Positions 1-64,000 of a stretch of DNA of 64,000 nucleotides are shown one piece after another. Within the stretch, counting starts at the first letter, position 1; each line of letters opens with the position of its first letter. The stretch is from Meloidogyne chitwoodi (taxonomy: Eukaryota > Nematoda > Chromadorea > Rhabditida > Meloidogynidae). The position numbers and the translations under genes were made by a program. Under the pieces are notes generated by a model. It had not been told where the DNA came from. It did not search any database and saw only the letters and a program-made list of their open reading frames with translations. The stretch is taken from the NCBI GenBank assembly GCA_015183035.1, contig JACZZP010000007.1, positions 1,116,001-1,180,000 on the forward strand, read 5' to 3'.

Positions 1-216
1 AACTGCTTCTAATTCTTTCAAGAAATTCAACCAAAGTTGATTTTTTTCATCTAAAGTCATTAGCATTTTCTGAATGCTTTTTCCATCATTAATCAATGAT
101 TCTTTTTCATCATTATCTATTTCATTCTTTTTTAGAATTTTTTCAGCACTTTCTAATCTGTTTCTTAAACGTTTCAAGACAGGTCCTATCATTGCTTTGT
201 AAGGTCCTGACATCAT
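1..216 (-). CDS. LTR retrotransposon gag-like protein, N-terminal fragment
   Basis: A minus-strand frame open for 72 codons runs from an ATG at 214-216 out of the window. The translation is lysine- and glutamate-rich and predicted helical; it begins MMSGPYKAMIGPVLKRL. This start resembles the gag N-termini of nematode BEL/Pao-type retrotransposons. The assignment leans on context: a primer-binding site and a TG...CA-bounded LTR lie upstream at the expected distance. Only the start of the protein is in the window, so pol domains and integrity cannot be judged. It could also be an unrelated coiled-coil protein. Family assignment is tentative. Confidence 0.45.
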   Translation of the reverse strand, partial: MMSGPYKAMIGPVLKRLRNRLESAEKILKKNEIDNDEKESLINDGKSIQKMLMTLDEKNQLWLNFLKELEAV

Positions 217-239
217 TAACTTTTTATTTCTTAATTCAA

Positions 240-470
240 TTTCGAAAATATTCTGTAAAATTCCAATACAAGTATTCTATTCAATTTTCAATACAAATAT
301 TCTTTTTCTAATTTATTTTCTGATACAAGTATTCAATTTCTAATACGAGTATTCTTTGACACAATTATCTTTTAAATTGCTACTACCAGTATTCTTTAAA
401 TACAATATTCAATTTCAATAAATTTTTCAAATTTATTTTCCAATTCAAATACAATTCAATACACGTTTAA
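240..470. repeat. Degenerate short repeat in the retrotransposon leader
   Basis: Imperfect copies of a unit like AATACAAGTATTCAATTT recur between the primer-binding site and the gag start. They look like a degenerate tandem repeat in the 5' untranslated leader. No coding sense is visible. Confidence 0.5.
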
Positions 471-493
471 AAATACTTTTACAGAATCGTTAA

Positions 494-506
494 CTACGGG
501 GCTCCA
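494..506 (-). other. Putative retrotransposon primer-binding site
   Basis: On the minus strand the sequence TGGAGCCCCGTAG lies 5 bp inside the inner end of the LTR. A TGG start just after the LTR is the usual form of a tRNA-complementary primer-binding site. I cannot name the tRNA without a search. Confidence 0.5.
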
Positions 507-511
507 CTTTT

Positions 512-827
512 TGTTGCGAAACAAAAAATAAAAAACAAATAATCTTTCTTTTTCAAAATTTATTTCCTTTTTTTTAAAATACAATTTAAAGAACGAGAAG
601 CTTATTTAAGAGAAAAAATATAACATCTTAAATATAGAAAAAAAGAAGGCGTATTTAAAAAGTACATAAATATAATCACCAAATATTTTTCATAAAAAAG
701 GGCGTACTTAACAATTAAAGTAGAGAAAAATAAAAATACCAAAAAAAGAATTTAAAATCATCTTTTTTACAAAAAGATGATTAATGGAAAGAAAAATAAA
801 AAATTAAAAATGTCGCATTTAGCGACA
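512..827 (-). repeat. Long terminal repeat (5' LTR of a minus-strand retrotransposon)
   Basis: The segment reads TGTCGCTAAATGCGAC at its outer end and ends TTTCGCAACA on the minus strand, so it has TG...CA termini, followed by a primer-binding site and a gag-like start. The outer end contains a small palindrome, TGTCGC...GCGACA. The partner LTR is outside the window, so the pair cannot be compared. Confidence 0.5.
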
Positions 828-881
828 ATAATTAAATATATATTTATTTAATTAAAATAAATAATCTAATTAATTTATTAG

Positions 882-2487
882 TTTGTCAACAAAGTATTTT
901 TTATACAACACAACAAGTTAGTGGTATTGATATTTTAAAATCATATACACATTTTGCTGTTGTCGTTTCTGTTGATCAATGTGCAAGAACATGTCATGAA
1001 TTTAATTGTGATGTAAAAATAAATAAAATTTTAAAAATTTAATTAATTTAATTAACAAGATTGCAATTTTGGATCCAAATACTAGACATTGCCAATTTAA
1101 GTAATTAATTAATTTATTTATTTTAATTAAAAACATTTAAGTCCTTCAACATCTTTTCGTTTATCATCTGAATGTCCTCAATGGCCTAATCAATTATTTA
1201 AGTAAATAATTAATTAAAATAATATTTTAATTTAAAAATTTAGAAATAATGTAGTATTAGGTACTGAACTTATTAAAATTCAATGTATAACATGTCAGAG
1301 GAAAAAAAGTAAAAATATTTAATTTATTTATATTTAAAATAAATATATTTTAAAATAATAAATATTTTAAGAAAATATATTCTCACATAAATTATTTTAA
1401 ATATTTATTTTTAAATTAAATTATTATTTATAAATATTTATTTTTTTAAGAAAAAATAATATTTTTGTCAAATAATCCACAACAATCATTATCATCTTCT
1501 TTTACTAATAATATACCTTCTCCTGGTTTTAATAGTCAACAACAAACTTTTGTTGTTTTAATTTTCATTTTTTAATTAATTTTTTATTTTTAAAGAATTT
1601 ACGTCGTCCACAACAAGAACAACAATTTTCTCAATTTAATGGAAATAATAATAATAATAAAAATAATAATGAAATAATACAACGGTAAATATTTAAATTA
1701 AATTATTAATAATTAAAAAAATATTTAAATAATTAAACATCAGAACATTTTTTTTAATTATTTTATTTATTTTTAAAAATTTAAAAATAATATTTATATT
1801 TTTTTAAATTCTTTACAGTGTTGCAAATGCTGCAAAAATATTAAATATTAACAATAATAATAATTTTGGAACAAATCCTCTTATTCGTCCAACTATTAAA
1901 TTATTGGGTAAAAAGACAGAATTACGTGATGGATTTAATAAATTTAATCGGTTTTTTTTAATTAAAAAAATTAATTTAAATTATTATTATTTTGACATAA
2001 TTTTATTTATTTTTAATATTTTATTAATTAATTAAAAAATAATTATTTTTAAAGAAAGTCTGTAGAAGATTATTTTGATTTTGAAAATAAAAACAATAAT
2101 TCTACTATAAATGAAAAACAAAAACAAAAAATAAAAGAAGTAACCTCATGGCGTGAAGGACATCCACAAGGCTTGAAATAATTTAAAAAAATAAGTAAAT
2201 ATAATATTTTTTTAATTTTCAGGAGAAGGTTTTTCTCCACTAAAAATAAATCCTTTAAGAAATTGGAGAAGACCTTTACCAATAAAAAATAATTTTGGAG
2301 AAGATAATACTCCTTTAGCACCTTTACAACCTATTTTTCATTCTACAGAGAGTTTATTACTGTAAATATTTATTTAAATTAAATTAAAATAAAATAAATA
2401 TTTTTAAATTTAAAAAGTAAAAGAATAGATGGAGGAATAACTACAGCTAATGAATTAAGAAGAAGAACAAAAAGAGAAAAAAAATAA
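882..2487 (+). CDS. PAN/apple-domain protein, 3' part of a multi-exon host gene
   Basis: A series of short exons with GT/AG borders and TTTAG-like acceptors can be read on the plus strand. The first two visible exons (from about 882 and 1061) encode CQQSIFY..., DQCARTCHEFNCD and then DPNTRHCQF, the cysteine spacing of a PAN/apple module; such modules bind protein or carbohydrate in nematode secreted and cuticular proteins. Later exons (about 1450-2487) are rich in Asn and Gln, carry a cysteine pair CITCQRKK, and end in a basic tail RRRTKREKK before a TAA. The 5' exons would lie left of 882, but an LTR element sits there. I infer an extracellular host protein. Exon borders are by eye and no full-length check was possible. 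Confidence 0.5.
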
Positions 2488-3870
2488 TTTAAATTAAAAT
2501 AAAATAATTGGTTAGTAAATATTTAAATTTTATTTAAAAATTAATTTTTAGTTAATAAAAAAAGAAAGAAAATTGTTAAATAGATTTTTTGATTTATTTT
2601 TTATTTTAATTTTATAAATAAATTTAATTATTTATTAATAGAATATAAGGATATTATTTCTTTTTATTAATTTTTTAAGGAAAATAATAATAAAAAAGTA
2701 TATTTATTATTTAAATAATATCTTTATTTATTATTTTCTTTTTTTAGCTTTTTATATTTTTTTAACCTTTAAATATAATTAATAGTAATATATATATTTT
2801 CTAATTATTAGATTTTTTATTTCATGAATAACTTTTTAATCTTTACCCTATTATTTTTTTATATTTTTTTCCTTATTTTTTTTGCTAATTCACTTTCTTT
2901 TTTTTTTAAATGTTTTTTATTTATTTTTTATTTTGTTGGCAACACCACACTCTTAATATATTTATTTTATTTAAATAAAAAAGAAGGTTCAATCATCTAA
3001 AATTTATTTTTTATATTATGACTATTTAAAAGCTCTTTTATTTAAATAAATAATTTTAAGAAAATGTCACACGCTAATTTATAAAAATGAAAGAAAAAAT
3101 AAATTGTTTTTTTAAATAAATATATACTTTTAATTATTTTATTTTTAAATTCTTTCTTTTCCTAATATTTGATATTAATTTTAACTTGAAATCCTCTAAT
3201 GATAATCCTTTTTTAGAGAGTAATATTTATAAAATTTATTAAAAAAAAATATTTTCTAATTTTTTAGAATAAAGAAAAAGCAATCTTTGTTTTATGATGC
3301 TCTAAAAAATAACAAAAATAATTATTTTTAAGCATAAAGTTTTGTGAAAGTAAAAAAAAATTTAAACTATCAAAATATAATATAATCTTTTTTATTAAAT
3401 AAAAGTTTAATTTTAAAATGTTTTATAAAAATATATAAATATATTTATTTATTTATTTAATTATTTAATTATATTTAAATTAATTTTTTAAATTTTAATA
3501 TTTAATTTATATTTTCAATTAATTTTAAATTAATTATTTAATTACATTATTTTATTTTATTTTATTTATTTTTTTTACCTTTTTATCAATCTTTTGCTTC
3601 CTATTTTTGTATTTAAAAAGCAAGTTTTTGTTAATTATTCACTTTTTTTTCATTGAAAATTTTATTTTATTTTTGTAAGAAATTAAGAGTTTTTATTTAA
3701 TTGATAGTTTATTTTATATAATAAATTATATTTTATTTTTATTTAAAATAATTAAAAATAAAAAAGTAAAATGCTATTTTAAATTAATTATTAAATTACA
3801 AATAAATTAATTATTATATTTTAATAATTCCAAATATTACTAAAAAATATAATTTTTATTTATTTATACA
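2488..3870. other. AT-rich intergenic DNA
   Basis: Homopolymer-rich sequence with no convincing exon, RNA gene or repeat on either strand. It separates the end of the PAN-domain gene from the Helitron 3' terminus. Confidence 0.6.
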
Positions 3871-3909
3871 CTAGCGGAGTAGGCCGCCTATCGGCGGCCT
3901 TCTTCGCTA
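3871..3909 (-). terminator. Helitron 3' terminal hairpin and CTAG end
   Basis: Perfect 7-bp arms GGCCGCC and GGCGGCC surround a 4-nt loop. The hairpin is followed on the minus strand by seven bases and CTAG at 3871-3874. A second, outer inverted pair (GCTAGCG with CGCTAG) flanks it. In Helitrons this structure terminates rolling-circle strand transfer. Confidence 0.85.
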
Positions 3910-4314
3910 GCAAAATCACACAAACTTTAAATCTTAACAATAAAAATATACAAACATTTGCAAAGAATAAAACAAAAACTCAAAAACATACAAAACACAA
4001 AACATCAATAAGAACATTCGAACATCAAAAAATATATAAACTTAGACAAAAATAAGAATCTATTAAAACTTTAAACAAAACCTTAATAAACTTAAATTAT
4101 AAAGTTGAAAAAAACAAATACAAAAACATTTTATTTAAAACAAAATAAATATACAATTAAAGTGATACAATAATAAAAGGTATAAACAAAAGGAAGGTAT
4201 ATATATGTTGTAAATGTATAATAAATATATTAAATAAAAAAATTTCAATACTTCTAATCTTTATCTCTATAACTCGCGTATGAAAATACGCCTATTTTTC
4301 TCAAAAAACTAAGC

Positions 4315-7300
4315 TCAGTCTCTTTCATCTAAAATTTCTTTATAAACTACATTCTTGACCTTTCGATCACTATTACTATTATCTAATTTAACTTTTATCA
4401 TATTCCAAGATCTAGCTCTCGAAAGAGCCACATACAATTGTCCATGTCCGAAGACCTCTTTTCTTAAATCTATTCCAACTCTCTCAAGGGTTTGTCCCTG
4501 AGCTTTATTAATCGTCATAGCAAAAGCTAGCACCAATGGGAATTGGTGTCTATGCAAATCAAACGGGTATTCCTCGGAACAACAAAGTGTTATTCGAGGT
4601 ATATACGCAGTTTGACCTGCCTTATCTCCAGTCAGAATCCTACAAACAATTAAGTTTGTATTCATCTCCTCAACTCTCATTCTTGTCCCATTACAGAGAC
4701 CTTTTTCTATATTCAAATTTCTAATTAACATAACAACTGCATTTCTCTTTAACTTTAGCTCATGCACTGAAAAACCATTAGGTCTCAGCGCATTCAAATA
4801 CTCATCTAAATACTCATTAACACGCTGTCGATTTTCATCTTCAGCGTGGTCAATGCTAGTATACAAAATCTCTTTTCCAGGTAACATTTCTAATACTTTA
4901 GTATTTATCTCAAATACATCTATATTCTTTGGTGCTAAAATGGCACTATTGGCCATTTCATCAAAATTCTCAGAATCAATACTATGAGCAAAAATCTCTT
5001 CGGCTAAATCACCGAAACTAATACACTCGGATGGTAATATAATGGAATCATTTTCATCATTCCATTTACCATTCCCTATTTCTATCAAATCTCTTGCAAA
5101 TTCTTGCTCTGTTTCCAGAGCTCTCATATTTCTAGATAACTTGTATTTCTTTGAAATACTCCAATACTCGCTTCTCTTAATGGTCGAATTGACCACCTCT
5201 GATCTCGTGGCATGTTTCTGAATTGGTAGGGTTTGACGAAAGTCACCCGTCCAAAGCATTACTTTACCACCAAATACTATATCATTATTCATGATCTCTT
5301 TTAACTTTTCATCTAGTGTTCTCAATGCACGCTTATTTATCATAGGCGCTTCATCGCATATGAACACCTCGGTTTCTTTCAATTCAATCCATGCCTTATT
5401 TCTAGGGCCAATGTTCGAATTGCTCATATCTAATGCTAATCCAAATCTATTATGCAAAGTCCTACCGGCAGGCATCAAAGTAGCTGCCATACCAGTAAAG
5501 GCCATAGTACAAATTTTCTTGTTTTCTCCTCTAAGCATATGAACAATTGTATTGTTCACATGGGTCTTACCTGTTCCACCTGGTCCACTTAAAAAGTAGA
5601 ACGCAGGCTCAAGAACAGGTCTATTAACTCTATTCATAATCTCATCAACTATTAATCTCTGCTCATCATACATAACATTATATGCAGATAAGCCTAATTC
5701 TTTTTCTTCTTTAGCATGGAATGCAGCTTCTACATCCTCCGCTAAATCTATTTGTTCCATGGTAGGAAAATCAGCAAGTGACTTCCCACCCTTTACAATA
5801 CTAATAGCTATTTCTCTATATGCTTTCGCATATGCTAAATCTACAGAAAAATTTCTAATGAAATCTTCTGCTAAAGAATCTCTAAACATCAACCAAAGCT
5901 CCTCCGGTTTTGCCGGATTGCAATGGACTAATATCAAAGCAAAAAAATCTCGCAATTTTCTAGGCATCTCAAAACTAATTGCCTCTTCCAAGGCTTTTTT
6001 CCACTCTTCATCATTTCTAATTAACCCGCGTTCAAGACATGCTTCAGAAAAAGTCGTACAGACCTTAACTAAGCCATCTGAACGCCTAATAGTCTTGAGC
6101 TCTTCATAAGAAGAAGCCCCTCTAACATTCAACAACAAAAGTCGTAGGTGGTACCGCTCTGGTTCTGCCGGTGATACTTTAACCATTCGACCAATTGCGT
6201 TAAAATGTTTCTTACGCTCATTCCATATACCTTTACTAAAGCAAAACTTTTCAGGCAACTGATGGTACAGTAAAGCCTTAGAAGAATCACTTCTCTTATT
6301 CAAATCAAAATAAGCTAATAACTCAGAACAATTTTTCGTTCTTTCTAATATCTCTTCCTGGGTCATAGACTCATCAAAATAACAAATTTGCTCGCCCTGT
6401 AAATGAACAGGCAGGGCCATAATACTATGACTTCTATCATACATAGGAAGTTCTAAAATTCTCCAGACTGCCTCTTGAGGACAGACATATCTAGCATCTA
6501 TAAACTCTTTAACTTCATCATGATCATTTCTAGTTTCTAATTCTAATCTTGCTCTATCCGGTGGTTTATGAACATACTTGTGCAAGTATTTCACCGAACT
6601 AATGCTATTAACTTTTTCAAGGTTAATGTGGCATCTAAATACTTTCAATAGATAAGGATTGTGAGGTACAACCCATCTATTGTCTAATTCTACTCTGTTT
6701 CCAGAGACTAATACTTCTACTTTTCTACCATCATCAGGTCTGGCGTATAACGTCAAACCTTTCTCTAAGACTAATGTCTTATCTTGAAATGCTTTAGGAT
6801 AACCCTTAGAGCATTTCCTAATACTTTTTCCATTTTCTATAATCTCTTCCATACATGGAGAGTTTGGATTCAAACTTCCGCATGGACCATGAATCATAAA
6901 TCTCTTTACTAAATCAAATAACTCAGTATCTCGTTCTGGTATTCTAGCACTAATACCTCTATTATCAACATCTTCCGATGTCAATAACTTATCCTCTTCG
7001 GAAAGAGTCAAAAGCAAATGAATATGAGGAAGGCCTCTGCCCTGATTTTCCACAGGATACATCCAGGCTATGACACTTCCAAATATCCTCATATTTACTA
7101 TTTGCTGCAAAACAGCCTTTACTTTCAAATAAAACACTCGAACAACCAAATCTGGTCGATCGCTAGATACTTGTTTATCAAACAAATTATTCTCAATCTC
7201 TAACCATCTAGGGTTACATGTCATAGTCAAGAAAAGATCTGGATTTCCAAACCTCCTGACTATGGCCATAGCATCTTGAAAATGCTTCTCAACATATCTA

Positions 7301-8076
7301 GGACTATTTGTCACACTTGGCGGAAGTATTACCTTCCGACCAAGGAGAAAATCTAATTCTCGAGATCTATTTAACATAATGTTATCTATATTCTTATATG
7401 CCTCAGCACATATCTTTTTCTGATTCATACGAATCCATCTCAATCTATCTCCTTCTATTTTCACATACTCATCTACGCAATACTGTTGAAAGAGTTTTCC
7501 TCCATATAAAATAGGATTGAACTCATTTCGTATTGCCAAGCTGTAGCATACATACTGCAGCCTAGTAACTCTTCTAGTACTATTACTCTGCCTCAGCTCT
7601 GGATGCCAACCAAGAGTACCACGCGGATAAAAAAGCGGGTAAGTCATTGGAGTAACCATCGCATCAGCACTATTTAAAATCTTTAACTCTTTTCCATGTT
7701 GTCTTACGACAACCTTTGCATCTGGTACTTCCCCGTCCGCACCGGGTACATACACAGCTGCAACCTCATTAGCTTTTGGTACATTGTACCCTAATCTTCT
7801 ATCTAACTGCCTTCCGGTTTCAAACAAAAGTTTGATCTCAGTTGGCTCTCTATTTTCTAATCTAGCTTTTTCGAATTCAGAAGATTCCTCTTCCTTCATC
7901 ATCATATAAGCCTCAGCAAAAGGATTACTCCTTCTAATTATCTCATACACTGTTCTAAGCAATTCAGGATTAACTCCGGCATTCGCCTTTGTCATTGCCC
8001 TCATTGCCTCAGCAGTATCTACAATGAAGATCTGCCCGTACGCAGGTTCATCGCCTAAATCTGGATTCAATGCCAC
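4315..8076 (-). CDS. Helitron Rep-helicase protein
   Basis: An uninterrupted frame of about 1,250 codons encodes both Helitron enzymes. The Rep (HUH nuclease) part has FLTMTCNPRW, the two-histidine motif GLPHIHLLL (about residue 350) and the two-tyrosine motif KYLHKYVHK (about 495). The PIF1-type superfamily 1B helicase part has Walker A GPGGTGKT (about 829), FICDEAPM, GDFRQTLP, INKAQGQTL and YVALSRARS. All catalytic motifs look intact. The codon at 8074-8076 is GTG, not a credible eukaryotic start. The frame stays open upstream to 8172 and includes GQVYHKLN, matching the conserved block that usually precedes the Rep domain. Coding therefore probably continued upstream, but the frame then enters a minisatellite. 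The N-terminal zinc-binding region is missing or lies in an unseen exon. Confidence 0.9.
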   Translation of the reverse strand: MALNPDLGDEPAYGQIFIVDTAEAMRAMTKANAGVNPELLRTVYEIIRRSNPFAEAYMMMKEEESSEFEKARLENREPTEIKLLFETGRQLDRRLGYNVPKANEVAAVYVPGADGEVPDAKVVVRQHGKELKILNSADAMVTPMTYPLFYPRGTLGWHPELRQSNSTRRVTRLQYVCYSLAIRNEFNPILYGGKLFQQYCVDEYVKIEGDRLRWIRMNQKKICAEAYKNIDNIMLNRSRELDFLLGRKVILPPSVTNSPRYVEKHFQDAMAIVRRFGNPDLFLTMTCNPRWLEIENNLFDKQVSSDRPDLVVRVFYLKVKAVLQQIVNMRIFGSVIAWMYPVENQGRGLPHIHLLLTLSEEDKLLTSEDVDNRGISARIPERDTELFDLVKRFMIHGPCGSLNPNSPCMEEIIENGKSIRKCSKGYPKAFQDKTLVLEKGLTLYARPDDGRKVEVLVSGNRVELDNRWVVPHNPYLLKVFRCHINLEKVNSISSVKYLHKYVHKPPDRARLELETRNDHDEVKEFIDARYVCPQEAVWRILELPMYDRSHSIMALPVHLQGEQICYFDESMTQEEILERTKNCSELLAYFDLNKRSDSSKALLYHQLPEKFCFSKGIWNERKKHFNAIGRMVKVSPAEPERYHLRLLLLNVRGASSYEELKTIRRSDGLVKVCTTFSEACLERGLIRNDEEWKKALEEAISFEMPRKLRDFFALILVHCNPAKPEELWLMFRDSLAEDFIRNFSVDLAYAKAYREIAISIVKGGKSLADFPTMEQIDLAEDVEAAFHAKEEKELGLSAYNVMYDEQRLIVDEIMNRVNRPVLEPAFYFLSGPGGTGKTHVNNTIVHMLRGENKKICTMAFTGMAATLMPAGRTLHNRFGLALDMSNSNIGPRNKAWIELKETEVFICDEAPMINKRALRTLDEKLKEIMNNDIVFGGKVMLWTGDFRQTLPIQKHATRSEVVNSTIKRSEYWSISKKYKLSRNMRALETEQEFARDLIEIGNGKWNDENDSIILPSECISFGDLAEEIFAHSIDSENFDEMANSAILAPKNIDVFEINTKVLEMLPGKEILYTSIDHAEDENRQRVNEYLDEYLNALRPNGFSVHELKLKRNAVVMLIRNLNIEKGLCNGTRMRVEEMNTNLIVCRILTGDKAGQTAYIPRITLCCSEEYPFDLHRHQFPLVLAFAMTINKAQGQTLERVGIDLRKEVFGHGQLYVALSRARSWNMIKVKLDNSNSDRKVKNVVYKEILDERD

Positions 8077-8128
8077 GTTTAATTTGTGGTATACTTGACC
8101 GTATATAAGTAGTAAGTAGTACCAACTT

Positions 8129-8342
8129 GGTGCGGAAAAGGACCTACCAATCCGTTGCTGTTGGAAAAGGGTCTACCATTCTGGTGCTTAAAAGGATCTA
8201 CCAATCCGTTGCTGTTGGAAAAGGATTTACAATTCTGGTGCTTAAAAGGATTTACCATTCTGGTGCTGAAAAGGATTTACCACTCTGGTGCTGAAAAGGA
8301 TTTACCATTCTGGTGCTGAACAGGATTTATCATTTTGGTCCT
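8129..8342. repeat. About 25-bp minisatellite at the Helitron 5' side
   Basis: About eight imperfect copies of a unit like AAAAGGATTTACCATTCTGG plus TGCTG. Some units carry CCAATCCGTTGCTGTT variants. The Rep-helicase frame runs into the array and meets a stop at 8173-8175. Confidence 0.85.
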
Positions 8343-8602
8343 TTTTGTCTCAAAAGAATGACTAGTTTGTTTATTGATTTAACTAAGTAGTGTATTTATA
8401 ACTTATATATGTTATATATATATTATGTTTTTTTATTCAATTTTATTTATTTTAGAAATAAAAATTTAGGTTTTTGGTTCATTTATTTATTTAAATATTA
8501 TATATATATATATATTTGCCATGTGCAGCAGGTTCATTAAAACTAGAACTAATATACAAGGTTTAAATTCAATTAATTAATTTATATTGTTTAAAATTCT
8601 TA

Positions 8603-9320
8603 GTGCCAATTAATCCTCCCGAGAATTTACGCGCTGGAAATGTTACTGAAACCAGCGCAGAAATTCTTTGGGATGCTATTGAATGTGCACCACATCTTGG
8701 TCCAATTATTGGTTATTATTATGAAATTGAAGAAATAGATGGGGGAAATAAAATTCTTGAAAAATCGGCAGTTACAAGAATTTTTCTTGATAAGTTAATT
8801 CCTGGAGTGTTGTATGATATTCGAGTACGCGGAAAAACTCCTAATGGGGAAGGACCATTTTCTGGATTTTTTACATTTATAACACTTCCTGCAGGTATTT
8901 TAATAATTAATTAAATTTAAAATTTTTAAATTAAATTCAAGCTCCTCCGCCGATAACAAAATTTCGTATTATTAAACAAACTGCAAATGAACTTAAAATT
9001 TCATTTTTACACCCACGTCCGCCTAACGGCATTCTTGAACTTTACAAAATCAATATTACTTCAAAAAAAGATTTAAGCTATAATGATATAATAGTTAAAG
9101 CGTCACAATTAAAATATTTAAAAAAGGGTTCTTTAGAAAAATTTTATATTATTACAAACTTAGATCCTGAACAAGAATATGAACTTAAAGTAATTAATTA
9201 ATTATTTTATATACCTATAATTTTTCAAAAGATATCAGCAAAAAATGAAAATATGACAGAATGGGGTGAACCATTAATTACAAAAATTCAACCTGTTCCA
9301 AATGCAAAAGTTTTATAAAT
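8603..9320 (+). CDS. Fibronectin type III domain exons of a host adhesion-type gene (partial)
   Basis: The exon at about 8603-8894 encodes a full FN3 module with PPENLRAGNVTETSAEILWD, a tyrosine-rich centre and GVLYDIRVRGKTPNGEGPFS, preceded by a TTAG acceptor. A second exon from about 8940 to 9190 encodes another FN3-like module (FLHPRPPNGILELYKIN, NLDPEQEYELK), and a short third exon gives SAKNENMTEWGEPLITK. Tandem FN3 modules occur in nematode receptor phosphatases, sidekick/contactin-like adhesion proteins and titin-like proteins; I cannot choose. Upstream exons are not visible because the Helitron and its minisatellite occupy that side. No frame breaks were seen in the modules. The gene may be a live fragment or a remnant. 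Confidence 0.6.
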
Positions 9321-9468
9321 TTAAAATATTTTTTTTTAATTATATTTTAGGAAAATGCTGTCTCTAGTTCTGAAAGTATTAATTTTAAAATTTTATATAT
9401 AATTTATTTAAATAATCAGTTTAATAGAGTATAAAGAGATTTGAAAAATTATATTTCTAAATATTTAG

Positions 9469-10868
9469 TACCAGCTGCTGATTGTATACAGAATTTACCG
9501 GTTACATCGTCTCACTCAGAATTTACTAACTCTGTTGAGAACCAAAATAAACAAGTGCATAAATATGATTTACGGAAGAAAAAAAAAGTATAATTAAAAA
9601 TATATTTAATTTTTGGTACTTTTTGCTTTGTATCCTCTTTTTTTTAAAATTAAAAAAGAGGTTACAAAGTCTATAATTACAAATTTCTTTTGTTTAGATG
9701 AAAAAATTAATACATTGGTAAAAATTCAAAAAAAATGTCGCTGTAAGGAGCATCCAAAGTCAAAATGCCCATTAATCCTTGATAAATATGGAGTATTTAA
9801 TAAATCCGGTGTAAGTTTTATAATAAACTAATATATATCGATAAAAATATATAATAAATATCCATAAAATTAAATAGATGTTAACAAGACAGAAATTTAA
9901 GATATCAAAACATAACGGAAATATGTTATAATATACTACCAAATTTTTTTGGATAAGAGCGATCCCGCACGATGCACGCTTCGGTGTAGCGTCGAGTGGG
10001 ATCGCTTGAGGGCGGCACACATGCACGCTTCGGCGTAGCGTCGAGCTGCCCTCTCATCTACAAAAAATTTGGTAGTATATTATAACATATTTCCGTTATG
10101 TTTTGATATCTTAAATTTCTGTCTTGTTAACATCTATTTAATTTTATGGATATTTATTATATATTTTTATCGATATATATATGGTAGAGCGACACTTCCG
10201 GACCGACATTTCCGGACGCCCACTAAAGCTTACAAAGAAATTTGTTTATTTCCCTCTTTAAAGGATCAATTGGTATAATAATTTATTCAACAACTTTGTA
10301 GCATGGTACTAAATATATATCCAAGTTTTGGACCAGAAGTTTGAGTCCAGAAGCGTTGGTCCGGAAATGTCGGTCCGGAAATGTCGGCCTGCCATATATA
10401 TATATTTATTAATTTTTATTTAAAAAACAGGAAAAAATTTTACCAGATAAGGTAGTTAATGGAAACTGTTTTTGGGTTATTAATCGAATACTCGAAAAAG
10501 AGTATGATGAAAATGACATACCAATCAGGGTAAAGATATTATGGGACGGGTTTGATATTACTGAAGCAGATTGGCAGCCTATCGAAGTACTTAGCAATTG
10601 TATAAACCTTGTTTATTCAGAGGGAGTTAATGATGGTATTATAGATGCTGTAACCCACATTACTGATGAATTGGAAAATGAGAAAGTCAAAAATATTTTA
10701 AAAATTTATGAATCAGAAAATCCAGAAATTAATCTTAAATATGTATTTCCTAAAATATTTGATTCTAATTTATCAAAAAAACCAAATAATATATTAAGTC
10801 GTGCCGAAAGGCAGAAACTACGTAAAAACTTACAGAAAGCGTTCAAATCTGTTGCAAGACAGGCTTAG
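9469..10868 (+). CDS. Chromodomain-like protein gene with an element-loaded intron
   Basis: The last exon (10431-10868, 146 codons, phase 0, TAG stop) encodes a chromodomain-like segment: NCFWVINRILEKEYDE, KILWDGFDITEADWQP and SNCINLVY, then a basic C-terminus. The exon at 9698-9810 ends in phase 0 before GTAAGT and encodes a basic Cys/His stretch KCRCKEHPKSKCP. A possible earlier exon (9469-9587) encodes HKYDLRKKKK but does not join in frame as read; a 9-A run near its end makes an indel plausible. The intron 9811-10430 contains both a foldback element and a small TIR element. Chromodomains read methylated histones, so a chromatin role or a retroelement origin are both possible. Confidence 0.5.
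9831..10180. mobile_element. Foldback element: 119-bp perfect inverted arms around a GC-rich loop
   Basis: Arms at 9831-9949 and 10062-10180 are reverse complements over about 119 bp. The 112-bp loop (9950-10061) is strikingly GC-rich for this region. It holds two near-identical copies of ATGCACGCTTCGG(T/C)GTAGCG, each enclosed by its own inverted pair (GCGATCCC/GGGATCGC and GAGGGC.../...GCCCTC). It lies inside the intron of the chromodomain gene. Confidence 0.85.
10183..10393. mobile_element. Small TIR (MITE-like) element
   Basis: Left end GGTAGAGCGACACTTCCGG... and right end ...GTCGGCCTGCC are inverted copies over about 35 bp, each containing CCGGACCGACATTTCCGGA. The element is 211 bp, has no coding capacity, and sits in an AT-dinucleotide stretch directly beside the foldback element. 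TATATATA-like flanks could be the target duplication but are low complexity. Confidence 0.7.
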
Positions 10869-11355
10869 GCCTGTTTTGTAGCAGGAGGTAGCAAAAACAG
10901 CGAAACTTGAATATATAATTAATACTATGCTACTAAATGTTACATAATTATACCATTCGACACTTTGAAACCTTGCGAGAGATGATTTAAATGCTTTTTG
11001 TAAATTTTAGAGATTCATTAATTTGTTAATTTTTAACCTATTATTCAGAAAGATCATAACATTATTTTAGTTATTCTTTTATGTTAATCTGCAAATTTAT
11101 TTGTTATTTTTTTAAACTATAAAGTAAAATTTAATGTTTTTAAATAAAAACGATTTTACTTTATAAACTATAATTTATTTTGCTCAACAATTCCATATTT
11201 ATTTCTTAGTCTCAATCTGTTTTTAAATATTGTAACACTAAAAAATTTTAATGCGACTTTAAATCTTATGGATTTGAGAACGTAAGTAATTCAATTTTTG
11301 AATTTAAACTAATTAAATTTAACGAGATTTAAAAATCAATAATTTTTATTTTTAG
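10869..11355. other. AT-rich intergenic DNA
   Basis: No supported exon or RNA gene. The Rossmann-fold glycine motif expected upstream of the following epimerase remnant was looked for here and not found. Confidence 0.5.
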
Positions 11356-12674
11356 ATGAAATATAATTCTGTTCGTGGAACTATTCGTTCTTTACAAAAT
11401 AAATTAAAAGTTCAACCATTACTTGATTTGAGTTTCTTTTCAAATAAAAATTTTAAATTAATTGAAGCTGATTTAAAAATAAAAAATTGTTGGAGTATTT
11501 TTTACAATTTAATATAAAAAATAAAAATTTTAATTTTTAGAGCAATTTTTTGATGTTCTTTTGTTTTGCATGTAGCTAGTCCTTTTCCTATTGCAGAAGA
11601 TAAATGTTTTAAAAGCATGTGCGGATATTAATTTTAATGTTAAAAAAAGTTGTTTTAACAAGTTCTTGTGCAGCAATTAATGGTAATTAAATTTAAAAAT
11701 GTATAAATAATTTAAAAAAATTAAGAAGGACATGAAAATAGAATCTTTTCTGAAGAAGGTTGGACAAAAACTGAAAATACTAAAAAAGTTTTTGCATATA
11801 GTCGAAGTAAAACAGAGGCAGAAAAGGCTGCTTGGAATTTTATTAAAAATTTTAAAGGTTTGTTTTTTAAATAATTCTATTTTTTAAAGAAGGTGATAAT
11901 AAATTTTCCTTATTTGCTAGCTTGTTTAAATCCAACATTAATTGATATTCAAGGAACTTCAATAACAATATTTTTATTTAAATTAAAAAATAATTAATAT
12001 ATTTTTTTAAAAAGTAGTTCGCCCGTTTTAAATAATGAAATTTCATTTAGTACCAACATTTTAATTAGCTCTTGTAGATGTTACTGATGTTGCAAAGTTT
12101 TTTATTTTTCTATTTAAAAATTAATTATCTATAAATAAGGACACATATTTCGGCAATGAACTGTCCGGAAAGTGATACTCAGCGAATTTGATAACTTCAC
12201 AACCAAGTTATTGGTTTAAAGATATTGCTAAAATATTAGCAAAAGAATTTGGAAAACAAGGTTTTTTTAATTTAATTTAAATTATTTATTTTTTAAACAA
12301 AAGGTTATTGGCTTCCTAGTTATCAAGCTCTTTATTTTGGTGTTTGGCTTTATTCTTTTTTTTGATTTAGAGGCACGTCAAGTACTTTCTAGACATAATA
12401 GAGAAATTCATTTTGATAATACAAAAGTATGTAAATATTTATTAAAAATAATAATTATTATTTATAGGCTAAAAAATTGCTAGGAATTGAATTTCGAAAT
12501 CCAGAAAATTTTTTAATTGAAATGGTCTATTCTATGATTGTAAGATGTATTTTACCTAAATATAAAGAATATATTGGACCTTCTACTGCAATGAATGGAT
12601 TTTATAATAAAATGGAGGAATATATTCAAATAATAATTTTTAATAAAATTTATCAATTTTATAATATATTTTAA
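11356..12674 (+). pseudogene. Decayed NAD-dependent epimerase/dihydroflavonol-reductase-like gene
   Basis: Ordered fragments match the family: VRGTIRSLQNK (NADP-binding region), ASPFPIAED, VVLTSSCAAING (catalytic Ser strand), AYSRSKTEAEKAAW (catalytic Tyr and Lys), HISAMNCPES, and a C-terminal KAKKLLGIEFRNPENFLIEM. Several defects are visible. The N-terminal glycine-rich dinucleotide motif is missing. The segment between SPFPIAED and KACADIN is deleted and out of frame near 11600. An A-run at about 11642-11648 shifts the frame before VVLTSS. Some fragments are separated by plausible small introns, so part of the fragmentation is normal. I infer a pseudogene of a host oxidoreductase. Confidence 0.65.
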
Positions 12675-13483
12675 TTTTGTAATAGACCTAAAAATAATAA
12701 AATTTATTTAATATTTGTGTAGGCAATGTATTAATATTTAATTTATTGATTGTTCAAAAATAAGTTAAGTATTACGATTTATAAAAAATAATTTTATTAC
12801 AAATACTTAAAGAATATAGGTTATATTTTAATTATTTTTTAAATATTCTAAAAATAAATTAATATTATTATTATTTTAAAATTTTTATAAAATGAATATA
12901 AAAATAAATAAATTATTTAAAAAATTAAATATTTAAAGTTGTTGATCTCCTTCATGTTCTTCTTCCTCTTCTCCTAGGTGATGATGATGTAGTAGATGAT
13001 GTAAATGATTGATTGTTATTTTTTTTTATTTTTTAATAAATTATTTTCTTTATTTATTAAATTATTAATTATAATAATTTGATTTTTTTTCTTATATTAT
13101 TATTATATGTAATACATTCATTATTTGAAAGTAAAGTAGCCCTTTTATTTTATTAAAAAAAATAATAAATTTACCTGCTAATTGCCGAGTACTGGCCGAT
13201 TTTCCGCTAAGCATATTCCACTGACGGATTTTCCGTACACGAAATTATTTGGTATATTATTTTTGAAAAATAAATAATTTATTTTTAACAATTTTATTTT
13301 TTAAAATAAATTTTAAATTGTATTCTTTTTAGGTAAAATTTTATACAATATTAAATGTACCTACTAGGTGAAAATTAAATTTATTGAAAAGATTAAAAAG
13401 TTATTTATATTTAAAATATTATAATACAAATTATATTAATAATTATATAATCTTATATATTTGTTAATATTATGCATAAAAAA
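12675..13483. other. AT-rich intergenic DNA
   Basis: Low-complexity sequence. A less AT-rich island near 13180-13245 repeats GATTTTCCG but shows no clear element structure. No gene supported. Confidence 0.5.
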
Positions 13484-13990
13484 TTATAAAGCTATTTCTT
13501 CAAAAGTTCCCAATTGTTGAGACATAATAAATGGACGTCTTATCCCACTTTTTCTTTTTTCAGTGGTTGCTTTTTCATTTTCTTTTTTTTGACGTAATAC
13601 AATAGTCAAAATAATAATTAAAATTAAAAATATAATTTGAATAAAGGACATTAAATAAATAAATTTTAAATCACAATTTGTTGAATTTGAATATATTTCC
13701 ATTGGTTTATTAAGACAAATTTCGGGTTCATAAAATCTACATTTAATTAAAATAATATTCATTTTTAAATTATTAAAATTATTGATTAATATAATTTTAA
13801 TTTATTATTAATGCTTATTATATTTATTAATGTTTAAATTATAAGTTAAAATAAACCCAATTGGATGATAACATATTTTATTTATAAATTTTTGATTTTT
13901 GGAAATTTGCCATCCTTTAAATGACTCTGGCTCTTGGCCAAAATAAATTGAAAAATTAATAAAAATAAATATTAAAGTAATTAAAGGCAT
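13484..13990 (-). CDS. Single-pass type I membrane protein, two exons
   Basis: Exon 1 starts at 13990 with a hydrophobic signal peptide (MPLITLIFIFINFSIYFG) and runs into a short ectodomain. A GTTTAT donor near 13855 and a TGTAG acceptor near 13737 join it in frame to exon 2, which adds two ectodomain cysteines. A strongly hydrophobic segment LMSFIQIIFLILIIILTIVL follows, then a basic cytoplasmic tail. The predicted protein is about 130 residues with three ectodomain cysteines and one potential N-glycosylation site. No family recognised. Architecture resembles the small membrane proteins encoded by the Mavericks downstream, but no sequence similarity was seen and it may be a host gene. Confidence 0.5.
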
Positions 13991-14634
13991 ATTTAATTTA
14001 AAATAATTAAATTTTTAAATAAAATAATCTTTAAAATTCTAAATAAAAAAATATCATTAAAATTTTATTAAATATCATAAAATTTTAAAAATAAAAATAA
14101 TTTTAAAATTTATAAATAAAAACATATTAATTAGAATTATTGAAAATTGAATAAATTAATTTTTTAATTATAAGCAGATGTTTTAGCTAACCTATCAAAG
14201 AACAATTGAAGATAGGAATGTCCATTAGCTATACCCTTAAACGGAATGTTTAACTTTTTTTGTTTTAAAATAAGAGCATTGTATTGAAATAAAAAAATTA
14301 TTTTGAAATAATTTATTATTTTTAATTGAAAAATAAAAATAAACTAATATTATTTAAAATGAAAAATTGGTAAATATTATTTTAAAGGAAAGAAAAATTG
14401 CCAAATATTATTTAAAAAAATAAGGAAAAATTTCAAATTTTATTTTAAATGTAAAATATTATTTAAATTGCAAATATTATTAATTATAATAAATTAATTA
14501 AAATATAATTGTATATTATCATTAAATTAAATTAAAAGATAATATTAAATTAAAAATAATAATAATATTAAATTATTAAATCCATTTCATAATAAATTAT
14601 TAATTAATAAGGATTAATAGATTATTTGCAAAAA
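13991..14634. other. AT-rich DNA, possible left flank of Maverick A
   Basis: No supported gene. The left terminal repeat of Maverick A should lie hereabouts, but the matching right end is beyond the window, so the boundary cannot be set. Confidence 0.4.
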
Positions 14635-14829
14635 CAATCCGGTGTATAAGCACCACAAAATTATTACTAAATGTGTCTTATGTAAGACAACTTTTAAAAA
14701 TATTCTGCGTAGATCTGAACGCATTATTTTTGTTTAATAATACGTGCAGATCTACGAAGAAAATTTTTAAAAGTTGTCTTACATAAGACACATTTAGTAA
14801 TTATTTTGTGGCGTTTATACACCGGATTG
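14635..14829. repeat. Inverted duplication of the 3' end of the cysteine-rich gene
   Basis: About 87-bp arms at 14635-14722 and 14743-14829 are near-perfect reverse complements around a roughly 20-bp spacer. The right arm is the 3' coding end of the gene at 14724-15394; the left arm is an inverted partial copy downstream of its stop. Confidence 0.85.
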
Positions 14830-15394
14830 TTCTTGCATAATTCAGTATAACTTAATCTTTCAAATTCTTTACTTTTTCTGCCTATAATGCCTAAAATCTT
14901 CATTAATTCCATTTTCTTTAAACTATCAAGCGCTCCATCAGAGATACAGCCACCACAATAACTTCTACATTTGCAGCCATCCGGCTGGTTATTAATTTGT
15001 ACCCATTTTTCGTCCTCTTGACAGAGAACGCATACTGCCGAATTATAAACCACAGGTTGTGCTGCAGTTAGCTTACTATATTCCTCCTCTAGATTTGTTC
15101 CAAACATAGTTCGAGCTCTCTGCGGACTCGGTGTTATAATAAATTGAGCTATCTGCGGACTCGGAGTTCGAAAGTCTAATATATTAATTAAAAAATAATT
15201 CAAATTAAATCAACTAATACCGATAAATTCCGAATAATTGGTGAGCGGAGTCCATGTGATCACATGACTTACTCCTTCAAGTTGAGGAGTTTCAACCTCG
15301 CTTCTATTATTAAGCTCTTAAATAAGTAAATATTAAAGGATTAATAAATAAATTTACCATTCATTTCAACCTCATCTACAATAATTTGTTCCAT
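14724..15394 (-). CDS. Cysteine-rich (RING-like) Maverick A protein, three exons
   Basis: Exon 1 (15394-15358), exon 2 (15316-15221) and exon 3 (15175-14724) join in frame through two 40-45-bp GT/AG introns to give 194 codons. The N-terminus is acidic; a short duplicated motif TPSPQ follows. The C-terminal half has clustered cysteines: CVLCQEDEKW, CKCRSYCGGC, ELC and CVLCKTTF, a likely zinc-binding fold of RING/treble-clef type, and a basic end. No enzyme family can be named. It is the leftmost recognisable gene of Maverick A, on the strand opposite the polymerase. Its 3' end is duplicated in inverted orientation just downstream. A regulatory or host-interaction role is a guess. Confidence 0.6.
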
Positions 15395-15913
15395 TAAATT
15401 AATTTTAAATTAAATTAATTTTAAATTAAATATTAAATTAATTTTAAAGTAAATATTAAAGTTATTTTAAATTAAATCTTAAATATAATCTTTAAATTTT
15501 TTTTGAATTAGTTTTCTATAATAAAAAAGTAACGCCTATTCAAAATATTCACAAATTTTGAATTTATAGGATAAAAAATTAAGCATAGAAGTTTATTTTC
15601 CCAATGAGTGACACTTTAAACTAATTTCTCAACTGATCACTTACTTTAAACTAATCTCCTTCGACTATTTGAATGAGGATGGAATGAGAGTTAAAATAAA
15701 AAAAAAAAAAAAAATTTAAACGGAAAATGATTTAATTTATTATTTTTTATAATTTAAAGATATATTAAGTTTATTTAAATTTATAATTTTTAAAAATATA
15801 TTAATATTTAAAAACAAAAATAATTTTATTTAAATTTATAATTTTGAAATATATTAATTTAATAATAATATTTAAAATAAAAATAATTAAAAATATATTA
15901 AGTTTATTTAAAT
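15395..15913. other. AT-rich intergenic DNA in Maverick A
   Basis: Contains a long poly-A run near 15698-15714 and no supported gene. It separates two minus-strand zinc-type genes. Confidence 0.5.
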
Positions 15914-16342
15914 TTATGCTTTTAAGTTACCTACATTCAAATCGTAAATTATATCGTTGGCTCGAATATTCAAATCCACACAGCTTTTACAAAGTTCAAA
16001 TGTAATTGTTACACCGCCACAGTCATGCTCAATAATTTTTTTCTTACTTTGATACAAAGAATTGGCACAAATTTTGCAGAATCGTATATCCAGTCTTGGT
16101 GCATATTTCATTCTAACGAGCTTCCATAGAATTTTACTACTGTTTGACCCTTTAATTACATATTTGTTTCCTGTTTTTGTAGTTTTTCCCAACAATTCTT
16201 TTTCAAGTTTTTCAATTTTTTGTGTTAATTCATTATTATTATTATTATTAATTTTATTTTCTTCAATTTTATTTTGATTAATATTTTCTTCAATTAAATT
16301 TTCATTAATATTTTCAGATTTTACTGATTTTAGTTCTGACAT
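15914..16342 (-). CDS. Small zinc-binding Maverick A protein
   Basis: A single-exon frame of 142 residues from an ATG at 16342. The N-terminal 50 residues are Asn/Glu/Lys-rich and predicted coiled coil (ELTQKIEKLEKELLGK). The C-terminal half has FCKICANSLYQ and, after about 30 residues, FELCKSCVDLNI, a paired CxxC arrangement. The same C-terminal pattern (CAKCKDN, then LELCPECLDKNI) occurs in the five-exon gene at 29097-29767 of Maverick B, so this is probably a conserved accessory family in these elements. A TATA-like box lies 44-52 bp upstream at 16386-16394. Function unknown. Confidence 0.65.
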   Translation of the reverse strand: MSELKSVKSENINENLIEENINQNKIEENKINNNNNNELTQKIEKLEKELLGKTTKTGNKYVIKGSNSSKILWKLVRMKYAPRLDIRFCKICANSLYQSKKKIIEHDCGGVTITFELCKSCVDLNIRANDIIYDLNVGNLKA

Positions 16343-16385
16343 TTTTAATTTTTAATCTAGAATGAAATAAATTTGAAAATTCGGA

Positions 16386-16394
16386 CTATTTATA
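16386..16394 (-). promoter_or_regulatory. TATA box of the small zinc-protein gene
   Basis: On the minus strand AGTATAAATAGTCCGAATTT lies about 50 bp upstream of the ATG at 16342. Almost the same string (AGTATAAATAGGCCGAATTT) precedes the membrane-protein gene at 58350, about 42 kb away but in the same element A. Confidence 0.6.
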
Positions 16395-16506
16395 CTTGAA
16401 AAAATTAGCGTTTTTTTTTCAGATTTTGTCAATTTATTACACTCTATTAGTATTTAAGGACCATTTTTTTAAACTTAAATCATTTGTTTAAAATTTAAAT
16501 AAAAAA

Positions 16507-17121
16507 ATGCAAAATTTATTGAATGAAATTGCTCATATACTTAATTGCACGCCAGATAATGTTCAAAAACGTTTGAGTTTCAAAGGTGATTCTGACTATG
16601 TTTTTGAAAAAATAAAATATAAATCATTGAAAACTTCATATTCTGATCGAGATGGGAATAAAACGGTAATTAATTGTAATGGAATAACTAAACTCGGTGC
16701 GCATCAGATTAAAGCCTTTGGAAATATTTTTCATATATTTAACGTTTCTGTTACTGCTTATTTTTTTGCACATCATGGTATTAGATTAAAATACCCCTAT
16801 CATCAATGTATTATTGAAAAAACTAAAAGCAAGAAAAACGGAAATTACACCTTGCGATACTACCCACTAGAGCTTGTTCAGCTTGATCTACCATTTGAAT
16901 TTGAAAAGCCACCTTCCCCTTATTTGCTACCCTTACCTAATTTTGATATTTATGAAAAGAATATAAAATTTAAATTAGGAACAAGTTCATCTTCGTCAAG
17001 TATTTCTGATCATTCCAGTGACGATCAATCCTGCTCAGATGGAATTTTATGGTTATATGAAAAAGAAAATAAATTATGGAATAAACATAATGTTTGGATG
17101 TCAAAAAAGAAAAGCACTTAA
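16507..17121 (+). CDS. PAZ-like (Argonaute small-RNA-binding fold) protein of Maverick A
   Basis: A 204-residue frame begins at an ATG after AT-rich leader. Residues about 60-135 fit the C-terminal half of an Argonaute/Dicer PAZ domain in order: a basic strand, NGITKLGAHQIKAF, SVTAYFFAHHGIRLKYPYH and YYPLELVQL, corresponding to the family pattern (tV..YF...y.i.LkYP.lPc...ylPlElc). The last 60 residues are Ser/Asp-rich and acidic and then basic. There is no PIWI, MID or RNase III domain. PAZ domains bind the 3' end of small RNAs. A free-standing element-encoded PAZ could sequester or protect small RNAs; this is inference. A related protein is at 45806-46306 in Maverick B. A TATTTAAGG box at 16451 may be its promoter. 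Confidence 0.6.
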   Translation: MQNLLNEIAHILNCTPDNVQKRLSFKGDSDYVFEKIKYKSLKTSYSDRDGNKTVINCNGITKLGAHQIKAFGNIFHIFNVSVTAYFFAHHGIRLKYPYHQCIIEKTKSKKNGNYTLRYYPLELVQLDLPFEFEKPPSPYLLPLPNFDIYEKNIKFKLGTSSSSSSISDHSSDDQSCSDGILWLYEKENKLWNKHNVWMSKKKST

Positions 17122-17543
17122 TTAATTTATATAAATTTTTTATCTTAATTTTTAAAAAATCTCCACTCTTGTTTCTTAATATTGCATTATTACCCTATAA
17201 AAATACATTTTCTATAAATTATTTTTATTAAATTTTATCTTATTTTTTTTGTAAATATTATAAAATTTTGAATTAAAATTCTATCATTTTTTTTAAATCT
17301 TTCTAGTATTTTTTTTAAATCCTTCCCCTTTTGAATTTGAAAATTACTAGCGTTGACTTCCTAGTGATTAATTGACAGCCGATCGTATCCTCTCTCATGT
17401 CCCATTGTGATGGATAAAAAAGTCAGCTGTCGTTTACTTTCTTATGTGTTCCTTTCTTAAATTAAAATAATAGTATATAAAAGTAAAAAAACTTGAAATT
17501 TTGGTCATTTAAAATTAAAATACAAAATAATAATTAAATAAAT
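17122..17543 (+). promoter_or_regulatory. Polymerase leader region with TATA box
   Basis: No gene. TATATAAAAG at 17474-17483 lies 70 bp upstream of the polymerase ATG. An imperfect inverted pair GACAGC/GCTGTC lies around 17374-17430. Confidence 0.45.
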
Positions 17544-20500
17544 ATGGTGTTTAATGGTGAAAATATAGAAAGACCCTCACCTAGGAAGAGGCCTCGCTTT
17601 TTCATTGAGAATATTTTATCAGATAATTTTTCGATACAAAATCAATTTGGTGGCGGTAGAGAAGGAAACAGCCAGCAGACTGAGCAGCCAGAGCAACACC
17701 AAGAGAGACAGAGACAGTTCACTCCAAGTTTAGAAAAATATATAAAAAGAATTGAGACAACTTTTAATGTTGATAAAAGGTTTAAGTCTTTGAAGTGTGG
17801 TTCAAAATTTACCATCAATGACGTTCCAGAGAACCCCGAAGCTTTGTTGAGATCTATTTTTAATGAATGTGTCAATCAAACAATCGAACAAGCAAAAGAA
17901 AATGATATAAATTCTGATCATCTCGGAGGAATTATATCATCTCAATTACTTGATCGTGATATTTATATTCCTATTAGAAAGATTCAAGTTGATACTGTTG
18001 ACAACATTCTCAATGAGTTCCTAAAAGTGTCACAGTCCAAAGTAGATAGGGGATCTTTGTGGGGTGAACCTTTCAGTGTTGTCATCCATGCCATTGGGGC
18101 TTCTCAACTTCCAACAAAAAATACTCTTAGAGGTAGCGCACCTTCCAGTGTTCAACAACTTAACCAATGTAACGATCATTTAATCCTTGTTAATAATATA
18201 GATAATTATTGCTTATTCCATTCACTAGAACTGACCAGAAAGCATGACACTAAAGAACTAGGACATAGATCCATATTCTGTCGATATCATAATCAACGAC
18301 TACTTCAACAACATGATGATATTATCGAGTTAATGATGGAAGCTAACATTCAATTGAGTGAGTCTGATTATTGTGCAACTATTTATGTTCCAATTGTTGT
18401 AGATTATTGGAATCAGCGGTATGAAAAGACTGGTTTTAAATTTAAAGTATTTGTTTTTGAAAATCAAGGATCAACAAAGCTATCTTTTTCATATGGAAAT
18501 AATGACTTTAATACTCCAATATCAATCTATCATAAAGAAAACCATTTTGATGGTGTAAGAAATGTTGGTGCCTTATTTGGTAAAGGATACAAATATTGTT
18601 TTACTTGTAATAAAAGATATAGGAGAGCACAAGATCATGACAAAAGCTGTAAATCTTACTGCTTACATTGTGGACGCGTTGGGATAGGGATGCCTTGTCC
18701 AGTTCTAAATGATTTCTATAAGAAATGTGAAGAATGTATGAAAAAATTTTGGAACGAAGAATGTTTCATTCATCACAAAAACAATAACAACTGTCTAAGA
18801 TCTAAGCAATGTGAGAAATGTGGAGTGATTTGGAGTGTGAAAGCATACAGACATGATCCTGCTAAGCATCATATTTGCGGCTATAAATGGTGTTTAAATT
18901 GTCGTCAATATCATAGTGCTGAAAGAGGGTGTTATATTCGTCCTCTTGTGCTAAAAAAGCCAGTACCATATCGATTAATAACATTTGATTTTGAAAGCAC
19001 TCAACATGAACAACTTGATTTTAAAAACCGTCTTCACCAAGTCAATTTTATTGCTGTAAATATTACTTGCACTAAATGTTTGGAAGAAGAAAATATTTGG
19101 CGTACTATGTTACAACAACAAGAAAAATTTTGTTCAATTTGTGGACCTCACCGTAATAAAACATTTTCAAAAAGAGCATTCTTCAAAACAAATATCGATC
19201 ATATGATTGTAACAGAAAATCCACTCTCCGATTTTGTTCATTGGATCATATTTGGACTTGATCGTAAATATACTACGTTGGCTTATTCACATTTTGGTGG
19301 CAGATATGACATGGTGATAACTTTTCGTGAAATTTTTCTCAAAGGAATAGTCCCTTCTATGATTAGACGAGGGAACAAACTTTATCAACTTTTAGTTCCT
19401 AAAACTCAAAAAGGTTGCGAAGTAATCTTCAGAGATTCTTTTAATTTATGCCCGGTGGCATTAGGTCGACTTGTTGGAGCATTTGGTCTAAATATTCAAG
19501 AAAAGAAATTTTTTCCCCATCTTGCAAATCATCCAAAAAATTATGATATTACTCTGCCAACTCTACCTTCAAAGTCTGATTACATGTATGGAAGCATGTC
19601 TAAAGATAAGCAACACGAGTTTGATATATGGTACACGAAGGAAAAAGATTCACCTTTCTGCCTGAATGAAGCATTGGCAGAATATTGCATTAATGATGTT
19701 CAAATTTTAACAGAAGCTCTAATTGAATTCAGGAAGAGATTTTTAAAAATTAGTGCCCCGAAAATTATTAATGAAGATTCAGTTGTAATAAGTGGTGGAA
19801 TAGATATCCTTAGGGAATCGATGACTATCGCTTCAGCGTGCATGAGGCACTTCAGGCTCAATCATTTAAAGCCTGAACATCTGGCAATTGTACCTGAGAA
19901 AGGGTACGATATTTGCGACAATCAAAGTGAATTGGCATTCAAATACCTTGAATGGTATGGCGATATTAACAACGTAGACATACAGACTGCACATTCACCC
20001 AATGGGGAAAAATTAGTAGCTGGACGTTTCCGTGTTGATGGTTATATTGAAGCTGAGGATCGTGCTATCGAGGTAAATGGTTGCATTTGGCATGCATGCC
20101 CTAAGCATTTTGGTGATCAGCTGGACAAAATAATGCCTAATGGGAAAACAGTTGGAACCATACGTGCAGCAGATGATGAAAGATTAAAAATTCTACTTCA
20201 GCATATTAGACAAGTTGATATAATTTGGGAATGTGACATCAAAAGAATGCTTTATCGCGATAAAAATATGAGGAGATTATTTAAAAATTATCGTGATAAA
20301 GGACCAATTAAAATTCGAGATTGTTTTTTTGGTGGAAGGACGGGCCCTTCTCGAATGTATTTTAATTCAGGTGATAATTACTTAATAAAGTATCTTGATT
20401 TTAACTCTCTTTATCCTTCAACAATAGCAACCACTTCTTTTCCAATTGGGCATCCAAAAATTCACATAGTTCCTCGACAACAACAACAAGTGAATTGGAC

Positions 20501-21256
20501 TAGCAGCAAGCAAATTCCGTACAAAGGAATTTTAAAGGTATTCTTGATACCTCCTGATAAATTAGAAGTTCCAGTTATACCAATTAAATTTGATGATAGA
20601 TTGTTATTTCCACTCTGTCGAAGGTGCTCATTAAATTTTCCGCGTGGGGAAATTATTCCAAATTATTCGTGCCCACACACAGAGGATGAAAGAGGCTGGG
20701 TCTCAACCTGTACCTCACTTGAATTAGCAGAGGCATTGGATGATGGATATCGAGTAACTAATTTCTATCGTGCTTTATATTACGAAAAATGGGATGATCA
20801 CCTTTTCAAGGATTATGTAGCTGAGTTTATGTCAATGAAAATCCATGCTAGTGGATTTCCACCATTTATCAATACACCAGAAAAGGAAGACGAATTTATT
20901 AAGGAATCTTTAAATCGCTTTGGTATAAAATTAGACAAAGAAAAAATGATACCTGACAAAGCAATGCGGTATATTTCAAAATTAATGTTAAATTCCTTGT
21001 GGGGACGTTTCAGCCTTCGTAATACTTTATCAAAAAGTCATGTCACTAATTCACCAGCCGAACTTCGTGAATTCCTCAACAATAAATCAATTCAAGTTAC
21101 TTCTGTTGATTCTCTTACCAAGGTAACAATACTTATTACATACGAAACAGTTGAAGAGTTTACCTTTGAACATGACACTTCAAATATAGTACTTTCACTT
21201 TGGACTACGTCAATGGCCAGAATCCATCTACTAAGAGCAATGAAAAAAGTTGCATG
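17544..21256 (+). pseudogene. Protein-primed family B DNA polymerase of Maverick A, 5' part (split by insertion)
   Basis: One open frame encodes about 1,237 residues. After a low-complexity N-terminus come several CxxC zinc pairs (residues about 350-470; YCFTCNKRY, YCLHCGRVG, KWCLNCRQYH). Exonuclease motifs follow: FDFEST (about 480), HFGGRYDMV (about 583) and YCINDVQIL (about 714). An endonuclease-like insert RVDGYIEAE...EVNGCIWHAC (about 830-855), common in Maverick polymerases, precedes motif A YLDFNSLYPST (about 950) and motif B KLMLNSLWGRFS (about 1142). Motif C is absent because the 35.6-kb element inserted at 21257. The rest of the gene is at 56909-57410 and continues in the same frame. 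Unlike the homologue in Maverick B, no introns are seen. Disrupted, so not functional as it stands. Confidence 0.92.
21251..21256. repeat. Target-site duplication, left copy (TGCATG)
   Basis: TGCATG directly precedes the left terminal repeat, and the same six bases follow the right terminal repeat at 56903-56908. Six-base duplications are typical of Mavericks. Confidence 0.9.
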
Positions 21257-21401
21257 ACTACATACTCTCCACCATTAAATTATCGATTGATTATCCGATA
21301 ATTTAATGGTGGAGAGATGTAGAGGTAAGGGGCCTGTCAAGGAAATAAATGGCCAGATCAAAGACCGGAAAGGCACGCGAGCGAGTGGAAACGAACAGGT
21401 A
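21257..21401 (+). repeat. Left terminal inverted repeat with terminal hairpin
   Basis: Begins ACTACATACTCTCCACC and ends CGAACAGGTA. It is the exact reverse complement of 56758-56902 over 145 bp as far as I can read. The outer 65 bp fold into a hairpin: CTCTCCACCATTAAATTATCG pairs with its complement around a loop of about 10 nt, extended by CTACAT/ATGTAG. Confidence 0.92.
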
Positions 21402-21437
21402 AGTAGTATATAGTCTACTTTTATGAACATTTTTTAA

Positions 21438-22881
21438 ATTTAAAATTTAAAAAATATTCATAAAAAGTAGACAAAAAAAAATAAATTTAATATTATAAAA
21501 TAATTAAATATTTTTATTTTAATAAATTAAATAAAGTTACTTCTACATAATAAGTGTCGGCAAAGAATGATCAATTAAATGAAGAATTTATTGATGGAGA
21601 AGAAATAAACAAAAATAAATTAAAAAATTATTATCTTGTAAATAAATACTTATTTTTAATTTAATTTAAATAAAATATATATTTACAAAAGAATAATCTT
21701 TAATTTAAAAATTAATTTTAATAAAATAAATCATATTTAAAAAATTTGCAGCCAATTTTAATAAATTAAATTAATTTAATCAAAAATAAAAATGCACTAT
21801 TTAAAGTTATAATGGGAAAAAATAATAATTAAATAACTTTTTTCATTTTTAAATAAATATGTTAATTAATAAAAAAATAATTAGGCAAATAAATCAACAA
21901 ATATATTGTTATTAATTTTTAAATATTTTAGATTATAGGGGCTAACTATTTAGTTCCAAAATTAATTAAAAAACACAAAAAATTAAAAAATGAAAATTTA
22001 ATATTAAATAATACAGAAAAAAATAAAAAAGAAAATATTATTTTTATATATATATATAGTCATATTTTTTTAGAAAAAAATGAAACTTTTATTAAATAAT
22101 ATATAAAAATGCGCAAATTTTTATAAATTACTCGAGAAAAGAAACCTGTACAAAATAAAAGGAAAAATTAAAAAAATAAATAAAAAAATGGTCAAAAATA
22201 TAAAAATTTATATATAAGTACATATATATCTGAAAATAGACAAGAATATAAAATTTTATATTTTACAAAAAATTTTAAAAAAATAAAATTTATATATTTA
22301 TATTATTCAAAAAAATTATAAAGAGAAAGCGGATATAAAGATGTATATTTAAACGAGTAAATTTAAACAAAATTAACATTTTTAAAAATATTTATAAATA
22401 AATTTTTATTAATTCCTAATTAATATAATAATAAAATAAAAATTAATTTCAATAAACAATTTTATAATATATATATATTTTAAATTTTTTCAAAGCAAAT
22501 TTTAAAATAAATTTAAAAAATTTAATTTATCTAAATTTAAAATGACAAGAATTTTCGGAAAAAGGTATAACGATAAATGTTTAATAAATTCCAAATTTGA
22601 TTTATATTAAAATTTTTGAGTTTTTTTTAATCATTTTAAGAATACCAATATATTTCATTGTTCATAAACCTGGTTCTCGAATTCTAATCATTATATTTTT
22701 AAATAAATAACAGATTCGATTCAGCTTTTCGAGCGCTTTCGAAAGGTACCAAATTCAGTATAATTTCTCAGAGGGACAAAAAATGTTCATTATTCATAGA
22801 AAAGATTAATATATAAATTTTGACTTTAAATATTTAATTTAATTAAGACGTCTTGGCAAATTGCAAAAAGAGGAAATAAAG
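21438..22881. other. AT-rich left arm of Maverick B
   Basis: No supported coding sequence; long A and T runs and short TA repeats. A possible trans-splice or intron acceptor (TTTAATTAAG) lies near 22846, before the zinc-finger gene. Confidence 0.5.
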
Positions 22882-23542
22882 ATGAAAACTGCAATTACAA
22901 AGCTAGTAGATGGCTCTAGCTGTCTACAAATTACAAAAGGCTACAGAAAATTTTGTAATATGTGCAATAAAATTATTGAGAAAAATTATGTAACTCATAG
23001 TTACATGCACTTACATATCGATATCTTTGAATGCAAAACCTGTTACATAGTTTGATCAAAATATAGAAATTATAATAATATAACATTTTTTAGGGTGGGA
23101 ATGATATAAAAATTATAAAAAAACACACTGAGGAATTTCATGGGAAAAAAAGTGAGCTTTACGACAAGCGCTTTTTCTTTTTTGAGGAAATTAAAGTAAA
23201 AATTAAATTTAATTAAAAAAATATAAAAAATAAAAAATTTATTTAATAAAAATTATACTAAAATATTAAATTTAATTAATATTATATTTTTAAAATTATT
23301 TTTTAGAAAAATTTAAAAAAATGCTATCCAAAATCATTTATTGACTGTCAAATTCCAACAATAGAAGTTAAAAATAATAAAAAAATAAATATTAATTAAA
23401 AATTAAGGATATTTATCAAATCGAAGATAAATTTACCAAATTTTATGTGAAATATACTGTTGATAGCGCAAACAGAAACTGGAAAAAAAACTATAATAAA
23501 ATAAGTAAAAAATTTAAAGAAAAGAATGCAATAAAAATTTAA
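22882..23542 (+). CDS. Two-finger C2H2-type protein of Maverick B, four exons
   Basis: Four exons join in phase 0 throughout: exon 1 from the ATG at 22882 to about 23052, exon 2 after TTTTTTAG near 23094, exon 3 near 23307, and exon 4 near 23407 to the TAA at 23540-23542. Exon 1 gives CNMCNKIIEKNYVTHSYMHLH. FECKTCYI spans into exon 2, which supplies KIIKKHTEEFH, so there are two Cys2-His2-like fingers. A lysine-rich tail follows. The frame consistency over three introns argues for a real, intact gene. DNA or RNA binding is likely; the target is unknown. No homologue was seen in A or C within the window. Confidence 0.6.
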
Positions 23543-26896
<3,354 letters not shown>

Positions 26897-28344
26897 CTAA
26901 ATTGAAAATAAAAAGGTTAGAAGAATTTGGCTAATTTTCAAAATAGACTAAAAATCATGAGTACAAGTATTATAAAAACGAAAGACATAATCAAAAACAT
27001 TAAAATCGTTCAAATTTTAATGTTTGAAATATTTAATATGCTTTAGAAATAAAAATAATTATTTTATATTAATTTGTGTTGATTTGACTGAATTTGAAAA
27101 AATATTTAAATAATAATGAAGGAATTAATAATAATATTGAATTAATTTTTGGATTAGGAAAAAACATTTTATAATAATGATTTTTGAATAAAATTGATAA
27201 AAATTGTTTGTACAGTATTTTTTCGATTAATTACCCCACCTATATTAATTAACCCCTCCAACGATAGGTTGAAACATTAATTACCAAGAGTAACTATTCG
27301 AAGAAATACGGTATTTTAAAATAAAAAATAGATATATGTGGGATGGTTGAGTGGATAACAACCGTGTCGATCCCTTACAATTTTGCAATTTTCTGGGATG
27401 TGTTCGGTCTCTTTACGAAATTTTTATTTTAATTATACAAAATTAATTAAATTATTAATTTAAAAAATAAAAGTGATATACAAAATGAAAAGCTGGTATC
27501 TTTTATAAGCACATTTATAAATTATTTAATGCAATAAAAATTAATGAATAATGACATAAAAAGCATGATTTAAAGATCATTAAAAAAGAATCCTGTGTAA
27601 AGAATTAAAAAATGGAAAACTTGATTTTTTCAAAGTGATTTTAAGGGTATTCTAAATAAAAGAGTAAGGTAATAAAAATAAAATTCAATTTTTTAATGTT
27701 GTTTTGTATAGCAATTAAATTTTGTCAATGAAAAAAAAACATGCTTTTATTGTATAAATATGTAAGTTTTATTATTATGGCAGTCTTACTTGATAAAAAA
27801 AACAATTTTTTGTTATTGAGCATCAATAAATCATTTTTTCTGAAAAATAAAATCTAGTTTTATGACATGTATGATGCATATAAAAGCCTAAAGTTTTCAT
27901 CTAAAAATATCATTCCTCATATTTTCTTAAGTTTTATTCATTAAGCATTTAATTGTTATATTTTAAACTCCTTAATATATAATTATTTTGTGGGTATACT
28001 TCATAATATATCCTCTTTTTTATTAAGCATTTAATTTTTACATTTTGAACCTCTTATAAAAAATAATTACTTCTCTAAATATCCTTTTTTTATCTATCCC
28101 TTTTTTATTAATTATTTAAACTTTTAAACCTCAATAATAAATTATTATTTCTGTAATAATAAAAAACAAGTTTTATGAATCTATTGTCAATATAAAACCT
28201 TAAAGACTTTAAACTAAAAAATATCATTCACCTTAGGATTTACTAAATTTTTTACTATACTGCCATCCTTTTTTTTAATTTAACAAAAATAATTTTCTAG
28301 GATTATTCACATTTTTTAAAAAGAAAAAATGAAAGCAACTAAAA
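26897..28344. other. AT-rich spacer in Maverick B
   Basis: No supported gene. A tRNA-like A-box/B-box pair near 27343-27412 was examined and not accepted. Otherwise low complexity. Confidence 0.5.
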
Positions 28345-28953
28345 ATGGCAAGTTAAATTAAATTATTAAAAAAATTAATATTTTTCATTAGTAGACTCCA
28401 TTGATGAAACAAATAATTTTGAAGAGGATAAAGGTTTGTTAGATTTTAAATATTAAATTATTTTTTTAGGAAAAAAAACCGAGGATAAACATGAAAATAT
28501 TGACGATATTGAGGGTAAGAATTCTTTAGAAACTATTTAAATATAGAAAATTAGAGTCCTTAACTAATGGCGAACTTCAAGCTATAAGAGAATTTATTAT
28601 GGAGCAAAAGAATAAAAAAGATAATGCGAGACGAAGATCACTAACTAAATCTAATTCAAGCTCTGGGTCCTGCAAAACACCTGTACCTAAGAAGACCAAA
28701 CCATCAAATGCTAAAAATTTAAATAAAAAAAATTGCCTTGAATACTCTAATAAGGTACAATAAAATTATTTAAATAATAGAAAATAACAATTTCATTTTT
28801 AAGCAAGAAAAAGATGAGGATTATGAGCTTCACCAGGCGATTATGGAGTATGTTGAAGAGGATAACTCTGACGAGCCAGAGTCAGATGATATCATAGATC
28901 TTGGTGAAGATGAAGCGGACTATAAGAAGCTTAAACTTGAGAGTAGTTACTAA
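28345..28953 (+). CDS. Unknown acidic/basic low-complexity protein of Maverick B, five exons
   Basis: The second of two nearby ATGs (28345) lets exon 1 (seven bases) join in frame to the following exons at about 28393, 28470, 28554 and 28804, through small GT/AG introns; the last exon ends in TAA at 28951. The protein has an acidic N-terminus, a basic Ser/Lys-rich middle (DNARRRSLTKSNSSSGS), and a strongly acidic end (EEDNSDEPESDD). No conserved domain was recognised. It opens a run of intron-containing plus-strand genes leading to the polymerase. Nuclear localisation is plausible. Function unknown. Confidence 0.5.
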
Positions 28954-29096
28954 TTTAATTAAATTTTTAAAAAAATTTGTAATAATTAAGTAATTATGAC
29001 TACAAATTACTTTATTTTTCTTTTATCCTAGACTCATAATAAATTTTTTAAGAAGAGAGATCAAAATTGATTCCGGAAGGTTTGCTTAAACGTTCG

Positions 29097-29767
29097 ATGG
29101 TGCTTAAAGAAAAACGTTCTGGACTTTTCTTTTTTCAATGTGCCAAATGTAAAGATAATCACAAAAGAAGAGAAAGTTTTATGTTTAAATCAGGACATTC
29201 AAGGATTTCCATTTTAACTTTGGAACTTTGTCCAGAGTGTTTAGATAAGAATATACAGCTAGGAACTTTTTATGCGGGTCATTTGGGTTAGTGGTTATTT
29301 TCTAAAATAAAAATAAATTTTTATTATAGTTAATTCAAGAAAAGAATATGTTTCTGGAGCACAAGCTTCTAATTTTGAGAATGGTATGAATACAAATTTT
29401 AATTTTATTATTTAATTAAGTTGCGGGAGTTCTTCACTTTCGCCGTGGTGAGAGCAATAGTAGTGACAAAAGTTTTCTATACTTAACCAAGTATTGCTGG
29501 ATCTTGCATCAAGTAATTAATAAATATTTCCATTACAATGATTTAATTTTTTAGTGTTCGCACTGTTATCAATTACAAAAGTCAATGGCTAGCGATCTTT
29601 TCTTGCAAAAGATCGGTGACAAATACGAACTAAATTTTTTAGTAAGATAAAATTTAATCAATTTATTATATATCTTTATTTAGGTGTGTAATGTATGTGC
29701 AACTGCTAACAAGGAATATCAACAAAAAACATTCAAAATGTTTTGCAATTTTGCAAATAAATATTAA
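29097..29767 (+). CDS. Zinc-binding Maverick B protein, five exons
   Basis: Exons begin at about 29097, 29330, 29420, 29555 and 29684 and join in frame to a TAA at 29765-29767. Cysteine pairs are spread along the protein: FQCAKCKDN, LELCPECLDKNI, QCSHCYQL and VCNVCATAN, giving up to four zinc-coordinating pairs. The first two pairs match the C-terminal half of the Maverick A protein at 15914-16342. A TTTTTTAAG acceptor just upstream at about 29050 could be a spliced-leader site. An upstream non-ATG extension of the frame exists but is not needed. Likely a nuclear zinc protein of the element; exact role unknown. Confidence 0.6.
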
Positions 29768-29953
29768 ATTAGATTCTAAATCTTTTTTAAAAAATTAAAA
29801 AAATGCATTTAGTTCGCATAATTTCAATTAATCTGTGTTGAAAAAATAATTTTAATATTTGTTTATTTCACATAATGTTAAAAATCAAATCATATTTTTA
29901 ATTGTTAACAACTATTATTTTTTAACAGAATTTTTAGATTTTTTTTTGAAAAA

Positions 29954-30572
29954 ATGGAACAACACGTTTCTGAAAAAGAAGCAATGGAAATTCTTAAAGG
30001 ATCGGTTAGCCGATTTTCACGTGAATTGTTTATGCACGATAATTTGGTTTACGACGACAAACAACTAAAAAATAATTTGTATAGGGCTTTTATTCGCTAC
30101 CACGAGAAAAAATATCCGTTAATTTCAACAGGCAGAATACATGAATATCTACTTAAAGAGAGGCATGCATTATCAAGAAATGTATGATTTATTAATTTCA
30201 AAATATCTTAAAAAATTTTTTCTTCAAAAATATTGTTAGTTAGGTTTTCTAAATTTTAAAAAATTCAGTCAATCGCTCAAATAGTCAAAGATGAATTGTA
30301 CTTGGATCTTCATAATCCTCTGAGCAAATTTTGGGACCAAATTGATTTAGAATTTGCAATTAACCTTTGTTATTTTGATAAGGACCTTCAACAACTGCTT
30401 ATACCTAAGGAAAGTGAAGGTAAATAAATCAGATCTATAATTAAACTTCTATTTAGCAGCAATTATGAAGGATGTCTCAACTCAAACTGAAGCTCTAACG
30501 ATAAAAGATGAATTGGAAGTAATTGAGGAAGAATCTAACCATGTTATGAATGAGGAAGAATCAAATGTCTAA
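29954..30572 (+). CDS. Unknown Maverick B protein, three exons
   Basis: Exon 1 starts at the ATG at 29954 (MEQHVSEKEAMEILKGSVSR) and ends near 30180. Exon 2 starts after TTCAG near 30269, exon 3 near 30457. All junctions are in frame and the stop is TAA at 30570. The protein is mostly predicted helical with an acidic C-terminus (IEEESNHVMNEEES). I recognise no domain. It lies immediately upstream of the polymerase gene on the same strand, with about 125 bp between them. A role in early expression or replication is only a guess from position. Confidence 0.5.
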
Positions 30573-30697
30573 AAATTTTCTGAACAATTAAAAAATTGTT
30601 GAATAAAATTTTAAATAATAATTGTTTTTTATTTTATAATGTTATATATAGCAAATATTTTGTTCTTTAATCCTTAAATATTATTTCATTATTTTAG

Positions 30698-33600
30698 ATG
30701 AGTTATTCAAGAAAATTTGGTCAGCATTCAATAAAACACTTCTACAAACAACATACAACAGAAAATATTAAAAGTCCAAGATTCAAGATTGGCGTATTCA
30801 GGTTAAAAATAAAGTTGACCAAACAATTTCTTTTCAGGTCAATTTTCACAGTACGAAATGTCGAAGATGCTCCAGAAGGTAGTGATCAGCTATTGGAGGC
30901 ATTGATTGATCATTTTATTGCCCGGGCGGACAGAATAGCAGGCTCTAAATCTGAAAAATGTTCTATTATAATAAGAAGCGAGGTCCTTGAGAAACCGATC
31001 CAGATCCCTTACAGAGGCATGGCGCAAAATACTCCTCAAGTTGTAATGGAGCAATTTGACTCTGTGGAGCAAAGTGGAAAAAGAATGGGGAGACCTTCTC
31101 TCTATAGCCAACCAATCCACGTAGAAGTATCTTTTGTTTTTTCTTTTAAAAATTGAAGCTTTTAAGATAGTAATGGGTCCTTCATATGATGAGGCAATTG
31201 AATTAATACAAAAAGGGAAAGGAGGAGGAGGTAGAAAAAAACGTCAAATTGTTCATGGTGTCGATTTAAACAATCTTATTCAGGTTTATTCATTTTTTTA
31301 AAATAGTACAGAAAATAAAGGTGAACAACGATGACTTGGAAGGATTTGCAAAAAATCATTGCCTTTTGCTAGCTGTACAATTGTCAATTCTTTATATTAA
31401 TTTGATCAAAACAACATCAGAATGCCATAAATTTAATAAGATTATACGCGGAAAGGGGGCTACTTATAAAAGGCACAGATCAATATTAATCATTGATATG
31501 CTGGCACAAATGAGAAAATATGGAATAAGATATCCTTTAAAGTTGCCTCATTATACTGTAGAAGAACATGTTCCTTTAATACAAAAACTTCTCAATGAAC
31601 GCTTTCCTGGACAATACAGGATTTCTGTCTTCGGGGAAGATTTGCAAAGGCGTCCAATTTGGAAATGTCCAGATCGAGCAAAGTATGATATAAGTCTATA
31701 TTTGAAAGATGGTCATTACTATGGAATTAGAAAACTTAATTCATTTTTCGGCAGCCATACTTATTATTGCCTTGATTGTGAAGTTACATACCATAAAAAA
31801 ATAAATCATCGTCTAACATGTACAGCAAAGTGCCCACGTTGTTGTGGAATGGGAGCGGACTTTCCATGCAAAGAAATTAAAGGATTTTTTCTAAATTGTT
31901 CACAATGTTATAATTTGTTCAGAAATCCAGAGTGTTACGATAGGCATATAAAAAAAGGAATTTGTCAAATTTTTAAGAGGTTATTGTAAAATTTTGGTTT
32001 TAATTTTAAATTTTAGATGCGAAGAATGTGGTCAAATATACCGAAATAAAAAAAATGAAGATTCAGTAAATGATCATGTCTGTTTTATTCACTTCTGTTC
32101 ACTTTGTAAATCATGGCATAAACGTGAAGAGCCCTGCTACGTACAACCAATAGTTCCAAAGCAAATTAAAAAGAATTATCTTATGGTTAAAAATTAAAAA
32201 ATTCCTTCTTTAAGAAATATTTTTAGGTTGTATTTGATTTCGAGTGTGAACTTTTATCTCCTTCTAAAAATCCTGCTGAGTGGAATCAACTTGAAAAAAA
32301 TAAAGATGATTTTCCAGATGATGATAATTATCAATTTCATCACGTGAATTGTGTTTCGGTAATTTTTAATATTTTTTAAAATAAATAATTATAATTAGGC
32401 ATTGATCTGCTGCTCAATATGTATGAATAACGATCAATGGAAAAACGAAAATCAATTTGAATGTACAATATGCGGTCCTGGACTATCAAGAATGCAAAGT
32501 TGGACAGGTGCTAAGTATGTAAACCCACTTCGAGATTTTCTCAGTTGGTTAATTATCGGGTTGGGAAGAGAGAGAACAGGGCGTACTTATGCAATTTCTC
32601 ATTATGGAGGGTTTGTTTGAAAGTATAAACTTTTTATTTAATTTTAGGCGTTATGATATGCATTTGCTTTTGGGTGAACTCATCAAACATTTTGGATTTG
32701 AACCAAATATCACAAGAACAGGAAACAAACTTTATGAAATTCTTTTGAAAAAAAAAACAGGATTTTGTCCATATATTTCATTTCGAGATTCTTTTAATTG
32801 GATGATGCTTAAATTAGAACAATTGCCAAAGGCTTTAGGTCTTGATATTGATGAAGGAGGAAAATCATTTTTTCCACATGGATGGAATTATAACAAAAAC
32901 ATGAAAATATGTCTTGATGAACTTCCTGATAAAAAGTATTATTACCCAGAATCAATGAGTAAAGAGAGGAGGGAAGCGTTTGATTTATGGTACAAAATAA
33001 ATAAGAAAACCTCATTTTGCCTCGAACAACAAATAGTAGAATACTGTGAACATGATGTAAGGATTCTTGCACACGCGCTTGTGAAACTACAAAAGCTTTT
33101 CTTTGAACTAGCTACAGAACCATCTAAAAAAGATGATGTACTAGTATCGTCGATGACTTTGGCAAGTGCTTGTCTTCGTCATTTTTGTATGTAAATATTA
33201 TTTTTAATAATTACAATTTAGGCATTAATTACTTGAAACCAAATCAAATTGGCATAATTCCTGATAATGGTTATCACAGAGATACAAATCAGTCAGCAAT
33301 TGCATTAAAATTCCTTCACTGGCTTGAGCAAAAGACATGTCGTTATATTCAACACAGAGATAAATCTGAAGGGGAACATAGAATTAGAGTTTCAAATGGT
33401 ACTGTTTTAAGACTTGATGGCTATGTAAAAGGAAGAGATGGAACTGGAAAATATGCTCTAGAGTTCCTAGGTTGCGCTTGGCATGGACATAAATGGTTTA
33501 TAATATTTAAATCTTGTAAAATAATATTTTAGCCTATATCGTCCTCATGAAACCTGTCTAAATGGCAAAACTTCTTTGTATAATAGAGACAAGTTGAAAG

Positions 33601-35516
33601 AACGTATTAAATTATTGAAGGAAGTAGGATTATTTCCAATAATATTTTGGGAGTGCAATGTACTTAGAGCTTTGGAATCTGATCCAGAAATGGCTCTTTT
33701 TTTTGCCGAATTACCAGATATTGGACCCTTATACCCAAGAGATGCTTTTCATGGTTGAGAATTTAATTATTATTGTATTTTATAAATTTAGGCGGAAGAA
33801 CCGGTCCATTAGCGTTAAAATGTAATGTTGAAGGCGATTTAGAAAAAGAATATGAAATTTCGTGTTTTGATGTTGTCAGTTTATATCCTGCTGTTAATTT
33901 TTATGCTTTCTATCCGATTGGTTAATATTTATATTTAAATTAATTTAAATAATATTAGGTCATCCAAGTGTTTTGGATCTTAATCGTGATATAACATGGA
34001 CAAAACCAGAAGACTTAAAACCTTATCGAGGGATTTTTAAATTATTTATAATTCCTCCGGATGATTTATATTTGCCTGTTATTCCGGAGCGTATATATGG
34101 AAAATTAGTAAGTTTAAATTAACTTTTTTTTTAATATTTTATAGATATTTCATCTTTGTCATCAATGTGCAATAGAAATGGAGCCGGGTATTGCAAAATG
34201 CAAAGAAAATAAATATAGTAGAAAAAATGGTCATACTTGGTGTCAGCATAATGATCAACAACGTGGATTCGTTAGCACAATATGTTCAGTAGAACTCGAG
34301 CTTGCGCTGAGCAAAGGATACAGAGCTACAAAAGTATTTAGTATATATCATTGGGATGAATGGTCTAACACCTTACTAAGACCTTATGTACAGGACATGA
34401 TGCGTTTAAAAATAGAGGTTAATATTGTTATTTGTGTAAAAAATTTTTATATAGGCAAGCGGTTGGCCAAGTAGTGTTCTTGCTCCTGAAAATCCAAAAT
34501 TGGAACAAAAATTAAAAATGGAATTTATTGAACGAAACCAGAGAGAATATGGTATTCAACTTGAGTCTTTAAGAATTGAAAAGAATGATGGATTGCGCTA
34601 TTTAGCTAAAACTTGCAATAATTCTATGTAAGAAAATGTTAAATATTTATTCATTATTTTCAGGTGGGGAAGATGGGCATTACGGTGTAATTTAACTCAG
34701 GACTGTATTACAAGCTCTCCTGTTAAACTACATACCGTCCTCAATGATCCAAAATTGGAAATCGGAGCTGTTGAAATGTTGTCTCCAAATCTTTTTGCTG
34801 TACCTTTTCGCAACAGAAAAGAATTTGTTCGACCACACGAAAAATACAATATTGTAATAGCACTTATTACTACTGCAACAGCTAGGGTGATGCTTTATGA
34901 CTATATGGAACGAATTGTAAAAGACAAAAGATGTAAACTTCTCTACACTGACACAGATAGCTGCTTTTACGTTCATAAACGTAATATGCTTCCACCTTTT
35001 TGTGTTGGAGACATGCTTGGAATGATGGCTCGAGAATATGAAGAGTGGTCTATTATTGCATTTTTCACTGGAGGATGCAAACAGGTGTACCAATAAAAAT
35101 TTTTATCAATTTTTTATTTATTAGTATGCGATGAAAATGAAACATAAGGAAAGTGGAGAAATTAAATATATTGTCAAGTGTCGCGGTTTTTGGGAAAAAG
35201 TTGACTCGCCTTTGGACTTTAACCAATTCAAGGTTACATATTTTTTAAGCGAGTTAAAAACCTTTTTTTAAGAAAATGGTGGAATCATATGGGGATAATC
35301 AAGAACCAGTTATACTAGAGAGAACACATTTTCGACCGAGCTGGCGTCATGGGGAAGTTACAAGTCGATCACAAAAAAGGTATTTTTTAAATATTTTTTA
35401 AATAATGATATTTAAGACGTTATGCTCCAATTTATGATAAGGGACTGGTAGATGCAAATTTTGATTGTTACCCATATGGTTACAGAGGAGAACCGATATC
35501 TGATCCGACGAAATAA
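30698..35516 (+). CDS. Protein-primed family B DNA polymerase of Maverick B, multi-exon and apparently intact
   Basis: About 17 exons with 35-60-bp introns run from the ATG at 30698 (directly after TTATTTTAG) to the TAA at 35514. Motifs appear in order: zinc pairs (YYCLDCEVTYHKK, CPRCCGMG, CEECGQIY), ExoI VFDFECEL, ExoII SHYGG/RYDMHLLLGEL split by an intron, ExoIII YCEHDVRIL, an endonuclease-like insert LRLDGYVKGRD...ALEFLGCAWHGH, motif A CFDVVSLYPAVN, motif B AKTCNNSM/WGRWALR across an intron, and motif C LLYTDTDSCF. No stop or frameshift was noticed. The Maverick A homologue is intronless in the same region. It presumably replicates the element using a terminal protein at the inverted repeats. 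Exact splice sites are by eye. Confidence 0.88.
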
Positions 35517-35631
35517 TTTTTATTTGAATAAATTTTTATTTGAATTCTTTTTTATTTTTTAATTTGTTTTTAAATCATATATATATATTTTAAAATTATT
35601 TAATAATTTTTTACATTTTAGTTAAGGCAAT

Positions 35632-36295
35632 ATGATCAGTGACATGGGTGATAAATCATATTTTTTAAAATATCAATTATAAATTTCAGAAATTACTACT
35701 CGTATGCTTGAGCGCCTTCAGCTTGAACATGAAGCAAAGTGTATTCCTCCAGAGGAAATAATAGGAGAACATAATCAAACAATATTTGTGTTTCATAATC
35801 AAAGATGTGGATTTGATAATCGATTTAAAACAACTTTTACAATACTAAGCCGCAAATTTAGTTCTATTGAGCAATTTTACATCTGGCAAAAGGCACGCTT
35901 TTTTGGAGACATTGAAATTGCTTTTGAAGTGCTATCTATGGATAATCCAATTGCAATTCGTAGAATTGGAAAACGTATTCGCAACTATAAGCAAGAAGAA
36001 TGGAATGCTGTACGCAACAAGGCAAATATTTTTATTTTTTAAAAATTTTTTATATCTTTAGATAATGTATACGGGATTATGGGCTAAATTTACACAAAAT
36101 AATCAATTGTTCAATCAATTGCGTGCGACTGGAAATGGACTTATTTCTCAGCTTTCTGCTTCAGAAACGTATTGGAGTAGTGGTGTAAGTCCATTTAGTC
36201 CATGCTTAAAGAATCCGAGTCAATGGGGAGGCGAAAATTATCTTGGACGATTATTGATGGAATTAAGAAGTGAAATGAATAGAAGTATTTATTAA
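35632..36295 (+). CDS. NADAR-family protein, three exons
   Basis: Exon 1 (35632-35647), exon 2 (35690-36021) and exon 3 (36062-36295) join in frame to 193 residues. The second intron is GC-AG. The protein spans a whole NADAR (YbiA/DUF1768) domain: FSSIEQFYIWQKARFFGD, the MDNPIAIRRIGKRI helix, EEWNAVRNK, the LWAKFTQNNQLFNQL helix, TGNGLISQLSASETYWSSGV and ENYLGRLLMELRSEM. The conserved glutamate of the SSxEQ motif is present; the usual aspartate before YW appears as glutamate. Family members include N-glycosidases of riboflavin intermediates and enzymes that remove ADP-ribose from guanine bases. The activity here cannot be fixed from sequence. It ends three bases before the convergent TBP gene. 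Confidence 0.85.
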
Positions 36296-36298
36296 TTT

Positions 36299-36909
36299 TT
36301 ATTTCACAAATGTTAATATAGTATCGTAAATTTTATGTTGAACGTAGTAAATTTCTTTTTCTGAGCGCGCACCTGTTATTATACACTTTCCTGTTGTGAA
36401 TACTATAACAACAGCACGTGACTCTTTCATTCTTAGACACATTCCTGGGAAAAATTCAGGGTTGTATGATATATGTTTTGCGAGCCATTCTGGTCGTACA
36501 ATTCTTAGTGAATCATATAGAGCTAAAAAGTTTTAAATAAGTTAATATTAAAAAATATACCTGGTAAATTTAAAGATCCATGAAAAGAAAAAGATGCAAC
36601 CACGTTTTGTATTCTAAAATCATGCATATTTATGGGCGAAAATGTTCCGTCGGATATAATTTTTACAAAGTGTTTTATTGAAACCTCAGAGTCTCTGACT
36701 GATTTTGTTCCGACACAGACAATTCTTCCGTTTGAGAATATTAATGCTGTAGCCCGAATTGGTTCTTTAATTTTGATTATAAGTGCAGAAAACCGATTTG
36801 GTGTATATTTAGAATTTTTAATATGCGATGAAAGACTATAAAGGTCTAGCTTTTTATCTAAAATCTTCCCAGTAGAAACTACATTTTGAATAATAGCTTT
36901 AGCAAACAT
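36299..36909 (-). CDS. TATA-binding protein (TBP) encoded by Maverick B
   Basis: Exon 1 (36909-36561) and exon 2 (36522-36299) join in frame across a 38-bp GT/AG intron to give 190 residues, the length of the TBP core. Both pseudo-symmetric repeats are present. Repeat 1 has IIQNVVSTGKILDKKLDL, YTPNRFSALIIKIKEP and ALIFSNGRIVCVG. Repeat 2 has DFRIQNVVASFSF, YNPEFFPGMCLRM, VVIVFTTGKCIITG and an EIY helix. All four DNA-intercalating phenylalanine positions and both QN asparagines are kept. The long N-terminal tail of many TBPs is absent. No stop or frameshift was seen. It converges on NADAR and diverges from the packaging ATPase, so it lies between element genes and is cargo, not flanking host sequence. 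It probably directs transcription of element genes. Confidence 0.9.
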
Positions 36910-36954
36910 CTAAAAAATATTTTTATATAAAAAATTATTACAAATAATTTAAAA

Positions 36955-37557
36955 ATGTTCAAAGCGCCCTTTACTATGGTTATATCAGGAGCCACAGGAA
37001 GCGGCAAAACCCAGTGGCTATTACGTTTTCTTAAAAATACGGACCAACTTGTCGACCCTCCACCATTGAAGACTTTATATAGTTTTGGAGAAATGAATGA
37101 AACAGTTTTCAAACTAAAGGAAATGGGTATCACCACATATAATGGGGTACCTGAAACAGAACTAATTAAACAGCATCAGCTTTTAATTTTGGATGACTTG
37201 ATGCTTAATATTCCTAGTCAATTTTTAGATTTATTGTTTACTCGTGGGTCGCATAATTGGGGTGTAAGTGTAATTTTTGTCACACAAAGCTTATACGGTA
37301 AGGATATAAAGACAGCGCGTGCAAATGCTCATTATATTCTTTTAACTAAAAATCCTCAAGGATTATTGCAAGTGCGTACACTCGGGTCTCAGCTTTTTCC
37401 AAAAATGCTTAATTATTTTTTAGAGGCATATAGAGATGCTACTGCAGAAAAATTTTCTTATTTGTTAATTAACATGCATCCGAATGCTGACGAAAATTTT
37501 CGGTTATCTACAAAAATATTTCCTGGAGAAAAAACTACTATATATTTGCCACTATAA
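36955..37557 (+). CDS. FtsK/HerA-type DNA-packaging ATPase
   Basis: A single-exon frame of 200 residues. Walker A is GATGSGKT (residues 12-19), Walker B LLILDDLM (about 78-85), and an FVTQSLY segment (about 107) occupies the sensor position. Size and motifs fit the Maverick ATPase that drives genome packaging into the capsid in adenovirus-like fashion. It is the first of a run of intronless plus-strand genes and diverges from TBP with about 45 bp between the starts, which includes a TATATAA-like stretch. No defects were noticed. Confidence 0.9.
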   Translation: MFKAPFTMVISGATGSGKTQWLLRFLKNTDQLVDPPPLKTLYSFGEMNETVFKLKEMGITTYNGVPETELIKQHQLLILDDLMLNIPSQFLDLLFTRGSHNWGVSVIFVTQSLYGKDIKTARANAHYILLTKNPQGLLQVRTLGSQLFPKMLNYFLEAYRDATAEKFSYLLINMHPNADENFRLSTKIFPGEKTTIYLPL

Positions 37558-37565
37558 TATATAAG
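37558..37565 (+). promoter_or_regulatory. TATATAAG box
   Basis: TATATAAG immediately after the ATPase stop, 33 bp before the next ATG at 37591. Confidence 0.55.
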
Positions 37566-37590
37566 CGTTCAAAAATATTTCATATTTAAA

Positions 37591-37947
37591 ATGCATGCGT
37601 ATAACTATAGTCCATACGTTAAAGAAAATTTTGAATTTCTCCAACGTTTAGCAAAAACATCCTCCGATAAAAAGAAAAACGCGTTGATATTATCGGCTAA
37701 TGCTGATCAGATTTTAGCAATTGTTGAAATTTGTGCTAATATCTTAAAACATAATTTCACACTAAGTCGAAGGCAGCGAAGAAAATTAGTTCAGTTTGCA
37801 GATTACTATAGGTCTATTGCCAGAACACGTACTGAAAAAAGCGCACGCAATCGTATTCAAAAAGGAGGAAGCGCAGCTTTGGCAGCTATACTTATACCTG
37901 TTTTAGGCGCATTAGCAGAGCATATTATTCATAAATTCACACAATAA
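37591..37947 (+). CDS. Conserved small Maverick protein
   Basis: An intronless frame of 118 residues. It has a helical N-terminal half with an NADQILAIVEICANILKHNF segment, a very basic centre LSRRQRRKLVQFADYYRSIA, and a hydrophobic, glycine-containing C-terminus GGSAALAAILIPVLGALAEH. Basic-then-hydrophobic small proteins like this are usual between the ATPase and integrase of Mavericks and have been compared with adenovirus core or membrane-active proteins. I regard that comparison as unproven. Its stop overlaps the next start by one base (ATGA-type junction at 37947). Confidence 0.6.
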   Translation: MHAYNYSPYVKENFEFLQRLAKTSSDKKKNALILSANADQILAIVEICANILKHNFTLSRRQRRKLVQFADYYRSIARTRTEKSARNRIQKGGSAALAAILIPVLGALAEHIIHKFTQ

Positions 37948-38828
37948 TGAAGCATACAAAGAAAATGATAATGGTGCCTGAGGCCGAATATGTTACACTT
38001 TTAAATATGATCAAAGGTGGGGATTTTTTACAAACAGAAAAGGCAAAAACTGATTTAGACATAAAACGAACATTAGATGATCCTAAATTAACCGAGGATG
38101 TACGGGCAAAAAAGTATAACTTGCTATACAAAAAAAGAAGACAATTAAAAGAAAAATTAGAAAATCGACCACAAAAGGTAATTATAGAAGAAATAAAAAC
38201 AAATTCTGAGGCGGCTCCGTATTTAAATGTAGGCACAAATAAATCGAGTTTAATTGTTGATAAAGGTGAACCAAAGCCTGATCCTCAACCTACATCAGAA
38301 ACAAACCTTCGAACTCCTAAAATAAAAAGATCAGCTCCTTTCAAAGGAATTATAGCAAAGAAATTTTCAGATGAGATTGAAAATTATGTCAAAGATCATT
38401 CAAAAAAATTTAAAATTCATGAGGACGGGAGTTTTGAAACATATGTAAAAGGAAGACGTGTAAACAATAGTAACTTTAATCATGTACTTGAATACATAAC
38501 TGGAGATAGAACTTCACCTCCAAAGGGATTTAAATTTCTATTTAGTCGTCTTGCTAAGGATCCCTTAGTTATGGATTTTATTCGTAAAACACGTGGAGAC
38601 AGCAGTACAGAAAAAAGTTCTGAAAGTAAAGAGGAGAGTTCTGGAAGTTCAGAGGAAAGTTCTGGAAGTAAAGAGGAAAGTTCTGGAAGTAAAGAAGAGA
38701 GTTCTGGAACGCAGTCAGGAACCGGAAAAAAGGGGAAAAGAGTACTTGTAAGGATCCCAACTATAAATTCACCTGGGTTTGTTCGAAGAAAAAATAAATT
38801 TATGCCACAAATATGGGAAAAGCTATAG
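37947..38828 (+). CDS. Conserved Maverick protein upstream of integrase, with Ser/Glu repeat
   Basis: An intronless frame of 293 residues: a basic helical N-terminal half, then a conserved block with NSNFNHVLEYITGD, PPKGFKFLFSRLAKDPLVM, an in-frame Ser/Glu repeat (4.5 copies of SSGSKEE-like, 38616-38710), and a C-terminus ending FMPQIWEKL. The conserved block and the ending recur in C (before FKPSLWKK at 51481) and in A (partial gene at 63889-64000). In all three elements the gene overlaps the integrase start, here by 16 bp. Function unknown; likely a virion or assembly protein. Confidence 0.6.
   Translation: MKHTKKMIMVPEAEYVTLLNMIKGGDFLQTEKAKTDLDIKRTLDDPKLTEDVRAKKYNLLYKKRRQLKEKLENRPQKVIIEEIKTNSEAAPYLNVGTNKSSLIVDKGEPKPDPQPTSETNLRTPKIKRSAPFKGIIAKKFSDEIENYVKDHSKKFKIHEDGSFETYVKGRRVNNSNFNHVLEYITGDRTSPPKGFKFLFSRLAKDPLVMDFIRKTRGDSSTEKSSESKEESSGSSEESSGSKEESSGSKEESSGTQSGTGKKGKRVLVRIPTINSPGFVRRKNKFMPQIWEKL
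38616..38710 (+). repeat. 21-bp in-frame coding minisatellite
   Basis: About 4.5 copies of AGTTCTGGAAGTAAAGAGGA(A/G), encoding a seven-residue Ser/Glu unit inside the gene at 37947-38828. Confidence 0.9.
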
Positions 38829-39907
38829 ACAACTTATTAGAGAAAATATACTATTCTCTCAATTCCTCTGCTTCCTATTCTGGAATAAATCGTGTCTATG
38901 AAGAAGCGCGAAAGAAAAATCCAAAAATAAATAGGAGGGATGTTGTTGATTTTCTTCTAAAGCAGAGGGTTTATACGATGCATCGTCCTGCAAGAAAAAG
39001 ATTTGAAAGATTAGTAACGCGACCAAGCGGCCTACATACAGATTGGCAAGCAGATTTGGCAATTTTTGATCAGTTAGCAAAATACAATGATGGATTCAGG
39101 TACCTTTTAGTATGCATTGATGTTCTCAGTCGAAAGATTTTTGCTGTACCTGTAAAAACTAAGAAATCTGAGGATATGATTGAAGCATTTGAAAAGATTT
39201 TCAAAATTTCGAAAGGAATCTTGCCCCACAAAATATATACAGATCGTGGCTTAGAATTTGAAGCTAAGAAAATGCATGAATATTTTAAAACAAAGGATAT
39301 CGATAAACGTGTAGTTTATAGTCCAGATGTACATGCTTCAATGGCTGAAAGGGCAAATCGAACCATTAAGGAAAGATTATACCGATACTTTAGTGAAAAA
39401 AATACACAAAGATGGATAGAAGCTGTGCAGAAGATTGTACAAGGAATAAATTCTAGTATTAATCGCATTACAGGTGTGACTCCGAATTCTTTTACATTTA
39501 AGAATGCAAGGAATATTTTTGAAAGACTATATAAGGATCCCAAAACTCCACTTAAAAGTTCATCAATACTCGGACGAGGACAAATTGTTCGAATATCTAA
39601 AGAAAAAGGTAAATTTGAAAAAGGATATTTGCCAAATTATACTGACGAATTATTTCGCATCTATATAGTAAACGACTCACAACACCCTATAACATATCGT
39701 TTAGAAGATTTAGAAGGAAATTCAATTAAGGGGGTATTTTATAGGGAAGAATTAGTTCCCACATCTGAGGATACCACACATAGAATTGCAGAAATTTTAA
39801 AAACACGAATTACAAGTTCAGGTATAAAACAACATTTTGTGCGTTGGATTGGCTATACAGATATTCATAACAGTTGGATTAACGATAACGATATAGTTAG
39901 ACGTTAA
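38813..39907 (+). CDS. Retroviral-like integrase of Maverick B
   Basis: An intronless frame of 364 residues. The DDE catalytic triad is readable as D81 (HTDWQADLAIF), D144 (YTDRGLEF) and E179 (MAERANRTIKERLYRYF). The C-terminus carries a chromodomain-like module, RIAEILKTRITSSGIKQHF then VRWIGYTDIHNSW, as in Maverick and chromovirus integrases. It joins element ends to target DNA, producing 6-bp duplications. It overlaps the preceding gene by 16 bp and ends three bases before the next ATG. Homologues: 51469-52596 (C) and 62822-63916 (A). It looks intact. Confidence 0.93.
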   Translation: MGKAIDNLLEKIYYSLNSSASYSGINRVYEEARKKNPKINRRDVVDFLLKQRVYTMHRPARKRFERLVTRPSGLHTDWQADLAIFDQLAKYNDGFRYLLVCIDVLSRKIFAVPVKTKKSEDMIEAFEKIFKISKGILPHKIYTDRGLEFEAKKMHEYFKTKDIDKRVVYSPDVHASMAERANRTIKERLYRYFSEKNTQRWIEAVQKIVQGINSSINRITGVTPNSFTFKNARNIFERLYKDPKTPLKSSSILGRGQIVRISKEKGKFEKGYLPNYTDELFRIYIVNDSQHPITYRLEDLEGNSIKGVFYREELVPTSEDTTHRIAEILKTRITSSGIKQHFVRWIGYTDIHNSWINDNDIVRR

Positions 39908-39909
39908 TA

Positions 39910-42900
39910 ATGGATTCCTTCTATGTAATTTTGCCATCAAATACTAACAGTGTTGATGGAAATACTACATCAAAGTTCACAGTTCGTATGCCTGATACTC
40001 TAGAACTGGACTCAAGCTGGACAGTTGCGCTTTCTAACATCATCTATCCATACTCTTTCTCATTACTTGGTGGTTCAGATGAACAAGAATCGATAACAAT
40101 ATTTCGCCGATATGGCGAAGAACTTTTACCTATTCGTATCGAGGTACCTGATTTATCTTTTTCATCTGAAGAGGCGTTAGAAAAAGCTATAAATGCTATT
40201 TTACATGATTCATGGGTAAAAGAAATAGAAAGGGAACGCAAGGAAAAGGATGAGAAACTAGAAAAATATTTATTATTTGGCGAAGTTAGAAATAAACGAG
40301 ATGTTGAGTTAGAATCTATCAAAGAACATTTTGTTACATATGGTTATTTTTACTTGTCGATAGAGGAAGAAAAAGATTTTATAAAACTTTTATCAGAAAA
40401 AGAAGTAGCAATTGACCCTAAAGTTTTACCTTTATCCAAAGAGGAATCAGCATCTAGTGGAAAAAATTTTAAAATAATACCTCCACAAAAAGAAAAGAAT
40501 TTTTATATTATGGTATTAAGTGAATTTATCCAAGCTCAATTGAAACTTTTGCAAATGCCTTTTTCAGAACAACTTGATAAAAATAACTATTTCGATATGC
40601 CAAAAGATACGTCTTATAATTTTATAAGATTTTTGGGCAAAAAAGGTATAAGATTACCCCGAATAAGCCCTTCCCCTTATTCTGCGGATGGTCTAAAAAG
40701 GGTTCGATTTTATCCTAACAATGATCAAAAAGAAAAGGTCCGACAGGCGGTCGACGAATTTATGCTTCCTCCAGAGTCTCAAACACGAAAACCTGAATTA
40801 CAAAGCGAAGAACCTGTTGAAGTACCTAATCATATAGAGGAACCTAAAGTTGTTGAATTAAATACTCATATCGAGGAACATAAAGTTGTTGAAGTTCCTA
40901 CTCATATCGAAGAACAGCAACCTGGGAATCAACAAGAAGATCATGATGATTCTAAAATTGATGAGTCTTTAATTGATTACTCTATAGAATCCATACAAAA
41001 ATTTGAAAAGGAGGGATATATAGATTTGCCGAAGAAAATTGCATATAAATTTATAAAATTTTTAAATGAAAAAATTGAAGGTGCACAACTTCCGAAAGTG
41101 CAGAATGTTCCTGAATCGTCATTAGTTCGTTTAAAACCACAAGCTGATCAAAATGAACTTATTTTGAATTCTTTTAAAACTTTTGCTTCAAAAAGTCAAC
41201 AAGAAAATGCTGAATCAGTTAAACCTTCCATCGAAACAAAAGATATTATTCCTCCTTTAACAATGATAACTGAAGAGTCTGTCATATTACCAAAGAAAGA
41301 TATTACTCCACCAACTAAAACTGATGATGCTATACCTGAAAAATTAGATAAAAAAGAAGATAACCATGAAGCTGATAAACCAGAAGTATCTAACGAAGGT
41401 GTAACTATTGAAGTTGAGAATTTATTCGCTTTGCGTGAAAAAGTAGAAATTAATGAGCAAGATAAGCATGAAGAAACATTATCTAAAGAAGAGACTTCTC
41501 AAGGCGCGTCACAAACAGAAAAACTTTCAACTATTTCTGAAATACCTTCTAATTCTGAAATCATGGACGATTCAGTTCAAGAGGAAAAAATTCAAAAAGA
41601 AAACGAAAAGATTGATAGAACGCCTCTTGATGGAAAAATAACATCTCTTTATCATGTAGATATTCCTGATAAACAACCCATCTTAACTGAGGAGCAAAAG
41701 AACTTGATTACTGTGGCTGTTCTTGCTGCTAAAAATTCTTGGAGAGAGAGTGTAGATTTAGCGACGAAATCTCAAGAAAATATGGAACAAGCCGAAGATT
41801 TGTGGTGGAAAGCTCGCTTTAAATATTCAGCTAATGATATGCAAATAACTATAAAGAAAACAGGAAAAGTTGTAAATTTGAGAAAAACACCAGAACATAT
41901 TGTTCCTTGGGTCCGCGCACAGGTAAGATTATTAACTAGTCGCAAAATAAATATCGATGATTGGACTCAGGAATGTTTAGAACTCGCTAAAAGAGCTTCA
42001 GTTGCTCACCGTGATGCAGAAACGGCTGAATTGCGGAGAGATGTTTTTGAAGCAAGAAAAGCCGCGGATCGTGCAAAAGCAGCGTTAAATAAAGTTAAGG
42101 AAGCTGCCAAGCAGGTTGAAGAATTATTTACAGGGCATAAAAATCTTGCACTAGAAATTATTAATAAAGTTGATGAGGCTTTTAATAATCAAAATGAGCA
42201 AAACATAAAATCTCACCATGAATTTAGCCTTCCAATAACTGATGAAGAAGATGATTTTGAGCCATGGGCTCCAGATGAAATTATTATTGAATCTAAAGTT
42301 AAACCTAGTGAAATACATGAAAAATCACAATCATTTCCTCTAACTATTATTGAAGAAGAAAATAACGAGCCTTGGACATCACCACCGTCTTCTAAAGAAC
42401 AAAACTTTCAAACAATAATTGAAGACGAAGAAAAGCCAGCCCTTGAATTACCTAAAGCAGAAGCACTTGTAGCGAAAGAAGAACCATCGTTTTGGAGTAA
42501 AATATTTGGAGGCAGTTCAGAAACAAAAGAATATCAAACTAAACAACCATCTAATGAACCAAGAGCAGAAGCCCTCATTGCCGAACATCATTCAACAAAT
42601 GATTCAAAAAAATTGCATTATGCTAAATATGCATATCCGTCTGAATATAAAAAAATGCTTTTGGACTTTTCTAATTTACAATTAGCCGATCCTCGTTATG
42701 AATGGGTCTCTTTTCATTATGATAAGTTGCATCATCGTTTCTGGGTTAGCTTAGAAGGAAATGTACAATACATTCAATTAAGCCGTCAACTAGCCTATAC
42801 ATTGGGCTTCGATTCAGAAAAACTCCATAATGGTCATGTCGCAAAGTATATGCCAGACCTCTCTGGAGGTGTGCGTCAATTTTTAGTTTATGCACCGCGA

Positions 42901-43137
42901 CTTGTTGAAAATAGTATAATTGGAAATGTTACCGCTCCATTATTACGTGTTGTAAATGTTAATGGAAAACCAGGAGATTGTATTTCCGAGGTATATATGA
43001 CCGAGCATCATCATCGTTTATTAGGAAAACGTCATCCTGATATAACAATTGAAATACGAAACTTAACTGGAAATTTAGTAAAATTTCATTGGGGAAATTG
43101 TATAGTAACACTTCATTTTCAACGCTCATTGTTTTAA
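39910..43137 (+). CDS. Large minor-capsid-type (penton candidate) protein of Maverick B
   Basis: An intronless frame of 1,075 residues. The N-terminal 110 residues (FYVILPSNTNSVDGNTTS, WTVALSNIIYPYSF) and C-terminal 170 residues (YTLGFDSEKL, KYMPDLSGGVRQFLVYAPRL, PLLRVVNVNGK) match the 349-residue homologue in C. Between them is an insertion of roughly 700 residues. It contains a duplicated module (about 227-285 and 370-425, each with LPK/MPK...Y.FI.FL followed by a DQ.E motif), Pro/Glu repeats (HIEEHKVVEVPTHIEE) and an Ala/Glu-rich helical section. The conserved parts are characteristic of a Maverick virion protein often proposed as the minor capsid or penton protein. The insertion may form a spike or fibre; that is inference. 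No defects seen. Confidence 0.7.
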   Translation: MDSFYVILPSNTNSVDGNTTSKFTVRMPDTLELDSSWTVALSNIIYPYSFSLLGGSDEQESITIFRRYGEELLPIRIEVPDLSFSSEEALEKAINAILHDSWVKEIERERKEKDEKLEKYLLFGEVRNKRDVELESIKEHFVTYGYFYLSIEEEKDFIKLLSEKEVAIDPKVLPLSKEESASSGKNFKIIPPQKEKNFYIMVLSEFIQAQLKLLQMPFSEQLDKNNYFDMPKDTSYNFIRFLGKKGIRLPRISPSPYSADGLKRVRFYPNNDQKEKVRQAVDEFMLPPESQTRKPELQSEEPVEVPNHIEEPKVVELNTHIEEHKVVEVPTHIEEQQPGNQQEDHDDSKIDESLIDYSIESIQKFEKEGYIDLPKKIAYKFIKFLNEKIEGAQLPKVQNVPESSLVRLKPQADQNELILNSFKTFASKSQQENAESVKPSIETKDIIPPLTMITEESVILPKKDITPPTKTDDAIPEKLDKKEDNHEADKPEVSNEGVTIEVENLFALREKVEINEQDKHEETLSKEETSQGASQTEKLSTISEIPSNSEIMDDSVQEEKIQKENEKIDRTPLDGKITSLYHVDIPDKQPILTEEQKNLITVAVLAAKNSWRESVDLATKSQENMEQAEDLWWKARFKYSANDMQITIKKTGKVVNLRKTPEHIVPWVRAQVRLLTSRKINIDDWTQECLELAKRASVAHRDAETAELRRDVFEARKAADRAKAALNKVKEAAKQVEELFTGHKNLALEIINKVDEAFNNQNEQNIKSHHEFSLPITDEEDDFEPWAPDEIIIESKVKPSEIHEKSQSFPLTIIEEENNEPWTSPPSSKEQNFQTIIEDEEKPALELPKAEALVAKEEPSFWSKIFGGSSETKEYQTKQPSNEPRAEALIAEHHSTNDSKKLHYAKYAYPSEYKKMLLDFSNLQLADPRYEWVSFHYDKLHHRFWVSLEGNVQYIQLSRQLAYTLGFDSEKLHNGHVAKYMPDLSGGVRQFLVYAPRLVENSIIGNVTAPLLRVVNVNGKPGDCISEVYMTEHHHRLLGKRHPDITIEIRNLTGNLVKFHWGNCIVTLHFQRSLF

Positions 43138-43140
43138 ATT

Positions 43141-43542
43141 ATGACACACATAGCCATTGATTTGGATAAAATTGACTGGGGACCCTTTTTAAATGCCCAA
43201 GAGGGTAGTGGCATGCTAGAAGGAAACCGATATTTTCAAGGAACAAGGTACCAAAGGGGTTTTGGTGTACTTGGTGCTGTAGGTCGTTTTATTATGCCTA
43301 TTGTCAAAAATTTAGCTACAAGTGCAGGTCAGGAGGCTGTAACTGCAGGAAAAAATATACTTGAGGATGTTTCACAGGGTCGTTCTGTTAGTGAAGCTTT
43401 GAAACAACACGGCACTGAAGGTCTTCAAAAGGTAAGTAAAAAACTTCAACAATGTGGAAAAGGTAGAAGAAAAGCTAAAATAGTCGAAAAGAACAGTCGT
43501 CGCCGTCGCTATAGAGATCAACTTAGTTTAGAAGGACTCTAA
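43141..43542 (+). CDS. Small basic virion-type protein of Maverick B
   Basis: A 133-residue intronless frame between the minor-capsid-type and major capsid genes. It has YQRGFGVLGAVGRFIMPIVK, an amphipathic helix EAVTAGKNILEDVSQG, a second helix, and a very basic end (SRRRRYRDQLSLEGL). Homologues in the same position are 54184-54744 (C; YQRGYGIGSILRSFMRYLIP) and 59793-60344 (A; FQRGYGRQVGG...RFLLPYARRAG). The glycine-rich start, amphipathic helix and basic tail recall adenovirus pVI/pX-type core or membrane-lytic proteins, but that link is not shown. Confidence 0.65.
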   Translation: MTHIAIDLDKIDWGPFLNAQEGSGMLEGNRYFQGTRYQRGFGVLGAVGRFIMPIVKNLATSAGQEAVTAGKNILEDVSQGRSVSEALKQHGTEGLQKVSKKLQQCGKGRRKAKIVEKNSRRRRYRDQLSLEGL

Positions 43543-43543
43543 G

Positions 43544-43551
43544 TATATAAG
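43544..43551 (+). promoter_or_regulatory. TATATAAG box before the major capsid gene
   Basis: TATATAAG starts one base after the preceding stop codon and 38 bp before the capsid ATG at 43582. Confidence 0.6.
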
Positions 43552-43581
43552 TTCTCGCATTGGCTAAATTTCCAAACAAAA

Positions 43582-44970
43582 ATGGCAACGATCAAAAAAA
43601 TTGATAAAGATAGTTCTGAGGGTGTTGATAATCGTCTAACTTTCTTTACTATTCCTTCAACTAATGTAGGTATACAACGTTCGGCTTTCAAAGAACTACT
43701 ACCTCTTAATGCTCTAAATCAATCTGCAGGTCCATTTATTTTTCGTTATTTTGGAGATTCACTTTATCTTGATTTGAGCAAGACTTATTTTAGTTTAGTT
43801 TTATCACTTGAAAGAAAAAATAAAGATGGTGAATGGGTTCCAATTACAAACGGTACAACAGAAGCTTTTGTGGGCGATAAGCATACAAGCGTTGCACAAT
43901 ATTTAGGTTTAACATGGATTCGTCGTCTTACTCTTTCTATTAATGGAGTTCAGTGCTATGATTCTGGCATTCATTATTCATATAGATGTATATTTTTACA
44001 TGAACTTGGAGCTAATAGAGAAATTAGTAAAGGTCTTTATGAGGCAGGCCTTTATTATAAAGATGCCGTGGACAAGAATGATATTAATGGTTCTGGATTT
44101 AAGGCTCGTGCATCACGCTTTGCAAATGGACAGTTGTGTAGGTTATTCTCACATTTAGATTATGATATGGCACGGCAAAATCAACTTTTAATTCCGAATA
44201 GTGATGTTATATGGACGATATACAAAAATACAGATGAATTTCTTATTCACACTCCCAAATATTTGCCAAAAGCAGGAGCGGAATATGTTAGTAACACAAA
44301 CACTTATCGTCTCCGTCTTCATGATATGAGAATTTTTGTTAAGCAGGTCGATTTAAGTATGTCTTTAAATAATGCTATTGCGCGACATTTGGAACAAACA
44401 CCCGCAAAATATGCTTACAGAAAAATTGAAATTAGAAGTGTATTTCTTGGAAAAGGTCGACAAGAAATTACACATCCAGCATTTACAAGTACATGTCCAC
44501 GACGTTTGATCATATGCTTTGTAAGTTCTTCAGCATATACAGGAAATACTGAGTTGTCACCCTTCACATTTGAAAATGCTAATTTACGTTCAATTTCGGC
44601 TGAATTTGGCGGATTTCAATTTCCTGCTGTTCCGTACGATCTCGATTTTGCAAATGATAGCTTTGTTCGTGCTTATGTTGACATGTATATCGGTATGGAC
44701 CTAGACGCATGGCCAAATTCAGATCCTAGAACTATTAGTATAGGTATGAACGAATTTTCTAAATCTTCATGCTTTTTTGTTATTCCGATGAATTCGACTC
44801 TTGAAGACACTAACGGCCTTGAACTCATTAGACAAGGAACAACAACAGTGCGTTGCCTTTTCAATCAACCTGTAAAGGACGAAGGATATGAAATGATAAT
44901 AATGGGTGAGTTCGATTCAATACTGTCCATAAATGCAGACCGTGTGTTAAGTACTGATGGATCTGTCTAA
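43582..44970 (+). CDS. Double jelly-roll major capsid protein of Maverick B
   Basis: A 462-residue intronless frame. It shares its whole length with 54746-56071 (C) and 58449-59786 (A). Common landmarks are an N-terminal FFTIPSTNVGIQRS, FGDSLYLDLSKTYF, LTLSINGVQCYDSG, PAKYAYRKIEIRSVFL, CPRRLIICFV, FPAVPYDLDF and a C-terminal LELIRQGTTTVR then GEFDSILSINADR. This layout is that of the Maverick major capsid protein, predicted to form double jelly-roll capsomers as in adenovirus hexon-like lineages. A TATATAAG box precedes it. It looks intact. The next gene's aligned start lies just beyond its stop. Confidence 0.82.
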   Translation: MATIKKIDKDSSEGVDNRLTFFTIPSTNVGIQRSAFKELLPLNALNQSAGPFIFRYFGDSLYLDLSKTYFSLVLSLERKNKDGEWVPITNGTTEAFVGDKHTSVAQYLGLTWIRRLTLSINGVQCYDSGIHYSYRCIFLHELGANREISKGLYEAGLYYKDAVDKNDINGSGFKARASRFANGQLCRLFSHLDYDMARQNQLLIPNSDVIWTIYKNTDEFLIHTPKYLPKAGAEYVSNTNTYRLRLHDMRIFVKQVDLSMSLNNAIARHLEQTPAKYAYRKIEIRSVFLGKGRQEITHPAFTSTCPRRLIICFVSSSAYTGNTELSPFTFENANLRSISAEFGGFQFPAVPYDLDFANDSFVRAYVDMYIGMDLDAWPNSDPRTISIGMNEFSKSSCFFVIPMNSTLEDTNGLELIRQGTTTVRCLFNQPVKDEGYEMIIMGEFDSILSINADRVLSTDGSV

Positions 44971-44971
44971 G

Positions 44972-45424
44972 ATGAATTCAATCCAAATTGAAACTATTTT
45001 AAATAGGTATAAACCTTTAAAAAATAAATTTATTGGTGTATATTCGTCAAATAATATTCCAGATGTATTTAATAAACCTTTTTGTTTCATTGCAAATACA
45101 ATGAGAAAAGGAACCGTCGGAGAACATTGGATTGCGTGTTATTCTGATAATTCAAAAACATTGGAATATTTTGACTCTTTTGCTGAAGAACCTAATTGTG
45201 ACATGCGTCTATCAATGCTAAATCGTTTTTCTATAATAAAACAAAATAGATTTTCATTACAGTCTCCACTTTCAGATACATGTGGGCATTATTGTATATG
45301 TTTCCTCATATTACGTTCAAAGACTGATTTTGCATCTTCTCTTCGAAAATTGCATTCTATTCCATCAGAGAGTCGTGATGCAGTGTTACGACGCTTTATC
45401 CAGCGTTTATCTTTGAGTATATAA
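44972..45424 (+). CDS. Adenain-like cysteine protease of Maverick B
   Basis: The frame opens at 44957, but alignment with the A and C proteins favours the ATG at 44972 (MNSIQIETIL). Catalytic residues of the Ulp1/adenovirus-protease fold are in place: H52 (GEHWIACY), D68 (EYFDSF), Q97 (LQSPL) and C104 (DTCGHYCICF). Maverick proteases are thought to mature capsid proteins after assembly. It follows the major capsid gene directly. No defects were seen. Confidence 0.88.
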   Translation: MNSIQIETILNRYKPLKNKFIGVYSSNNIPDVFNKPFCFIANTMRKGTVGEHWIACYSDNSKTLEYFDSFAEEPNCDMRLSMLNRFSIIKQNRFSLQSPLSDTCGHYCICFLILRSKTDFASSLRKLHSIPSESRDAVLRRFIQRLSLSI

Positions 45425-45427
45425 AAG
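45418..45427 (+). promoter_or_regulatory. TATATAAAAG box
   Basis: Overlaps the end of the protease gene, 36 bp before the ATG at 45454. Confidence 0.55.
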
Positions 45428-45453
45428 AATTCAATTAAAATAAATTAACTACA

Positions 45454-45768
45454 ATGAAATACATAATTATATTCTCGTTTTTTGTACAAAATTTAGCACA
45501 AAATTTCAGTAATATTTTATTTCCTGGTCATGGTCCAATCCCTCCAAATGTAAATGATTGTTTTATTCTTGACGCTTCACATGCTCTTTCTATTGGTCCT
45601 TCCTATTCTGGAAATTTTAATAAAGATATTTTGATAATGATTGCTTATGTTTTATATTTTGGTTTAATTTTTGTTTTAGCTATTGTATTCAAGTCAAATA
45701 TAAACTTAAGAAAAAATAAGGAAATAACCCCAGGCATTCGCTTTGCAAATGGCCCCTTTAGTATATAA
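45454..45768 (+). CDS. Small membrane protein of Maverick B
   Basis: 104 residues with an N-terminal signal-like hydrophobic stretch (MKYIIIFSFFVQNLAQ), a short Pro/Asn-containing ectodomain (LFPGHGPIPPNVNDCF), one transmembrane helix (ILIMIAYVLYFGLIFVLAIV) and a short basic tail. Comparable one-helix proteins flank the capsid genes in C (56105-56401) and A (57856-58350). Topology suggests type I with a single external cysteine. A virion membrane or entry role is possible but cannot be shown. Confidence 0.6.
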   Translation: MKYIIIFSFFVQNLAQNFSNILFPGHGPIPPNVNDCFILDASHALSIGPSYSGNFNKDILIMIAYVLYFGLIFVLAIVFKSNINLRKNKEITPGIRFANGPFSI

Positions 45769-45769
45769 G
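45762..45769 (+). promoter_or_regulatory. TATATAAG box before the PAZ-like gene
   Basis: TATATAAG overlaps the stop of the membrane-protein gene and lies 44 bp before the ATG at 45806. Confidence 0.55.
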
Positions 45770-45805
45770 TAGAGGGTTGAGATACCAATTTAATTTGAGG
45801 CTAAC

Positions 45806-46306
45806 ATGCGTACCAGTATGCAAGAATCTGTGGAAATAAGTTCTAAACCTAACATGCGTGTAACTCCTCTTATTCAAATTCTTTGTCGATTCAATGGAGG
45901 TTGTGGTCCTGAATCTCTTAATCGTGAACTACGCAAAAAATACAATGAAAATATTCAATTCCTTCAAACTCTTACAACTATGACGAATGATGATGTTGCT
46001 AATACTGGAATTGGGCAGAGAGAATTTAGAGAATTTAGAAATAAAGCTCTTGTTACCAATCATCTGAAGCATGTTCAAATAGAAGTTTATCCTACCAAAT
46101 TAACGAAAATGGGTGCGGACCGCATATTTGCATTAAGAGGATACTTGAGTGTTACAATAAGACAATATTTTTATGTTCGGCATCGTGTTGATCTTGTTTA
46201 TCCGAATTTGCCGTTATTATGTGTCTTTGGAGGACGACGCCATCAATATTTCTACCCACTTGAATGTATTGACGTCATAGAAATTGATGAAACAAATGTG
46301 AATTGA
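45806..46306 (+). CDS. PAZ-like (Argonaute small-RNA-binding fold) protein of Maverick B
   Basis: A 166-residue intronless frame. The second half follows the PAZ pattern: HLKHVQIEVYPTKL, DRIFALRGYLS, TIRQYFYVRHRVDLVYPNLP, LLCVFGGRRHQ and YFYPLECIDVIEI. The first half (RNGGC-type and helical, LNRELRKKYNENIQFLQTL) may be the L1-like lead-in. There is no MID/PIWI or RNase III domain and no catalytic tetrad. The family binds 3' ends of small RNAs, so the natural hypothesis is a small-RNA decoy or silencing suppressor. The A copy (16507-17121) keeps a clearer LKYP/YPLEL pair. It has a TATATAAG promoter like the late-type genes. Confidence 0.6.
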   Translation: MRTSMQESVEISSKPNMRVTPLIQILCRFNGGCGPESLNRELRKKYNENIQFLQTLTTMTNDDVANTGIGQREFREFRNKALVTNHLKHVQIEVYPTKLTKMGADRIFALRGYLSVTIRQYFYVRHRVDLVYPNLPLLCVFGGRRHQYFYPLECIDVIEIDETNVN

Positions 46307-46318
46307 TTTTGAAAAAAC

Positions 46319-46327
46319 TATATAAAG
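46319..46327 (+). promoter_or_regulatory. TATATAAAG box before the secreted-protein gene
   Basis: CTATATAAAGG lies 53 bp before the ATG at 46372, just after the PAZ-like gene. Confidence 0.5.
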
Positions 46328-46371
46328 GATTTATTTTAATTATCTATTTTATATTTTATCTATTCATAAAC

Positions 46372-46911
46372 ATGTTATTCGCTTTTTTATTTTTGATTCT
46401 GGCTGTGCCATCATTAGTTGCATATTACACTAATGGTAGGAATCCTGTCTGGGTAGAACCCTGTACCTGCCTTCTTCCACTTGAAAAAGGTAAAAACCTT
46501 TGTGCATTCAATGTATGCTACCCTGATTATGTAGAAACCCCAGTCTGGAAATTAACTGACGCTAAGGAAACCTTATTTCGGCGGACTCCAGCACCACCCA
46601 TAAGAAGAACTTTCATAAAAGATATTTTATTTTGGAATAATGAGAATTTACCTTTGAACACTACATTTCAAAATAAAACAACATATAATATAGGACATTT
46701 AATGTTTGATTTGGACAAATGGAACGAAAAGCTTAAAAGTTGTAATCTTTCTAATGGAGAGTACCCCGGAAAGCCTGTAGACATATCAACTTATAATTCA
46801 CGAAAGCCAATAGAAATAACAAATAATGAAACTGATTACATAATGTATTCTAGATGGCGCTTCTTGAAGGAATCTCCTATTTCAGATATCATTGATTTTT
46901 TACGAATGTAA
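46372..46911 (+). CDS. Secreted protein of unknown function, Maverick B
   Basis: The frame is open from 46303 but the first ATG is at 46372, which gives 179 residues with a textbook signal peptide (MLFAFLFLILAVPSLVAYY). The mature part has four early cysteines (EPCTCLLP...NLCAFNVCYPDY), then a region with several NxT/NxS glycosylation sites (PLNTTFQNKTTYN) and no second membrane helix. I recognise no family. It is the last gene of Maverick B before its right end. It could be a virion glycoprotein, a host-directed secreted factor, or a captured host gene. Confidence 0.55.
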   Translation: MLFAFLFLILAVPSLVAYYTNGRNPVWVEPCTCLLPLEKGKNLCAFNVCYPDYVETPVWKLTDAKETLFRRTPAPPIRRTFIKDILFWNNENLPLNTTFQNKTTYNIGHLMFDLDKWNEKLKSCNLSNGEYPGKPVDISTYNSRKPIEITNNETDYIMYSRWRFLKESPISDIIDFLRM

Positions 46912-47144
46912 AAGATAACGTTGTTGCATTTTTTTAATTTAATTTTTGTTTATAATTTTTATAAATCTTTTATTTAATATTAATTTAAAAAAATTCAAAA
47001 AAAAATATAAAATAATAAAATCCTAAAAAATAATATAATTAATAAAAATTAAAAAATATAATTTTATTGTACATAATTTTTAATCTTTTTTTTATTTTAG
47101 TAATTTATTTTTACAAATAATTTTTTCACTCGTAAAATAAAATA

Positions 47145-47290
47145 ATAAAAAATGTTCATAAAAGTAGACTATATACTACTCAGGTATTGATCGTTTTTTT
47201 TCTCTCAAAACGTCCAATTCTCAAAATGTCCAATTCTCAAAATGTCCAATTCACAAAATGTCCAGTTTTCAAAATGTCCAATTTACAAAA
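47145..47290. repeat. B-C junction: abutting subterminal repeats lacking the outer terminal repeats
   Basis: 47145-47180 is the reverse complement of 21402-21437 (inside the left terminal repeat). From 47181 the sequence CAGGTATTGATCG... plus the CAAAATGTCCAATTCT minisatellite is the reverse complement of about 56650-56763 (inside the right terminal repeat). Only CAGGTA of the 145-bp repeats remains between them. Confidence 0.85.
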
Positions 47291-47325
47291 TGTCCAAATT
47301 TAAAAATGGACATTTTTTAAAATTA
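47195..47325. repeat. 16-bp minisatellite (left arm of Maverick C)
   Basis: Five to seven imperfect copies of CAAAATGTCCAATTCT. The inverted counterpart is at about 56640-56735. Confidence 0.85.
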
Positions 47326-47857
47326 ATTCTTTACACAAGCCTTGGCCATTGCGCTCAACGTTTATTATTTAACTTTTTTTAAATATAAATTAATTTGTTT
47401 TGTTAAAATATTTTCTTGCGAATAAATGTAAAAAACTAAAGATCGGTTGAGAAATAAAAAGTTATCGCCAAAAAAAAAACTATCTACTCTGAACCGTCTG
47501 ACTTTGAATCGTCCACTACACGAAAATTTATTTTCTCTAAAAGGAGAAAAAAGTTTTCTCTAACTTAAAGAGAAAATTATCTCTCTAATAGAAATTTTTT
47601 TTCACATTTATATGACTAATCTATTTTTCATTATTTATGTATTAGTAAGAGAGAAAAATATTTGCTGACTCTTTTTTCTCTTTTTTTTCAACTTTTACTC
47701 ACATTTGCTTTTTTTTGTTGATGTGGCCAATGAGTAATATTGATTTTGATGTGGTCCCTCAACTTTTTTTAAAAAACTTTTTTATTGGAGATTTTCTTTT
47801 TAATTTATCAGGTTTATTAAATTAAATTGAAAGAGATTCTATTTTATTTATATTTAG

Positions 47858-49788
47858 GTGTTAGTGGTAAAATGACAACTGAAACAGTTGGGGAAGATGA
47901 TAAAATGGGATCTGAGGTAGTAAATAAAGCAATTGTTCGTTGTATTGGTCAACGTTCTAGAGGTTTAATTTTGATTTTTTTAAATATTTAAAAAAATTAT
48001 TTATTTAAATATTAAATTAAATTTTTAAAATATTTAAGATGAACTTTTGGCTGGTATTTATCTTGTTAGATATGTTGTTGCTTTAGCTGTCAGACAAGTT
48101 GCTTCACATGTTTGGAAGGTTTAAAATAAATAGATAATTTATTTTTTAAATTTAATAAAATTTCTTTCACACGATTCTTTTGTTAAATTTTCTTTATTTT
48201 TTTAATTAATTTATTTATTATTTTTTAAAAAAGGTTGTAGTTTCAAACACTCCTCGAATATTAAAAGATATAATGCGTCCATTATTTGAACTTTTGCTTC
48301 ATTGCCTTTCTAGTTCAATAGAAGATCAAAAACAAATGTTTGTTCGTTGTTTGTCTGAAATTGTTAAGAAAATGGTTGAACGTGTTTTGGCTGTTATTTT
48401 ACAAATTCTTGAAGATAGATTAACTAATGGAGGGTCAGATGATCGTCGAGGAGTAGCATTAGCTTTGGGAGAAATTATTAGTAATCCTCATAGGTTTTTT
48501 TTTAATATTAAAATTTAAATTTAATTTAAATTTTTTAGAGAAATTATTGAAACATATTCTAATAATTTTGTTACTTCAATACGTACATGTTTATCAGATA
48601 ATGATAAGTCTGTTCGTGAAGCTATTAGCAAAAATTTTAGTGTTTTATATGGAATGGTAATTAATTTGTTTAATATATTTTATTAAGTTACTAAAAGCTG
48701 ATTTGATTTTTTAAATGTTTTAAAAACATTCTGATTTTGTTTTAATTAAATCTGATTTTTTTTTAAATTCTGATTTTGTTTTAATTAAATTCTGATTTTT
48801 ATATTTTAAATAATAAAATTACTCTTTTTCTCTCAATTTTATAGCAAACAAACAATTATTTTGTTGAAAAAATTGTTGCTCCATTATTAAACGAATTTAA
48901 TCAGAATAATCAACAAACACATATATTAGATGGTTTATGTTCTATAGTGAGTGGAAATCATCATTATGGGAGACAATTATTTCAAACAATTTTACCAAAA
49001 CTTTCTAAACCTCCAATTAATTCTTTAGCAATTCGTAGACTTTCATTATGTAATGATGGTTTAAAAAGAAATATTAGAGATGTTATGGCTATTTTATTAA
49101 ATGATAATTTTAATATTTCAATTAATGAAGTTTTAATTTAAAATATTTTTAAATTTAATTTATTTTAGCATGTCCAAAATTGTATTCCTGTTCTTTTCTC
49201 TGTAGAAGAAGAAGAGTATGTTCTTGGAATGCTTTCTTTTCTGTTAAAAAGTATTTTAAATAAAAAAAAAAGTGAGTTCATTGTTGCTACGTTGTTGAAT
49301 GAATATGTTGAAAATAATGAGGTAATTTAATTTTTATTAATAGCAGAATTTTTTTGCGTTAGTGTTTTGGTCTTTTATTTTGACAATTTTGTATTTTGAT
49401 CCATTTTGTAATTTTTACGATTTTTTATATTTAAATAATTTTTTTAAAGGATGGTTTCTCTTTGAAACAACTAGATTTATTAATATCAGACTTTATTTTA
49501 TTATATAGACAACAATATTTGAATGTTATCTCATTAATTATTGAAACATTTAATTCTTTAAATAAAAAATTAACAACTTTAGAGTATATTGAATTAGTTT
49601 TAGTATTAAAAAGAGCTTTACAAAATTTGTATTTGGAAATTAAAAAATCAACGGAAGAAAATGAATTTATAAAATCAGAAGATTTAGACGATAAATATGT
49701 ATATATTTTTTGTCTTTCAAAAGGTTGGAAACCTATAATTGTTATTGTACGTGAAGGAATACTTAATGGAAATGTTGAGATTAAAGAG
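47858..49788 (+). pseudogene. GCN1: Internal fragment of GCN1 captured in Maverick C
   Basis: Consecutive exons read as the GCN1 HEAT-repeat region: GKMTTETVGEDDKMGSEVVN, DELLAGIYLVRY...RQVASHVWKV, VVSNTPRILKDIMRPLFELL, GGSDDRRGVALALGEII, LDGLCSIVSG...ILPKLSKPPIN, HVQNCIPVLFSVEEEE and CLSKGWKP...VREGILNGNVEIKE. Introns are retained. GCN1 activates the eIF2-alpha kinase GCN2 on ribosomes and is normally about 2,600 residues. Only some 500 residues are here, cut at both ends, so it cannot act as full GCN1. The exons show no clear frame breaks, unlike the kinase fragment, which suggests later capture. It sits where the polymerase and ATPase of C would be expected. Confidence 0.85.
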
Positions 49789-50195
49789 GTTTATTTTTGC
49801 TTTAAAAATATAAATTCTGATTTTTAAAATACAAATTCTGCTTTTTAAAATACAAATTTTGATTTTTAAAATAAAAATTCTGATTTTATTTAATTAGTCA
49901 TTTTACTATTACATTTTTTTTATTTCAAAAATGTTTAAATAGATAATATCTCTTAATATAAACAATTTTTTTCTCTATTTTTTTTTTGTTTTTTAAATTC
50001 TTTTATTTTTTTTGTTTAGATATTAAAGTTTATTTTTATTTTGTCTAGCTAGCTAAAATATTTTTTTATTTAGATTGTTTAGTAAAATCAAATCATTTTA
50101 TATTTCTATTTAAAAATAAATTTTTTCCAACGATAAATTTTTTTCTAATTTATTTTAAATATTTTTAAATTTAATATTTATTTATTTAGATTTCA
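49789..50195. other. AT-rich spacer between GCN1 fragment and chimeric gene
   Basis: Short imperfect repeats of AAATTCTGATTTTTAAAATA at 49800-49885, similar to repeats at 48700-48800 inside a GCN1 intron. No gene supported. Confidence 0.5.
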
Positions 50196-51481
50196 ATGAA
50201 TCCAAAACGTCGTCCATCATCATCGCCAATTAATACTAATCCTGCTGTACGTCCGCGCCTTGAAAATATTAATAATAATGTTTTTTTTACTTATAAAAAT
50301 AATAATAATAATTTTTTAATAGGCTCCTCCACTGGCAGCAATAAATAATGAACAGCTGCTACAACAACAACAACAAAATGTTTATTATTAAAAAAAAATA
50401 ATATTTTTTTCTTTATAGGCTCTTCAAATGCAACAACAACAAATACAAAATCAAAACCTACCTGCTAATAATAATGTTGATGTGCAAGCAATTATTTCTG
50501 CTGAACGTCAACGCTCTCAACAAGTGGTAAATTTAAATATTCCAATTGCCGCTTCTCTCATACCTGCAATTGATGTAAATACAAGGATGACTAGTACCGA
50601 CTATGTTTTTTCAGCCTGGCGCAACGGCCACATATTTACGTAAGGCTTTTTTTTTTAAGTTTTTTTTGTTTTTTTGAAGAAATTTAGTTGGGTATGTTGA
50701 TCGTTGTGTGCGCCGACCTACTTTACGTATGAGTTATGATAGGTGTGACGTAACAATTACCATTGGACAAGCGGCCGACATACAAAGAATTTCAATTTAT
50801 GCGTATGACTCTGCAGCTCAAGTGTTGGCAACTACGCCTGTTCATTCAGTTAATAAAAAAAAAAATATGTATATAATTTTTTAGATTTCTTCATTTAACA
50901 TGTTGGTAGTAGTTGAACAGGATGGTGATCGTAAAAATATTAGTGAAATTACCGATACAATATTAAATAATAATAATAATGAAAAAAATCTAAAACATGA
51001 AAAAAATATTTTTATCAAAAGAATAAGTAAAAAAAAAGTGCCAATTGGAAAAGTTAAGAGAAAATCTTTAGAAAAAGTAGTAAAAAAGGAACCCCATAAG
51101 TCTTTTGATGATAAAAATATCGAAGAGGAAATAGATTATTTTTCAGCAGATAGTGACTCAGACATTAATGAAAAAGCCCTTCGATATGTTCGAGAAAATT
51201 CTGAATCATTAGGAGTGACATCAGATTTTAGATTAAGTAGAAAAATAGGGGGTCAATATCCATTTATTACAAGTAATGTTGAGGAAATTATAAATCATAT
51301 AATTAAAAATAATGGTGTTCGTAAGAAACCTTTACCTACAGGTTATGAAGAATTTATTCGTAGGATTGAACAACATAAATTTTTACAAAATTTGCTTTTT
51401 CCATCAACTACATCATCATCATCCACAAACCAATTTGGTAAAGGAATCTTTTCATTTAAGCCTTCATTATGGAAAAAATAA
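50196..51481 (+). CDS. Apparent chimeric gene: foreign 5' exons joined to the conserved pre-integrase Maverick protein (C)
   Basis: Exons starting at about 50196, 50324, 50420, 50683 and 50885 join in frame with the long last exon, whose ATG-containing part begins at 50900. The 5' exons encode a Gln/Asn-rich head (QLLQQQQQN, MQQQQIQNQN) and a folded-looking segment (SAWRNGHIF, GYVDRCVRRPTLRMSYDRCD, AADIQRISIYAYDSAAQ) that I cannot assign. The last exon is basic, then carries the conserved Maverick block (SNVEEIINHIIKNNG, PLPTGYEEFIRRIEQHKFLQ) and ends FKPSLWKK, overlapping the integrase start by 13 bp as in A and B. The B homologue has a different, intronless N-terminus. One junction uses a GAAG acceptor and needs transcript support. 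Confidence 0.5.
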
Positions 51482-52596
51482 AAATAAAACATATAAAAAT
51501 CTTGGATCGTTTATATAAGGATGTAAACTCCGCAACATGCTTCACATCCATTGAGCCACTTTTACGTGAAGCAAAACGTTTAGACAAAAGTATTACACGT
51601 AAACATGTTAAGAAATATCTTTCAACTCAAAACACATACACATTACATAGGCGGGCAGTTAGAAAATATAAACGAATGCGCACACTTGCTTCGGGGTTAC
51701 ATACTGAATGGCAAGCTGATTTAAGTATTTTTGATCGTTTAAGCAAAATTAATAAAGGTTTTAAATATCTTCTTGTTTGTATAGACACCCTTAGCCGTCA
51801 GATTTTTGTTGAACCAGTTAAAAGCAAACATAGTGTAAGAATGATTGAAGCCTTTAAGAGATTATTTTCAAGAATAAAAATTGTTCCTTGGAAATTATTA
51901 ACGGATCAAGGATTAGAGTTTACAGCAAAAGAAGTACAAAAATATTTTAAATCAATAGATATGGAGCATTTTTCAATGGTTACATCACCCAAATGGCATG
52001 CAGGAATGGCAGAAAGAGCTAATCGAAGCATAAAAGAACGACTTTATCGCTATTTTACAGAAAATAAAACATTAAAATGGGTCGACATTATTCAAGATAT
52101 TGTTAATGCAATAAATAATTCTTTTAATTCAAGTATTGGCATGCTACCTGTTGAAGTTACATATAAAAATGCAGAAGCATTAAGACAAAAATTAAAAGAT
52201 GAAGCTCAGGAAGAATTTTCGCCAAAACGTTGGAAAAATACAAATTTTGCAGTTGGCGATAAAATTAGAATAGAAAAATATAAACATGTTTTTCAAAAAG
52301 GTTATTTGCCAAATTTTACAAATGAAATTTTTATAATAAAACAAATACGGCTTGTTCCGCATCAGCCTCCAACATATAGAATTTGTGATCAGGAGAGTGA
52401 AACAATACGAGGGTGGTTCTATTCTAATGATTTATGCTTAGTTAATGAGCTTAAGAAAAATGATAAATTATACGATATTGAAAAGGTTTTGAAGAAAAGG
52501 CGATTAAACGGCGAAGACCAATGTCTTGTAAAATGGAAGGGTTATAGCTCACAATTTAATAGCTGGATTTCGGCGAGCTCAATTAATTGGAAATGA
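51469..52596 (+). CDS. Retroviral-like integrase of Maverick C
   Basis: 375 residues, intronless, starting at an ATG inside the preceding gene. Catalytic residues: D84 (WQADLSIFDR), D146 (LLTDQGLEF) and E182 (MAERANRSIKERLYRYF). A C-terminal chromodomain-like module reads LYDIEKVLKKRRLNGEDQ then VKWKGYSSQFNSW. It looks intact even though C lacks polymerase and ATPase genes, so C could still supply integration activity. Closer by eye to the B integrase than to that of A. Confidence 0.92.
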   Translation: MEKIKIKHIKILDRLYKDVNSATCFTSIEPLLREAKRLDKSITRKHVKKYLSTQNTYTLHRRAVRKYKRMRTLASGLHTEWQADLSIFDRLSKINKGFKYLLVCIDTLSRQIFVEPVKSKHSVRMIEAFKRLFSRIKIVPWKLLTDQGLEFTAKEVQKYFKSIDMEHFSMVTSPKWHAGMAERANRSIKERLYRYFTENKTLKWVDIIQDIVNAINNSFNSSIGMLPVEVTYKNAEALRQKLKDEAQEEFSPKRWKNTNFAVGDKIRIEKYKHVFQKGYLPNFTNEIFIIKQIRLVPHQPPTYRICDQESETIRGWFYSNDLCLVNELKKNDKLYDIEKVLKKRRLNGEDQCLVKWKGYSSQFNSWISASSINWK

Positions 52597-52641
52597 TATA
52601 TACATAAGTTTAAAATTAAATCAAATTTTTATTTAATAAAA

Positions 52642-53691
52642 ATGACTTCCTTTTATATCGTTCTTCCTTCTAATACAAATGTTGAGGGTAATAAAACAAA
52701 TTCATTCAGAGTTCGCTTACCACAGAAATTAAAATTTAATTCAGAATGGTCTGTTGGGTTAGCTGTAATGGTTTATCCTCATTCGTGGCCATCACTTGGT
52801 ACTACAACAGAACAATTTTTTAAAGTAACATGGCAGACTGATGAGGAAGTAAATTTAAATGTACCATCATCAAGTTTTATAAATCCAAAACAGCTGAAAG
52901 AAGGTTTAGATAGATCTCTTAACGAAAGTTGTGAGGAATTATCAGAGAAAATGAAAACATTTCAATTAGAATATATTAGTAAATTAAAAGAACTTAGAAC
53001 ACAAGCTAAGCTGGAATATAAACGCCTAAATGAAATACAAAAAATTGAATCAAATGAAAATATAACAAAGAACGAACACATTATTGGAGAAAATGTTGAC
53101 GATTTTCCTTTAAAAACTGAATCAGAAATTTACTCAGATTTAGTCTTAAAATTGCATAAAGATTTGGGTGAAATGAAAAGGAAAATTATTTTAACAACAA
53201 GTGAGAATGGATTTGATTCCTGGATAAATGTTTATCGAAAACCAAGTTTAGTATGTAACTTTGAGTTTTATGAGAAAAAAAATCGTTTCTCATTATTTTT
53301 CGATAAAAAATATATAAAAAGCATAACTATGACCGAACAACTTGCATATATTTTAGGATTTGATACATGTGAAATATTTGAAACATCAATTGCAAAATTT
53401 ATGCCTGATATGAGTGGTGGTGTGTCGTGCTTTCATGTTTACGCTCCTGGGTTAATTGAACCAATGGTAATTGGTGATGTTACTGCCCCTGTGTTACGCA
53501 TTGTTAATATTAGGGGTAGACAAGATGAAATTATTGAAGAACAATTTCTCTTTATTCAATATCATAAACTTTTAATAAAAGAAATTGCTGAAATTTTTAT
53601 TGAAATAAGAACTTCAAGTGGAATCTTGATGCCTTTTCAATATGGAACATGTACATTAACTTTACATTTTAAGAAGTCATCATATTTCTAA
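52642..53691 (+). CDS. Minor-capsid-type (penton candidate) protein of Maverick C
   Basis: 349 residues without the long insertion found in B. The N-terminal domain has FYIVLPSNTNVEGNKTNSF and WSVGLAVMVYPHSW. A short coiled-coil linker follows (LEYISKLKELRTQAKLEYKR). The C-terminal domain has AYILGFDTCEI, KFMPDMSGGVSCFHVYAPGL, VIGDVTAPVLRIVNI and a final GTCTLTLHFKK. It represents the compact form of the family and helps define the insertion boundaries in B and A. It is followed within seven bases by the protease. No defects were noticed. Confidence 0.72.
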   Translation: MTSFYIVLPSNTNVEGNKTNSFRVRLPQKLKFNSEWSVGLAVMVYPHSWPSLGTTTEQFFKVTWQTDEEVNLNVPSSSFINPKQLKEGLDRSLNESCEELSEKMKTFQLEYISKLKELRTQAKLEYKRLNEIQKIESNENITKNEHIIGENVDDFPLKTESEIYSDLVLKLHKDLGEMKRKIILTTSENGFDSWINVYRKPSLVCNFEFYEKKNRFSLFFDKKYIKSITMTEQLAYILGFDTCEIFETSIAKFMPDMSGGVSCFHVYAPGLIEPMVIGDVTAPVLRIVNIRGRQDEIIEEQFLFIQYHKLLIKEIAEIFIEIRTSSGILMPFQYGTCTLTLHFKKSSYF

Positions 53692-53697
53692 ATTTTA

Positions 53698-54156
53698 ATG
53701 AACACATTACAAATAAACAAAATATTAACTCGAAATAACTTTACAAAAAAATATTATATTGGTTGTTTTGCCTCTAATTCAATTCCCACTAAAATTTATT
53801 TCACTCCATATTGTATGGTTATAAATATCGATCCGAGTAGCTCTGATGGTAGCCATTGGGTATCAATATTTTGTGAATTTCCTTCGAAAGTAGATTACTA
53901 TGACTCGTTAGGAATGTGGCCACCTATAAGTCCTTATATTCGAAGTTTTTTGAGCCGATTTACATGCGTTCGCTTTAATACAATTCAAATACAACACCCA
54001 TTAAAACATACATGTGGAAAACATGTAATATTTTTTTTAATTCTACGTTGCAAAGGATATTCCATGAATAAAATAATTTCATATTTAAAAACAATTAATG
54101 CTGATAAATTTGTCTCTGAATTTATTATAAATAAAATATTTAATATAAATAGTTGA
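53698..54156 (+). CDS. Adenain-like cysteine protease of Maverick C
   Basis: 152 residues. Catalytic positions H53 (GSHWVSIF), D69 (YYDSLG), Q99 (IQIQHPL) and C106 (HTCGKHVIFFL) are intact. It begins MNTLQINKIL like the A and B proteins. In C it lies before the small virion gene and major capsid gene, whereas in B it follows the major capsid gene, so gene order has been shuffled. The role is presumed maturation of capsid proteins. Confidence 0.87.
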   Translation: MNTLQINKILTRNNFTKKYYIGCFASNSIPTKIYFTPYCMVINIDPSSSDGSHWVSIFCEFPSKVDYYDSLGMWPPISPYIRSFLSRFTCVRFNTIQIQHPLKHTCGKHVIFFLILRCKGYSMNKIISYLKTINADKFVSEFIINKIFNINS

Positions 54157-54183
54157 AAATATTTTTTTTAATTTATTTTTTAA

Positions 54184-54744
54184 ATGCATATCGAATTTAA
54201 TCCTTCAAATATTGATTGGTCAACATTAACTGAACAATCAACTGAAAATTCTAATATTCAATGGGGTGGTTATAATGTATTTAATGGTATGGCATATCAG
54301 CGAGGATATGGCATAGGATCAATTCTTAGAAGCTTTATGCGATATCTAATTCCTTTTGGTAAACAGATTGGAAGCGCAATTGGAAAACAAGGATTAGAAT
54401 CTGGGAATCGAGTATTAAGTAATGTTTTAGAAGGAAAAGATCTTAAGGAATCACTCTTAGATGAGGGGAAAACAGGACTTAAGAATTTGTTACAAAAAGC
54501 AGCAGAAAATGTTAATAAGCAAAAAGGGAAAGGTTTCGATTTTAAACGTTATAGAAACATAAGTAAGCATCCAACAATAGGTCAGATGAATGCTGATGAG
54601 TCAGATTTGCAAGTAAATACTATAAATAAACGACCTTATTCCAAAATTGGTCCTCCAAATTTTATTCCAAAATCTTTACAAAAATCGCGCAAAAAATCTA
54701 TCAGAAAAAAACGAGTTCGTGTAGACGCATTAGGTACTTTTTAA
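54184..54744 (+). CDS. Small basic virion-type protein of Maverick C
   Basis: 186 residues: an N-terminal acidic patch, MAYQRGYGIGSILRSFMRYL, a helical centre (ESGNRVLSNVLEGKDLKESL, EGKTGLKNLLQKAAE), and a very basic tail (KSRKKSIRKKRVRVDALGTF). The end resembles the A homologue (KKRQKTDTFGLY). It lies directly before the major capsid gene with one base between stop and start. Confidence 0.62.
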   Translation: MHIEFNPSNIDWSTLTEQSTENSNIQWGGYNVFNGMAYQRGYGIGSILRSFMRYLIPFGKQIGSAIGKQGLESGNRVLSNVLEGKDLKESLLDEGKTGLKNLLQKAAENVNKQKGKGFDFKRYRNISKHPTIGQMNADESDLQVNTINKRPYSKIGPPNFIPKSLQKSRKKSIRKKRVRVDALGTF

Positions 54745-54745
54745 A

Positions 54746-56071
54746 ATGAGTTGTTGCAAAAAAATTAGCGAAAACAGCCCTCTAGCTCTAAATAGTGCAC
54801 TGAGTATATTTACAGTTCCGCCCACAAATGTTTCTGTTGTTCGTTCATTTTTTAGGGAAATTCTTCCATTAAGTACAATTACTCAAGATTCCCCTTACTT
54901 ATTTCGTTTGTTTAGTGATAATCTTTGGACAGATTTATCTCGTACATATCTTTATCTTGAACTTTCTATTGAAAAACTTGGAAATGATAATAAATGGATT
55001 TCAATTGCTGCAACTGATACTAATATAGGACCTATTCAAGGTATTGGGCAGACATTTATTCAACAGTTAAAAGTAACTGTTGGTAATAATGAAGTGTATG
55101 ACAGTGGTACTCTTTATCCATTTAAGGCTTATATAACAAATGAACTTTCTTTCTCTGATAATATTAAATCTAATTTTCTCGCGTCTATAGGATATTATAA
55201 AAGCGATAAGCATGATGATAACACAGACGTAGGATTTCAACAAAGGTGCTCCCTATTTACAAATGGAAAACGATCTCAACTCCTCTCACGCCTAGATTTT
55301 GATTTGGGGAATCAAGAATTATTTTTGTTAAATAATTTAGATGTTAATTTTAGTATTTATCGTTCAAAAGATTCTTTTGCCTTACAAAAACTAAACTCTA
55401 GTGACGAAGCTCAGTATAGACTTTATGTTCACGATGTAAAATTATTTGTAAAAATGATTGAGGTTCAACCATCTCTTAACATGAATATTTACAAAACATT
55501 AGAGTCAAAGCCTGCCACATATGCAATAAGAAAAACAGAAATAAAATCAACGTTTCTTACTGCAGGGCGTACTGAAATAGAATATAATGCATTTAGTGCC
55601 AGCATACCGCGACGCATTACTGTTGCTCTAATATCTAATAAAGCATTTAATGGGGACTTTGGTCTAACTCCATTTAATTTCCAACCATACAATTTAAGAG
55701 ATATCTCTGTTCATATCGGAGGGCATATTTACCCTTTGGTCGCTTATAAATTAAAATTTAAAGAAAATCTTTTTGTTCGAGCTTTTGTTGACATGTATGA
55801 GGCTCTTGGAATGGCTAATTCAGATCGTTCAATTGACATTTCTATGGAAAAGTTTAAAAACGGCTGGACATTTTTTGTTATTCCTCTTACATCCACACTT
55901 GATGATTCATGCGGGTTTGAACTTTTAAGAAGTGGCACAACTAGTATACGTCTTGAATTTAATACCCCAATTCCTGCAGGGGGTGTTGAAATGATTGTTC
56001 TGTGAGAATTTGATCAAACACTCATGATTGACTATAATCGTCATATTGTTTCAGATTCTAATTTAGGTTAA
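54746..56071 (+). pseudogene. Major capsid protein of Maverick C with a premature stop
   Basis: The frame aligns end to end with the capsid proteins of A and B: FTVPPTNVSVVRSFFRE, FSDNLWTDLSRTYLYLEL, PATYAIRKTEIKSTFL, IPRRITVALIS, YPLVAYKLKF and LLRSGTTSIRLEF. A TGA at 56003-56005 stands where A and B have a small-residue codon just before the EFD/EVD motif. The same frame then continues for 21 codons (EFDQTLMIDYNRHIVSDSNLG) to TAA at 56069. One base substitution would explain it. The shortened product would be 419 residues lacking the last strand. Whether it still assembles is unknown; C may be inactive or use readthrough. Confidence 0.82.
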
Positions 56072-56104
56072 TACATAGTTGAGTTTTTTTATTTTATTTA
56101 AAAA

Positions 56105-56401
56105 ATGCAGAATTTATCTGAACTTTATTCTATTCCAAATAACTCATATAATTTTTTGAACATTGATAAAAAATATATTAATAGTCCCGGGAATAATATA
56201 CCTTACGGATTATTATTTTTAATTATACAATACACTCTTTTATTACCTACAGTTGTTCTTTGTTGGATTTTTTTACTTAGGTTTTTACGAGCCCATGGGT
56301 ATATAACTCAGCGGCAATCAGATGAAATTATACAGACAATACAAAACATACCCCTTCGCGATATTCAATGTAGAACGTTACCCAGAAGCATTAGGATTTG
56401 A
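56105..56401 (+). CDS. Small membrane protein of Maverick C
   Basis: 98 residues: a polar N-terminal ectodomain without a signal peptide (MQNLSELYSIPNNSYNFL), a transmembrane helix (LLFLIIQYTLLLPTVVLCWIF) and a basic cytoplasmic part (RAHGYITQRQSDEIIQTIQN). The position after the capsid gene, at the right end of C, matches the one-helix proteins of A and B. Sequence similarity among the three is weak. Function unknown. Confidence 0.5.
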   Translation: MQNLSELYSIPNNSYNFLNIDKKYINSPGNNIPYGLLFLIIQYTLLLPTVVLCWIFLLRFLRAHGYITQRQSDEIIQTIQNIPLRDIQCRTLPRSIRI

Positions 56402-56757
56402 AAAAAAATAATTTGAACTTTTTATTTTTTTACACCTACTACCCACCCAGCGATAAACTTTGTACTTACCAGCCGAATGTATTTAAATAAATTTATATTC
56501 AACAAATGTTTAATTCACTTTTGTCGAGCGCGATGGCGAATGCTTGCTGTTTAATTTATGACTGTTGTTAAATTTAAAAAAAAATTGAAGTTTTTAGACC
56601 TTGAAATTTTGGAAAATGACCAATTAAAAAATTGGAAGTTTTGAGAATTGAACATTTTGTCATTTGGACATTTTGAGAATTGGACATTTTGAGAATTGGA
56701 CATTTTGAGAATTGGACATTTTGAGAATTGGACGTTTTGAGAGAAAAAAACGATCAA
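56402..56757. repeat. Right arm of Maverick C with minisatellite
   Basis: Non-coding. From about 56640 to 56735, six imperfect copies of GGACATTTTGAGAATT run up to GAGAGAAAAAAACGATCAA and the right terminal repeat. The same array is found inverted at the B-C junction. Confidence 0.85.
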
Positions 56758-56902
56758 TACCTGTTCGTTTCCACTCGCTCGCGTGCCTTTCCGGTCTTTG
56801 ATCTGGCCATTTATTTCCTTGACAGGCCCCTTACCTCTACATCTCTCCACCATTAAATTATCGGATAATCAATCGATAATTTAATGGTGGAGAGTATGTA
56901 GT
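56758..56902 (-). repeat. Right terminal inverted repeat with terminal hairpin
   Basis: The exact reverse complement of 21257-21401, ending GGTGGAGAGTATGTAGT. It contains the same hairpin. The inner neighbour sequence differs from that of the left repeat. Confidence 0.92.
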
Positions 56903-56908
56903 TGCATG
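56903..56908. repeat. Target-site duplication, right copy (TGCATG)
   Basis: Direct repeat of 21251-21256 immediately outside the right terminal repeat. Confidence 0.9.
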
Positions 56909-57410
56909 TGAGCCTAACTGTAAATTGCTTTATGGAGATACTGATAGTTTACTCTTTGCCTACCCAATTAATCAAGAATGTCCACTTAAAGATGGTCCAT
57001 ATTTAGGAGACCTGGCAGAAGAATATGAAGATTGTATAATCAAAGAATATGTAGGTGGAGCTTGTAAAGCATATGGCTTACGTATGATAGAAAAACAGTC
57101 CTTAAAAGAAAAAACTGTGCTTCGTGTGAGAGGTATTACGTTAAATGGGGATAACTGCAAGTTATTTCACTTTAATAGTTTTAAGGATGTTGTGCTTAAA
57201 TATGGACGATGTAACAACGAACTTGAGCAAATTGAAGAAGAAGAAAACAACGATATACTGATCGTAAGTTATCCAAATTTTCTTAAACCTAATATCAAAA
57301 CTGGAAGAGTTTGCTCTACACATTTACAGAAAAAATTTTCTCCAATCATTTTAAAAGGAATAGTTACACGTGATTATAATATTGTTGATTTCGGTCATAA
57401 ATTAAAATAA
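56909..57410 (+). pseudogene. Protein-primed DNA polymerase of Maverick A, 3' part
   Basis: The frame continues that of 17544-21256 with correct phase: 3,713 plus 502 bases is a multiple of three. Motif C (LLYGDTDSLLF) comes within the first 12 residues, followed by GDLAEEYEDCIIKEYVGGACK and the thumb region, ending at TAA 57408-57410. No start codon, promoter or splice signal of its own is evident, so it is the orphaned end of the split gene. Apart from the insertion the polymerase shows no other lesion, which suggests the insertion is fairly young. Confidence 0.9.
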
Positions 57411-57434
57411 TTTTTATATTATAATTAATAATGT

Positions 57435-57875
57435 TTATTTTATTTTATTTATAAATAATTTAACAAATTCATCAGGGTTATTATTACTTAACATTAAAAG
57501 ATATTTTTCATATGAGTATCCAAGGGAGATAAAATATATAAAAACAATACAATGTTGCCCACATGTTATTGATAATGGCTTCTGAATTGGGGTTTTATTT
57601 TTAATTTGATTAGAAAAATTTAAAATAAAATTATTAATAGGGACTGGTAGATTTTGGATTAAAAGTGAATCAAAAATATATATTGTGGTATTGCTCATTA
57701 TAAACAAAGCTATCCAATGTGTTCCTTCATTTGCTTCTCTATCTAAGTTTACCACCAATGATGTAGGATACTTTCTAATGGATAAAGGAATTTTATCTGC
57801 AGGATAACAACCAATAAAATATTTCCTAGTAACGTTGTTTTGAAAAAGAATCTTTTCAATTTGCAGCGTATTCAT
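57435..57875 (-). CDS. Adenain-like cysteine protease of Maverick A
   Basis: 146 residues from the ATG at 57875 (MNTLQIEKIL). Catalytic positions H53 (GTHWIALF), D69 (IFDSLL), Q98 (PIQKPL) and C105 (ITCGQHCIVF) are present. The start overlaps the end of the upstream membrane-protein gene by about 20 bp. All A genes from here to the window end are on the minus strand and converge on the polymerase. No defects were seen. Confidence 0.87.
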   Translation of the reverse strand: MNTLQIEKILFQNNVTRKYFIGCYPADKIPLSIRKYPTSLVVNLDREANEGTHWIALFIMSNTTIYIFDSLLIQNLPVPINNFILNFSNQIKNKTPIQKPLSITCGQHCIVFIYFISLGYSYEKYLLMLSNNNPDEFVKLFINKIK

Positions 57876-58350
57876 GCTCAAGAAATTCTTTGTTGTGCTT
57901 ATTTGATTTTCTACCAGCTTGACCTTTAGATATTTCGACTTTCAATATAAGGACAGAGCGAAGCTGGTAAATTAACGCAGACAATATCAGCATTAACCAC
58001 AATAGAAACAATGCTATACAGTAAAAATTATAACCTCCTGATTCGTCCTTTATTTCCTTGCAAGGTAAGGGTAAATTTAGATTACTCCCAATTTGATTAA
58101 ACTCAAAACCTTGAGCGTATTGTCTCAATGTAGAACTTTTATTTGCTTCTAAATTTTTTAAATATTCATTATATTCTGGAAGTTCGTCGTCTGCTTGCCC
58201 AGCAGTAGAAGGATTAGTTCCAAATTTCTTTCTTAAGTAATCTCTGTATTCCGGATACTCATCCGCATTTACCATAACGAATGGTCTAGAATCCACCAAA
58301 ACAAATATAAAAAATTTTATTTGTAACAAAATTAGTAAATAAAAATACAT
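57856..58350 (-). CDS. Type I membrane protein of Maverick A
   Basis: 164 residues with an N-terminal hydrophobic signal (MYFYLLILLQIKFFIFVLV). The ectodomain holds a duplicated motif (ADEYPEYRDYLRKKFGTNPS and DDELPEYNEYLKNLEANKSS). One transmembrane helix follows (YCIALFLLWLMLILSALIYQL), then a basic tail that overlaps the protease start. The TATA box AGTATAAATAGG lies about 50 bp upstream. Position and topology match the small membrane proteins of B and C, but it is longer. Possibly a virion membrane component; function unproven. Confidence 0.6.
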   Translation of the reverse strand: MYFYLLILLQIKFFIFVLVDSRPFVMVNADEYPEYRDYLRKKFGTNPSTAGQADDELPEYNEYLKNLEANKSSTLRQYAQGFEFNQIGSNLNLPLPCKEIKDESGGYNFYCIALFLLWLMLILSALIYQLRSVLILKVEISKGQAGRKSNKHNKEFLEHEYAAN

Positions 58351-58401
58351 AATTTTTATTTTAAATTTATTAAGGAATGAAAAAAGAATGAGAAATTCGG
58401 C

Positions 58402-58410
58402 CTATTTATA
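58402..58410 (-). promoter_or_regulatory. TATA box of the membrane-protein gene
   Basis: Minus-strand AGTATAAATAGGCCGAATTT, nearly identical to the box at 16386-16394 in the other half of Maverick A. Confidence 0.6.
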
Positions 58411-58448
58411 CTCAATTTTTATGTAATGAAAAATAGAATTCTTTATAT

Positions 58449-59786
58449 TTATACTGAAATATCACTTGTAATAGTTCTGTTTCTGTCCAAAAGCAGAAGT
58501 GAATCTACTTCACTCATAGCAATAAGAACTATTCCACCAGCAGGAATTGGCTTGTTAAAGGTTAGTTTGATACTAGTTGTACCATTCTTGATTAGGTCAA
58601 ACGTTTCTGGTCCATTGTCCTCCTGACTATTTGTGAGATTGAAAGCGAGTATACAATACCCTCCATTTGAAAATCTCTCCATTGAGATTCCGTTACTTTC
58701 CAATGTTCCAGCATAACCAATTGCTTCTTGCATATCGTGAAATATGCGACAAAACTTTCCTTTTGAAAAATCTAATGAATAAGGAGCTGCTGGAAAAGTA
58801 ACTCCACCGGCTGTTATCGAAATGTCTCTTAAATCGAAATGTTGAAAGTTGAACGGATGTGTGTCCTGTGACCCAACAAAATCAATATTTTTAACCATTC
58901 CAAGTATCACACGTCTAGGCACTTGATCTGCCCATAAATTTGCATTGAATTCGGTTCGGTTCTCACTTATAAAAAGGGATTTAAGTGAAGTTTTTCTCAT
59001 AGGATAGCGAGCCGGTTTCAATTCTAACTTCTTTGAAATATCGAATGATAAGCTATCCATTAGCTCAATTTTCTTTACATATAATTTGCATGCGAGTACT
59101 TCAAGATGATATTTTATTTTGTTTGTATTGTTAGGAGCAACTAGTAAAAAATTTGAATCATTGGGTAAAAGTTCAATATCAACTTCACATTGATTTACCA
59201 AATATCTAGACTGATTGCAAATATCAACATCAAGTTTTGCAATGAATTGGGCAGAATTTTGAGTTTTATCCGCTGAAGAAGCGAATAATAATTTTCGACT
59301 TTCAAATCCAACACCTTTAAGATCCATATCACCATCATCATAATATCCTGCTGTAGAAAGATAAGAATTTTTCACCCCTTGTGGATAAGTTAGTTCGTAG
59401 TCGAATATACTTTTATATGCCATAAGAGAATTTCCTTCGAATATTTGTGTACCATTTATGCTTATACGACAATTTTTCCAGATTGTATGACCAATAAGTT
59501 GACAACAAGCAACATTATCAGCTACTTCTAAATTAACTATTTTTCCATCCTTATCTTCTTTACGTATTTTTAGTTCCGTAAAAACATAACATTTAGCTAA
59601 ATCAATGTAGTTTGTGCCGGCATGTATTTTAAAATGATAAGGTGTGATATTTACAGGGTTAAGAGTAAGAAGTTCAATAACAGATGAACTAGAGACACTA
59701 ACATTTGTGTTTGGAGTTTCGAAAAATGAGAGTGCATTTGTTATAGCATTTGATGAATCGCGATCGATTTTATTGTGAACAGACAT
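58449..59786 (-). CDS. Double jelly-roll major capsid protein of Maverick A
   Basis: 445 residues, intact from ATG to stop. Landmarks shared with B and C: FFETPNTNVSVSSSSVIELL, HAGTNYIDLAKCYVFTEL, CRISINGTQIFEGNSL, PARYPMRKTSLKSLFI, VPRRVILGMV, FPAAPYDLDF-type FPAAPYSLDF, FDLIKNGTTSIKLTF and a C-terminal SEVDSLLLLDRNRTITSD. It is the only one of the three capsid genes besides that of B with an undamaged end. It forms the shell of the putative virion. Confidence 0.82.
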   Translation of the reverse strand: MSVHNKIDRDSSNAITNALSFFETPNTNVSVSSSSVIELLTLNPVNITPYHFKIHAGTNYIDLAKCYVFTELKIRKEDKDGKIVNLEVADNVACCQLIGHTIWKNCRISINGTQIFEGNSLMAYKSIFDYELTYPQGVKNSYLSTAGYYDDGDMDLKGVGFESRKLLFASSADKTQNSAQFIAKLDVDICNQSRYLVNQCEVDIELLPNDSNFLLVAPNNTNKIKYHLEVLACKLYVKKIELMDSLSFDISKKLELKPARYPMRKTSLKSLFISENRTEFNANLWADQVPRRVILGMVKNIDFVGSQDTHPFNFQHFDLRDISITAGGVTFPAAPYSLDFSKGKFCRIFHDMQEAIGYAGTLESNGISMERFSNGGYCILAFNLTNSQEDNGPETFDLIKNGTTSIKLTFNKPIPAGGIVLIAMSEVDSLLLLDRNRTITSDISV

Positions 59787-59792
59787 TTTTAT

Positions 59793-60344
59793 TTAGTATA
59801 GACCAAATGTGTCAGTTTTTTGTCGTTTTTTTATTGAAGGGATTTTTCCTACTAATATCTGATGTTTATTTTGTTTTTGAAATGAAGAATGATTATATTT
59901 TCTCTTTCCCGCTCCTTTTATAGTCCTTTTTTTTGCTTTATGATATCCTGTTCCAAATTGTTTTGGCAAACCTCCTTTCTCTAATAATTTATCAATTCCA
60001 CGCTTTCCCTCGTTTAATACTGTTTGTTTTAAACTAGGGTTTAAATCTGAATCCTTGGATGATTCTGTACTGACTGTTTCTAAAATTCTTCCACCTGTGT
60101 CTAATGCTTCTTTAGCAACTGCTGTTCCTGCACGGCGTGCGTAGGGTAAAAGAAAACGCCAAAAGTTGTGTAGAACATTTCCTATACCTCCTCCAACTTG
60201 ACGCCCATATCCTCGTTGGAATGGATTTGATCCCCGAAAATAATGATAATATGGTTCACCATTTTGTAAACCCTCACCAAACTGAATTGATGAGTGATGA
60301 TCATCATACCCAATTATTCTACTGTCGAATGGGATGTGTACCAT
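59793..60344 (-). CDS. Small basic virion-type protein of Maverick A
   Basis: 183 residues. It has NPFQRGYGRQVGGGIGNVLH, a helix RFLLPYARRAGTAVAKEALD, a second helical segment LNEGKRGIDKLLEKGG, and a Lys/Arg-rich tail ending KKRQKTDTFGLY. It occupies the same slot before the major capsid gene as in B and C. The centre has a Ser/Asp-rich insert (STESSKDSDLNPS) not seen in B. Core or membrane-active protein is the likeliest role. Confidence 0.62.
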   Translation of the reverse strand: MVHIPFDSRIIGYDDHHSSIQFGEGLQNGEPYYHYFRGSNPFQRGYGRQVGGGIGNVLHNFWRFLLPYARRAGTAVAKEALDTGGRILETVSTESSKDSDLNPSLKQTVLNEGKRGIDKLLEKGGLPKQFGTGYHKAKKRTIKGAGKRKYNHSSFQKQNKHQILVGKIPSIKKRQKTDTFGLY

Positions 60345-60499
60345 TTAAAGAAATTAAATTTATATTTTTCGATATTTATGCAAATTAACTAATATTTTAA
60401 GTTGAATGGTAAGAAAATAAATATGTTATTTTTGTTTATTTATACAAATGAACGAATATTTTAAGACGAATGTTAAATAGTTAAAAAAGAATATTTGAA

Positions 60500-62756
60500 T
60501 TAAAATCGTATTACTTTATTAAACATTAAAGTAACTGTAACTGTGCCATGATCAAATTTTACAAGATTTCCATTCATCCATCTCAGCTCTATCTCAATTT
60601 CATTTATCTCTCTTGGAAGAACTGGAATAAGCATTGGGTGGTCGTAGACTCTTTCTATTATTCCTCCAGATTTATTTTCAACTGAAACGATCCTAAGCAG
60701 TGAGCTAACTGCATTTCCCATTATTACATTACTTGTTAATCCTTTAGAGTACACTGCAAAACTAGTAAATCCTCCTTTCAAGTCAATCCCATACTTACCA
60801 ATTTGACCATTTTTTATGGGATATGACGGAAAGCCCAGAACATAACAAAGTTGTGTAGATATATTTATTGATGTAATCTCCGGATCGTTAAATATAGCGC
60901 GAAATCTATCAATATTTTCTATATATTCAAATTCAATGTCTGATTGTAAATCTTCCACTTTACTTTCTCCCTGTACTATAATCTTATCATCTGTTAAATA
61001 ATGTTTGTAAGCAAATATGTCAATCTCATTAATATTTTGCGACGTAGATTCTAAGTCTAGGGTAGGTTGCGAAATTACAGTTTGCTCATTCACTTGCTTA
61101 GGATTTTCTTTTGTTTCGTTTGTTTCGATATTTTTTTCTAGACTTTGAGGCTTTTCTATTTTATCATCAATTTTCTTTTCATGTTCTAAATCTTCTGTAC
61201 TTTCCTCTTATGTTTCACTTGCAATTGGTTTTCCAATCTCATCAATTTTTCGTGCATGTTTTATTTGCGGTTCTTTCCACTGATCTTTTTCATTCTCACT
61301 TTGTTTAATATTTTCCTGTACTACATGTCTTTCTCTTACAATATCTGCCATTTCCTCAGTAATTACAGGTAACGGAATAGGGATTGGGTTCCCATCTTCA
61401 TCTATTTTTCTTGCATGTTTTAAATATTCAGGATGTAATTTCTCTTCAATTTTTTGCATTTGTTTAATTTCATTTTTAGTAGGTACAATTGGAAGTTCAA
61501 AATTTTTATAACGTTTATATGCTTCTTGTCGAATTGCTTTAAATCTGTTTCTTCTGTATTCAGCTAATCTACTCATATTATTGATCTCATTATCAAGTTT
61601 CATTTTATTTTCTTCATCTTTTTCCTGTAAATGAGTTTCTCTTTTTTCACGAATTTGTTCATGTAATTCTTGAAGATCTCCTAAATTTTTTCCAAATATA
61701 AGCCAGTAATCATGTGGATGATCGGTAAAAAATGTTTGTACATATTCATTATGATTTTTTGAATTTTGTTGATGAAATGCATCACTTGTTGTATTCAAAT
61801 CTTTTTCAATAATAACTGATTCAATTGCTTCTAATTTTTTTCGCAAACTTTTGATTGCATTAATAGATATCTGAGTTTCCTGTTCTAGTCGAACTTTCTC
61901 ACTTTCTTCTTTCTCTTCCTCGATCTCTTCAATTTTTTTACCTAACTGAATGTATTTCAAAATTATATTTATTTCTAAGCCAGTAATTTGTTCGTGATAA
62001 TCGTCCGGATGTTGCTCTAAAAATTGATTTGCAATTTGTTTTTCATTAAGAATATCTCTCTTATTGGCTTCTTTTCTTAAAACATTAATTCGTTTATTTT
62101 TTTGTTCAGACACTGAATTCATATTATCAAGTTGAGTTTCAAGTGTATGTTTTATAGTTGGGTCTTTTTCATCACGTACTTTTTTCGATTTTTCTTCAAG
62201 ATTATCTTTATGAACTAAAAACTCATTCTCCAAATTTCGAATACCATCCCAATAATTAGATGGATAGGTATTAAAAAATTCATCTATCCAAATTTGCCTT
62301 TGCAATTCTTCTATATTTTTCCCGCGATTAATTGTTTCTCTTGATTCGTTTTTTAGCAAAACTTCCTAATAAAGATACTTCAGGGCTGATAATTATATCA
62401 TCTTCAATTAATTCATCATCTATTATCTCTCGTCTTTTTCGAGATTCATGTATTCTAATTTTTGCGAATGTAAGTTTGAGAAAGAAACTTAATCCTTTTG
62501 GTGTTAATTGTGTTGTTTTTGGTATACCGACTCTAAGAGGGTTTCTATTTTTGTAATTTATATTAATCCATTGTTTCTCATCAGTACCAATTGTTGCAGC
62601 CCATGACTGGGGATATTGAATACTATAAAGACCGCATACCCAATTACCTCCTTGAAATTGAATGGGCTTTGCGAGGTGGGAGCGAAATTTATTTGGGCTA
62701 TTTTCTGGATAGTCTCCCACGGTACTTGGTAATACAACAAAGAATGTATTAGCCAT
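60500..62756 (-). pseudogene. Minor-capsid-type protein gene of Maverick A, broken by a frameshift and a stop
   Basis: Three consecutive frames make up one gene. 62756-62328 encodes the N-terminal domain (FFVVLPSTVGDYPENSPNKF, WVCGLYSIQYPQSW). 62359-61208 encodes a long coiled-coil insert rich in Glu/Lys with repeated YP..YWDGI/HPDDY-type motifs. 61204-60500 encodes the C-terminal domain (CYVLGFPSYPIKNGQIGKYG, VSSLLRIVSVE). The first break is a shift near 62345-62350 at an A-run. The second is an in-frame TAA at 61208-61210. B and C have single open frames for this protein, so A's copy is probably dead, unless the A-run shift is a sequencing error. The insert differs in sequence from that of B. 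Confidence 0.75.
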
Positions 62757-62821
62757 TAAAAGATAATTAAATTTTATTTAATATTAAAGGAAATGATTTA
62801 AAAACGAAAAATAATACTTTT

Positions 62822-63916
62822 TTATACAAATTGTGATTCGTTACTCCATTCAGGTTCTGGATACTCTAAAAATTTTACTAGGTACTCCTTTATCCCATTT
62901 TTCTTTCTGCTACGTATCACCTTCTCAATTCTATAACTTGTTTTGTCATCTTTTCTTATTTTTGTAAGCTCTTCTGGATAGAAATATCCTTTAAATTTTT
63001 CCCCTTCATCATCTCGAACAAGATAACGATTAGGTGTAGCACGATTCTTAACAAGATCGACCTGAAGAATTTTATCAGAGTAGTTTGGAAGATATCCTTT
63101 AGAGAAAACATTCTTATTACGGCTCATACGCACAAAATCATCCTTATTAAATCGTGGTATCTTTTTATTCGAAGGTTCGATAATAGGTCCGAATACCTTT
63201 TCTCTAATCTTCTGAGCATTATGAAAACTCACATCTACAGGTCTTAAGCCTCCAAGAACTCGACAACTTGAGTGGTTTATTGCATCAACTATTTTATGTA
63301 AAACTTTAGTCCATTTTAAACTATGCTTTTCGCTCATGTAACGGTAAATTCTTTGCTTTAAATTTCGTATACAGCGTTCAGCAAGAGAAGCTTTGACAGT
63401 TGAGGAATTAGCATTATATTTCTCAATATCATTTTTACGAAAAAAATCAGTCATTTCTTTTGCGAGGAATTCCAATCCCTTGTCACTAAAAATTCGATGT
63501 GGATACATTTCCATTTGCTTTAAAATTTTTTCAAATGCAGGAATCATATCTCTTGGTTTTTTACTTTTCACTGGTGTTGCGAAAACTCTTTTGCTCAAAA
63601 CATCTATTGCGACAAGTGCATAGTTATTACCTCCATTTTCTCGGGAAAGCTTTTGAAAATCTGCCAAATCACACTGTACATCAGTCATATAACCTGCGGG
63701 TATTGTTCGGGATCGTTTAAAACGAACTCGACGAGGGCGATGAATTGTGTAAGTTCGGTGACCTTCTAAATAATTAATTACATCCTTTCTTCGAATTTTT
63801 TTGTTTATTTTTCGAGCATCGTTCAATAATTGATTAACACCTGAAAATCCTGCCGGTGATTCTGGATCATTATATAATTTTTCTAATATTAATTCCACAC
63901 TGTTGGGCGTCTCCAT
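62822..63916 (-). CDS. Retroviral-like integrase of Maverick A
   Basis: 364 residues. Catalytic residues D83 (MTDVQCDLADF), D145 (IFSDKGLEF) and E180 (SLAERCIRNLKQRIYRYM). A C-terminal chromodomain-like module reads YRIEKVIRSRKKNGIKEY and VKFLEYPEPEWSN. It is more diverged than the B and C copies are from each other. No defects were seen. Its start overlaps the next gene by 28 bp, the same arrangement as in B and C. Confidence 0.92.
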   Translation of the reverse strand: METPNSVELILEKLYNDPESPAGFSGVNQLLNDARKINKKIRRKDVINYLEGHRTYTIHRPRRVRFKRSRTIPAGYMTDVQCDLADFQKLSRENGGNNYALVAIDVLSKRVFATPVKSKKPRDMIPAFEKILKQMEMYPHRIFSDKGLEFLAKEMTDFFRKNDIEKYNANSSTVKASLAERCIRNLKQRIYRYMSEKHSLKWTKVLHKIVDAINHSSCRVLGGLRPVDVSFHNAQKIREKVFGPIIEPSNKKIPRFNKDDFVRMSRNKNVFSKGYLPNYSDKILQVDLVKNRATPNRYLVRDDEGEKFKGYFYPEELTKIRKDDKTSYRIEKVIRSRKKNGIKEYLVKFLEYPEPEWSNESQFV

Positions 63917-64000
63917 TTTTCTTCTTTACCTTCAAAATGATGTTGCTTAAATTGTGAAATACGTTTAGGTCCTTTAGTATCTCTAGCAAGCTCAATTAAA
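63889..64000 (-). CDS. Conserved pre-integrase Maverick protein of A, C-terminal fragment
   Basis: A minus-strand frame enters from beyond the window end and stops at TAA 63889-63891. The 36 visible residues are basic and end KWRRPTVWN, comparable to IWEKL and SLWKK at the ends of the B and C proteins in the same slot. The 28-bp overlap with the integrase start supports it as the same gene family. The rest lies outside the window. Confidence 0.6.
   Translation of the reverse strand, partial: LIELARDTKGPKRISQFKQHHFEGKEEKWRRPTVWN

Follow-up and report, generated by a model that had tools for sequence, protein, structure and literature searches.

A TATA-binding protein gene carried by Mavericks of a nematode, and its possible part in their late gene expression

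What does a gene for the TATA-binding protein (TBP), the factor that marks for the cell where the reading of genes begins, do inside a virus-like transposon? The question is raised by positions 36,299 to 36,909 of a 64,000-nucleotide stretch of the Meloidogyne chitwoodi genome (GCA_015183035.1, contig JACZZP010000007.1, positions 1,116,001 to 1,180,000), here called the window. A first-pass annotation, made from the letters alone, placed a complete TBP of 190 residues there, between a NADAR gene and the packaging ATPase of a Maverick (Maverick B). When the gene was modelled again, its coordinates, strand, length, two exons and 38-bp intron all came out the same, and family matches identify both neighbours as described (PF08719, E 1.7e-10, for NADAR; PF04665, E 9.6e-8, for an A32-like packaging ATPase). 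The gene and the spacer beside it consist of the following parts.

36561..36909, minus strand: TBP exon 1, N-lobe and start of the C-lobe (Pfam PF00352, E 4e-24, and gene model)
36523..36560, minus strand: 38-bp GT-AG intron, phase 1 (gene model), equal in position and phase to an intron of both host TBP genes
36299..36522, minus strand: TBP exon 2, remainder of the C-lobe (PF00352 family match and PDB match), with a stop codon after the last modelled coding triplet
36910..36954, no strand: 45-bp divergent spacer between TBP and ATPase; the acceptor-like TTTTTTAG abuts the TBP ATG, and TATATAAA lies at -31 of the ATPase ATG

Spliced in frame, the two exons encode a complete, two-lobed protein of 190 amino acids; PF00352 is matched at both exons, and the PDB match is full-length. 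Eukaryotic TBPs in PDB are matched with E 3.5e-32 over residues 7-188 and archaeal ones more poorly (1.5e-28 to 1e-19). A chance reading frame was rejected on the Pfam and PDB matches (E 4e-24 and 3.5e-32). The window TBP shares 36% identity with the host TBP on contig C10, 39% with a host paralogue on C29 and with human TBP, and 40% with that of Arabidopsis; against the C10 protein, the element TBPs reach 36-39%. Seven canonical Maverick copies stood as representatives in the comparisons of identity and residues and in the TBP tree. All four intercalating phenylalanines are kept in Maverick B, as the annotation had said, and both core asparagines are present; in the alignment (human numbering) the core DNA contacts of the element TBP are mostly retained. 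Among the seven B-clade sequences compared, Thr222 is changed to Val in all and Val311 to Ile in five, Maverick B carrying both changes, and in the C12 clade (described below) the fourth phenylalanine is Tyr and Val169 is Thr. Of the glutamate pair that contacts TFIIB (human 284 and 286, given as C.L3.2 and C.L3.4 in the available part of PMC7221094), each clade has altered one, with N/E in the B clade and E/T in C12. The Maverick B protein also has about eight additional C-lobe residues before the SYNPEFFPG stretch, in an alignment that used five of the 16 canonical copies as representatives.

The element that houses this gene is a bona fide Maverick. It shares with other Mavericks/Polintons the PolB, rve integrase, A32-like ATPase, adenovirus-type protease, capsid-gene block, terminal inverted repeats (TIRs) and 6-bp target site duplication (TSD), and differs from them in its additional TBP and NADAR genes; PolB is split by introns, and TBP lies on the opposite strand to its neighbours.

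21402..47180, plus strand: Maverick B, with 35-nt perfect TIRs and TSD CAGGTA at 21396-21401 and 47181-47186, inserted in Maverick C
30698..35093, plus strand: PolB of B, intron-split; a splice-acceptor-like TTTTAG abuts its ATG
35683..36042, plus strand: first part of the NADAR-domain ORF (PF08719, E 1.7e-10), which by eye continues after an apparent intron to ~36294
36955..37557, plus strand: A32-like packaging ATPase (PF04665, E 9.6e-8, above cut-off)
38813..39907, plus strand: rve integrase (PF00665, E 2.6e-10), with a weak chromodomain match (PF00385, E 0.0088, below cut-off)
43582..44970, plus strand: putative major capsid protein, named through synteny and homology among elements, and free of Pfam matches
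44957..45424, plus strand: adenovirus-type protease (PF00770, E 5.2e-5, above cut-off)
21257..56902, no strand: Maverick C, host of B, with TSD TGCATG at 21251-21256 and 56903-56908, inserted in the PolB gene of Maverick A

The polymerase of B is of the protein-primed type by family match (PF03175, E 5.8e-12, at C28:1148634-1149185, which is window 32634-33185). The empty-site counterpart of B in the other TIR of C matches except for one T fewer in a T-run. Three Mavericks are thus nested over 17538-57407, with B in the terminal repeat of C and C in the PolB gene of A. A search of the genome with the protease family gave no match, but the controls gave none either, and this search is uninformative. 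Several other features of the window were seen in passing. From the left end of B to its first recognised genes (21402-30000), nearly 9 kb are very AT-rich and hold no ORF of 120 codons, and a long Helitron-type ORF with Helitron_like_N and PIF1 domains lies on the minus strand at 4318-8172. PAZ-domain matches, both below cut-off, occur in ORF 45794-46303 of B (E 3e-5) and in 16492-17118 of A (E 2.5e-5), with relatives in the elements L049 and L050 and beside the C12 TBP; judging by these matches, the PAZ-like ORF could possibly encode a small-RNA-binding protein resembling a silencing suppressor.

How common is the gene? A search of the genome with the TBP family gave 46 matches, which were grouped into 22 loci: 16 canonical Maverick copies on 10 contigs, three copies of a diverged Maverick class, and three host loci. 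All 16 canonical copies have open two-exon frames (12 distinct coding sequences), and all have the intron in the same place, with a length of 37-43 bp. In every one of the 16, TBP is divergent from the ATPase, the start codons being 45 bp to ~1.5 kb apart, and in some TBP-bearing copies other genes are broken or deleted. Between subfamilies, dN/dS is 0.12-0.36 with dS often above 1 (Nei-Gojobori, NG86; 11 representatives); within subfamilies there are few changes, the ratio being 1.44 in one pair (6 changes) and 0.57 in another (9 changes). The annotation had suggested selection after capture, and the ratios between subfamilies agree with this for copies within one genome: the Maverick-borne TBP is selectively maintained. 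It had also named other copies lacking the gene, or carrying only decayed forms, as evidence to the contrary. No decay is seen among the canonical copies, while in the diverged class one copy of three has lost its frame. In one group of subfamilies (L017, L019, L027 and L044), some 150 bp upstream of the TBP ATG, on the side of the ATPase, look strongly conserved by eye, which seems more than a bare promoter needs.

The diverged class is seen on contig C12, where the minus strand carries an intronless TBP of 209 codons, with PolB on one side and, on the other, an ATPase that shares 45% identity with that of B; this is the copy of the class, C25:1016465 and C3 being left out, whose ATPase flank was looked at. 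The C12 copy is open, that at C25:1016465 is open with an identical product, and the one on C3 has lost its frame. Over its first 95 residues the C12 integrase is 90% identical to that of Maverick C, which places C, by its integrase, in the clade with the second, diverged TBP; the TBP family search gave no match in C's own sequence. Among 49 PolB loci (merged by eye from 105 family matches), 11 have a TBP within 12 kb. Conversely, of the 19 Maverick TBP loci, 12 lie no more than 12 kb from a match to the PolB family and seven do not, although one of these seven (L015) keeps pieces of PolB that are found by BLAST. In an unrooted PolB tree (one 190-residue piece, 12 copies), the four TBP-linked polymerases group together with support 0.975, C12 on a long branch, and the TBP tree agrees weakly with a single acquisition (support 74). 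The simplest history would be one acquisition of TBP before the two Maverick clades split. A further feature of the PolB loci is that some form facing pairs on opposite strands, ~4.5-7.5 kb apart (C6:111283/117738, C6:134485/138996, C12:2247851/2255399 and C26:1780626/1788153); perhaps these are PolB genes within long inverted repeats, or paired insertions.

Where did the gene come from? The three host loci offer a comparison.

C10: host TBP, multi-exon, with six core introns by reading, 84% identical to human
C29:1699859-1700972 (L038): host TBP paralogue, 76% identical to host TBP, with an intron at the place of the Maverick intron
C28:50563: TLF-like host locus, so called from a reading of its motif

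The Maverick intron is in phase 1 and lies exactly at a phase-1 intron of both host TBPs (IQLE^G / NLP^A), without a nearby gap in the alignment (five of the 16 canonical copies as representatives). With about six host introns and some 520 possible positions, the chance of such a coincidence is estimated at ~1 in 90. Because both position and phase match, the source was most likely a TBP gene of a eukaryote, taken up as DNA with its intron. In the TBP tree that the annotation had called for, the Maverick TBPs do cluster, on a long branch outside the four cellular TBPs sampled (support 74), but the tree does not place the donor. Nor can a donor be named from identity, since human, Arabidopsis and host TBPs are about equally close; the intron alone therefore speaks for a host-like donor gene. 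The proposed capture from a host is supported by this one intron, common to both host TBPs in position and phase. The paralogues on C29 and C28 share the TBP core with the element gene, and C29 the intron place, but their sequences are not Maverick-like.

If the element makes a TBP, what might it bind? Sequences of the form TATATAA(A/G) precede the late units of B, namely those of the ATPase (-31), 37558 (-33), the capsid gene (-38), 45439 (-36), 45794 (-44) and 46291 (-53); overall, such boxes stand 25-53 bp upstream of several late genes. Three of the boxes are as follows.

37558..37565, plus strand: TATATAAG box, -33 of ATG 37591; in 5/11 copies examined, absent in 6/11
43544..43551, plus strand: TATATAAG box, -38 of the capsid gene ATG 43582; in 9/9 copies examined
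45762..45769, plus strand: TATATAAG box, -44 of ATG 45806 (ORF 45794); in 6/6 copies examined

Between -80 and -15, such a box is found in six of 13 genes of B, where shuffled sequence gives a mean of 0.285 and none of 1000 shuffles is as high; Maverick A has one in eight genes, and Maverick C none in six. Elsewhere the box is retained at the ATPase in ten of 11 copies (missing in one), at 45439 in 3/3 and at 46291 in 3/3 (one subfamily), although some of the 11 copies examined are identical or nearly so and these are not independent events. The flanking sequence differs between subfamilies while several late boxes hold a nearly constant place. The genes of B that lack a gap of their own (37935, integrase, 39901, 43138 and protease) have no TATATAA(A/G) box, as expected if they are transcribed jointly with their neighbours. 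Counted across the entire window, TATATAAG shows no clear enrichment (10 against 5.8 expected, with 9 of 100 shuffles as high) and GTATATAAG occurs three times against 0.70 expected; these counts are not decisive, and position and conservation were therefore used.

TATA boxes as such are not a private possession of TBP-bearing elements. When TATA boxes of any kind are counted, Mavericks without TBP (A, L049 and L050) have them at 13 of 24 genes and B at seven of 11 (P 0.72; TBP and PolB being left out for B, and 60503, 61211 and integrase for A, which contributes seven genes). Maverick C, with boxes at two of six genes, stands outside the P values. The notion that TATA boxes are exclusive to TBP-bearing Mavericks was rejected, as TBP-less ones carry them as often, and host TBP may therefore suffice. 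The TBP-less elements lean to TATAAAA and B to TATATAA (P 0.057). The start codons of PolB and TBP stand directly 3' of a splice-acceptor-like TTTTAG, which would be fitting for host-type processing of early genes.

Together, the maintained gene and the placed boxes suggest that the element TBP directs the element's own gene expression. In our judgement it is somewhat probable that a eukaryotic TBP entered one lineage of nematode Mavericks, has stayed there as one of the core genes, and serves to build a private late initiation complex with host TFIIB and Pol II. The simplest case would be a single entry, at a place between PolB and the packaging ATPase. The intron-bearing early genes (PolB, NADAR and TBP) would be expressed by ordinary host transcription and splicing, perhaps with spliced-leader (SL) trans-splicing. 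(The nematode SL1 leader has seven exact copies in the genome, and the pattern read backwards has none.) The element TBP would then bind the TATATAA(A/G) boxes that directly precede the intron-free late units (ATPase; 37558 onward; capsid and protease; 45439; 45794) and recruit host TFIIB and Pol II, and the outcome would be a private late pre-initiation complex with a looser tie to the regulation of host TBP. We infer the early and late timing, the DNA binding and the recruitment of partners. Host TFIIB is proposed as the partner because no TFIIB-like gene is linked to the elements: PF00382 has only three matches in the genome, all on C2, although a very divergent TFIIB could escape such a search. 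No RNA polymerase family was matched among the scanned ORFs, a set from which 37558, 43138, 45439 and the PolB pieces of B are excluded. A more demanding version, which we offer tentatively, holds that a private TBP, taken from a eukaryote before the clades split, runs the late genes without a viral TFIIB or RNA polymerase, and that coevolution has led its TBP (Thr222Val, E284N) and the TATATAAG boxes away from the TBP-TATA pair of the host.

The same protein could instead act mainly against the host, by competing for TFIIB, TFIIA or TAFs and so damping or redirecting host transcription or antiviral and small-RNA responses. It diverges faster than other genes, as factors in conflict often do: between subfamilies, identity to the window copy is 53-69% for TBP, 79-90% for the ATPase (over matched pieces) and 67-80% for the integrase. 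However, NADAR and 37935, neither of them a TBP, show equally fast divergence, so that speed alone says little. The B clade has altered Thr222 and one TFIIB-contact glutamate, and TBP-less Mavericks manage with TATA boxes, both of which would suit an anti-host role, but the largely conserved DNA-binding residues, the purifying selection on the protein and the near-constant place of several late boxes point the other way, and we consider this role unlikely as the main one. Considerably less probable is that TBP serves as a tether between chosen promoters and the integrase or the genome, and in this way steers integration. Pol III factors direct the integration of yeast Ty elements, and the rve integrase of B has its weak chromodomain match; the one insertion considered, that of B, is nevertheless in the terminal repeat of another Maverick, with no known promoter, and ARAGORN (bacterial code setting) finds no tRNA gene in the window. 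A captured TBP carried along without function would fit the small share of PolB loci that are TBP-linked (11 of 49), the few changes within subfamilies with ratios of 1.44 and 0.57 in two pairs, and the broken copy among the three of the diverged class. It is largely refuted, and very improbable, given dN/dS of 0.12-0.36 between subfamilies at high dS, 16 canonical copies without lesion, and the same gene place in two clades; a decayed passenger was rejected on the open canonical frames and the low ratios between subfamilies. Finally, misassembly of the host TBP into the element, which the annotation had named as a case that would undo its reading, is refuted, and so is a host gene derived from the element at this place; nothing was found in favour of either, and both have next to no probability, as element TBPs occur in 16 elements on 10 contigs at 36-39% identity to a host TBP that lies at a different locus (C10; six core introns by reading, 84% identical to human). 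The private late initiation complex is the reading that we retain.

How does this compare with known systems? Nematode Mavericks have reportedly been studied by Widen et al. in 2023. The annotation's author knew of no Maverick or Polinton with a TBP gene, and the literature searched (titles and abstract starts, with nematode Mavericks partly covered) reports none and does not contradict this; in the available parts of three papers on Maverick/Polinton-type elements, terms for TATA or TBP are not mentioned. Judging by the excerpts available, a paper on an alga describes sporadic TBP genes in elements that lack PolB, ATPase and double jelly-roll genes, and the other papers with both TBP and element terms concern phycodnaviruses (PMC4602308) and mirusviruses (PMC10132985), besides a review that cites a TBP paper. 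According to the same kind of excerpts, large dsDNA viruses have TBP-like proteins, mostly together with their own TFIIB (PMC7221094), phycodnaviruses have genes for both TBP and TFIIB (PMC4602308), and mirusviruses have TBP-like proteins (PMC10132985). As far as these excerpts go, such proteins resemble ours in being virus-encoded and two-lobed, with conserved intercalating phenylalanines and altered TFIIB-contact positions; the large viruses mostly add a TFIIB-like partner of their own, whereas the Maverick, with no TFIIB match linked to it, would borrow that of the host. Scans of IMG/VR with exon 1 and with the ATPase gave no relative, and one with the TBP alignment gave a single relative (L051), on a 132-kb large-virus contig, where the TBP is flanked by two large ORFs, by our reading RNA polymerase subunits.

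For the mechanism, the nearest working analogy may be the late complexes of herpesviruses. In the portions available of PMC12529657 and PMC7498053, KSHV ORF24 is a TBP mimic of late genes in beta- and gammaherpesviruses that works with other viral proteins. The proposed logic is alike, in that a virus-encoded TBP function would redirect host Pol II to late promoters, but ORF24 is described there as a mimic, and by that description it is set apart from the Maverick protein, a genuine TBP homologue.

For the family itself, TBP offers a marker for one Maverick clade, and as a natural, diverged TBP it offers material for the study of TATA specificity. Mavericks are known mostly as integrated DNA, and the element TBP together with the late-gene TATA boxes would give a concrete and testable early/late switch for their virion genes. 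The finding suggests that a small virus-like element in an animal, bringing neither an RNA polymerase nor a TFIIB, can make the most central promoter factor its own. If this is true, a Maverick lineage in an animal would have achieved the takeover of host Pol II promoter choice with one protein.
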